Part shown: positions 1 through 33,015 of the stretch, one piece after another | Numbering within the stretch: the stretch's first letter is position 1 | How the letters are laid out: each line of letters begins with the position of its first letter | NCBI GenBank assembly: GCA_020848615.1 | Contig: JADLHW010000084.1 | Span: forward strand, 1 to 33,015 | DNA from: Thermoleophilia bacterium | GTDB lineage: Bacteria; Actinomycetota; Thermoleophilia; Miltoncostaeales; Miltoncostaeaceae | Reading direction: 5' to 3' | DNA length: 33,015 nucleotides | Program-made: the position numbers and the translations under genes | The notes under the pieces: generated by a model | Databases searched by the model: none | The model's input: only the letters and a program-made list of their open reading frames with translations | What the model was told of the DNA's origin: nothing

Positions 1-105
1 CACGTCCCGTACCGCCTGGGCCACGACCCCGTCGAGGTGGTGGTGAGCGGCGGCCGGATCGTCCACGTGCGCCCGGGCTCCGAGTGGCGGGTGGCGACGG
101 GATGA
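1..105 (+). CDS. C-terminal end of an amidohydrolase, imidazolonepropionase-like (partial)
   Basis: The window opens inside an open frame of 34 codons ending in TGA at 103-105. The residues include HVPYRLGHDPV followed by VVVSGGRIV. This resembles the C-terminal end of imidazolonepropionase (HutI), where a conserved (I/L)PYxxGxNxV segment precedes a short strand ending in xGxxV. HutI hydrolyses 4-imidazolone-5-propanoate in histidine breakdown. Other metal-dependent amidohydrolases end in a similar small beta-sandwich with a G-x-x-V strand, so the family is more certain than the substrate. The catalytic domain lies outside the window and no neighbouring hut gene is visible to confirm the assignment. 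Confidence 0.5.
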   Translation, partial: HVPYRLGHDPVEVVVSGGRIVHVRPGSEWRVATG

Positions 106-324
106 ATCCATCCAGCGAGCGAGTCAACCCGCAGGAAGCGACGATCCGTACCCTCGCGGACGCCTCTCAGGTGATCCGCAGAGCAGCCCTTGTGGACGGC
201 GACGATGGTCCGGGAACCATGGAAGCCGGGATGCGCGGTCAGGGGATGTCCCCTAGCGTTCTTCCTCAGGCGCCCGATGGGGCGCCGTGACGCTGCACGG
301 AATGGAGACCCGCTGGCCGAGCAC
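106..324 (+). promoter_or_regulatory. Non-coding leader before lutA, possible structured RNA
   Basis: This 219-base gap holds no convincing gene. Bases 130-172 read CCGCAGGAAGCG, then a short stem (TCCG 145-148 with CGGA 157-160), then CTCTCAGGT. That order resembles the core of a glycine riboswitch aptamer (CCGAAGGAGCAA, stem, CTCTCAGG). A second CCTCAGGCGCCCG element follows near 262-274, after a hairpin with arms AGGGGA and TCCCCT (about 239-255). The usual P2 stem of a glycine aptamer is missing or very short, so this is a resemblance and not an identification. A small hairpin, GGATG-AATC-CATCC, overlaps the stop codon of the previous gene. Confidence 0.2.
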
Positions 325-1050
325 GTGATCCTGTTCCCCACCTGCCTGGGGGACCTGGTGACCCCCGAGGTGGTCGGGCACGCCGAGACCGCCCTGCGCG
401 CCTGCGGGTGTGCCGTCGCCCCCGCCAGGGGAGCGATCTGCTGCGGGCAGCCGGCCTTCAACTCCGGGTTCGCCGGCCAGGCGCGCCGCGTCGCGCGGCG
501 CACGCTGCGCGCGCTGGCCGCGACCGACGGCGACATCGCGGTGCCCTCCGGATCATGCGCGTCGATGATGCGCCTGCACTGGCCGGAGCTGTTCCACGGG
601 GACCGGGACGAGGCGCTGGCCCGGCAGGTGGCGGGCCGTGTGCGGGAGCTCACCGCGATCCTCGCGGGGCACACCGAGCGGCTGCGCGGCCACGCGCTGC
701 GGTGGGACGGGCGGGCCGGGTACCACGACAGCTGCCACATGCTGCGCGAGCTGCGCCTCAGGGAGGAGCCGCGGGAGGTGCTGGCCTGCTTCCAGGGCCT
801 GGAGCTGGTGCCGCTCGCCGGGAGCGAGCGGTGCTGCGGCTTCGGCGGGACGTTCAGCGTCCGGTACCCGGAGGTGTCGGTGGCGATGGCCGACGACAAG
901 CTCGCCGACGCCCAGGGCGCCGGCATCGACGTGCTGGTGTCCGCCGACCCGGGATGTCTCATGCACCTGGGCGGTCGCCTGGCCCGCACCGGGGCCCCCC
1001 TGCGCGCCGTGCACGTCGCCACCCTCCTGCACGAGGCGGGCCTGCGGTGA
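325..1050 (+). CDS. lutA: Lactate utilisation protein A, (Fe-S)-binding subunit
   Basis: LutA (YkgE family) is one of three cytoplasmic subunits that oxidise L-lactate to pyruvate. The protein has the two cysteine-rich CCG domains typical of the GlpC/HdrB-like family: AICCGQPAFNSG with C39-C40, and ERCCGFGG with C170-C171. It also has an early FPTCLGD and a YHDSCH segment between them. I chose GTG at 325 because it gives MILFPTCLGD, matching the N-terminus of the family, and 241 residues, the usual length. No good Shine-Dalgarno precedes it. An in-frame ATG at 277 would add 16 residues that look like non-coding sequence. Its end overlaps lutB by four bases (GTGA), so translation is probably coupled. 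Family assignment is strong; the lactate substrate is inferred from the complete lutABC set. Confidence 0.9.
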   Translation: MILFPTCLGDLVTPEVVGHAETALRACGCAVAPARGAICCGQPAFNSGFAGQARRVARRTLRALAATDGDIAVPSGSCASMMRLHWPELFHGDRDEALARQVAGRVRELTAILAGHTERLRGHALRWDGRAGYHDSCHMLRELRLREEPREVLACFQGLELVPLAGSERCCGFGGTFSVRYPEVSVAMADDKLADAQGAGIDVLVSADPGCLMHLGGRLARTGAPLRAVHVATLLHEAGLR

Positions 1051-2447
1051 GCACCACCGACCCGCTGCTGGGCAGCACCTTCCGTGAGCGCGCCAACGAG
1101 CAGCTCGCCAACGCATTCCTGCGCGTCGCGGTGCCGAAGGCCACCGACCACGCCGTCGCGACGCTGCGCAACCGGTACCGCGACCACGACTACGACGGCC
1201 TCCGGGAGCTGGGCCGCGAGATCCGGGAGCGGGCCGTCGGTGATCTCGATCGGTACCTCGACGAGCTCATCGCCGCGTTCGAGCGCAACGGCATCACCGT
1301 TCACCGCGCGCCCGACGCCGCCGCGGCGCGGGAGATCATCCGCGGCATCTGCCGTGAGGAGGGCGCCCGGACGGTCGTGAAGGTCAAGTCCATGGCCACC
1401 GAGGAGATCCGGCTGAACCCGGCCCTCGAGGCGGACGGCATCACCATCACCGAGACCGACCTGGGCGAGTACGTGGTGCAGCTCGACGACGACCGCCCGT
1501 CGCACCTCATCGCGCCGATCATCCACAAGACCAAGGCCGAGGTGCGGGCCAGCCTGTCGAGGGTCGCCGGCCGGGAGCTGCCGGACGACGCCGCCGAGCT
1601 CACCGCGTTCGCCCGGGGGGAGCTGCGCGACGCGTTCATGGACGCCGACGTCGGCATCAGCGGCGCGAACTTCGGGGTCGCGGAGACCGGCACCATCGTG
1701 CTGGTCACCAACGAGGGCAACGGCCGCATGTGCACGAGCCTGCCCCGGGTGCACATCGCCCTGATGGGCATCGAGCGCATCATCCCGCGGCTCGAGGACC
1801 TCGCGGTGATGCTGCCGCTCATCGCCGGGGCGGGCACCGGCCAGCTCATCACCACCTACGTGAACATGATCTCGGGGCCCCGTCGCGACGCCGAGCCGGA
1901 CGGCCCGGAGCGCATGCACGTGGTGATGCTCGACAACGGGCGCCGGAGCCTGCTGGGCACCCGGTACCAGGAGGCCCTGCACTGCATCCGCTGCGGCGCC
2001 TGCCAGAACGTGTGCCCCGTGTACCGGCAGGTGGGGGGACACGCCTACGGCTGGGTGTACGGCGGTCCCATCGGCGCCGTGCTCACCCCCCTGTTCCGCG
2101 GCCAGAAGGACGGCGGGGAGCTGCCGCAGGCCTCGTCGCTGTGCGGGTCGTGCGACGACATCTGCCCGGTGAAGATCCCGCTGCACCACCTGCTGCTCAA
2201 CCTCCGGCACGACCGCACCGCCGCCGGCGAGGTCCCGCGGCACGAGCGCATCGCCGCCACCCTGTGGTCGTACGCGTGGTCCTCGCCCATCGGCTACCGG
2301 CTGTCGGCGCGGCTCGGGCGCCTGGGCATCGGCCTGCTGGGCCGCCGCCCCGCCGCCCCGCGCTGGACCGGTCCCCTGGCGCACTGGACCCAGGGCCGGG
2401 CCCTGCCACGGCCCGCGCGGCGTCCCTGGCACCGGCGGGTGCGGTGA
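1047..2447 (+). CDS. lutB: Lactate utilisation protein B, iron-sulfur subunit
   Basis: LutB (YkgF family) is the electron-transferring subunit of the lactate oxidation complex. The 466-residue protein has the N-terminal LUD (DUF162) domain, including VVKVKSMATEEI and the GISGANFGVAETGTIVL segment. A C-terminal ferredoxin-like part follows, with CIRCGACQNVCP (C313, C316, C319, C323) and LCGSCDDICPVKIP (C366, C369, C373), enough for two [4Fe-4S] clusters. The start is GTG at 1047, inside the lutA stop; a longer open frame upstream is only the lutA shadow. The stop at 2445-2447 shares one base with the lutC ATG. Length and domain order match the family. No lactate permease or LutR-type regulator is visible in this window. 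Confidence 0.93.
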   Translation: MSTTDPLLGSTFRERANEQLANAFLRVAVPKATDHAVATLRNRYRDHDYDGLRELGREIRERAVGDLDRYLDELIAAFERNGITVHRAPDAAAAREIIRGICREEGARTVVKVKSMATEEIRLNPALEADGITITETDLGEYVVQLDDDRPSHLIAPIIHKTKAEVRASLSRVAGRELPDDAAELTAFARGELRDAFMDADVGISGANFGVAETGTIVLVTNEGNGRMCTSLPRVHIALMGIERIIPRLEDLAVMLPLIAGAGTGQLITTYVNMISGPRRDAEPDGPERMHVVMLDNGRRSLLGTRYQEALHCIRCGACQNVCPVYRQVGGHAYGWVYGGPIGAVLTPLFRGQKDGGELPQASSLCGSCDDICPVKIPLHHLLLNLRHDRTAAGEVPRHERIAATLWSYAWSSPIGYRLSARLGRLGIGLLGRRPAAPRWTGPLAHWTQGRALPRPARRPWHRRVR

Positions 2448-3034
2448 TGGCGGAGCTCCACGAGCTGGCGCCCACCGAGCTGCGGCCGGGCGAGGACCGG
2501 ATCACCCGGTTCATCGCCGAGCTGGAGGCCGTGAGCGGCACCGCCGCCCGCACCGGTGGGGACGGCCTGGCCGGTGCCGTGCTGGCGGCCCTGGAGTCCG
2601 TGGGGGCCCGCCGCGTCGCGCTGGCCGCCGACCTCGGCGGCGCCCGCGAGGCCATCGCCGGGCATCTGCGGGAGGCGGGACTGGAGGTGGCGATGTACGA
2701 GGACGTCGCGTCCGACCGGTCCGTGTCCCGGAACCTCGACGCCACCGTCACCGGGTGCATCGCGGCCGTCGCGGCCACGGGCTCCATCCTCACCGGCGGC
2801 GCGTCCGGCCGCGCCGGGGCGCTCATCGCCCCCACCCACGTGTGCGTCGTGGAGGAGGGCCGCATCCTGGACGGCCTGCTCGCCATCCTGCGGCTGGCCG
2901 CCACCTCCGGGGCGTCGGCGATGGCCCTGCAGAGCGGGCCCAGCCGCACCGCCGACATCGAGAAGACCCTCATCCTGGGCATGCACGGCCCCAAGCACGT
3001 GCACTGCATCCTCCTCGACGGCGTCCTGGGCTGA
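2447..3034 (+). CDS. lutC: Lactate utilisation protein C
   Basis: LutC (YkgG family) is the third subunit of the LutABC lactate oxidation system. The 195-residue protein is a single LUD domain. Family motifs visible are AATGSILTGG (residues 109-118), the loop SGPSRTADIE (163-172), and GMHGPKHVH (178-186) near the C-terminus. The ATG at 2447 overlaps the lutB TGA by one base, the standard sign of translational coupling. The gene ends the operon: the next gene, at 3092-3571, is on the opposite strand and convergent. The 57-base gap between them has no obvious strong hairpin followed by a T-run. Confidence 0.92.
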   Translation: MAELHELAPTELRPGEDRITRFIAELEAVSGTAARTGGDGLAGAVLAALESVGARRVALAADLGGAREAIAGHLREAGLEVAMYEDVASDRSVSRNLDATVTGCIAAVAATGSILTGGASGRAGALIAPTHVCVVEEGRILDGLLAILRLAATSGASAMALQSGPSRTADIEKTLILGMHGPKHVHCILLDGVLG

Positions 3035-3091
3035 TCGCGGTCGTCAAGCGTCGGCGGGGCATCCGGTTCGGTGGGGCCTTCGGCGGCTCCC

Positions 3092-3571
3092 TCAGGTCGG
3101 CTCGGTCAGGAACGACGGCAGGCGGCCGGCGCCGAAGTCGTAGAACCGCGCCCATGCCGGCTCGATGGAGATCCGCGCCATCCGCCGGTATGTCAACCTG
3201 GCCCGGCGCTCGAGCTCCGGCACCCGGTGGGCGCCCAACGCCTTGGCCGACGCCGTGACGAACTCGTCGGGGACGCCGTCGACGACATCCACGCGGGCGC
3301 GTCCACGCAGCAGCACCGACCTCGCCTCCGCAGGGGTGTCACCCACATCGATCGTCACCGCGACATCGGGACGCGACGACATGGCCCCGACCTTGGGCGC
3401 GGTCACCGCCGTGCACACGACGATCCGGCTCCCGTCCCAGAAGAAGCCCATCGGGACGACTCGCGGTGCACCGTCCGGTCCGTTGTAGGCGAGTCGCAGG
3501 AGGGTGGCGGACGCCAGCAGGGTCCGCGCACCGGGGTGCTGAAGCTCGGCGGCGATCTCCCGTGCGTCCAT
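3092..3571 (-). CDS. Pyridoxamine 5'-phosphate oxidase-fold FMN-binding protein
   Basis: This 159-residue protein belongs to the large split-barrel (PPOx-like) flavin-binding superfamily. It shows the usual order: a short N-terminal helix (MDAREIAAELQ), then the strand pattern LLRLAYNGPDGAPRVVPMGF with FFWDGSRIVVCT, a middle segment with DVAVTIDVGD, then LLRGRARVDVV. Proteins of this group act on flavin, F420 or heme, or have unknown function; nothing here fixes the substrate. I chose ATG at 3571 because GGGAGGA lies eight bases upstream; the open frame extends to 3676 but without such a site. It may form a unit with the SnoaL-like gene upstream (3762-4193), separated by 190 bases that hold no other gene. 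It converges on lutC. Confidence 0.8.
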   Translation of the reverse strand: MDAREIAAELQHPGARTLLASATLLRLAYNGPDGAPRVVPMGFFWDGSRIVVCTAVTAPKVGAMSSRPDVAVTIDVGDTPAEARSVLLRGRARVDVVDGVPDEFVTASAKALGAHRVPELERRARLTYRRMARISIEPAWARFYDFGAGRLPSFLTEPT

Positions 3572-3761
3572 GACCACGTCCTCCCGGGCGGGCCGGAGGC
3601 GCCCGGCACCTCCGTGCCCGAGCCGAACGGTCCCCGGATGCCGCCGGGGCGAACACCCCCGGGCCCCATCCTGCACGCCCCGCCCGGACGGGACACGCGG
3701 CCGGGGCGGTCCGGGGCGTGGTGGACCCCTCCGGCCGGGACCCGCGCCGGCGCCTGACGGG

Positions 3762-4193
3762 TCAGGCGGCCTGCGAGGCCGGGAGGTCCACCAGCCCCAG
3801 CTGGGCGAGCAGGCCCACGTTGTCGGCCTGCGTCCAGCTCTCGGCGATGCGGTCGCCCTCGAAGCGGAACCAGTGCATCCCCTCGATCCGTGCGGGCCGC
3901 CCGGTGGCGGGACCGCCCAACAGGGGACCGGTGTTCGTGCCGCCCCAGGTCCACCGGGCGGCCACGACGTCCCCGGAGGCGATCACCTCGGCGATGTCCA
4001 CCCGCGCGTCGGGGAACGCCTCCATGTAGCTCCGCACCCGGGTGCGGACCCCCTCGGGTCCCGCCGGCAGGCCCGGCATCATCGGGTCGTGGTAGACGTG
4101 GCCGTCGGCGAAGATCTCGTCGGTGGCGCGCAGGTTCCCCTGGTTCCACACCTCCTCGGCGTACCGCATGGCGATCCTCGTCATGTCGCTCAT
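3762..4193 (-). CDS. SnoaL-like (NTF2-fold) protein
   Basis: This 143-residue protein fits the SnoaL-like polyketide cyclase or ester cyclase family, small alpha+beta-barrel proteins of the NTF2 fold. Visible features are an N-terminal helix (MRYAEEVWNQGNL), FADGHVYHDP, an AFPDARVDIAEVIASGDVVAARW strand pair (residues about 64-86), and the ending GMHWFRFEGDRIAESWTQAD. The H-x-D residue pairs of these proteins are present. Family members range from aklanonic acid ester cyclases to many with no known substrate, so no reaction is assigned. ATG at 4193 is preceded by GAGGAG at seven bases. It is transcribed away from the phosphotriesterase-like gene; the two starts are 65 bases apart, so they probably share a divergent promoter region. 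Confidence 0.78.
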   Translation of the reverse strand: MSDMTRIAMRYAEEVWNQGNLRATDEIFADGHVYHDPMMPGLPAGPEGVRTRVRSYMEAFPDARVDIAEVIASGDVVAARWTWGGTNTGPLLGGPATGRPARIEGMHWFRFEGDRIAESWTQADNVGLLAQLGLVDLPASQAA

Positions 4194-4258
4194 CGCGTCG
4201 CTCCTCGTCAGGATGTCCGGGGGCACGACGAGGCTCCACCGCATCCCCGAGGTGTCGC

Positions 4259-5284
4259 ATGACGGAAAACCCCAGGCCCGCCCCCCTGCTGGTGGACGGC
4301 CGCCCCCTCGCCGACGACTACGACGTCGTGCTCGCCCACGAGCACCTGCTCATCGACATCCGCTGCTGGCACGACGCCACGCACGCCCCCACCCGGCACC
4401 TCGCCCACCAGCGGGTGACCGCCGCGAACCTGGACGAGGTGCGCACCAACCCCTTCAGCTGCCGCGACAACCTGGTGCTCGACGACCGGGAGCGCGTCGC
4501 CCACGAGCTGCGCGTGCTGGCGCCCCACCGGGCGCTGGTGGTGGACGTGACCCCGGACTCCGTCGGCCGCGACCCGGAGGGGATGGCCGAGATCTCGCGG
4601 CACGCCGGGGTGGACGTGGTGATGGGCTGCGGGCCGTACATCATCGAGTCCCGGCCCGGCGACCCGCCGGACGCGCCGCCGGAGCGGTACCGCGATGCCG
4701 TCCTCGCCGCGGTGCTTGGCCCGGCACCGCGGCCGGCGGTGATCGGTGAGATCGGCACCGGGGACCCCATCCACCCCGCCGAGCGCGCCGCCCTCGCGGG
4801 CGCCGCGATGGCCCAGGCCGCCACCGGCCTGCCGCTGTACGTGCACCTGCACCCCTGGGCGCGCCGGGGCCACGAGGCGCTGGACATCGTGGAGGCTGCG
4901 GGCGGTGACCTCACCCGCACCGTGCTGTGCCATCTGGACCCGCACATCCCGGACGGCCTGGACTACCACCGGTCCCTGATGGCGCGCGGCACGGTGATCG
5001 CGTTCGACCTGTGGGGCGACGAGTTCCAGTACGGGGCCGTGCGCATGCCCACCGACGCCGAGCGGCTCGACGGCACCCTGGCGCTGGTGGACGCGGGCCT
5101 CGGGGACCGGCTGGTGCACTCCCACGACATCTGCACCAAGACCCAGCTCATGCGGTTCGGCGGCCCCGGATTCGGCCACATCCCCCACGTGGTGCGGCCC
5201 ATGCTCCTGGAGGCGGGCATGGACGCCGGCGAGGTGCGCCGCCAGCTGGCCGGCAACGCGCTGCGGCTCCTGCGCGGGGGTTGA
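4259..5284 (+). CDS. Phosphotriesterase-family metal-dependent hydrolase
   Basis: The 341-residue protein belongs to the phosphotriesterase family of the amidohydrolase superfamily (relatives of Php and of bacterial phosphotriesterase and lactonases). Metal ligands can be followed along the barrel: H27-x-H29 (LAHEHLLIDIR), E164 in IGEIGTG at the bridging position, H196/H198 in YVHLHPW, H225 in LCHLD and D290 in HSHDICTK. Glu replaces the carboxylated Lys of true phosphotriesterase, as in the Php branch, so paraoxonase activity is not implied. Family members hydrolyse lactones, phosphodiesters or amides; the substrate here is unknown. ATG at 4259 has GAGG seven bases upstream. The TTGACA of the arsR promoter overlaps its last codons. 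Confidence 0.82.
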   Translation: MTENPRPAPLLVDGRPLADDYDVVLAHEHLLIDIRCWHDATHAPTRHLAHQRVTAANLDEVRTNPFSCRDNLVLDDRERVAHELRVLAPHRALVVDVTPDSVGRDPEGMAEISRHAGVDVVMGCGPYIIESRPGDPPDAPPERYRDAVLAAVLGPAPRPAVIGEIGTGDPIHPAERAALAGAAMAQAATGLPLYVHLHPWARRGHEALDIVEAAGGDLTRTVLCHLDPHIPDGLDYHRSLMARGTVIAFDLWGDEFQYGAVRMPTDAERLDGTLALVDAGLGDRLVHSHDICTKTQLMRFGGPGFGHIPHVVRPMLLEAGMDAGEVRRQLAGNALRLLRGG

Positions 5285-5309
5285 CACCACCGGGCCCGGA
5301 CACCATATT
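5281..5309 (+). promoter_or_regulatory. Predicted sigma-70-type promoter for arsR operon
   Basis: TTGACA at 5281-5286 is a perfect -35 hexamer. CATATT at 5304-5309 matches four of six -10 positions, and the spacer is 17 bases. The -35 overlaps the stop codon of the phosphotriesterase-like gene. Transcription would begin near 5316, inside the 35-base dyad described next. Confidence 0.55.
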
Positions 5310-5341
5310 CACCAAACGGTTAACTTAACCAGGTGGTGAAT
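5307..5341. promoter_or_regulatory. Nested inverted repeat, probable ArsR operator
   Basis: The dyad is centred on C5324. The inner arms are GGTTAA (5318-5323) and TTAACC (5325-5330); the outer arms are ATTCACCA (5307-5314) and TGGTGAAT (5334-5341). The three bases between inner and outer arms do not match. It covers part of the -10 box, the start region and the ribosome site of the following gene. Binding would therefore block both promoter use and elongation, which fits autorepression by the encoded ArsR-type protein. Confidence 0.6.
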
Positions 5342-5344
5342 TCG

Positions 5345-5698
5345 ATGGCCGTGGTCGCGCAGGAGGAGCTGAGCCGGGTGTTCGCGGCCCTCGCCGACCC
5401 CACCCGCCGGGCGATCCTCGCCCGCCTGGCGCACGGGGAGGCGACGGTCGCGGAGCTGGCGGCGCCCTTCGCGATGACCCTCCCCGCGGTCTCCAAGCAC
5501 CTGTCGGTGCTGGAGCGGGCGGAGCTCATCGAGCGTGGCCGCCGCGGCCCGGGGCGGCCCTGCCGCCTGCTGCCGCAGCGCCTGCGGGACGCGGAGGGAT
5601 GGATGCGCGACCGGCGGGCGTTCTGGGAGACCGGCTTCGGCCGCATCCAGGCCCGCCTGGACGAGACGGCGGACGAGGAAGGGACCGACGATGAATGA
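5345..5698 (+). CDS. ArsR-family winged-helix transcriptional repressor
   Basis: This 117-residue DNA-binding protein has the ArsR/SmtB winged-helix pattern: LSRVFAALADPTRRAILARL, then VAELAAPFAMTLPAVSKHLSVLERAELI with the recognition helix PAVSKHLSVL, then the wing. There are no paired cysteines for metal binding. With an AHSA1/SRPBCC gene directly downstream, it is the common metal-independent type that represses its own operon. I chose ATG at 5345, with AGGTGGTG about six to eight bases upstream as a weak ribosome site. GTG at 5333 or 5336 are alternatives inside the operator. The stop overlaps the next gene by eight bases. Confidence 0.85.
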   Translation: MAVVAQEELSRVFAALADPTRRAILARLAHGEATVAELAAPFAMTLPAVSKHLSVLERAELIERGRRGPGRPCRLLPQRLRDAEGWMRDRRAFWETGFGRIQARLDETADEEGTDDE

Positions 5699-6140
5699 GA
5701 TCCGGGGGGTCGGTGACGACCTCACGATCACGCGGTTCTTCGCGCACCCCCGGGAGCGGGTGTTCCGGGTGTTCGGCGACGGCGGCTGGTGGGGTCCCGA
5801 CGGCTTCACCTGCACCGAGGCGGTGGTGGACGCGGTGGTGGGCGGCGCGTGGCGCGGCACGATCCGCAACGACGCCGACGGCACCGAGTACGGCTTCCAC
5901 GGCGTCTACCGAGAGATCATCGAGCCCGAGCGGCTGGTGTACACGTTCATCTGGGACGACCCGGGCCCGGACACGCCGGACCACGTGTCGGTGGTGACGG
6001 TGAACTTCGCGGTGGTGGAGGGCGGCACGCTCATGACCTTCCACCAGACCCCGTTCATCAGCGAGCGCAGCCGCGACAGCCACGGCCAGGGCTGGTCCGA
6101 GGCCTTCGACGGCCTGGAACGGATGCTGGACGCCGCCTGA
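5691..6140 (+). CDS. AHSA1/SRPBCC-domain protein
   Basis: The 149-residue protein belongs to the START-like SRPBCC fold, AHSA1 branch, which makes a deep hydrophobic ligand pocket. Signature features are the N-terminal strand LTITRFFAHPRERVFRVF, the GGWWGPDGF loop, then EYGFHGVYREIIEPERLVYTF with a central beta-sheet, and the C-terminal helix GWSEAFDGLERMLDA. Members of this group are nearly always paired with an ArsR-type repressor, as here, and the ligand is generally unknown. Its ATG lies inside the end of arsR (8-base overlap), so the two are one transcript and are probably translated together. Confidence 0.85.
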   Translation: MNEIRGVGDDLTITRFFAHPRERVFRVFGDGGWWGPDGFTCTEAVVDAVVGGAWRGTIRNDADGTEYGFHGVYREIIEPERLVYTFIWDDPGPDTPDHVSVVTVNFAVVEGGTLMTFHQTPFISERSRDSHGQGWSEAFDGLERMLDAA

Positions 6141-6166
6141 CTGGCGGACTCCCCCTCCGATGGCTA

Positions 6167-6199
6167 CCCTCGTCCTGTCCAGTCTGGACAGGACGAGGG
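6167..6199. promoter_or_regulatory. Perfect 15+3+15 inverted repeat before toxin-antitoxin genes
   Basis: The left arm, CCCTCGTCCTGTCCA (6167-6181), and right arm, TGGACAGGACGAGGG (6185-6199), are exact reverse complements around GTC. The repeat lies 26 bases after the SRPBCC stop and its right arm contains the GAGGG that serves the antitoxin start at 6208. It could be the operator bound by the antitoxin-toxin complex. In RNA it would instead form a hairpin that hides the ribosome site. There is no T-run after it, so a simple terminator is less likely. Confidence 0.6.
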
Positions 6200-6207
6200 G
6201 AACACAC

Positions 6208-6468
6208 ATGACCTGGCAGCTCCAAGACGCCAAGCAGCGGTTCAGCCGGCTCGTCGATACCGCGCGCACCGACGGCCCGCAGGTGGTCACGCGGCACGGC
6301 CGCGAGGTGGCCGTGGTCCTGTCGATCGAGGACTACCGGCGTCTCCGTGGCGGGGACGGGCACACCGACAGCCTGCTCGAGGGGCCGGCCGACGATGCCT
6401 TTGCCGACCTGCTGGACGAGATCGTGGCCGCACGGGAGGTTCCTGAGGGCACCGAGTTCCCCGAGTGA
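6208..6468 (+). CDS. Phd/YefM-type antitoxin
   Basis: This 86-residue protein is a type II antitoxin. The N-terminus, MTWQLQDAKQRFSRLVDTA, followed by VVTRHGREVAVVLSIEDYRRL, is the Phd/YefM DNA-binding fold. The acidic C-terminal part (LLDEIVAAREVPEGTEFPE) would wrap the toxin. The ATG at 6208 has GAGGGG eight bases upstream; an ATG at 6160 in the same frame would start before the inverted repeat and is rejected. The end overlaps the toxin start by four bases. By analogy with known pairs it neutralises the toxin and represses the operon, probably at the adjacent inverted repeat. Confidence 0.85.
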   Translation: MTWQLQDAKQRFSRLVDTARTDGPQVVTRHGREVAVVLSIEDYRRLRGGDGHTDSLLEGPADDAFADLLDEIVAAREVPEGTEFPE

Positions 6469-6881
6469 GCTTCCTGTTCGACACGAACGTGGTCTCCGAA
6501 CTGCGGCGACGTTCCGGGAGTGCGGAGGTTCGCGCCTGGGCCGCCTCGACAAGCCCATCCGAGCGCTTTCTCAGCGTGCTGAGCGTCGGCGAGATCCGAT
6601 CGGGCATCGAACGCCGCCGCCGCCGGGACGCCGAGGCGGCGACCGTCCTCGATGCGTGGCTCGCCTCGCTCATCGTGGAGCACGAGGGGCGCATCCTTCC
6701 GGTCAGCCTGAGGGTCGCGGAGCGCTTCGCACGACTCACGGTGACGGATCCGCTCGCATTCGTGGACGGCCATCTCGCGGCGACGGCCCTCGAGCACGAC
6801 CTCACCCTGGTCACCCGCAACACTCGGGACGTGGTGCGCACCGGGGTCCGGCTGCTCAACCCCTGGGAGTCGCGGCCCTAA
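6465..6881 (+). CDS. PIN-domain ribonuclease toxin, VapC/FitB-like
   Basis: The 138-residue protein is a PIN-domain endoribonuclease, the toxin of the preceding pair. The acidic active site can be read: D6 in FLFDTNVVSEL, E43 in SVGEIRSGIE, D101 in FVDGHLAATALEHDL and D122 in VTRNTRDV. These residues bind Mg2+ or Mn2+ and cut RNA in this family, often tRNA or rRNA. The order DTNVxSE and the IRxGIE segment are closest to the FitB subgroup. Translation starts at GTG 6465 inside the antitoxin stop. The last bases overlap the end of the convergent MFS gene by four bases. Confidence 0.87.
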   Translation: MSFLFDTNVVSELRRRSGSAEVRAWAASTSPSERFLSVLSVGEIRSGIERRRRRDAEAATVLDAWLASLIVEHEGRILPVSLRVAERFARLTVTDPLAFVDGHLAATALEHDLTLVTRNTRDVVRTGVRLLNPWESRP

Positions 6882-8020
6882 CGGGCCGTTCGCGGCAGGC
6901 CCCATACGGCCGCCGCGACGAGGATCGCCGCCGCCGGGATGAACGCCCACGGCAGGCCCGGATGGGCGGCGAGCCAACCGGCTGCCGCCGCGCCGGCCGA
7001 GGCGCCGGCGGCCTCCGCGGTGGTGATCCACGTGAAGGCCTCGGTGCCGCGGCCGGGCGCGACCAGGTCGAGCGCCTCGAACAGGGCGATCGTGGCCGGC
7101 CCGTAGGCGAGGCCGGTGAGGACGAGCAGCCCGCCCAGGACCGCGGGGCCGGTGGCGGCGGCGAGCGGGACGATCAGCACGCCCAGCGTTCCGGCGGCGA
7201 GCACGTAGCGCCGCAGCGGGCGGCCGGTCCACGACCGCCGCCCGAACCACAGGCCCCCCGCGATGCTGCCGGCCGCGAGGGCACCCAGCATCACGCCGGC
7301 CCAGCCCGCGACGTCCCAGTGGAGCGCGCCGGCGGGGACGGCGACCTCCACCATCCCCATCGCCAGGCCCAGCGCCACCGAGACCACGACGAGCGTCGTC
7401 ATCGCCGGGCCGGCCAGGCGTGCGGGAGGCCCCCCGTCGTCCGCGCGGGGCGGGGAGGCACCCGCCATGAGGCCGGCGCACGCGACCGCCGCCCCGCAGA
7501 GCGCGAGCGGCAGCCACGCGGCGACGGTGAACAGCAGGCCCGCGAGGGCCGGGCCCACCACCATCCCGGCATCCCCGATGAGCGAGGTGAGCGCGTACCC
7601 GCGCCGCAGCTCGGCGTCGGGCAGCACGTCCGCCCAGCGCAGCCGCAGGGACGCGACCAGCGGCGGTGCCGCCAGCCCGCCCAGCACGGAGAGGCCCACC
7701 AGCACCGTCGCGTCCGCCCCGGCTCGGGCGGCGAACGCGGGCGCCACCAGCGCCGCGCCGCTGGCGCAGGCGAAGATCGCGAGCCACGGGCGGGTCCCGC
7801 GCCGGTCGAGCACCCGGCCGCGCACGGGGGCGAGCGCCGCCGCGCCCACCGAGAACGCGGCCACCGCGAACCCGGCGGTCACCGTGGACGCCGTGGCGCG
7901 CTGCACCGTGAGGAACACGGCGAGCAGCTCCATGCCGAAGCCCAGCCACGCGAGGCCGATGGCGGCCAGCAGGCGCCGCGCGCCGGGGCGGGCCGCGACG
8001 GCCCGGTATCCGCCCGCCAC
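6878..8020 (-). CDS. Major facilitator superfamily transporter
   Basis: The 380-residue protein is almost entirely hydrophobic, with about 12 membrane segments and small Gly/Ala-rich helices. It has the MFS loop between helices 2 and 3 as GRVLDRRGTRPWL. This is the drug/solute efflux style of MFS permease. Start is GTG at 8020, only six bases after the malQ stop, so the two are probably cotranscribed. There is no good ribosome site and translation may be coupled to malQ. The substrate cannot be told; pairing with malQ could hint at a sugar, but many actinobacterial MFS exporters sit beside unrelated genes. It converges on the VapC-like toxin with a four-base overlap. Confidence 0.8.
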   Translation of the reverse strand: MAGGYRAVAARPGARRLLAAIGLAWLGFGMELLAVFLTVQRATASTVTAGFAVAAFSVGAAALAPVRGRVLDRRGTRPWLAIFACASGAALVAPAFAARAGADATVLVGLSVLGGLAAPPLVASLRLRWADVLPDAELRRGYALTSLIGDAGMVVGPALAGLLFTVAAWLPLALCGAAVACAGLMAGASPPRADDGGPPARLAGPAMTTLVVVSVALGLAMGMVEVAVPAGALHWDVAGWAGVMLGALAAGSIAGGLWFGRRSWTGRPLRRYVLAAGTLGVLIVPLAAATGPAVLGGLLVLTGLAYGPATIALFEALDLVAPGRGTEAFTWITTAEAAGASAGAAAAGWLAAHPGLPWAFIPAAAILVAAAVWGLPRTAR

Positions 8021-8026
8021 GGCCGT

Positions 8027-9910
8027 TCAGCCGGCGGGGCGGTCCCGCAGCGGCGCGAGGGTGCGCGCGGTGCGAGGGCTCGCCGCCAGCTCCTCGAGGG
8101 TCACGGGCAGGGGGATGCGCCAGTTGTCGTGCTGGTCGACGGTGCCGGGCACGTTCGCCCGCATGACGGCCCCGGCGACGTCGTCCAGCGACGCGCACGC
8201 CAGCATCGACGGGGTGCGCGACAGCAGGGTGTGGAGGGCCGTGGTGAGCTCCTCCGGGTCGTCGGACCACGCGCCCTCGATGCCCTCGGCGTCCAGTCGC
8301 TCGCGCAGGCGTTGCCGCTCCGCCGGCTGGGCGTCGGCGATGCGCCGCAGGAGCTCGGGGGCGTTCGCGCCGATGGCCTGCAGATGCCCGATGTCCTCGC
8401 CGCTGAAGAAGCCGGCGACGGTGGGGAGGTCGTGGGTGGTGGTGGCGGCCATCGCCGTGCGGGGGTACTCGGCCGCCGGGCGGTCCTCGAACCACGCCAG
8501 CCGGTACGACAGCAGCCCGCGCTCGGCGAGGCGCTCCCGGAACCCCTCCTCCACGGTGCCCAGGTCCTCACCCACCACCAGGCACTCGGCGCGGCGGGAC
8601 TCCAGGCACAGGATCCCCAGCAGGTCGTCGAGCGGCATGCGCATGTACGTGCCCTCCAGGGCGGTGGCGCCCTCCGGCATGACGAACAGGCGTGACAGGC
8701 CCATCACGTGGTCGATGCGCAGTCCGCCGGCGTGGCGCATCGCGGAGCGGATCATCTCCCGGAACGGGACGTGGCCCTCTCGGGCGAGCGCACCCGGCAG
8801 CAGCGGCGGGACGCCCCAGTCCTGGCCCTCGGGGCCCAGCTGGTCGGGCGGGCACCCCACGCGCAGGGCCGTGCTCACCACGTGACGGTGCGCCCACGCG
8901 TCGTAGCCGCCCCGCTGGGCGCCGACCGCCAGGTCGGTCATGAGGCCCAGGGACATGGGCGGCAGGGCGGCGAGTTGCTCGTCGGCGAGCATCTGCGCGT
9001 AGGCGTGCACCCGCGCGGCGGCTGGGTCGTGCGCGCCGTCGGCCGGCCAGGCGCGCCAGTCGCCGCCGCCGTGCCGCTCGGCGAGGGCGCAGAACGCCGT
9101 GTACCGCTCCAGCTCCGGGTCGGCCGCGCCGAACGCGTCGAGCGCGGCCCGCCGCTCCGGGTGGGCGTCGCAGGCGGCCGCGAGGATCGCGAGGGCCTCG
9201 CGCTTGAGCGCCCAGATGCGGTCCCGGTCGATGCGGGGCAGGCGGGACAGCTCGCGGCCGTCGGCGGCGATGCGGTCGAATCTCGCGCGGGCCTCCGGGT
9301 GCAGCAGCGCGACCTCGGGCGCGCGATCCAGCGCCAGGTGCAGCGGGTTGCGGTACTTGCGGCTGCTCGCGAAGTACGGGCTGGGTTCCTGGTGCGGGCC
9401 GGGCGTGGGGGCGTGCAGCGGGTTCACCAGCACGAAGTCCGGGCCGCCGAGCGCGGCGGGCAGATCCGCGAGGTCGCCCAGGTCGCCCATGCCCCAGCTG
9501 CGCTCGCCGCGCAGCGCGTACAGCTGGACCGCGATCCCCCACATGCGGCCGCCGCCGGCGAGCGCGGGCGGCAGGTACGCGGTGTCCGGCGTGACGATGA
9601 GCGGCACCCGGCGGCCGTCCGCCGCGGCGATCGCGTGGTAGCCCTCGGGCAGGCCGCCGGGAAGCTCGGGCGGGGCGGGTGCCTCGCCGCCGTCCTCGAG
9701 CCGCACGGTGGCCCCGGCGAGGTCGCCCGGCAGGGCGCGCGGCGCGCCCGGACGCACCACGATGGCCGTCGTGGACGCGTCGGGATCCCCGAGCTCCTCG
9801 CAGATCGCGTGGACCACCTCGTCCGGCGGCTCGCGCCACACGCCCATCGCGTCGTGATAGCCGAGGGTGATGCCGAGCGTCTCCGCCCGGTGCCGCAGGT
9901 GATCGTCCAT
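8027..9910 (-). CDS. malQ: 4-alpha-glucanotransferase (amylomaltase)
   Basis: MalQ (GH77) moves alpha-1,4-glucan segments between maltodextrins and releases glucose, linking debranching products to phosphorylase. The 627-residue protein has the N-terminal beta-domains seen in the longer actinobacterial form (roughly residues 1-120), then the barrel. Catalytic residues fit: nucleophile D400 in GLRIDHVMGLSRLF, acid/base E448 in VVGEDLGTV and D494 in TTHDLPTVAGF. The PSPYFASSRKYRNPL substrate segment is present. ATG at 9910 gives MDDHLRHRAETLGI; the frame is open further upstream but crosses the divergent glgX start. Only 19 bases separate the two start codons, so both promoters must lie at least partly in coding sequence. 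Confidence 0.93.
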   Translation of the reverse strand: MDDHLRHRAETLGITLGYHDAMGVWREPPDEVVHAICEELGDPDASTTAIVVRPGAPRALPGDLAGATVRLEDGGEAPAPPELPGGLPEGYHAIAAADGRRVPLIVTPDTAYLPPALAGGGRMWGIAVQLYALRGERSWGMGDLGDLADLPAALGGPDFVLVNPLHAPTPGPHQEPSPYFASSRKYRNPLHLALDRAPEVALLHPEARARFDRIAADGRELSRLPRIDRDRIWALKREALAILAAACDAHPERRAALDAFGAADPELERYTAFCALAERHGGGDWRAWPADGAHDPAAARVHAYAQMLADEQLAALPPMSLGLMTDLAVGAQRGGYDAWAHRHVVSTALRVGCPPDQLGPEGQDWGVPPLLPGALAREGHVPFREMIRSAMRHAGGLRIDHVMGLSRLFVMPEGATALEGTYMRMPLDDLLGILCLESRRAECLVVGEDLGTVEEGFRERLAERGLLSYRLAWFEDRPAAEYPRTAMAATTTHDLPTVAGFFSGEDIGHLQAIGANAPELLRRIADAQPAERQRLRERLDAEGIEGAWSDDPEELTTALHTLLSRTPSMLACASLDDVAGAVMRANVPGTVDQHDNWRIPLPVTLEELAASPRTARTLAPLRDRPAG

Positions 9911-9929
9911 TCCGGTTGAATGCTGCCTG

Positions 9930-11897
9930 ATGTCGGCCCCCGAGCGCACATCCGACGCCCTGGGCGCCCACGTCCGGGACGGTCGTGCCCACTTCGCCGT
10001 GACGTCACACCACGCCGAGTCGGTGGACCTGGTGCTGCCGAACGACGGCGGTGAGCGCCACGTGCCGCTGGCCCGCGCGGCGGACGGCGTGTGGCGGGCC
10101 ACGGTCGCCGCGCTGCGCCACGGCCAGCGGTACGGCTACCGCGTCGCCGGGCCGCACGACCCCTCGCGCGGCCTGCTGTTCGACTCCTCCCGGCGCATGC
10201 ACGACCCCTACGCCCGGGCGTTCGACGGGGACTGGTCGGTGCTCGTGGACCTGCCGCGGCAGGAGACCGGCACGAGGCCCCGCACCCCGATGGCGGACAC
10301 GGTGATCTACGAGAGCCACGTGCGCGGCCTCACGCGCCGGCACCCCGAGGTGCCGCCCGACCTGCGGGGCACCTACGCGGGGCTCGCCCACCCCGCGGTC
10401 ATCCGGGAGCTCGTGGCGCTGGGCGTCACGGCGGTTCAGCTCATGCCGGTGCACGAGCACCGCACCGAGGCGGCCATCGCCGCGCGGGGCCTCACGAACT
10501 ACTGGGGGTACTCGACGCTGGGGTTCTTCGCGCCGCACGGCGCGTACGCGGCGGCCGGTGCGCGCGGCGGCCAGGTGAGCGAGTTCCGGTCGATGGTGCG
10601 GACGCTGCACGACGCCGGCCTCGAGGTGATCCTCGACGTCGTCTTCAACCACACCTGCGAGGGCGGCCCGGACGTCCCGCCCGTGGCGTTCCGGGGCATC
10701 GACAACCCCTCCTGGTACTGGCTGGCGGCCGATGACCCCGCCCACTACCACGACACCACCGGGTGCGGGAACACGCTCGACCCCGAGAGCCCGGTGGTGC
10801 GGCGCATGGTGCTCGACTCCCTGCGGTACTGGGTCACCGAGATGGGGGTCGATGGCTTCCGGTTCGACCTGGCGGTCTCCCTCGGCCGGCACCGCACCGG
10901 GTTCGACCCCGGGCACCCGCTGCTCGTGGCAATGGCCGCCGACCCGGCGCTCGAGGGGGTCAAGCTCATCGCCGAGCCGTGGGACCTGGGGCCCGGGGGC
11001 TCCCAGGTGGGACGCTTCCCGCCGCCGTTCGCGGACCACAACGGCATCTTCCGGGACGAGGTGCGCGAGCTGTGGCGCGGGCACGGGACGATGGGGATGC
11101 TCGCCGGGCGCCTCGCGGGCGGTGAGGACGCGTACGGCCCCTCCGGCCGCGGCCCCGCGGGCGCCGTGAACCTGGTCACCGCGCACGACGGCTTCACGCT
11201 CGCCGACCTGGTGGCGTACGACCACAAGCACAACGCGGCGAACCTGGAGGGCAACCTCGACGGCGAGAGCCACAACCGCTCGTGGAACTCCGGGGCGGAG
11301 GGGCCCAGCGACGACCCGGGGATCCTGGAGCTGCGCGACCGGCGGGCCCGCGGCCTGCTGGCCACCCTGTTCACCGCGGTGGGCGTGCCGATGATCGTGG
11401 CGGGCGACGAGCGGCTGCGCAGCCAGGGCGGGAACAACAACGCCTACTGCCAGGACAACCCGGTGTCCTGGATGGACTGGACGCTGGACGAGCGCCGCGA
11501 GGCGTTCCTGACGTTCGCGCACCGACTCACGGCGCTGCGCGCCGGGGAGCCGCTGCTGCGCCGCGACCGGTTCCTGTCACCGCGGGACGTGACGTGGCTC
11601 GCGCCGGACGGCACCGAGATGAACGGCGACGGCTGGAACGACCCCGGCCGCCGCGCCCTGGGGATGCTCCTGCGCGGGCGCGCGGTGCGGCCGGCGCGCC
11701 AGGACCTGCTGGTGCTGGTGAACGTGGGACCGCACGCGGTGCCGTTCACCCTGCCGGATGCCGCCTTCACCGACCTGCTGGACACGGCGCGCCCGGACGG
11801 CGCCCCGGGCGCCACCGCCCCGGTGGCCGGAACGGTGGCGCTGGAGGGGTGGAGCGTGCGCGTGCTGCGCCGCCGCCGGGCTACGCGTTCACGATGA
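9930..11897 (+). CDS. glgX: Glycogen debranching enzyme (isoamylase type)
   Basis: GlgX (GH13_11) hydrolyses alpha-1,6 branch points of limit dextrin after phosphorylase action. The 655-residue protein has an N-terminal CBM48-like domain (about 10-110), then the barrel with YESHVRGLTRRHPEVP, FNHTCEG, nucleophile D313 in GFRFDLAVSLGR, acid/base E349 in LIAEPWD and D420 in TAHDGFT. The GGNNNAYCQDN signature of debranching enzymes is present. ATG at 9930 has no Shine-Dalgarno; with a TTGAAT element at 9916-9921 the message might be nearly leaderless. The last 17 bases overlap the end of the convergent glgP gene. Length is normal for GlgX. Confidence 0.93.
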   Translation: MSAPERTSDALGAHVRDGRAHFAVTSHHAESVDLVLPNDGGERHVPLARAADGVWRATVAALRHGQRYGYRVAGPHDPSRGLLFDSSRRMHDPYARAFDGDWSVLVDLPRQETGTRPRTPMADTVIYESHVRGLTRRHPEVPPDLRGTYAGLAHPAVIRELVALGVTAVQLMPVHEHRTEAAIAARGLTNYWGYSTLGFFAPHGAYAAAGARGGQVSEFRSMVRTLHDAGLEVILDVVFNHTCEGGPDVPPVAFRGIDNPSWYWLAADDPAHYHDTTGCGNTLDPESPVVRRMVLDSLRYWVTEMGVDGFRFDLAVSLGRHRTGFDPGHPLLVAMAADPALEGVKLIAEPWDLGPGGSQVGRFPPPFADHNGIFRDEVRELWRGHGTMGMLAGRLAGGEDAYGPSGRGPAGAVNLVTAHDGFTLADLVAYDHKHNAANLEGNLDGESHNRSWNSGAEGPSDDPGILELRDRRARGLLATLFTAVGVPMIVAGDERLRSQGGNNNAYCQDNPVSWMDWTLDERREAFLTFAHRLTALRAGEPLLRRDRFLSPRDVTWLAPDGTEMNGDGWNDPGRRALGMLLRGRAVRPARQDLLVLVNVGPHAVPFTLPDAAFTDLLDTARPDGAPGATAPVAGTVALEGWSVRVLRRRRATRSR

Positions 11898-14409
11898 GGC
11901 GCATGTCCGCGGGCTCCACGAGGTTCGCGTGCTGCGGGAGGACCCGCACGGTGAGCCCCAGGGGCCCGGCGGGCAGCGTGAGGTCCGCCGTGTACATGGT
12001 GGTGCCGGCGACCGTGGCGCCGGCGGTGAGCTCCAGCGTGGACCGGGACTGCAGCGCGCCGTCCTCCGGGCGGCCGTACACGGCCTCCACGGACACGTCG
12101 TCCGGCGTGAGGCCGCCCAGGCGGACCCGCGCGGACACCGGCATGCGCTCGCCCGCGACCTGGCCGGAGTGGATGGCGTCCACCGACTCCACCGACACGC
12201 CGTCCCACAGGTCGCGCACCCGCGCCTTCCAGGCGGCGAGCTCCTTCGCGCCGGTGAAGTCCTGCTCCTGGAGCCGCCTGCTGAGCGTCGCGGCCGGTGC
12301 GTACAGGTCATCGACGTAGTCGCGGAGCATCCGGGTGGCGAGCAGCCGCGGCCCGGTGACCGACAGCGTGTGCCGCACCATCGACAGCCAGCCGCGGGGC
12401 AGGCCGTCCGGGCGCTCGTAGAACCGCGGCACCACCACGTGCTCCATGAGGTCCAGCAGGGCGTCGCCCTCGATGGCGTCGCGCTCCTCGGCGGGCAGGG
12501 TGCCGTCGTCCGCCGACGGGATCGCGAAGCCGTTCGCCCCGTCGTACAGCTCGTCCCACCACCCGTCGAGGATCGACAGGTTCAGCGCGCCGTTCAGGGA
12601 GGCCTTCATGCCGCTGGTCCCGCATGCCTCGAACGGCCGCAGCGGGTTGTTGAGCCACACGTCCACGCCGGTCACGAACGCCCGCGCGAGGGCCATGTCG
12701 TAGTCGGGCAGCAGCACGATGCGGTGCCGCACCTCCGGCCGCGCGGCGAACGCCCCCAGCTGGGCGATGAGGGCCTTGCCCTCCTCGTCGGCCGGGTGCG
12801 ACTTGCCGGCGATCACGATCTGCAGCGGCCGGTGCGGGTCGGTGAGCAGCCGCGTCATGCGCTCCGCGTCGCGGATCATGAGCGTGAGCCGCTTGTAGGT
12901 CGGCACCCGCCGGGCGAAGCCGATGGTGAGGGCGTTCGGGTCGAGGGTGCCCCCGATCCAGCCGAGCTGGGCGCCGCGCATGCCGCGCCCCTCCCAGATG
13001 CGGACCACGCGGGAGCGGACCTCCTCCACCAGGCGCATGCGGGCGCGCTGGCGGGCCGACCACAGCTCCTCGTCGGGCACGTCGTTCAGGACGTGCCAGC
13101 CGTGCCCCTGCGCGCCGTAGCCGGTGCCGAGGCGGGAGCGGTAGATCTGGTCGACCTCCGGACCCACCCACGTCTCGGCGTGCACGCCGTTGGTGACGTG
13201 CTTCACCGGGACGTCCTCGGAGGCGAACCCGGGCCACAGCTCGGCGAACATCCCGCGGCTCACCGCGCCGTGCAGGCGGCTCACGCCGTTCACGCGGCCC
13301 GCGAGCCGGATGCCCATCATCGCCATGTTGAAGTGGTGCCCGTCGCCGTTCGGCTCCGCGCCCAGGGCGAGCAGGTCCGGGATGGACAGCGAGGTGGGCA
13401 CGCCGCCCTCGCCGAAGTACCGGGTCACCAGGTCGTGGTGGAACCGGTCGATGCCGGCGGGCACCGGGGTGTGGGTGGTGAACACCGTGCCGGCGCGCAC
13501 CGCCTCGAAGGCGGCGATGTGCTCCAGCGCCTTGTCCTCCACCAGCATGCGGATGCGCTCCAGGCCCATGAACCCCGCGTGGCCCTCGTTGGTATGGAAC
13601 ACGTCCGCCTCGATCCCGAGGGCGACGAGCAGCTTCACGCCGCCGATGCCCAGCAGGATCTCCTGGCGCAGCCGGTGCTCGCGGTCCCCGCCGTACAGGC
13701 GGTCGGTGACCACCCGCAGCTCGGCCGGGTTGTCGTCGACGTCGGTGTCCAGCAGGTACAGCGGCACGCGGCCGACGTCCACGCGCCACGCGCCGGCGTG
13801 CATGACGCCGCCGGGGATGGGGATGCTGATGCGCAGCGGCGTCCCGTCGGGGCCGTCGACCGGGCTCATGGGCAGCAGCTCCGGGTCGAGGTCCGGGTAC
13901 TCCTCGATCTGGCGGCCCCCCGCGGTGAGCAGCTGCCGGAAGTAGCCCTCCCGGTAGAACAGGCCGATGCCGACGATCCCGAGGCCCAGGTCGCTCGCGG
14001 CCTTCAGGTGGTCGCCGGCCAGCACGCCCAGGCCGCCGGAGTACTGCGGCAGGGCGGCGCCCACGCCGAACTCCGGGGAGAAGTAGGCGATCGCCTTCGG
14101 GACGTCCGAGCGGGCGGCGAAGGCGTTCGCGGCGGCGACGAGGGCGTCGAGCCGGGCGGAGGCCGCATCCACGCGGGCCACGTAGACGGGGTCGCGGGCG
14201 AGCTCGGACAGCCGGCCCGGCGACGCGTTGGACAGCGCGGCGATGGGGTTGCCGCCGGAGCGCTGGAACGCCTCCGGGTCGACGTCCCTGAGGACCGCCA
14301 CCAGCTCCGCGTCCCACGTCCATGCCAGGTTCCGGGCGATGCGCGAAAGCGGCTGGAGCGGCTCCGGGAGGCGGGGCTGCACGGTGAAGCGGGCGATGCG
14401 TGAGGTCAA
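11881..14409 (-). CDS. glgP: Alpha-glucan phosphorylase
   Basis: This GT35 enzyme releases glucose 1-phosphate from alpha-1,4-glucan. The 842-residue protein is of the type with an extra N-terminal segment (LPEPLQPLSRIARNLAWTWD) like the Thermus/Thermotoga enzymes, not the E. coli type. YFSPEFGVGAALPQYSGGLG and the pyridoxal phosphate motif EACGTSGMKASLNG with K602 are clear. After about residue 720 comes a domain with RLGGLTPDDVSVEAVYG, as in related long phosphorylases. I chose TTG at 14409 because AGAGGA lies five bases upstream; GTG at 14382 is the alternative. The divergent glgB start is 64 bases away. Its end overlaps glgX. Confidence 0.92.
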   Translation of the reverse strand: MTSRIARFTVQPRLPEPLQPLSRIARNLAWTWDAELVAVLRDVDPEAFQRSGGNPIAALSNASPGRLSELARDPVYVARVDAASARLDALVAAANAFAARSDVPKAIAYFSPEFGVGAALPQYSGGLGVLAGDHLKAASDLGLGIVGIGLFYREGYFRQLLTAGGRQIEEYPDLDPELLPMSPVDGPDGTPLRISIPIPGGVMHAGAWRVDVGRVPLYLLDTDVDDNPAELRVVTDRLYGGDREHRLRQEILLGIGGVKLLVALGIEADVFHTNEGHAGFMGLERIRMLVEDKALEHIAAFEAVRAGTVFTTHTPVPAGIDRFHHDLVTRYFGEGGVPTSLSIPDLLALGAEPNGDGHHFNMAMMGIRLAGRVNGVSRLHGAVSRGMFAELWPGFASEDVPVKHVTNGVHAETWVGPEVDQIYRSRLGTGYGAQGHGWHVLNDVPDEELWSARQRARMRLVEEVRSRVVRIWEGRGMRGAQLGWIGGTLDPNALTIGFARRVPTYKRLTLMIRDAERMTRLLTDPHRPLQIVIAGKSHPADEEGKALIAQLGAFAARPEVRHRIVLLPDYDMALARAFVTGVDVWLNNPLRPFEACGTSGMKASLNGALNLSILDGWWDELYDGANGFAIPSADDGTLPAEERDAIEGDALLDLMEHVVVPRFYERPDGLPRGWLSMVRHTLSVTGPRLLATRMLRDYVDDLYAPAATLSRRLQEQDFTGAKELAAWKARVRDLWDGVSVESVDAIHSGQVAGERMPVSARVRLGGLTPDDVSVEAVYGRPEDGALQSRSTLELTAGATVAGTTMYTADLTLPAGPLGLTVRVLPQHANLVEPADMRLIVNA

Positions 14410-14473
14410 ACCGGTCCTCTCACGGGATGGGGAACAGGTTGCGTGGGTCGCCGCAGTGGCGCAGTGTACGCCC

Positions 14474-16627
14474 GTGCCCGACGGACACCCCCTCGACACG
14501 GACGTGACGCGACTGGAGCGCGGGGAGCACCACGACCCCCACTCCGTGCTGGGCGCCCATCCCCTGGACGCGGGCCGCGTGGCGGTGCGGGCGTGGCAGC
14601 CCGGCGCCCACGCGGTGGCGGTGCGGGACGACGCCGGGATCCACCGGATGCGCCGCGTGAACGACGCGGGCCTGTGGGAGGCGGTGCTGGCGCGGGACAC
14701 CGTCCCGGACTACCGGCTGCTGGTCACGCGTGACGGGCAGGAGCAGGAGCAGGACGACCCGTACCGGTTCCTCCCGACCCTCGGCGAGGTGGATCTGCAC
14801 CTCATCGCGGAGGGCCGCCACGAGCGGCTGTGGGAGGCCCTCGGGGCGCGCCGCCGGCGGCTGGGCGAGGTGGAGGGCGTGGCATTCGCGGTGTGGGCCC
14901 CCGACGCGGTGGGCGTCGGGATCGCGGGGGATTGGAACGGCTGGCACCCGGAGCGGCAGCCCCTCCGGAGCCTCGGGTCGTCGGGGATCTGGGAGCTGTT
15001 CCTGCCCGGGCTGGCGCCCGGCGGTCGGTACAAGTTCGCGATCCGCGGCCCGCACGCCACCTACAACCTGCGGGCCGACCCGCTGGCCCGCCGCACGGAG
15101 GTGCCCCCGTCCACGGCGTCCATCGTGGACGACGAGGGCGGTTACGCGTGGGGCGACACCGGGTGGATGGCCACCCGCCACGCGCGGAACGCCCACGACG
15201 CACCCATGTCCATCTACGAGCTGCACGTGGGCTCGTGGCGCCGCGGCCTGGGGTTCCGCGAGCTCGCCGACCAGCTGCCGGAGTACGTGTCGGACCTGGG
15301 GTACACCCACGTGGAGCTCCTGCCGGTGATGGAGCACCCCTTCGGGGGCTCCTGGGGGTACCAGGTGTCCGGGTACTACGCGCCCACCGCGCGGTGGGGC
15401 GCCCCCGACGACCTGCGGTACCTGGTGGACCGCCTCCATCAGGCCGGCATCGGGGTGCTGCTCGACTGGGTGCCCGCGCACTTCCCGCGCGACGACTTCG
15501 CCCTCGCCCGGTTCGACGGCACCACGCTGTACGAGCACCCGGACCCCCGGCGCGGCGCGCACCCGGACTGGGGCACCCTGGTGTTCGACTACGGGCGCAA
15601 CGAGGTGCGGAACTTCCTGGTCGCCGACGCGGTGTACTGGCTGGAGGAGTTCCACGCCGACGGCCTGCGCGTGGACGCGGTGGCGTCGATGCTCTACCTC
15701 GACTACTCGCGCAGCCACGGCGAGTGGTCGCCGAACGCGTACGGCGGCAACGAGCACCTGGAGGCGATCAGCTTCCTGCAGGAGGTCAACGCCACCGTCT
15801 ACCGGCGGTGCCCGGGCGTGGTCATGATCGCCGAGGAGTCCACGGCCTGGGGCGGGGTCACGAAGCCCACCGACACCGGGGGCCTGGGCTTCGGCCTCAA
15901 GTGGAACATGGGCTTCATGCACGACTCCCTGGACTACTTCGCCAAGGAGCCGGTGCACCGCAGCCACCACCACGGGACCCTCACGTTCCCGTTCGTCTAC
16001 GCGTACTCCGAGAACTACGTGCTGCCCATCTCCCACGACGAGGTGGTGCACGGCAAGGGGTCGCTGCTGGCGAAGATGCCGGGCGACGAATGGCAGCGGT
16101 TCGCGAACCTGCGGGCCTACCTGGCGTACATGTGGGCCCACCCCGGCAAGAAGCTGCTGTTCATGGGGTGCGAGATCGCCCAGGAGCACGAGTGGAGCGA
16201 GGCGGGCGAGCTCGAGTGGGGCGGCCTGGAGCACCCCCTGCGCAGGGGCGTGCAGGACCTGGTCCGTGACCTCAACCGGCTGCTGCGCACCCGCCCCGCG
16301 CTGCACCGCGGCGACTGCGAACCGTCGGGCCTGTGGGTGGTGGACGCCCAGAGCGCCGACGAGAACCTGCTGGCGTTCCTGCGCCGCGGCGGCGGGGACG
16401 ACGTCGCCATGGTCGCCAACCTGTCGCCCGTCCCCCGGCAGGGGTACCGCCTCGCGCTGCCCCGGGCCGGACGGTGGGAGGAGCTGCTGAACACCGACGC
16501 CCCGCACTACGGCGGGTCCGGGTGGGGCAACCTCGGCGCGATCGAGGCGGTGGAGGGTGAGTGGCACGGCCTGCCCGCCCACGCCGACATCACGCTCCCG
16601 CCCCTGTCCGTCCTGCTGTTCGGGTGA
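14474..16627 (+). CDS. glgB: 1,4-alpha-glucan branching enzyme
   Basis: GlgB (GH13_9) makes alpha-1,6 branches in glycogen. The 717-residue protein has a first N-terminal domain (DPHSVLGAHPL), then a CBM48 domain (GVAFAVWAPDAVGVGIAGDWN), then the barrel. Catalytic residues nearly match the E. coli numbering: D401 in GLRVDAVASMLYLDYSR, E454 in VMIAEESTAW and D522 in ISHDEVVHGKGS. The GLGFGLKWNMGFMHD and EHEWSE segments are typical. GTG at 14474 gives a family-like N-terminus (MPDGHPLDTDVTRLERGEHHDPH), but no Shine-Dalgarno precedes it; GTG at 14456 is also possible. A toxin-antitoxin pair follows 27 bases downstream. Confidence 0.94.
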   Translation: MPDGHPLDTDVTRLERGEHHDPHSVLGAHPLDAGRVAVRAWQPGAHAVAVRDDAGIHRMRRVNDAGLWEAVLARDTVPDYRLLVTRDGQEQEQDDPYRFLPTLGEVDLHLIAEGRHERLWEALGARRRRLGEVEGVAFAVWAPDAVGVGIAGDWNGWHPERQPLRSLGSSGIWELFLPGLAPGGRYKFAIRGPHATYNLRADPLARRTEVPPSTASIVDDEGGYAWGDTGWMATRHARNAHDAPMSIYELHVGSWRRGLGFRELADQLPEYVSDLGYTHVELLPVMEHPFGGSWGYQVSGYYAPTARWGAPDDLRYLVDRLHQAGIGVLLDWVPAHFPRDDFALARFDGTTLYEHPDPRRGAHPDWGTLVFDYGRNEVRNFLVADAVYWLEEFHADGLRVDAVASMLYLDYSRSHGEWSPNAYGGNEHLEAISFLQEVNATVYRRCPGVVMIAEESTAWGGVTKPTDTGGLGFGLKWNMGFMHDSLDYFAKEPVHRSHHHGTLTFPFVYAYSENYVLPISHDEVVHGKGSLLAKMPGDEWQRFANLRAYLAYMWAHPGKKLLFMGCEIAQEHEWSEAGELEWGGLEHPLRRGVQDLVRDLNRLLRTRPALHRGDCEPSGLWVVDAQSADENLLAFLRRGGGDDVAMVANLSPVPRQGYRLALPRAGRWEELLNTDAPHYGGSGWGNLGAIEAVEGEWHGLPAHADITLPPLSVLLFG

Positions 16628-16647
16628 ATCTGATTCTCTGATACGGT
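16626..16647 (+). promoter_or_regulatory. Short palindrome and -10-like box before second toxin-antitoxin pair
   Basis: GAATC-T-GATTC (16626-16636) is a perfect short palindrome overlapping the glgB stop. TACGGT at 16642-16647 fits the actinobacterial TAnnnT -10 form. Transcription would start about seven bases later, at or next to the ATG at 16655, which lacks a Shine-Dalgarno. This suggests a leaderless message controlled by antitoxin binding at the palindrome. No convincing -35 is seen. Confidence 0.35.
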
Positions 16648-16654
16648 CGGCGCC

Positions 16655-16906
16655 ATGCGGCGGATCACCGCGACGGACGCGGCACGGAACTTCGCGAGCA
16701 TGCTCGACGACGTCGAGCGGCACGGCGCGCACTTCGTGATCGAACGGCGCGGGCGCGTGGTGGCCGCGGTCGCCCCGGCGACGGCCGGGAACGGACGTGC
16801 CCTCAAGGACGCGCTGTCCGCGATGCCCGCCGATGGCGCCTGGCTCGACGAGCTCCGGCGCCTCCGCGAGGACCTCCCCGACCAGCGGCGCGCGTGGCCC
16901 GGCTGA
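16655..16906 (+). CDS. Phd/YefM-type antitoxin (second pair)
   Basis: This 83-residue protein is a small antitoxin. Residues 1-42 (MRRITATDAARNFASMLDDV, then FVIERRGRVVAAVAP) follow the Phd/YefM DNA-binding fold. The C-terminal stretch LKDALSAMPADGAWLDELRRLREDL is helical and would bind the toxin. Sequence identity to the antitoxin at 6208-6468 is low by eye, so this is a separate system and not a duplication. The gene overlaps its toxin by 13 bases. There is no Shine-Dalgarno before the ATG; a leaderless start is likely. Confidence 0.83.
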   Translation: MRRITATDAARNFASMLDDVERHGAHFVIERRGRVVAAVAPATAGNGRALKDALSAMPADGAWLDELRRLREDLPDQRRAWPG

Positions 16907-17289
16907 TCCTCGACACGTCGGTGCTCATCGCCGCCGAGCGGCGGGACGTCGACCTGCGGGACGTCCTCGGGGACGACGACGACGTCGCGGTCGCGTCGGT
17001 CACCGTCGCCGAGCTGCTGGCCGGCGCCGGGATGGCGTCACCCGAGCGCCGCGGCGTGCGCGAGGGGTGGGCGGACGTGCTGCTGGCCCTGCTGCCGGTG
17101 GAGGCGTACGACGCCGAGGCCGCGCGCGAGCACGCCGCGCTCATGGCGCACGCGCGGTCCACCGGGATGCGCGCCGGGGCGCACGACCTGATGATCGCGG
17201 CGGTCGCGGTGCGCAGCGACCGCGAGGTGGTCACCCGCGACCCTCGCGGGTTCGACCTCCCGGGGGTCAGGGCGCGGGTGCTCGCATGA
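16894..17289 (+). CDS. PIN-domain ribonuclease toxin, VapC-like (second pair)
   Basis: The 131-residue protein is a VapC-type PIN-domain endoribonuclease. Acidic active-site residues are D7 (LILDTSVLIAAER), E40 (SVTVAELLAGA), D98 (GAHDLMIAAVA) and D116 (VVTRDPRGFDLPGV). The pattern DTSVLIAAER and TVAELLAG is that of classical VapC, unlike the FitB-like toxin at 6465-6881. Translation starts at GTG 16894, within the antitoxin gene. The toxin's stop overlaps an ATG of a further small ORF (17286-17414), so a third coupled product is possible. Confidence 0.86.
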   Translation: MARLILDTSVLIAAERRDVDLRDVLGDDDDVAVASVTVAELLAGAGMASPERRGVREGWADVLLALLPVEAYDAEAAREHAALMAHARSTGMRAGAHDLMIAAVAVRSDREVVTRDPRGFDLPGVRARVLA

Positions 17290-17414
17290 CGAAGCGCTCC
17301 GTCGTGCCGGGGGACGGCGGGCTGGGCGGCCCCGGGCCCATCGGCTCGGAGTGGTCGATGCTCGTGTGGCGGTGGATCGGCCGGATGCTGCGGCGGCTGC
17401 GTCGCCGGGACTGA
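17286..17414 (+). CDS. Small basic ORF coupled to vapC-like gene, function unknown
   Basis: A 42-codon frame begins with ATG at 17286, in the ATGA overlap with the toxin stop. The sequence starts MTKRSVVPGDGG, passes a Gly/Pro-rich stretch, and ends in a strongly basic tail, WRWIGRMLRRLRRRD. The tail would form a cationic amphipathic helix. I do not recognise a family. The overlap geometry is like that of the other coupled genes here, which favours translation, but a chance frame in GC-rich DNA cannot be excluded. It ends 13 bases before the end of the convergent DUF2269-like gene. Confidence 0.4.
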   Translation: MTKRSVVPGDGGLGGPGPIGSEWSMLVWRWIGRMLRRLRRRD

Positions 17415-17427
17415 CGGGGCCGGTGGC

Positions 17428-17889
17428 TCAGGCCCCCGGCTTGGCGACCATCGCCCACACCACCACGATCAGCATGATCACCTCGGCGATGCCGACCGCC
17501 AGGCCGGCGCGGGCGAGCGACCGGGCGCGCGGGCCGTCGGCGCCGCCCTCGGCGACCGCCGCACGGATCCTCCTGCCCTCGGAGACGTGCCACGCCAGGG
17601 CGATCACCAGGCCGATGACCCAGCCGGCGAACCCGATGGACACCCAGGCGTCGCCGTACTCCCAGTTCCCCTCGTGCACGGCCCAGGCGCCGGAGGCCAG
17701 CAGCAGGATCGCCGCCGGGGCGAACACCCGCGTGCCGGCGTAGTCGCCGGCCTCGCTCAGCGCGACCACCTTCGCCGGGTCCCGCGACCCCCACGCCCAG
17801 AACGCCAGGGCCGTGAACACGATCCCCCCGCCCAGCCACGCCGCCGCCATCACGACGTGCACGATCACCAGTGCCTCGTATCCGGACAT
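17428..17889 (-). CDS. DUF2269-like integral membrane protein
   Basis: The 153-residue protein has four predicted membrane helices: ALVIVHVVMAAAWLGGGIVF, then APAAILLLASGAWAV, WVSIGFAGWVIGLVIALAW and AVGIAEVIMLIVVVWAMV. The first helix, with its VHVxxAAxWLGG pattern, matches small DUF2269 or CopD-like membrane proteins, where this His can bind heme or metal; no function is established. I chose the ATG at 17889, for which a run of G (GAAGGGGG) lies six bases upstream. The ATG at 17895 would have that run directly against it. It may be cotranscribed with the TauE-like gene upstream, which ends 54 bases earlier. Confidence 0.75.
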   Translation of the reverse strand: MSGYEALVIVHVVMAAAWLGGGIVFTALAFWAWGSRDPAKVVALSEAGDYAGTRVFAPAAILLLASGAWAVHEGNWEYGDAWVSIGFAGWVIGLVIALAWHVSEGRRIRAAVAEGGADGPRARSLARAGLAVGIAEVIMLIVVVWAMVAKPGA

Positions 17890-17943
17890 CTCCATCCCCC
17901 TTCGCGCTTCGGGTGATGGTACGTCGGGGCCGGTCCCGGTGCG

Positions 17944-18855
17944 TCAGGCGGTGGGGGCCTTCGTTCGCGGCGACTCGACGAACCGCCGCAGGGCCGGGGG
18001 CGCGTACCGGCCGCCGCGCACCGTGCTGAGCGTGAGCACCAGGACGCCCACCGACGCGATGGCGAGCGCGATCTCCGGCCCGCCGGGCGGTTCCCAGATC
18101 GCGATGCCGGAGGCCACCAGGATCACGGCGAGTCCCAGGCGAAGTGCCCGGTCGGGGATGTGGACGGTCCAGGACGCTCCCACCAGCGAGCCGGGGATCG
18201 ACCCCAGCAGCAGCCAGCCCAGGGCGTGCATGTCGACGTTGCCGGCGACGATGTGGCCGGTGCCCGCCACCCACAGCAGTGCCGCGGCATGGGCGAGGTC
18301 GGTGCCCACCACGGTGGCGGGGCGCATCGAGAAGGCGGTGAGCATGACCAGCGCGAAGAAGATCCCGCTGCCCACCGAGGTGAGGCCCACCAGGAACCCG
18401 CCGATGAGGCCCGTCGTCACGGCGATCACCTTCGCGCGGCGATCCATGCGCAGGCCGTAGCGCTCGATCTCCCGGGACCGCGCCACGGTTCGCAGCACCA
18501 TGCCGAGGCCGCCCAGCAGGAGGGCGGCGCCCAGCACGCGGGCCTCCAGGCCGTGCTTGTCGGCCGACTCCCCGTGGATCCACGTGGCCGCGGCCACCCC
18601 CACGAGTGACGCGGGGGCGCTGCCGATGAGCATCCAGGCGGTGAGGGTGAGGTTCACGACGCCCTGCCGCCGGTGCCGCCAGGCCGCCGCGGTCTTGAAG
18701 ATCGCCCCGTTCGCGAGGTCCGTGCCGACGGCGACGGTGGGCTGGAACCCCAGGAACAGCACCAGCACGGGGGTCATCAGCGATCCGCCGCCGACGCCGG
18801 TCGCCCCCGCGAGGGCGCCGATGCCGAGACCCACCAACACCAGCTGCCAGGTCAC
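17944..18855 (-). CDS. TauE/SafE-family membrane permease
   Basis: The 303-residue protein has about eight membrane helices in two similar halves, each opening with a Gly-rich motif: GIGALAGATGVGGGSLMTPV near the N-terminus and GLIGGFLVGLTSVGSGIFF in the middle. Each is followed by a VAVGTDLAN or VVGTDLAHA segment. This internal repeat defines the TauE/SafE (DUF81) family, linked to export of sulfite, sulfoacetate or other organic anions. No sulfur gene is visible nearby, so the substrate is unknown. Start GTG at 18855 has AGGAACGAG upstream. The following P-loop kinase gene lies on the same strand, 62 bases upstream. Confidence 0.83.
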   Translation of the reverse strand: MTWQLVLVGLGIGALAGATGVGGGSLMTPVLVLFLGFQPTVAVGTDLANGAIFKTAAAWRHRRQGVVNLTLTAWMLIGSAPASLVGVAAATWIHGESADKHGLEARVLGAALLLGGLGMVLRTVARSREIERYGLRMDRRAKVIAVTTGLIGGFLVGLTSVGSGIFFALVMLTAFSMRPATVVGTDLAHAAALLWVAGTGHIVAGNVDMHALGWLLLGSIPGSLVGASWTVHIPDRALRLGLAVILVASGIAIWEPPGGPEIALAIASVGVLVLTLSTVRGGRYAPPALRRFVESPRTKAPTA

Positions 18856-18917
18856 GTGCGTCTCGTTCCTGGGGTCGCCCTCATCACCGGTCCGCGCGGC
18901 ACCCTAGCGCCCGTGGC

Positions 18918-19409
18918 TCACCACCCCGCGGCGGCCAGGATGCGGGACGCCACCTCGGCGGGCGGCGCGTCGCCGTCGACGTCCACGGCGCCGGGCACCG
19001 GGACCGCGTCCCGGGCCATCGCCAGGTGGCCGTCCCGGTCGTCCGGGGCGTCGCGGCGCGCCAGGCGGCGCGCGATGACGGCGGCGGGCACCTCCAGCCG
19101 CACCACGGTGAGCGTGGCGCCCGGCGGCAGCGCCGCCTCGACGGCCTCCAGGTGCCCGGGGTCCGGCAGGAAGCGCGACGCCACGACCTCGCGGATGCCG
19201 GCGTCCCGGAAGCTCGCCAGCGCCGACGCGAGGTTCCAGGTGAGCACCTCCCGCACCGTCGCCCGCGCCGGGTCGGGACGCACCCACGCGAGCCAGTCGA
19301 GATCCACCAGCGCGTACGGCCGGGGACCGGCCTCCAGGAGGTCCCCGATGGCCATGAGCACCGTGGTCTTGCCGGAGCCGGGCGGCCCGGTGACCAGCAG
19401 CACCCGCAT
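18918..19409 (-). CDS. P-loop NTPase, small kinase-like
   Basis: The 163-residue protein starts MRVLLVTGPPGSGKTT, a Walker A loop at residues 8-16 (K14, T15). VDLDWLAWV follows at the usual second-strand position. A later segment, VVRLEVPAAVIARRLARRD, looks like the lid and nucleobase-side arginine helix of small-molecule kinases (gluconate, shikimate or adenylate kinase-like). The substrate is not recognisable. The ATG at 19409 overlaps the glgA stop by one base, so it is the third gene of a glgC-glgA unit. A role in the glycogen pathway is possible but is inferred only from this coupling. Confidence 0.72.
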   Translation of the reverse strand: MRVLLVTGPPGSGKTTVLMAIGDLLEAGPRPYALVDLDWLAWVRPDPARATVREVLTWNLASALASFRDAGIREVVASRFLPDPGHLEAVEAALPPGATLTVVRLEVPAAVIARRLARRDAPDDRDGHLAMARDAVPVPGAVDVDGDAPPAEVASRILAAAGW

Positions 19410-20809
19410 CAGGCGGCGAGTTCGGCGAACAGCTCCGAGTAGGCGCGGGCCGATGCGTCCCAGGAGCTGTCGTGGCCCATGCCCGCCAGCTGGATCGCCC
19501 GCCAGCGGGCCGGGTCGCGGAACGCCGTGGCCAGGTCCTGGAACGCGGCGGCCAGGGCGGCGGGCGTGGGGTCGTCGAACAGGAAGCCGTTCTCGGCGGT
19601 CACCGTGTCGGCCAGGCCCCCGGTGCGCCGCACCAGCGGCACCGCGCCGTACCGCATCGCGATGAGCTGCCCCAGGCCGCACGGCTCGAAGCGGCTGGGC
19701 ATCGCGAACGCGTCGCACCCGGCGTAGATCCGCTGCGCCAGCGCCGCGTCGAAGCCGATGCGAACGGCGACCATCCCGGGGTTCGCCCGGGCGAGGTCGG
19801 TGAACGCGTCCTCCAGCCACCCGTCCCCCGACCCCAGCAGGGCGATGCGGGCGCCGTCGTCCAGCATGGCGGGCGCCGCCTGCAGCAGCACGTCGAGGCC
19901 CTTCTGCTCCACCAGCCGCGCCACGACGCCCACCAGGGGCGTGTCGTCGGCGACGTGCAGGCCCATCTCGGCGGCGAGCGCCGTGCGGTTCGCGGCCCGC
20001 GCCCCGAGCGTGCCCGCGGTGAACGTGGCGGGGATGCGGGTGTCGGTCGCGGGGTCGAACGCGGCGGGGTCGATGCCGTTGACGATCCCGGCGACCGCGT
20101 CGCCCCGGTCGCGCAGCACGCCGTCCAGGCCGAAGCCGCCCTCGGGCGTGGTGATCTCCCACGCGAAGGTGGGGCTCACGGCGGTCACGCGGTCGGCGGA
20201 CGCCAGGGCCCGGCCCAGGAGGTTCACCGAGACGATGTCCGGATCGCCGGGCGCGGGCACCGACGGCAATCCGTGCCACGGCGCGAACCCGGCCTCCCGG
20301 ATGCCCTGGTACGCCATGTTGTGCACGGTGAGCACGGTGCGCACGTGGGCGTACACGGGGTCGGCGTCGCGCAGCTGGGCGAGCCGGAGGATCACGGGCG
20401 AGGCGTGCCAGTCCTGGGCGTGCACCACGTCGGGGATCCACCGGTCGTGGTGCAGGTCGGCGAGCGCCGCGTCCGCCAGCAGCATGTACCGGTCGGCCTC
20501 GTCCGGGCCCCCGTACAGGGGGGACCCGGTGAGCGGCGCGGCGTCCACCAGCCGGGTCTGGACCTTCGGGTGGTGGGGGAACGGCTCCGCCAGCAGGCAC
20601 ACCTCCACGTCGCCGGTGCCCCAGCGCACCCGGTCCCGCCACGCCACGCGGGCCCCGCGGTGGGGCATGACCCCCTGGGCGCGGGGCATCACGAGCCGGA
20701 TGTCGTGGCCCAGCTCCGCGAGGGCCACCGGCAGCGCCCCCGCGACGTCTCCCAGCCCGCCGACCTTGGCGTACGGCGACGCCTCGGCGGCGACCATCAT
20801 GATCCTCAT
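19409..20809 (-). CDS. glgA: Glycogen synthase (ADP-glucose, GT5)
   Basis: GlgA transfers glucose from ADP-glucose to the growing alpha-1,4 chain. The 466-residue protein is of the bacterial GT5 type: the N-terminal MRIMMVAAEASPYAKVGGLG has the K-x-G-G ADP-glucose loop (K15, G17, G18). HAQDWHASPVI, TVHNMAYQGI, VNGIDPAAFDP, VARLVEQKGLDVLL and the catalytic-site RFEPCGLGQL with TGGLADTV all follow in order. Its ATG at 20809 overlaps the glgC stop by four bases, and its own stop overlaps the kinase gene. Length is normal (about 470). This is not the GT4 GlgM type found in many mycobacteria and streptomycetes. Confidence 0.95.
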   Translation of the reverse strand: MRIMMVAAEASPYAKVGGLGDVAGALPVALAELGHDIRLVMPRAQGVMPHRGARVAWRDRVRWGTGDVEVCLLAEPFPHHPKVQTRLVDAAPLTGSPLYGGPDEADRYMLLADAALADLHHDRWIPDVVHAQDWHASPVILRLAQLRDADPVYAHVRTVLTVHNMAYQGIREAGFAPWHGLPSVPAPGDPDIVSVNLLGRALASADRVTAVSPTFAWEITTPEGGFGLDGVLRDRGDAVAGIVNGIDPAAFDPATDTRIPATFTAGTLGARAANRTALAAEMGLHVADDTPLVGVVARLVEQKGLDVLLQAAPAMLDDGARIALLGSGDGWLEDAFTDLARANPGMVAVRIGFDAALAQRIYAGCDAFAMPSRFEPCGLGQLIAMRYGAVPLVRRTGGLADTVTAENGFLFDDPTPAALAAAFQDLATAFRDPARWRAIQLAGMGHDSSWDASARAYSELFAELAA

Positions 20810-22104
20810 CCGGCCGCCTGCACCGTGCCGCCGGTGGGCACGCGGCCGCGCTTGGGGAAGTCCTTCTCGCCGACCTCGGGGTCGATGCGGCAGTTCCGCC
20901 CGACGTGCGCGCCGGCCGGGACCACCGCCCGCTTGCCCACCAGGGTGATCCCGGTGTTCAGCCGGCCCGGCTCGAGCTCGTTGGGGATCGTCATGTCCGG
21001 GCCCATCCCCACCTGCGCGTCGACGCCGATGATCGCCTCCTTGTCGACGATCACGTGGTCCAGCACCGCCCCGGACTCGACCACCGAGTCGAACATCACG
21101 ATGGAGTCGCGCACCACGGCGCCGGGCTTCACGATGACCCCGGGGGACAGCACCGACCGCTCCACCACGCCCTCGATGCGGCAGCCGTGGGAGATCAGCG
21201 ACTGGCGCACCACCGCCTGGGAGCCGACGTAGCCGGGCGGCCGCTCCTCGGACTTGGTGTGGATGAGCCACCCGCGGTCCGACAGGTCGATCTCCGGCTC
21301 GGACTCGAGCAGCTCCATGTTGCAGTCGAAGTAGCTCTGGATGGTGCCCACGTCGCGCCAGTACCCGTCGAACCGGTGCGCGAACACCCGGTCGCCGTCG
21401 GCGATCATGCGCGGCACCACGTCCCCGCCGAAGTCCTTCCGGGAGCCCTCGGTCTCGGCGTCCTCCACCAGGCGGCGGATGAGCGTGTCGGTGCGGAAGA
21501 TGTAGAAGCCCAGCGAGGCCAGGTCGGTCTCGGGCTTCTTCGGCTTCTCCAGCCACTCGGTGATGCGGCCCGCCTTGTCGGTGTTGGCGAGCCCGAAGCG
21601 GTGGGCCTCCTCGATGGGCACCCGCTGCAGCGCGATCGTGCAGTCCGCGTTCTGCTTGAGGTGCTGGTCGATCATCTCCCGGTAGTTCATGGAGTAGATG
21701 TGGTCGCCGCCGAGGATCATCACGTGCTCGGAGTTCAGCTCCTGCAGCTCCTGGATGTTCTGGTACACGGCGTCGGCGGTGCCGCGGTACCAGCCCGCCC
21801 CGCGCCGCCCGAGGTACGGCGAGATGAGCCGCACCCCGATGCTCTGGGAGCGGTCGAGGTCCCACGGCTTGCCCGTGCCGATGTGGTCGTGCAGCGACAC
21901 CGGGCGGTACTGGGTGAGCACCAGCAGGTCGTAGAGCTCCGAGTTCACGCAGTTCGACAGGGCGAAGTCGATGATGCGGTACTTGCCCGCGAACGGGACC
22001 GCCGGTTTCGCGCGCTGCGCGCTCAGGATGCTGAGCCGCTCCCCCTGGCCGCCGGCCAGGATCACCACGACGACGCCCTTGCGCTTGGGCTTCCAGACGG
22101 CCAT
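20806..22104 (-). CDS. glgC: Glucose-1-phosphate adenylyltransferase
   Basis: GlgC makes ADP-glucose from ATP and glucose 1-phosphate, the committed step of glycogen synthesis. The 432-residue protein has the nucleotide motif VVVILAGGQGERLSIL with the allosteric-site arginine and lysine region AQRAKPAVPFAGKYRIIDF. GWYRGTADAVYQNI, HIYSMNYREM, the sugar-phosphate segment EKPKKPE, and a C-terminal left-handed helix domain of hexapeptide type also follow. ATG at 22104 has AAGGAG eight bases upstream; a longer open frame to 22197 lacks one. It leads a three-gene unit glgC-glgA-kinase. Confidence 0.95.
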   Translation of the reverse strand: MAVWKPKRKGVVVVILAGGQGERLSILSAQRAKPAVPFAGKYRIIDFALSNCVNSELYDLLVLTQYRPVSLHDHIGTGKPWDLDRSQSIGVRLISPYLGRRGAGWYRGTADAVYQNIQELQELNSEHVMILGGDHIYSMNYREMIDQHLKQNADCTIALQRVPIEEAHRFGLANTDKAGRITEWLEKPKKPETDLASLGFYIFRTDTLIRRLVEDAETEGSRKDFGGDVVPRMIADGDRVFAHRFDGYWRDVGTIQSYFDCNMELLESEPEIDLSDRGWLIHTKSEERPPGYVGSQAVVRQSLISHGCRIEGVVERSVLSPGVIVKPGAVVRDSIVMFDSVVESGAVLDHVIVDKEAIIGVDAQVGMGPDMTIPNELEPGRLNTGITLVGKRAVVPAGAHVGRNCRIDPEVGEKDFPKRGRVPTGGTVQAAG

Positions 22105-22134
22105 CGGTCCCGCTCCTTCGGTTGATCCTGGGCG

Positions 22135-22140
22135 ATCGTA
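22135..22140 (-). promoter_or_regulatory. Possible -10 box of the glgC operon
   Basis: On the minus strand, TACGAT is found 31 bases before the glgC ATG, agreeing with the TAnnnT form of actinobacterial -10 boxes. Transcription from it would give a leader of about 24 bases that includes the AAGGAG ribosome site. The -35 region is unclear. The rest of the gap 22105-22224 shows no gene. Confidence 0.3.
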
Positions 22141-22224
22141 ACCCGGTGCGGTCCCCTTCGTCGTCCGGTGTACACCCCCTTCGCCGCCTCGTGACACACC
22201 CCGACCGCCCGTGTCGCCCGCTCG

Positions 22225-23358
22225 TCACGGCGAGGGCACCTGCCGAGCCAGAGCCTCCGCGCGCACCAGCACCGCGTCTTGGTGGGGTTGCAGCTCGTGT
22301 CCCGCCATCGCGGCGATGGCCGGCAGGAAGGGGTCCTCGACGCCCGCTCGCTCGCCGGAGAGCTCCTCGATGATCGCGAGTCCGAGGAACGGGGCCATGT
22401 AGCGCGAGTAGCCGCCCTCGTGGCACATCACGAGGTGTCCGCCGCAGAGCCTCGCCGCGGCACCCATGATCGCCCGGGTCATCTCCCGGAATCCCTCGCT
22501 GTGCAGCATGAGGCGGGACAGGGGATCCATCCCGCCGGCGTCGAGCCCCGACGGCACGATGATCAGATCCGGCCGGAATCGCTCGAGCGCGGGAACGACG
22601 ACGCGTTCCATCACGGCGAGGTACGCCCCGGTTCCGGTGCCCGGCGGGAACGGGACGTTGAGGTTCGTGCCGGCGCCTGCGCCGGCGCCGGTCGCGTCGA
22701 TGGCGCCGGATCCCGGCGGGAACGCCGCGTCCTGATGGATGGACACGGTGAGGACCCGCGGGTCCTCCCAGAAGATCTCCTGCGCGCCGTTGCCGTGGTG
22801 GGCGTCCCAGTCGACCACGGCGACGCGCGAGAGGCCGCGCGCCTCCAGCGCGTGGGCGGCCGCGACGGCCGCGTTGTTGAAGATGCAGAAGCCCAGGCCG
22901 TCGGCGGGCCGCGCGTGGTGCCCCGGCGGCCGGACGAGCGCGTAGGCATTGGGGACCAGGCCGTCCAGGACGGCGTCCACCGCCGTGAGCACCCCACCGG
23001 CGGCGAGGGCGGCGATCTCGTCGCCTCCAGCGCCGAAGCACGTCTCGCCGTACGGCGGGCCGACGTTGGCGTCACCCCCGGCACCGGCGCCGAGAGCCGT
23101 GATGCGGTCCAGGTACTCGCCGCAGTGGACGCGCAACAGCTCGTCGCGGGTCGCCGGCCGGGGCGCGATGAGGCGGAGCCGATCCGTGAGACCCGTGACG
23201 TCCAGCAGGTTCTTGATGCGCCGCTTGGCGGCAGGGGTCTCCAGGTGGAGGTCCGGCTCCAGGAACGTCGCCGGCGACGGTGGAAGGACTCCCGCGAAGT
23301 TCCCCGCGTCGTGCCACATGCAGCGCTCGCTCCATATGAGGCCTGTTCGCGGTGTCAT
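22225..23358 (-). CDS. Histone deacetylase-like amidohydrolase (HDAH / acetylpolyamine amidohydrolase class)
   Basis: The 377-residue zinc hydrolase belongs to the arginase-deacetylase fold and is closest to the class II HDAC-like bacterial amidohydrolases (HDAH type). Active-site residues are present: H147-H148 in RPPGHHARPADG, the Asp-His zinc site D183/D185/H187 in VDWDAHHGNG, zinc ligand D273 in PSGLDAGGMDPLSRLML, and the transition-state tyrosine Y317 in CHEGGYS. Substrates in the family include acetylated polyamines, acetyl-lysine-like amides and other short acylamides. ATG at 23358 has GGAGG seven bases upstream. The gene diverges from the amidohydrolase-transporter cluster, whose operator region it may share, so it probably acts on the same compound or a product of it. 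Confidence 0.9.
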   Translation of the reverse strand: MTPRTGLIWSERCMWHDAGNFAGVLPPSPATFLEPDLHLETPAAKRRIKNLLDVTGLTDRLRLIAPRPATRDELLRVHCGEYLDRITALGAGAGGDANVGPPYGETCFGAGGDEIAALAAGGVLTAVDAVLDGLVPNAYALVRPPGHHARPADGLGFCIFNNAAVAAAHALEARGLSRVAVVDWDAHHGNGAQEIFWEDPRVLTVSIHQDAAFPPGSGAIDATGAGAGAGTNLNVPFPPGTGTGAYLAVMERVVVPALERFRPDLIIVPSGLDAGGMDPLSRLMLHSEGFREMTRAIMGAAARLCGGHLVMCHEGGYSRYMAPFLGLAIIEELSGERAGVEDPFLPAIAAMAGHELQPHQDAVLVRAEALARQVPSP

Positions 23359-23489
23359 CCCCCAACCTCCGAGCGTCCGGCGTGGATGCGGAGCGCGTGC
23401 AGGGGCCTTGGACGCAGGGCCCGGTCGGCACCTCGAAATAGCTGCCGAGGGCCGATTGCATCGCGCGTCCGACTCGGGAGATGATGCCC
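23359..23489. promoter_or_regulatory. Divergent promoter region between HDAC-like and amidohydrolase genes
   Basis: About 130 bases separate the two opposite genes. For the plus strand, TTGCAT (23456-23461) and GATGAT (23480-23485) are spaced 18 bases apart and each match -35/-10 partly, with a predicted start near 23492. This would put the GTTCAACATGTTGAAC palindrome about 20-35 bases into the transcript. For the minus strand, CTATTT near 23440 is a weak -10 candidate. No gene or stable hairpin is seen. Confidence 0.3.
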
Positions 23490-25040
23490 ATGTGTTCTGA
23501 GCGTCGCCTGGGGTTCAACATGTTGAACGCAATGGCCACCGCGGGCCGGGACGCGACCACCCCCGATCTCGTGGTCCGTCGGTGTCTGCTCGTTCGGGAT
23601 CCGGCTGCCGCACCGGTCGAGGCCGACGTGCTCATCGGCGCCGGACACGTGCTGGACATCCGTGCCGCCGGAGGGCCCGTTCCGCGGGGCGCACGGGTCA
23701 TCGATGCGTCGGGGCTGCTCGCGATGCCGGGGCTGGTCAACGCGCACACCCACTCCCCTGAGACGTGTCTGCGCGGCATCGCGGAGGGCCGCCCGCTCGA
23801 GCCATGGCTGGCGGCGATGTTCACCGCCGCCGGCCGCTATGACGCCGAGGCGCACGCGATCGCCGCCACCGCCGCGGCGGTCGAGATGGTCCGGACCGGC
23901 GTCACCGGCGTGATCGACCACCTCTGGATGACGCCGCCAAGTCCCGAGGCGATCGACGCGGTCTGTCGCGCCTATGCCGCGGTCGGTATCCGGGCGGTCG
24001 TCGCGCCCCTCGCGAGTGACATCGACTGCAGCGAGGGATTGGCCGGGCGGCTCGGCATCGACATGACCGGGGCCCTGCTCACGGATCTCCTCCCCCTGCT
24101 GCCCGCGGGCGACCACCTGGCGCTGCTCGCGGACGCGATGAGGCGGTGGAACCGGCCGGGCTCGCTCGTGCGCGTCTTCGCCGGTCCGGGAGGCGTCCAG
24201 TGGTGCTCCGATGAGCTCCTGGCCGGAAGCGCCGAGCTGGCCCGTCGCCACGACGCCGGCGTCCACCTCCATCTCGTCGAGACCCTGATCCAGCGCGCCG
24301 CCTGCCGCGACCGATTCGGACGCGGTGCCGCCGAGGCCCTCGACGACCTCGGCGTGCTCGATCGGCGCTGCTCGCTCGCGCACTCGGTGTGGCTGGAGCC
24401 CGGCGATCCTGAGCGGATCGCGACCGCCGGCGCGGTCGTGGTCCACAACCCGGCGGCCAACCTGCGGTTGGGGAGCGGTCTTCCTCCCATCCGGGACCTG
24501 CTCGACGCGGGGGCCACCGTCGCCCTCGGCACCGACGGCTCGGCGTCGTCGGACAACCAGAACCTCTGGGATGCGATCAAGCTCGCGGCGCTCGTCCACA
24601 ACCGCGAGGACCGCTGGGTCACCGGTTCCGAGGCGCTCGCGATGGCGACCGCGGGCGGCGCCGCCGCCATGCTCGTCGGCCCCTCCGCCGGCACCCTGGT
24701 GCCGGGGGCTCCGGCGGACATCAGCCTCGTGGACCTCGCGGGGGACGGTCTCGCAGGGTCCGTGTGCCTAGCGGGTTCCCTCGCGCTCTCCGAAACCGGC
24801 GCCGGCGTCGTCCACGTGATCGTGGCGGGACGCCCCGTCGTCGTCGACGGGCGGTGCATCAGCGTCGACGAGCGAGCGGTGCGAGACGGCCTGCGCGCGT
24901 TGGCCCACGCGCGTGGTGGGCCGGCCGGCGTGGCACCCGAGGCCGCCCGGCTCACGGTCGTCGCCGAGGCATTCACCCGGCTGCGGGGCGCGCTCGTCCC
25001 CGGAGCTCCTCCCGACCACACCCAGGAGGTGTGCCAATGA
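23490..25040 (+). CDS. ATZ/TRZ-type amidohydrolase (deaminase/chlorohydrolase family)
   Basis: This metal-dependent hydrolase of about 500 residues is of the branch that includes guanine deaminase-like, SsnA, AtzB/TrzN and methylthioadenosine deaminases, which remove amino groups from purine or triazine rings. Visible ligands are H86-x-H88 in GLVNAHTHSPETCLRG, His in VHLHLVET, His in SLAHSVWLEPGD and Asp in LGTDGSASSDNQNLWD. The start is unclear. ATG at 23490 has GGGAG nine bases upstream and is used here; ATG at 23520 (MLNAMATAG) and 23532 (MATAGRD) would fit the family's shorter N-terminus and put the palindrome in the leader. The stop overlaps the next gene by three or four bases (ATGA). 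It is the first gene of the transporter unit. Confidence 0.87.
   Translation: MCSERRLGFNMLNAMATAGRDATTPDLVVRRCLLVRDPAAAPVEADVLIGAGHVLDIRAAGGPVPRGARVIDASGLLAMPGLVNAHTHSPETCLRGIAEGRPLEPWLAAMFTAAGRYDAEAHAIAATAAAVEMVRTGVTGVIDHLWMTPPSPEAIDAVCRAYAAVGIRAVVAPLASDIDCSEGLAGRLGIDMTGALLTDLLPLLPAGDHLALLADAMRRWNRPGSLVRVFAGPGGVQWCSDELLAGSAELARRHDAGVHLHLVETLIQRAACRDRFGRGAAEALDDLGVLDRRCSLAHSVWLEPGDPERIATAGAVVVHNPAANLRLGSGLPPIRDLLDAGATVALGTDGSASSDNQNLWDAIKLAALVHNREDRWVTGSEALAMATAGGAAAMLVGPSAGTLVPGAPADISLVDLAGDGLAGSVCLAGSLALSETGAGVVHVIVAGRPVVVDGRCISVDERAVRDGLRALAHARGGPAGVAPEAARLTVVAEAFTRLRGALVPGAPPDHTQEVCQ
23513..23528. promoter_or_regulatory. Perfect 16-bp palindrome GTTCAACATGTTGAAC, probable operator
   Basis: GTTCAACA and TGTTGAAC are exact reverse complements with no spacer. 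The palindrome lies at the start of the amidohydrolase gene, and two related copies lie at the start of the aldehyde dehydrogenase gene (31444-31459 and 31463-31478). No regulator gene is in the window, so the binding protein is unknown. Confidence 0.6.
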
Positions 25041-26068
25041 GACGGTCCCTCAGGGCCGCCGCGGTCGCGCTCGTCGCCCTCACCGCCGCCACCGGATTCG
25101 CCGCCTGCGGCGACGATGAGGAAGCGGGTGCGTCCAGCACCGCGCCATCATCCCTCAAGGTCGCGATGGTGCTTCCCGGTGCGATCAACGACAAGGGCTT
25201 CAACCAGACCGGCTATGACGGACTGAAGGCCTGCGAAGCCGGTGGCGCGACCGTCGCGTTCTCCGAGAAGACGGCGGTGCCCGACTTCACCAAGACCTTC
25301 CAGTCGTTCGCCCGCGACAACGACGTCGTCATCGGGCACGGCTTCGAGTTCGGGGAGATCGCCGCCGAGGTGGCGGACGAGTTCCCCGACGTCACGTTCG
25401 CGGTCACCAGCAATCCGCTCGCGCCCGAGGCGTCGAACGTCGTGCATCTGATGCCGAACAGCACGCAGGGCGCATTCCTGGCCGGCGTTGCGGCGGCATC
25501 GTCCTCCGAGACCGGGAAGCTCGGAGGGATCGCCGGCTTCGACTTCCCGGTGCTGCAGGCCCAGATGACCGCATTCGAGGCCGGGGCCAAGTACGTCGAC
25601 CCCGGGACCACCGTGAAGGTCGTCTACCTGGGCACCTTCGACGACGTCTCCAAGGGGCGTGAGGCCGCGCAGGGGATGGCCGCGTCCGGAATCGACGTCA
25701 TCTACCACATCGCCGACGCCGCGGGCGTGGGGGTGATCAACGGCGCCAAGGCCTCGAAGATCAAGGTCGTCGGCTGGGGCATCGACCAGAACTCGCTCGC
25801 GCCCAACACGGTGATCGCGAGCCAGGTTGTCGACCAGGCCAAGATGATCCAGCAGTTCTGCTCGGAGGCCGCGACGGGCCCGGTGGAGGGCGGCCGGGTC
25901 ATCAGCGACGGCCTGCAGTCCGGCGTCATCGACCTCACGAAGGTCTACAACGAGCCGGCTGAGGTGCAGGCCAAGGTCGACGAGGTCCGGGACGCCATCG
26001 TCGCCGGGGACGTGGAGGTTCCCTCCGTGGGCGGCGACATCCCCGGCTCCGGACCGGACGCCGGGTAG
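25037..26068 (+). CDS. BMP/PnrA-family substrate-binding lipoprotein
   Basis: This is the extracytoplasmic binding component of an ABC importer. The 343-residue precursor has an N-terminal signal with lipid attachment at C24 (TGFAACGDD, a lipobox variant). The mature part shows the PnrA/BMP pattern: VAMVLPGAINDKGFNQTGYDGL, VVIGHGFEFGE, FAVTSNP, GAFLAGVAAASSSETGKLGG, DVIYHIADAAGVGVIN, and IDQNSLAPNTVIASQV at the hinge. Family members bind purine nucleosides; some relatives bind other compounds, so the ligand is only suggested. AGGAGG lies seven bases before the ATG, a strong start. It overlaps the end of the amidohydrolase gene, which suggests the ligand or its product is that enzyme's substrate. 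Confidence 0.92.
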   Translation: MRRSLRAAAVALVALTAATGFAACGDDEEAGASSTAPSSLKVAMVLPGAINDKGFNQTGYDGLKACEAGGATVAFSEKTAVPDFTKTFQSFARDNDVVIGHGFEFGEIAAEVADEFPDVTFAVTSNPLAPEASNVVHLMPNSTQGAFLAGVAAASSSETGKLGGIAGFDFPVLQAQMTAFEAGAKYVDPGTTVKVVYLGTFDDVSKGREAAQGMAASGIDVIYHIADAAGVGVINGAKASKIKVVGWGIDQNSLAPNTVIASQVVDQAKMIQQFCSEAATGPVEGGRVISDGLQSGVIDLTKVYNEPAEVQAKVDEVRDAIVAGDVEVPSVGGDIPGSGPDAG

Positions 26069-26079
26069 GGGAAGCGGTC

Positions 26080-27615
26080 GTGCCGGTGCTGGCCCGCATG
26101 AGCGGCATCGTCAAGCGGTTCGACGACGTGGTCGCCAACGACGGCGTCACCGTCGAGTTCTCCGCGGGCGAGATCCACGTGCTGCTCGGTGAGAACGGCG
26201 CCGGCAAGACCACGCTCATGAACGTCCTCTACGGCCTGTCCCGGCCCGACGAGGGGAACATCGAGCTTGGCGGGCGGCCCGCGGAGATCCACGGGCCGCT
26301 CCATGCCATGCGGCTCGGAGTCGGCATGGTCCACCAGCACCCGTTGCTCGTGGGGCGGCTCACCGTCGCGGAGAACCTGCGCCTCGGGGGAGTGGGCGAC
26401 GGAACGGCGGACGGGCTGCGGGCGGCCGTCGCCGAGGTCACGCGCGTCATCCCCCTCGACATCGACCCGGCCCGCCGCGTCGAGGACCTCCCCCTGTCCC
26501 AGCGGCAACGTCTGGAGCTTGTGCGCTGCCTGGCCCGCGGCGTCCGCCTCCTCATTCTTGACGAGCCGACCGCGGTACTCACCCCGGCCGAGGTGGAGCG
26601 GCTGTTCACCGAGTTGCGATCGCTCACCACCCAGGGCCGGGGCGTGGTCCTCATCACCCACAAGCTCAGCGAGGTCGCGGAGGTGGCCCAGCGTGTCACG
26701 GTCTTGCGAGGCGGTCGCTCGCTGGGCACGACGCTCGCCGGGGAGCGATCGCTCGCGGAGCTGTCGGACCTCATGGTGGGACGGCAGGTCCCGGCGGTGA
26801 GCCACCGGGGCGCCGGGGCCGTCGGCACGGCGCCCCGCCTTCGCCTGCGTGGCGCCCGGGTCGGCGATGAGAATGGGCGGTGCGAGCTCGACGACGTCAC
26901 CCTCGAGGTGCACCCCGGGGAGATCGTCTGCGTGGTGGGCGTCGAGGGGAACGGTCAGCGGGCGCTCGCGGACGTCTGCTTCGGGCGGCGACCGGTGGCG
27001 GCCGGCTCCGTCGAGCTGGATGGAGCGATCCTCCCGCCAGTGGGCGAGTGGCGCCGGAGGGGCGTTCGGCTGGGCCGCGTCCCAGAGGACCGCCGGCACG
27101 AGGGGCTTGTGCTCGACGCGCCCCTGTGGCGGAACCTGCTGCTCGGGCCGATGGCGCCCCCGTCACGGTTCCTTCTGCACCGACGCCGCGCGCTCCGTCG
27201 TGCGCGCCGGTTGCTCACCGAGTACGAGGTCCGGCCCGCGGATCCCCATGCACTCGCTGCGGCACTCTCCGGCGGCAACCAGCAGAAGGTCGTGCTGGCC
27301 CGGGAGCTCTCGGGCGAACCCGGTGCGGTCGTGGCGGTCAACCCGACACGCGGACTCGACGTCGGTGCCCAGCATGACGTCCACCTGCGGCTTGCACGGC
27401 TCCGCGACGACGGGGTCGCGCTCCTCGTGATTTCGACCGACCTGGACGAGACGCTCGCGCTCGCCGACCGGATTGCCGTGCTCTATCGAGGGCGTCTCGC
27501 CGGCCCGTACCCCGCCGACGAGGCCGGGCGCGACCTCCTCGGCCGTCTGATGGCTGGTCTCGGTCCCGGCGAGTCCGAGCCGCCGGGCGCCGGCGTGTCG
27601 GCGGTCGCAGCATGA
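26080..27615 (+). CDS. Double-domain ABC transporter ATPase
   Basis: This 511-residue protein has two fused ATPase domains, as in nucleoside importers (NupA/YufO type). Domain 1 has Walker A GENGAGKTT (37-45), a shortened signature LPLSQRQRLE and Walker B RLLILDEPTAVL. Domain 2 has a degenerate Walker A, GVEGNGQRAL, a full LSGGNQQKVV signature and NPTRGLD in place of Walker B DEPT. These degenerate forms are normal in this family, with only one hydrolysing site. Start GTG at 26080 lies 11 bases after the lipoprotein stop and is preceded by AGGGGAA. The end overlaps the first permease gene by four bases. Confidence 0.93.
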   Translation: MPVLARMSGIVKRFDDVVANDGVTVEFSAGEIHVLLGENGAGKTTLMNVLYGLSRPDEGNIELGGRPAEIHGPLHAMRLGVGMVHQHPLLVGRLTVAENLRLGGVGDGTADGLRAAVAEVTRVIPLDIDPARRVEDLPLSQRQRLELVRCLARGVRLLILDEPTAVLTPAEVERLFTELRSLTTQGRGVVLITHKLSEVAEVAQRVTVLRGGRSLGTTLAGERSLAELSDLMVGRQVPAVSHRGAGAVGTAPRLRLRGARVGDENGRCELDDVTLEVHPGEIVCVVGVEGNGQRALADVCFGRRPVAAGSVELDGAILPPVGEWRRRGVRLGRVPEDRRHEGLVLDAPLWRNLLLGPMAPPSRFLLHRRRALRRARRLLTEYEVRPADPHALAAALSGGNQQKVVLARELSGEPGAVVAVNPTRGLDVGAQHDVHLRLARLRDDGVALLVISTDLDETLALADRIAVLYRGRLAGPYPADEAGRDLLGRLMAGLGPGESEPPGAGVSAVAA

Positions 27616-28709
27616 GCGCCGGCAGGCTCGCCGGATTCGTGCGCTCGGGGGCCGCGGCGTCGGTTGCGGTCAGGACCGCGGCGGCGCTCGCCGCGGCGGT
27701 CGCCGTGGGCGGGCTCGCCCTGATGATCGCGGGGCTGGATCCGGTGGACGCCTACCGCGCCGTGCTGGACGAGGCCGTCGGCTCGTCGTTCGGGATCCGC
27801 TCCAGCCTGCTGCAGGCCCTACCGATCACCATCACCGCCCTTGGCGTTGCTCTCGCGTTCCGTGCAGGGCTGTTCAACCTCGGAGGCGAGGGGCAGATCT
27901 ACGCTGGAGCGCTCGCGGCCGTGTTGGTGGCGCTCCAAGCGCGCGGGCTGCCGTTTCCGGTCCTCGTCCCGCTCATGCTGGTCTTCGGTGCCGTCGCCGG
28001 CGGACTCTGGGGCGGCATCGCCGGCGTCCTGCGCGCCCGCCTCGGCCTGTCGGAGATCATCACCACGATCCTCCTGAACTTCGTTGCCTTCTGGATGGTG
28101 AGCTACCTGGTGCGAGGGCCGATCCAGGATCCGGGTGGCGCGGGGTATCCGTACACCGAGAAGGTCGTGGATGGCGCCCGTCTGCCCGTCATCGGCGACA
28201 CCGTCCCGGCGGGGGTGCTGGTCCTCGCCGCCGTCGCGATCGGCGCTTGGGCGCTGCTGGAGCGCAGCGTGGTGGGGGTCCGTCTGAAGGATGTGGGCGA
28301 GGGGCCCTCGGCGGCCGCGTTCGCGGGCTGGCGCATCGATCGTCAGGTCATCCTCGCCCTCGTGATCGCCGGTGCGCTCGGCGGCCTCGCCGGCGCCGTC
28401 GAGCTGAGCGGCAACCAGCATCGGGTGAGCGACTTCTTCACGCCCGGGTGGGGCTTCGACGCGCTCGCGGTGGCGCTCATCGGCCGGGGCACGATCGCGG
28501 GCTCGGTGGCTGCCGGCGTGTTCTTCGGCGGTCTCCGCAGCGGGATCGACGGCGCGCAGACCTCGGTCGCAGTCCCCGAATCCGTCGGGCAGATCGTCCA
28601 GGGCACGGCGGTGCTCTTCCTCATCGTGGCGAACGCGGACGTCGCCGTGCGCTGGGCGCGACGTATCCGCCAGCCCGGGCACGGGAGGCACCATGCACGC
28701 ACTGCTTGA
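27612..28709 (+). CDS. ABC transporter permease, branched-chain/nucleoside type (first)
   Basis: The 365-residue permease belongs to the BPD_transp_2 family, in the branch of nucleoside importers (NupB/YufP). It has about eight to ten membrane segments, the family segment GLFNLGGEGQIYAGA, and the EIITTILLNFVAFWMVSYLV helix with GP. The coupling-loop region with VGEGPSAAAFAGWRI is typical and docks to the ATPase. Near the C-terminus is GWGFDALAVALIGRG. Its ATG overlaps the ATPase stop. The first about 20 residues are polar and Arg-containing, likely cytoplasmic. The end overlaps the second permease by 17 bases. Confidence 0.92.
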   Translation: MSAGRLAGFVRSGAAASVAVRTAAALAAAVAVGGLALMIAGLDPVDAYRAVLDEAVGSSFGIRSSLLQALPITITALGVALAFRAGLFNLGGEGQIYAGALAAVLVALQARGLPFPVLVPLMLVFGAVAGGLWGGIAGVLRARLGLSEIITTILLNFVAFWMVSYLVRGPIQDPGGAGYPYTEKVVDGARLPVIGDTVPAGVLVLAAVAIGAWALLERSVVGVRLKDVGEGPSAAAFAGWRIDRQVILALVIAGALGGLAGAVELSGNQHRVSDFFTPGWGFDALAVALIGRGTIAGSVAAGVFFGGLRSGIDGAQTSVAVPESVGQIVQGTAVLFLIVANADVAVRWARRIRQPGHGRHHARTA

Positions 28710-29625
28710 CATCCTCACGTCCGGGGCGCTCTACGCCGCCGGCATCCGGCTCGCGGTCCCCGTCTTCCTCGCCGCGCTCGGCGAGTTGGTCGCCGAGCGC
28801 GGCGGACTGGTGAACGTCGGTCTCGAGGGGATGATGCTCGCCGGGGCGTTCGGCGGGGTCCTCGGCTCCTATCTGTTCGACGATCCATGGCTCGGGGTCA
28901 TCACCGGTGTCGTGCTGGCCGTCGTGGTCGCGGCGATCCAGGCCGGGGTGGCCGTGTCGCTCGCGGGAGACCAGATCGTCACCGGCATCGCGCTGAACAT
29001 CGCCGTCCTCGGCGCGACCTCGTTCATGGCGCGAACCGTCTGGACCGACGGGAACGTTCCGCAGGTCGAGGGCTTCGACCCTTGGGCCGTGCCGGGCCTG
29101 TCATCGCTCCCGGGCATCGGCGACGTGGTGTTCGGGCAGGGCGCGCTGGTGTACCTCGCGGCGGCGCTCGGGGCCGTGCTCTGGTGGGTGCTCACACGCA
29201 CGGATTGGGGGTTGCGGCTGCGTGCCTGCGGCGAGGACCCTCGGGCGGCGGACAGTCTCGGCATCCGGGTGATCGCGATGCGCTGGCAGGCGACCCTGAT
29301 CTGTGGCGCGCTCGCCGGGCTCGGAGGCGTCTTCATCTCGCTGGGCGACATCTTCACCTTCAGTGACGGCATGTCGGGCGGTCGGGGGTTCATCGCGCTC
29401 GCCATCGTGATCATCGCCAGGTGGTCGCCGAGCCACCTCGTCCCCGCGGCTCTGCTGTTCGGGGTGTGCGAGGCCCTCGCGCTCCGTGCGCAGGTGACCT
29501 CCGCCGACCTCCCCTACGAGCTGCTCCTCGCGCTGCCCTACGTGCTGACCCTGGCGGTCTACGCCGGTCTGGTCGGCCGAACCCTCCCCCCGGCGGCGCT
29601 CGGCCGCCCCTACGTCCGGAGGTAG
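28693..29625 (+). CDS. ABC transporter permease (second, NupC/YufQ-like)
   Basis: The 310-residue second permease has the family segments GGLVNVGLEGMMLAGAFGGV, ITGIALNIAVLGATSF and LRACGEDPRAADSLGI (the coupling loop), with GRGFIALAIVIIARWSP near the C-terminus. With the preceding gene it forms the heterodimeric channel of an importer with outward-to-inward transport of small heterocycles in known relatives. GGGAGG lies five bases before the ATG at 28693, a strong start despite lying inside the previous gene. Only three bases separate it from the nitrilase-like gene. Confidence 0.92.
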   Translation: MHALLDILTSGALYAAGIRLAVPVFLAALGELVAERGGLVNVGLEGMMLAGAFGGVLGSYLFDDPWLGVITGVVLAVVVAAIQAGVAVSLAGDQIVTGIALNIAVLGATSFMARTVWTDGNVPQVEGFDPWAVPGLSSLPGIGDVVFGQGALVYLAAALGAVLWWVLTRTDWGLRLRACGEDPRAADSLGIRVIAMRWQATLICGALAGLGGVFISLGDIFTFSDGMSGGRGFIALAIVIIARWSPSHLVPAALLFGVCEALALRAQVTSADLPYELLLALPYVLTLAVYAGLVGRTLPPAALGRPYVRR

Positions 29626-29628
29626 GGC

Positions 29629-30501
29629 ATGAGCCCACCCGACACGTTCATGCTCGCCGTCGCCCAACCGCGGTGGCCGCCCGACGGCACGATCCAGGCG
29701 GTCGACGACGCCCTCGGCCTCGTTCGCAGGGCGGCGGCCGAAGGCGCCCGTCTGGTGCTGTTCCCCGAGGCGTACCCGGGCCCCATGCGCGTCGGTGAGG
29801 CGTGCGATCCGGAGCCGTTGATGCGGGAGGCGGCGGTCCGGCACGGCATGGCGGTGTGCTGGAGCCGGCTGGAGCCGGCGACGATCGAGGGCCCGAACCG
29901 CGTGATCCTGCACCTGGTCGACGCGCGTGGCGTGACGCTCGCCCACACTGCCCGCACCCACCCCGCCACCGGCGATGTCCACCCCACGCTCAACGGGTGC
30001 CCCGTCGCGCCGGGCGAGGAGCTCACCGCGGTGGAGCTCGACGGGGTTCTCCTCGGCCTGATGGTGTGCTCGGAGCTGTGGGTGCCGGAGGTGGCGCGCA
30101 TCCTCGCCCTGCGCGGCGCCGAGGTGCTGCTGGCGCCGGCCGGCGGAGGGTTCGGCGCGATCGCGGGGAACTGGCGCCTCGTCGCCCGGGCCCGGGCGAT
30201 CGAGAACCTCTGCCACGTCGCGCTCACCCAGACCCGTTTCGACGGGGAGCCGGGCAGCGCGCTCATCGCCGGTCCCGAGGGGCTCGTCGCCCGCTCGGCG
30301 ACCCACGACCTACTGGTCGCCCCACTGGACCTGGCCCGGGGCCGGGAGCTTCGCTCGCGGGACGACTCCATGGAGCAGCCCAAGACGTTCACCTCCCTGC
30401 CGGGCCTCCTGCGCGCCCGCCGGCCCGAGCTCTACGGCGAGCTCACCGCGCCCCGACCGGACGCCTACCCATACGGCTCGGTCGCCGAGGGCGGCAGGTG
30501 A
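29629..30501 (+). CDS. Nitrilase-superfamily hydrolase with altered catalytic triad
   Basis: This 290-residue protein has the alpha-beta-beta-alpha sandwich of carbon-nitrogen hydrolases (nitrilases, amidases, N-carbamoyl hydrolases). The Glu is E47 in LVLFPEAYPGP and the Cys is C147 in LLGLMVCSELWVPEVARI. The Lys, normally in an RKTH motif, is replaced: the segment reads HTARTHPATG, with R109 at the Lys position. In known enzymes the triad is Glu-Lys-Cys, so this may be a changed active site or a non-enzymatic member. It lies three bases after the second permease and overlaps the ArcS-motif gene by four, placing it in the transporter unit. Cloning-free check of the Arg is possible by alignment alone. 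Confidence 0.83.
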   Translation: MSPPDTFMLAVAQPRWPPDGTIQAVDDALGLVRRAAAEGARLVLFPEAYPGPMRVGEACDPEPLMREAAVRHGMAVCWSRLEPATIEGPNRVILHLVDARGVTLAHTARTHPATGDVHPTLNGCPVAPGEELTAVELDGVLLGLMVCSELWVPEVARILALRGAEVLLAPAGGGFGAIAGNWRLVARARAIENLCHVALTQTRFDGEPGSALIAGPEGLVARSATHDLLVAPLDLARGRELRSRDDSMEQPKTFTSLPGLLRARRPELYGELTAPRPDAYPYGSVAEGGR

Positions 30502-31433
30502 GCGTCTCCCGCGCGGAGCTCGTCGCACGTGGACACGCGAAGATCGCGTCGCCGTTCACCCTGGACGAGGACATGACGTTCCTCTGCCCCCAGGAGAACC
30601 TGGAGGCCATGGACCTGCCGGTGGTCCGCCGGTTCCACCGATGGATCTCCGAGCGCCGGCCGGAAACCGGTCCGGAGCCCGCGGTCCTCCTGCTGCTGCC
30701 CTGCGAGATGCGGAAGCCGTACACGCTCTCGGACGATCATCGCGCGGTCAACGAGGCCCTCATCGCCGCCGGATACCTTCCGGCGGGGCGGGGCGACTGG
30801 CCGGACGGGCTCGCGGCGCATGCGCCGGCGAGACTCCTGTCCAACGCGCCGCTGGTCGGCAAGGGCCTGCGGATCGACCGCGCCGTGATCTCCGAGCCCT
30901 TCGGGATCGTCCCGTACGAGGCCGTCTACCGGTGGCAGGGACGTCCGAGCCCCTGCACGCGGTACGACGACCCCGGCCTGTTCGAGCACCGCGGGATTCA
31001 CTGCTGGTGGCGGCCGGACTGCACGACGGTTCCCGGTCCGCGAGGCGCCCGCTGGGGCGACGCGGAGCGCACCGCCTATGTCGAGGTGCACAACCGGCTC
31101 GCGCGGCTCATGGGCGAGACCCTCGACGCATGGGCGCCTTCGTACCGTCGGATCCTCGCCTATGTCGCCCCCCGCCTGACCCACCGCTCGTTCCTGGACG
31201 ACGTGGCCGGCAGACGTCGGGCGCGGATCCCGGGGGGACGCATGGTCGGCGGTCGGCGGATGCCGCTGCGTGGGGTCGCGGACGACTGGCCGGGGCTGGT
31301 GACGCTCGTGCCGGCGTCCGGGACCTGGCCCGGCCGCACCGGCCGCCTCACCGACCCCGACTGCCTGCGGATGCTGGTCGCGGCGGTCGAGGCGGAGCAA
31401 TCGGACCATGATCCGCAACTCATCCGCCACTAG
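30498..31433 (+). CDS. Stand-alone protein with ArcS-type PC-x3-KPY-x2-S-x2-H motif
   Basis: The 311-residue protein is not a common bacterial family to me. Residues 68-81 read PCEMRKPYTLSDDH, an exact fit to PC-x3-KPY-x2-S-x2-H, the signature I recall for archaeosine synthase (ArcS, DUF5591 core), which in archaea modifies the nitrile of preQ0 in tRNA. Downstream, ISEPFGIVPYEAVYRW, then a Tyr-Asp pair (RYDDP) and EHRGIHCWW, recall the PLGxVPxELE-YD-tG-W order of that core. The usual TGT-like N-terminal part and PUA domain of ArcS are absent. GTG at 30498 overlaps the nitrilase stop by four bases. Function is unknown; an amidine- or amide-forming or hydrolysing role on a nitrile or amide is inference only. 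Confidence 0.7.
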   Translation: MSVSRAELVARGHAKIASPFTLDEDMTFLCPQENLEAMDLPVVRRFHRWISERRPETGPEPAVLLLLPCEMRKPYTLSDDHRAVNEALIAAGYLPAGRGDWPDGLAAHAPARLLSNAPLVGKGLRIDRAVISEPFGIVPYEAVYRWQGRPSPCTRYDDPGLFEHRGIHCWWRPDCTTVPGPRGARWGDAERTAYVEVHNRLARLMGETLDAWAPSYRRILAYVAPRLTHRSFLDDVAGRRRARIPGGRMVGGRRMPLRGVADDWPGLVTLVPASGTWPGRTGRLTDPDCLRMLVAAVEAEQSDHDPQLIRH

Positions 31434-31443
31434 CGCGCGAGAC

Positions 31444-31478
31444 CGCCAACATGTTGAAATGATTTCATCATGCTGAAC
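31444..31478. promoter_or_regulatory. Tandem operator-like palindromes before aldehyde dehydrogenase gene
   Basis: Two copies of the 23513-23528 palindrome occur, centred 19 bases apart. Copy 1 (31444-31459) keeps CAACATGTTGAA; copy 2 (31463-31478) reads TTTCATCATGCTGAAC, matching 13 of 16 positions by eye. Between them TGAAAT-G-ATTTCA (31455-31467) is a perfect 13-base palindrome, so the whole block is roughly symmetric. The aldehyde dehydrogenase ATG lies in copy 2. No ribosome site is visible; a leaderless message is likely. Confidence 0.5.
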
Positions 31479-32891
31479 GCCACGGAGACCATCATCCGGG
31501 GGCCCGAGGGACAGGGAGACCTCGGCGCCGTGCGTCTCGCCGACGCCGCCGCTCTCGACGCCACGGTGAGCGCCGCCAAGCGCGAGCAACGCGCGTGGGC
31601 CGCGCTCCCGGTGCGGGAGCGGGCCGACGCCCTCGATCGGGCGGCGTCGCTCCTCGAGCCCCAGGCGGATGAGCTGGGTTCCCTCCTGGCCGCCGAGTCC
31701 GGAAAGCCGATCGGACAGGCGCGACGGGAGATCGGTGGCACCATCTGGCTCCTCCGCGCCAACGCGGACGAGGGGCGCCGCACCGGCGGCCGGGTCCTCC
31801 CCACGGAAGGCAACCCGGGAACGGAGAACGATCTCGCCTACACCCGTCGCGAGCCCCTGGGGCTGGTGGCGGCGATCATCCCGTTCAACTTCCCCGCCGA
31901 GCTGCTGGTCGAGAAGGCGGCGGCCGCGCTCGTCGCGGGCAACGCGGTCGTCGTGAAGCCGCCGCTCGAGGATCCCCTCACGGCGATGCGCGTCGTCGAG
32001 GCGCTGATCGCCGGCGGAGTGCCCTCCGACATCCTGGGCGTGGTCAACGGGGGGCGCGAGACCGGCGCCGCCCTCGTCGCGGATCCCAGGGTCGACGCGG
32101 TGTCACTCACGGGCTCCACCGCCGCCGGGATCAGCGTCGCCGAGGCGTCGGCGCCGCTGTTGCGGCCCCTGCATCTGGAGCTGGGCGGCAACAACGCCTG
32201 CCTCGTCCTCGACGATGCAGACCTCGACCTGGTGACGAGTGAGGTGGCGTTCGGGCGCCTCATGATGAACGGCCAGGCGTGCTCGGCGTCGAAGCGCGTG
32301 ATCGTGCACCGGTCGCGGCACGACGAGCTGGCCGACCGCCTCATCGCGGTGGCCCGCAGCCAAGTCGTGGGCCCGGCCGCCGACGAAACCACCAGCATCG
32401 GGCCGCTCATCACCGCAACGGCCGCCGACCGGGTCCGCAGCCAGGTCGCCGCGGCCGCCTCCGACGGCGCAAGGGTCCTGCACGGCCTCGGCGGCGACGG
32501 ACCGTTCGTCGAGCCCACGGTCATCGGCTCGGTTCCCCCGGGAGCGGCCGTGGCCCGAGACGAGGAGATCTTCGGGCCGGTCTTCACCCTCATCCCGGTC
32601 GGGGGGGACGCCGAGGCGCTCTCCGTGGCGAACGGGTCGAGCTTCGGCCTGATGGCCTCGGTCTTCTCATCCGATCTCGGGCGGGCCCTGCATCTGGCCG
32701 AACATCTGGAGGCCGGAGGGGTCGTCGTCAACGGCAGCGACAACTACCGGCCGCCGGTGATCCCGTTCGGCGGCGTGAAGCGCTCCGGGCTGGGGCGCGA
32801 GGGCCTTGGCTACACGATCGCCGACCTGACACGCGAGAAGACCATCGTGTTCCGGCGTCTGCGCCGCACGGGACGGGAGGTGCGGGAGTGA
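31470..32891 (+). CDS. NAD(P)-dependent aldehyde dehydrogenase
   Basis: The 473-residue protein is an ALDH-superfamily oxidoreductase that converts an aldehyde to its acid. Active-site elements: PFNFPAELL (N140), VVKPPLEDPL (K163), the coenzyme-side TGSTAAG, general base E237 in LELGGNN, and catalytic C271 in MNGQACSASKR. FGPVFTLIPVG, then GVKRSGLGREG near the C-terminus, are typical. By general pattern it is near the succinate-semialdehyde, glyceraldehyde and aminoaldehyde dehydrogenases; the substrate is undefined. Start ATG 31470 gives MLNATETIIRG and lies in the operator-like block, without a ribosome site. It is 36 bases after the ArcS-motif gene and probably has its own promoter under the same regulator. 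Confidence 0.92.
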   Translation: MLNATETIIRGPEGQGDLGAVRLADAAALDATVSAAKREQRAWAALPVRERADALDRAASLLEPQADELGSLLAAESGKPIGQARREIGGTIWLLRANADEGRRTGGRVLPTEGNPGTENDLAYTRREPLGLVAAIIPFNFPAELLVEKAAAALVAGNAVVVKPPLEDPLTAMRVVEALIAGGVPSDILGVVNGGRETGAALVADPRVDAVSLTGSTAAGISVAEASAPLLRPLHLELGGNNACLVLDDADLDLVTSEVAFGRLMMNGQACSASKRVIVHRSRHDELADRLIAVARSQVVGPAADETTSIGPLITATAADRVRSQVAAAASDGARVLHGLGGDGPFVEPTVIGSVPPGAAVARDEEIFGPVFTLIPVGGDAEALSVANGSSFGLMASVFSSDLGRALHLAEHLEAGGVVVNGSDNYRPPVIPFGGVKRSGLGREGLGYTIADLTREKTIVFRRLRRTGREVRE

Positions 32892-32902
32892 GACGCCCTG
32901 TG

Positions 32903-33015
32903 TCAACCCTGGGTGGCCAGAATGCGCTGCAGTGCTCGGTGGTGGGCGGGGTTGTAGGTGGTGTGGTCTTGCCAGAGTCGCCAGATCACGGTGCACCATG
33001 CGCGGGCGAGGATGC
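32903..33015 (-). CDS. C-terminal end of transposase-like ORF, IS110-type (partial)
   Basis: On the minus strand an open frame runs in from the window edge and stops at TGA (32903-32905). Its 36 visible codons begin ILARAWCTVIWRLWQDHTTY, then a PAHHRAL helix. A Trp-rich ARAWxxVIWRxWQDxxxYxP tail is what I recall from the C-termini of IS110/IS116/IS902-type transposases. Only the tail can be seen, so the element's state and ends are unknown. It lies 11 bases beyond the aldehyde dehydrogenase stop, so the element or its remnant borders the catabolic cluster directly. Confidence 0.45.
   Translation of the reverse strand, partial: ILARAWCTVIWRLWQDHTTYNPAHHRALQRILATQG

Follow-up and report, generated by a model that had tools for sequence, protein, structure and literature searches.

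Which compound is handled by the genes grouped in this window, the whole analysed stretch of 33,015 nucleotides, and do they act as one system? An initial annotation had read eight neighbouring genes at 23490-32891 as a possible uptake-and-degradation system for a nitrogen-rich compound. All of these genes were recovered in our ORF and domain check of the window, but the set comprises nine genes, each an intact full-length ORF, and the HDAC-like gene lies before position 23490 (Table 1). This gene is divergent from the others and the plus-strand genes are tightly packed, both as had been described. The ATZ and BMP genes share an ATGA overlap, by which the BMP gene start was placed, and the following junctions are +11, -4, -17, +3, -4 and +36 bases. 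The true start of the ATZ gene is probably the ATG at 23532, because a 16-bp palindrome fills the upstream part of the ORF.

Table 1. Features of the gene set and palindromic sites in the window.
Feature	Position	Strand	Evidence or remark
HDAC-like amidohydrolase (HDAH type), Hist_deacetyl	22225-23358	-	PF00850, 288 bits
ATZ/TRZ-type amidohydrolase, Amidohydro_1	23481-25040	+	PF01979, 156 bits
Perfect 16-bp palindrome GTTCAACATGTTGAAC	23513-23528		5' end of ATZ gene
BMP/PnrA-like lipoprotein, substrate-binding protein, Bmp	25037-26068	+	PF02608, 212 bits
Importer double ABC ATPase	26080-27615	+	PF00005, two stretches; ABC_ATP_B6, 418 bits
Importer permease 1, BPD_transp_2	27612-28709	+	PF02653, 147 bits
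Importer permease 2, BPD_transp_2	28693-29625	+	PF02653, 133 bits
Nitrilase-fold protein, CN_hydrolase	29629-30501	+	PF00795, 64 bits
ArcS-core protein, DUF5591	30498-31433	+	DUF5591 match and PC-X3-KPY-X2-S-X2-H motif; without TGT or PUA domain
Two palindrome-like sites	31445-31458, 31464-31477		before and at the aldehyde dehydrogenase start
Aldehyde dehydrogenase, Aldedh	31470-32891	+	PF00171, 445 bits

Neighbourhood searches, which the initial annotation had named as able to refute its reading, addressed whether these genes belong together, and did not refute it. In 28 of 29 loci with an ArcS-like gene, further members of the set were found beside it. These loci are mostly from Actinomycetota and Chloroflexota, with one from a Lachnospiraceae bin, and further members are also grouped on a Rhizobium plasmid. 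The gene run ATZ-BMP-ATPase-permease-permease-CN-hydrolase-HDAC-ArcS-like was found in loci L007, L009, L010, L012 and L013. In six relatives the HDAC-like gene lies on the same strand between the CN-hydrolase and ArcS-like genes and is thus part of the operon. Among 392 genomes of the phylum, close relatives of the CN-hydrolase (52-53%; next best 38%) occurred only in G000, G165 and G022, the same three that carry the ArcS-like gene; such a co-occurrence is expected by chance about once in 10 million (3/3 in about 392 genomes). Identity to the window protein co-varies for the ArcS-like protein, ATZ, BMP, ATPase, permease 2 and HDAC (r 0.88-0.91). An aldehyde dehydrogenase relative was present in 14 of the 29 loci, with at least 50% identity in 11 of these. 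Linkage far beyond chance is confirmed, and the view that the genes form one uncharacterised system is well supported by the conserved neighbourhood across phyla.

In six relatives the window genes continue into a second module encoding a hydantoinase homologue, an isochorismatase-type amidohydrolase, AA_synth, an enamidase homologue, DUF1989, an aldolase, a second importer and a second ATZ enzyme. In the window's own genome this module is located on a separate contig (C1 31260-43980, 44-72% identity). Half of this conserved pathway, which has about 20 genes and spans cultured and uncultured bacteria, lies in the window. The second-module enamidase homologue matches the solved enamidase 2vun of the anaerobic nicotinate pathway over its full length (301 bits); apart from it, the examined loci contain no recognisable genes of the nicotinate pathway. 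A PreA-like DHO_dh and 4Fe-4S gene lies upstream in the Chloroflexota locus L014. The cluster on the Rhizobium plasmid encodes an 8-oxoguanine deaminase (NF006055, 618 bits against a cut-off of 532), a PuuE-type allantoinase (317 bits, short of the cut-off of 424.6), HpaB, a flavin reductase, HDAC, aldehyde dehydrogenase and an amidase. In several of the Chloroflexota and Lachnospiraceae versions the CN-hydrolase, the HDAC or the second module is missing from the surroundings of the locus, so that different hosts may run different reactions.

The importer set is complete and corresponds to that of PnrA/BmpD/BmpA nucleoside importers and AtzT, with a Bmp lipoprotein, a double ATPase, two permeases and the base-stacking pair of phenylalanines. 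AtzT is a BMP protein binding free guanine (PMC6834077), and the base-stacking and ribose-engaging residues of BmpA have been assigned (PMC13325309). The equivalents of BmpA Phe27 and Phe176 are Phe in the window protein and in all cluster proteins that the alignment covers. In contrast, the ribose-contacting Asp98, Asp225 and Lys242 are replaced by Ser, Gly and Val in the window protein, and their equivalents are replaced in 14 of 14 cluster relatives, whereas a non-cluster BMP protein in locus L027 retains both Asp. Loss of these three residues with retention of the aromatic cradle suggests that the predicted ligand is a free base rather than an intact nucleoside. The window importer further differs from the nucleoside importers in its linkage to ring-opening hydrolases.

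The ArcS-core protein carries the motif PC-X3-KPY-X2-S-X2-H as PCEMRKPYTLSDDH, of which C69, K73, P74, Y75, S78 and H81 are invariant in 28 ArcS-like sequences. DUF5591 (PF17884) matched with 30.8 bits against a curated Pfam cut-off of 26, and was matched in 28 of 28 members. The resemblance comprises about 46 residues plus the motif: the ArcS equivalog model gave 27.1 of the 440 bits needed, with only model positions 271-321 matched. The 311-residue protein has no further domain, the TGT-like N-terminal part and PUA being absent. Its sole solved-structure match was AF0587 (2q07). The AlphaFold model (pLDDT 93) retrieved no PDB structure at E < 0.001 with Foldseek, and a second look at the fold gave weak, tied matches (Z about 5) to uracil-DNA glycosylases and cutinases. 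The invariant motif is common to this protein and archaeosine synthase (ArcS, DUF5591/PF17884; AF0587). Unlike ArcS, the window-type protein is stand-alone, bacterial and encoded beside an importer and hydrolases, in genomes from which TGT and QueC may be missing. Free preQ0 base is not a substrate of the archaeal ArcS enzyme (PMC11298593, Fig. 4A).

Among the hydrolases, the window ATZ enzyme is closest in NCBIfam to 8-oxoguanine deaminase NF006055, although its 220 bits are below the cut-off of 532. Triazine hydrolases and 8-oxoguanine deaminase are among its relatives in the PDB. The HDAC-like protein is closest to HDAH (5g0x, 349 bits), with propanil and dimethoate hydrolases among its further solved relatives. 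It shares the Zn site and Tyr (D-x-H, D and GGY residues) with HDAH and propanil hydrolase at 300-350 bits, and differs from these in being part of a multi-gene pathway. In the nitrilase-fold protein Glu and Cys of the Glu-Lys-Cys triad are retained, and Arg occupies the Lys position in the window protein and in 13 of 13 close relatives. Without the catalytic Lys its activity is uncertain.

Taken as a set, the loci are somewhat more likely than otherwise to bring in and degrade a free purine-like heterocycle carrying a nitrogen-containing side chain, and the ring compound is probably broken down for nitrogen. The initial annotation had proposed a purine- or deazapurine-like ring. This gained indirect support from the 8-oxoguanine deaminase and PuuE-type allantoinase of the Rhizobium cluster, the hydantoinase and enamidase homologues, the ArcS motif and the AtzT precedent. 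A queuosine- or archaeosine-like compound had also been named; the loss of BMP ribose contacts argues against an intact nucleoside and favours a free base. Polyamine breakdown, likewise suggested there, found no direct support, while an amine or acyl-amine side chain is plausible given the HDAC-like, aminotransferase and aldehyde dehydrogenase genes. The candidate that we favour, though less likely than not to be the substrate, is a base of the 7-deazaguanine type (preQ0, its acid, amide or amidine, or queuine). Two points speak for it: ArcS is the enzyme of the 7-deazaguanine nitrile, and a pyrrolopyrimidine that has lost its pyrimidinone ring could yield a cyclic enamide suiting the enamidase.

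From this gene content we infer the reactions, their order and the substrate as follows. The BMP-type ABC importer would bring the base into the cell. The side chain may be handled by the ArcS-core protein, the HDAC-like amidohydrolase and the nitrilase-fold protein, acting on nitrile, amidine or amide C-N bonds. The ring amino group would be removed by the ATZ/TRZ enzymes in the manner of 8-oxoguanine and guanine deaminases. The hydantoinase-like and isochorismatase-like enzymes of the second module could then open the pyrimidinone ring and free the carbamoyl nitrogen; in Rhizobium a PuuE-type allantoinase, an amidase and an HpaB monooxygenase may take this role. From the cyclic enamide that is left, the enamidase homologue is predicted to release ammonia and a formyl acid, and the aldehyde dehydrogenase, a class III aminotransferase and a class II aldolase/decarboxylase would carry out the last steps. 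For free preQ0, its derivatives or queuine, uptake would be through a base-specific BMP transporter, and the C7 side chain would be processed by the ArcS-family enzyme and the bicyclic ring converted to ammonia and central metabolites.

The pathway apparently has not been described so far, as no description of such a system of about 20 genes was found in the open-licence literature. One of its protein families had so far been met in the modification of archaeal tRNA and of phage DNA. It may be the first pathway dedicated to breaking down 7-deazaguanine bases, in which an enzyme of the ArcS family has been recruited from nucleic acid modification. If a 7-deazaguanine is the substrate, this would explain the fate of environmentally lost preQ0 and queuine, a gap left by work on queuosine salvage.

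An unlikely alternative is breakdown of purines of the ordinary or oxidised kind (guanine, 8-oxoguanine, methylated purines). In that case the ATZ enzymes would deaminate and the hydantoinase or allantoinase would cleave the ring, leaving minor parts to the ArcS-like and HDAC-like proteins. The 8-oxoguanine deaminase and PuuE-type allantoinase of the Rhizobium cluster speak for it, as do guanine binding by AtzT (PMC6834077) and the uricase encoded elsewhere in the Actinocorallia and Herbiconiux genomes. Enzyme superfamilies of the known route (8-oxoguanine deaminase, PuuE allantoinase, hydantoinase and RutB-like steps) are indeed shared and occur in the same clusters. These clusters, in contrast, add ArcS-like, HDAC-like and nitrilase-fold proteins, the enamidase homologue, an aldehyde dehydrogenase and an aminotransferase; the ArcS-like, HDAC-like, nitrilase-fold and enamidase genes are conserved though unneeded for purines. 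Moreover, the search for a classical urate pathway, which covered uricase, found this enzyme neither in the own genome nor in any of four close relatives.

Catabolism of a pteridine, flavin, deazaflavin or thiamine pyrimidine is rather improbable. Pterin deaminases are members of the ATZ-like amidohydrolases, the importer's best NCBIfam models are putative B6 transporters, RfuA is a distant relative of the BMP protein, and the second module includes an NMT1-type alternative importer. Against this stands the 8-oxoguanine deaminase equivalog of the Rhizobium version, and the ArcS motif is not known to take part in reactions of pteridines or flavins. More doubtful is the idea that an actinomycete nucleoside-type antibiotic or a pollutant triazine, instead of a common metabolite, is detoxified or used. 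It would suit the propanil and dimethoate hydrolases among the HDAC-like relatives, the ties of ATZ/TRZ enzymes and AtzT to triazines, and the many environmental actinomycetes among the hosts. With two importers and some 20 genes, conserved at 40-60% across several phyla, the system looks more like an old nutritional pathway than a recent means of detoxification, and an intact nucleoside is not expected with a BMP protein lacking the ribose contacts.

The ArcS motif and DUF5591 match could also indicate modification or salvage of 7-deazaguanine in tRNA or DNA, in which case nucleic acid would be the target of the ArcS-like protein, and TGT is indeed present in 22 of 29 further host genomes. 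This is very unlikely: TGT is absent from the other seven, two isolates among them, and the ArcS-like gene is accompanied by hydrolases and importers and by no Que genes. The own genome, which is 96.5% complete, yielded neither TGT nor QueC, with all 14 controls of the TGT search positive, so the ArcS-like protein does not appear to serve tRNA modification there, although the incomplete bin could partly account for their absence. No ArcS-like gene was found in phages or viral contigs; the ArcS homologue of phage nt-1, considered as a bridge to archaeal ArcS, was rejected, its motif being degenerate and a search for viral relatives giving none. Finally, a chance grouping of unrelated genes, to which the divergent HDAC-like gene and the single contig of a fragmented bin might point, was ruled out for practical purposes by the occurrence of the same genes together in distant genomes.

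With respect to expression control, no riboswitch or other Rfam element was detected in 21000-33015, and a scan for sigma-70 promoters gave no match, being uninformative in this 73% GC actinomycete. The palindrome at the 5' end of the ATZ gene is a possible operator. Scanning the window for palindrome-like sites yielded 4 at up to 3 mismatches against 0.04 expected; two palindrome-like sites lie before and at the aldehyde dehydrogenase start.

Nine intact genes in the window correspond to the families listed in the initial annotation, which had grouped eight genes between 23490 and 32891 into one possible uptake-and-degradation system for a nitrogen-rich compound. All families named there were found, but the HDAC-like amidohydrolase gene falls outside this range. 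Plus-strand neighbors overlap or are separated by at most 36 bases. The window has a GC content of 73% and belongs to a bin of 3.64 Mb (96.5% complete). Elsewhere in the window, N-terminal sequences by themselves suggest a PIN-domain (VapC-like) toxin paired with a Phd-like antitoxin, and another PIN-domain gene that stands alone.

Positions of genes, modules and palindromic sites
Feature	Sequence	Position	Strand
Antitoxin and toxin genes	window	6160-6881	
Lone PIN-domain gene	window	16894-17289	
HDAC-like amidohydrolase	window	22225-23358	-
ATZ/TRZ-type amidohydrolase (ATZ)	window	23481-25040	+
BMP lipoprotein	window		+
Double ABC ATPase	window		+
Two permeases	window		+
Nitrilase-fold protein (CN-hydrolase)	window	29629-30501	+
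DUF5591 (ArcS-like) protein	window	30498-31433	+
Aldehyde dehydrogenase (ALDH)	window	31470-32891	+
Perfect 16-bp palindrome, ATZ start	window	23513-23528	
Related sites, ALDH start	window	31445-31458, 31464-31477	
Related sites in relatives	L010; L011	12157; 4887	
Second module	own contig C1	31260-43980	
Hydantoinase-like protein	own contig C1	41720-43207	
Hydantoinase-like protein	L009	11026-12579	
Unannotated HDAC-like gene	L054	23259-24349	

The DUF5591 protein, the rarest member of the set, served as query for linkage. Its gene was present in 3 of 396 genomes evenly sampled from the phylum, and across 85,000 species genomes 29 loci were found in Actinomycetota, Chloroflexota and one bin each labeled Elusimicrobia and Lachnospiraceae. 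By the initial annotation, absence of linkage elsewhere would have refuted a single system; at least one further member was found near the DUF5591 gene in 28 of these loci. Five of them (L007, L009, L010, L012, L013) share the single-strand order ATZ-BMP-ATPase-permease-permease-CN-hydrolase-HDAC-DUF5591 with 50-68% identity to the window proteins, hence the HDAC-like gene is part of the set. Conversely, among 392 phylum genomes close CN-hydrolase relatives (52-53%) occurred only in the three DUF5591-positive genomes, the next-best match being 38% identical. Identities of ATZ, BMP, ATPase, permease 2 and HDAC to the window proteins co-vary with those of the DUF5591 protein (r 0.88-0.91), as inheritance as a unit would give.

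After these genes, relatives carry a second module of hydantoinase-like amidohydrolase, isochorismatase-type amidohydrolase (closest to biuret hydrolase and RutB), AA_synth, enamidase homologue, DUF1989, class II aldolase, NMT1-type ABC importer, second ATZ enzyme, CrtO-like FAD enzyme, O-methyltransferase and IclR or GntR regulators. A class III aminotransferase is also present at several loci. The own genome carries this module (44-72% identity) at the end of contig C1, which may adjoin the window contig, since each ends near its module. In the alignment, Glu apparently replaces the first metal-binding His of the hydantoinase-like protein, so that one metal ligand may be changed; the L009 sequence reads D-T-E-A-H versus D-x-H-x-H of hydantoinases.

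In BmpA and TmpC, Phe27 and Phe176 sandwich the base, while Asp98, Asp225 and Lys242 hold the ribose (PMC13325309). Both Phe are kept in the window BMP protein and 14 cluster relatives, where the alignment covers them, but all three ribose contacts are gone, and GVDxDQ is changed to GWGxDQ except in the Lachnospiraceae protein. An unrelated BMP protein near locus L027 retains both Asp. Retention of both Phe and loss of the ribose contacts suggest a free base as imported ligand. A precedent is AtzT of the triazine pathway, a BMP protein binding free guanine at 110 nM (PMC6834077). No nucleoside hydrolase or phosphorylase was recognized among the annotated genes of the loci.

The ArcS motif is exact in the window DUF5591 protein, its six residues are invariant in 28 proteins, and all 28 match PF17884. 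As ArcS proper the protein was rejected, lacking the other ArcS domains and scoring 27 bits versus 440 required. ArcS accepts the preQ0 nucleoside and its 5'-phosphate, but not the free base (PMC11298593). Among solved structures, AF0587 (E 1e-4) was the single relative detected, and a PDB search with the predicted structure (pLDDT 93) gave no significant match. Completion of a tRNA or DNA base is unlikely to be its role here, because neither TGT nor QueC was found in the own genome and TGT was also missing in seven further hosts, including Herbiconiux and Actinocorallia isolates. The tRNA of the own genome apparently is without queuosine.

We rate the cluster as one of bacterial N-heterocycle catabolism. 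In the probable scheme, a free base would be imported and, judging from family membership, the ArcS-like, HDAC-like and nitrilase-fold proteins could perform side-chain C-N chemistry and an ATZ enzyme could deaminate the 2-amino-pyrimidinone. Hydantoinase or allantoinase and isochorismatase-type enzymes would open the ring and remove the carbamoyl nitrogen, the enamidase homologue would open the leftover cyclic enamide, and oxidation by ALDH would follow. In nicotinate degradation, enamidase yields ammonia and a formyl acid. A pyrrolopyrimidine (7-deazaguanine) losing its pyrimidinone ring could leave such a cyclic enamide, whereas an imidazole-containing purine would not. Based on this product and the ArcS relationship, 7-deazaguanines are the first, though rather tentative, candidate substrates. 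Weak points are the window ATZ score below the deaminase cut-off, the apparent Glu at a metal-ligand position of the hydantoinase-like protein, and Arg at the catalytic Lys position of the nitrilase-fold protein in every close relative. This nitrilase subfamily (RYERxHPATGD) tracks the ArcS-like gene; the distant Chloroflexota CN-hydrolase (L014) has Lys. A search of the accessible papers did not find this combination of families described, the individual parts being known families. A 7-deazaguanine as substrate could allow a stronger claim of novelty.

The palindrome at the ATZ start and the related sites at the ALDH start and in two relatives possibly represent a shared operator, perhaps of the IclR-type regulator adjoining the genes in L007, L009 and C1.

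Each version combines a DUF5591 protein with an importer and ATZ-type amidohydrolases. On a plasmid of Rhizobium sp. ACO-34A (L054, CP021373.1), the DUF5591 gene (39% identical) is accompanied by HpaB-type monooxygenase, flavin reductase, amidase, PuuE-type allantoinase, ATZ enzyme (34% to the window ATZ), racemase/arylmalonate-decarboxylase-like protein, 8-oxoguanine deaminase (618 bits, above the curated cut-off of 532), aminotransferase, HDAC-like gene and ALDH, followed by a nitrate/sulfonate-type importer. The unannotated HDAC-like gene between the aminotransferase and ALDH genes is 55-61% identical to that of the window and, its halves lying in different frames, apparently frame-shifted or mis-sequenced. 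On the Chloroflexota contig L014, a PreA-like gene (DHO_dh and 4Fe-4S motifs) adjoins CN-hydrolase, ATZ and DUF5591. The smallest version, in the Lachnospiraceae bin (L023), comprises IclR regulator, DUF5591, BMP importer, MatE protein and amidohydrolase.

Follow-up and report, generated by a model that had tools for sequence, protein, structure and literature searches.

A stand-alone relative of the archaeosine synthase core in a conserved and probably catabolic gene island of Thermoleophilia

Gene organization of the locus

The window, meaning the whole stretch of 33,015 nucleotides analyzed here from the genome of a Thermoleophilia bacterium, carries near its end an operon that leads from a deaminase-like amidohydrolase through an ABC importer and a nitrilase-fold protein to a protein with a DUF5591 domain, the core of the archaeal tRNA enzyme ArcS. 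The features are listed below, with the evidence in parentheses.

22225–23358, minus strand: HDAC-like amidohydrolase, divergent (PDB 5li3, E 7e-104; synteny)
23481–25040, plus strand: TrzA/8-oxoguanine-deaminase-like amidohydrolase, start approximate (NCBIfam PRK08203; PDB relatives)
25037–26068, plus strand: BMP/PnrA-type substrate-binding lipoprotein, ATG start (Pfam PF02608; PDB relatives; alignment)
26080–27615, plus strand: ABC importer ATPase (Pfam PF00005)
27612–28709, plus strand: ABC importer permease 1 (Pfam PF02653)
28693–29625, plus strand: ABC importer permease 2 (Pfam PF02653)
29629–30501, plus strand: nitrilase-fold (CN_hydrolase) protein (Pfam PF00795, E 2e-17; alignment)
30498–31433, plus strand: DUF5591 (ArcS-core) protein, 311 amino acids (Pfam PF17884, motif, AlphaFold2 model)
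30699–30740, plus strand: PCEMRKPYTLSDDH, PC-x3-KPY-x2-S-x2-H motif, residues 68–81 (exact fit)
30867–30977, plus strand: second ArcS-type motif, RIDRAVISEPFGIVPYE...YDDPG, about residues 124–160 (hhalign versus IIISSPLVVPREFELLYPAVNYDTP of AF0587)
31470–32891, plus strand: aldehyde dehydrogenase (Pfam PF00171, E 4e-133; conserved in the island)

Several neighboring genes of the operon overlap by 4–17 bases. The DUF5591 gene is translated from a GTG start into 311 amino acids plus stop and shares the four bases GTGA with the end of the nitrilase-fold gene. This overlap and the position behind an importer had been pointed out in an earlier note made from the sequence alone; both hold, the importer being represented upstream by a BMP-type binding protein, an ATPase, and two permeases. 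The deaminase-like amidohydrolase reaches 220 bits against PRK08203, under the 532-bit cut-off of that model. The nitrilase-fold protein keeps the Glu and Cys of the catalytic triad, and the catalytic Lys is replaced by Arg in all eight class-level sequences aligned; the protein of one further locus (L027) retains the Lys. Because the usual Lys is missing, the protein may be no standard amidase and has either an altered catalysis or a binding role. Two further gene sets, recognized by reading, lie at 190–3034 and 8027–22197 and fill much of the remaining window: a lactate-utilization set (LutABC-like) and a glycogen/maltodextrin set with branching, debranching, phosphorylase, and ADP-glucose genes.

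Homology to the ArcS core

The fit of residues 68–81 to PC-x3-KPY-x2-S-x2-H, which we take to be the motif defining ArcS, is exact, as the earlier note had reported, and PCEMRKPYTLSDDH is the sole match to this pattern and the sole C-x3-KPY in all six frames of the window. The chance expectation is 1.1e-6 per window, and none of 60 random windows with the dinucleotide composition preserved contained a match. In an alignment of 19 homologues, C69, K73, P74, Y75, and H81 are invariant and P68 and S78 almost so. These homologues were drawn from eight other genomes of the class as well as from Chloroflexota, an Elusimicrobia-labeled metagenome-assembled genome (MAG), one Lachnospiraceae, and Acetobacteraceae/Roseomonas, and DUF5591 is matched by 19 of the 19.

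PF17884 (DUF5591) matches the window protein with 30.8 bits (cut-off 26, E 3.2e-7) at residues 43–88, which correspond to profile positions 1–44 of 150 only (HMMER). Hence, the significant profile match on which the earlier note had staked its proposal exists. It ends early because an insertion of about 30 residues, relative to AF0587 of Archaeoglobus (PDB 2q07), precedes the second motif. A profile–profile comparison against AF0587 combined with the Vibrio phage nt-1 protein places the second motif co-linearly with that of ArcS (hhalign probability 75%, E 2.6e-5), VISEPFGIVPYE...YDDPG pairing with IIISSPLVVPREFE...YDTP. The profile of the homologues, in turn, recovers the archaeal AF0587 with E 4e-4, the match lying around the first motif.

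When the AlphaFold2 model of the window protein (pLDDT 90.6, pTM 0.90) is compared with a viral library, its best fold match is the nt-1 DUF5591 protein (E 1.2e-4, probability 1.00, 301 aligned columns), the only viral match at E < 0.001; the next, an unnamed protein, follows at E 2.9e-3. Foldseek searches of the PDB with two models gave nothing better than E 0.27 and did not recover 2q07 itself. Thus, the PDB comparison gives no confirmation of the fold and the viral one does; judged from the model, a fold common to the window protein and DUF5591 is likely. The nt-1 protein (R9TEI9) is likewise a stand-alone core without PUA, but it is 226 amino acids long, belongs to a phage DNA-modification gene set, and shows about 13% identity when aligned by structure. 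Searches of viral contigs with the window protein and with the nt-1 ArcS, and of phage records with the window protein, yielded no relatives.

The shortness of the Pfam match would suit a motif that arose by chance in an unrelated protein. Such an origin is exceedingly improbable: only about 1e-6 occurrences are expected, the motif is near-invariant in 19 homologues from several phyla, and second motif and fold concur. By sequence, profile, and fold, the homology of the window protein to the ArcS core is almost certainly genuine. The protein belongs to the DUF5591 superfamily and is not an archaeosine synthase. The earlier note had taken the motif as specific to ArcS, but the core is not confined to ArcS: both a phage DNA-modification protein and the bacterial family of the window protein contain it.

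Genomic evidence against a tRNA role

A tRNA- or DNA-modification enzyme, that is, a bacterial archaeosine synthase, would account for the motif and for the core homology. Compared with ArcS (NF040592), the window protein shares the motif, the co-linear second motif, and the DUF5591 core, but it lacks the TGT-like and PUA parts, carries the roughly 30 extra residues between the motifs, and has a C-terminal region of its own. Within the 311 amino acids, Pfam finds no TGT-like or PUA domain, in line with the earlier description of a free-standing core. Over the stretch also matched by PF17884, the NCBIfam ArcS models score 21–27 bits, far under their equivalog cut-offs of 440–600 (27.1 bits versus 440). 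The genome, which is 96.5% complete, contains neither TGT (PF01702; controls 14/14 positive) nor QueC, and the gene is surrounded by transporter and catabolic genes. With TGT and QueC missing from the genome and the TGT-like and PUA parts missing from the protein, a tRNA role is very unlikely, and an archaeosine synthase, highly improbable on this evidence, is largely refuted. TGT is also missing from a carrier in another actinobacterial class (G419). Most other carriers of the DUF5591 gene do have TGT, so the argument from its absence is limited to these two genomes.

A conserved island in the class

In eight other genomes of the class, the operon is largely syntenic and is seen to be part of a larger island. 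Its members are the importer, the guanine-deaminase-like amidohydrolase, the nitrilase-fold protein, the HDAC-like amidohydrolase, a hydantoinase, a carbamoyl-amidase-like protein of the isochorismatase fold, an enamidase, a DUF1989 protein, and the aldehyde dehydrogenase; the surroundings that hold the hydantoinase, carbamoyl-amidase-like, enamidase, and DUF1989 genes also contain genes for IclR, AA_synth, a class II aldolase, a second (NMT1-type) importer, and another amidohydrolase. In most relatives, the HDAC-like gene stands directly upstream of the DUF5591 gene, unlike the divergent copy of the window. One relative (L015) is without the BMP importer, and another (L016) is a short contig. 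The island enamidase-like protein has a single PDB match, 2VUN, over its full length (E 1e-92); this nicotinate-fermentation enamidase serves a pyridine pathway, whereas the island protein lies beside hydantoinase and deaminase-like genes.

The contig of the window (C84) ends at 33015, 124 bases past the aldehyde dehydrogenase gene, and the remaining island genes of the same genome reach to within 119 bases of the end of contig C1. Because a relative (L013) has both gene sets contiguous and both contigs end beside them, C84 and C1 probably abut and form one island. The neighborhood survey that the earlier note had called for bears out its gene context as far as it went: linkage to the nitrilase-fold gene persists across the class, and linkage to the importer across the class (except L015) and into other phyla. 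However, only half of the system had been seen, the HDAC-like amidohydrolase, hydantoinase, carbamoyl-amidase-like protein, enamidase, DUF1989, and aldehyde dehydrogenase having been missed.

Distribution beyond the class

The family is rare. It occurs in 10 of 399 genomes of the class (one of them with a short, doubtful match), in 3 of 385 genomes of the class of Roseomonas, and in 1 of 392 genomes of the order of the Lachnospiraceae. In a phylogenetic tree, the window protein groups with proteins of its own class in a well-supported clade (100/99). In G419, DUF5591 is accompanied by hydantoinase, carbamoyl-amidase-like protein, enamidase, DUF1989, aldehyde dehydrogenase, aldolase, and an NMT1-type importer; a BMP importer is absent from this cluster. 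In Chloroflexota and the one Lachnospiraceae, DUF5591 occurs with the importer and/or the deaminase-like amidohydrolase. The Lachnospiraceae gene (L030:10004–10933), from a deer colon MAG, has IclR, the BMP importer, a MATE-like transporter (by reading), and an amidohydrolase as neighbors; this is the cluster in its minimal form, carried by a gut bacterium.

Smaller gene sets also recur in Alphaproteobacteria, where the enzyme set is partly different: in Acetobacteraceae and on a Rhizobium plasmid, DUF5591 lies beside an HpaB-type monooxygenase, a flavoprotein, a decarboxylase-like protein, and NMT1-type genes, and the Rhizobium cluster includes adenosine-deaminase and 8-oxoguanine-deaminase annotations. 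A relative of 4,5-dihydroxyphthalate decarboxylase (L032:3790–4767) stands directly before the DUF5591 gene in Acetobacteraceae and directly after it on the Rhizobium plasmid. An HDAC-like gene of Rhizobium sp. ACO-34A, 55–61% identical to that of the window, lies in two overlapping pieces between annotated genes (L041:21259–22349); it is probably frameshifted and escaped annotation.

The presence of TGT in most other carriers and the shortness of the Lachnospiraceae cluster would agree with salvage, in which an imported 7-deazaguanine precursor has its side group remodeled and is reused in tRNA or in a secondary metabolite; further families of Q-precursor transporters are anticipated by a survey (PMC11130926). 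Salvage is unlikely, as TGT is lacking in the window's genome and in G419, and as hydantoinase, enamidase, aldehyde dehydrogenase, and DUF1989 appear degradative.

The importer and its likely ligand

The binding protein belongs to the same family as BMP/PnrA-type nucleoside and AtzT-type guanine/triazine importers, its PDB relatives being BmpA, BmpD, TmpC/PnrA, and AtzT. Among the solved structures, BmpD and TmpC/PnrA are purine nucleoside binders, and AtzT binds guanine and hydroxyatrazine. The GVDxDQ of nucleoside binders reads GWGxDQ in the window protein, and GWG replaces GVD in all aligned DUF5591-linked binding proteins but that of L030. The Asp of GVD presumably contacts the ribose in PnrA. 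If so, the change from GVD to GWG makes a free base more likely as ligand than a nucleoside, and the sequence thus suggests import of a free base.

Other roles were considered and set aside. All four components match a putative B6 ABC importer of NCBIfam under the equivalog cut-offs, and vitamin B6 as a substrate would not fit with hydantoinase and DUF1989. Ergothioneine use (ErtD) was rejected with the hydantoinase far under the cut-off. A nucleosidase role for DUF5591, an idea derived from the UDG-like fold that we take this domain to have, is disfavored by the changed importer motif. Riboswitches, for 7-deazaguanines or otherwise, were found in none of the clusters with Rfam, supplemented by a lax scan at L030.

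Proposed function

The gene context supports well what the earlier note had proposed, namely that the ArcS core has been recruited to a small-molecule role, and this role is very probably catabolic. A nitrile, amidine, or amide as substrate is a hypothesis by analogy with ArcS chemistry. ArcS attaches lysine to the preQ0 nitrile, and the enzyme of Thermococcus kodakarensis accepts the preQ0 nucleoside without tRNA and refuses the free preQ0 base (PMC11298593). The DNA of phage nt-1 holds nitrile, amide, and amidine forms of 7-deazaguanine, for which an amidohydrolase-type reaction was proposed (PMC6884629). The main reading, with a probability of about 0.4, is that the DUF5591 protein is a cytoplasmic enzyme of a pathway that takes up and degrades a guanine-like heterocycle, with a 7-deazaguanine as the most likely candidate, and that it acts on the C7 group of this compound. 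The assignment of 7-deazaguanine as the substrate is tentative. A scattered bacterial pathway that imports and degrades queuine-, preQ0-, or archaeosine-type bases, with the ArcS core acting at C7 and the enamidase opening the pyrrole-derived ring, is more doubtful still.

Such a pathway, whose reactions, order, and substrate we infer, could run as follows. A free base, be it preQ0 or a relative of archaeosine or queuine, would enter via the BMP-type importer. Its C7 nitrile or amidine would be attacked by the DUF5591 protein in an ArcS-like manner, possibly through a thioimidate at Cys69, to give an amide or acid, the nitrilase-fold and HDAC-like proteins helping. The guanine-deaminase-like amidohydrolase would then remove the 2-amino group. 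The pyrimidine ring would next be opened by the hydantoinase and trimmed by the carbamoyl-amidase-like protein, which would take off the carbamoyl group. Once the second amino group has also gone, a pyrrolinone would be left, a cyclic enamide that the enamidase may convert into an aldehyde, to be oxidized by the aldehyde dehydrogenase. A purine leaves an imidazole-derived ring, and an imidazolone-type enzyme would be expected at this point; a 7-deazapurine leaves a pyrrole-derived cyclic enamide, the opening of which gives an aldehyde and thus fits the aldehyde dehydrogenase.

Several findings count against the main reading: the Pfam match is short and the PDB fold searches gave no match, ArcS of T. 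kodakarensis refuses the free preQ0 base while the importer suggests a free base, the clusters show no riboswitch, DUF5591 is the only cluster member specific to 7-deazaguanines, the nitrilase-fold protein lacks the usual Lys, and the alphaproteobacterial enzyme set is partly different. The deaminase-like protein, hydantoinase, carbamoyl-amidase-like protein, DUF1989, and NMT1-type importer would suit any 2-amino- or 2-oxo-pyrimidine ring. The island might then degrade another guanine-, pterin-, or pyrimidine-like heterocycle, such as guanine, 8-oxoguanine, a pterin, the thiamine pyrimidine, or a triazine-like compound, with DUF5591 keeping its base-binding fold for another chemistry, for example, a different hydrolysis or a decarboxylation. 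The Lachnospiraceae set of importer, amidohydrolase, and DUF5591 alone and the two deaminase annotations of the Rhizobium cluster are also consistent with this. Another heterocycle is a serious contender, if short of even odds; it leaves unexplained why the constant member is a core otherwise known from 7-deazaguanine chemistry and why an aldehyde-forming enamidase takes the place of an imidazolone-type enzyme.

Implications

The ArcS core is known for nucleic acid modification. Its occurrence within a conserved metabolic island in several phyla suggests that the core can act on small molecules as well. Even with another heterocycle as substrate, the island represents a coherent pathway, of which no description was found in the literature searched. 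To our knowledge, no breakdown pathway is known for 7-deazaguanine bases, and the literature searched contains no account of how queuine/archaeosine-type bases are degraded. Should the island act on a 7-deazaguanine, it would represent such a pathway, and the environmental fate of these bases would become directly testable.
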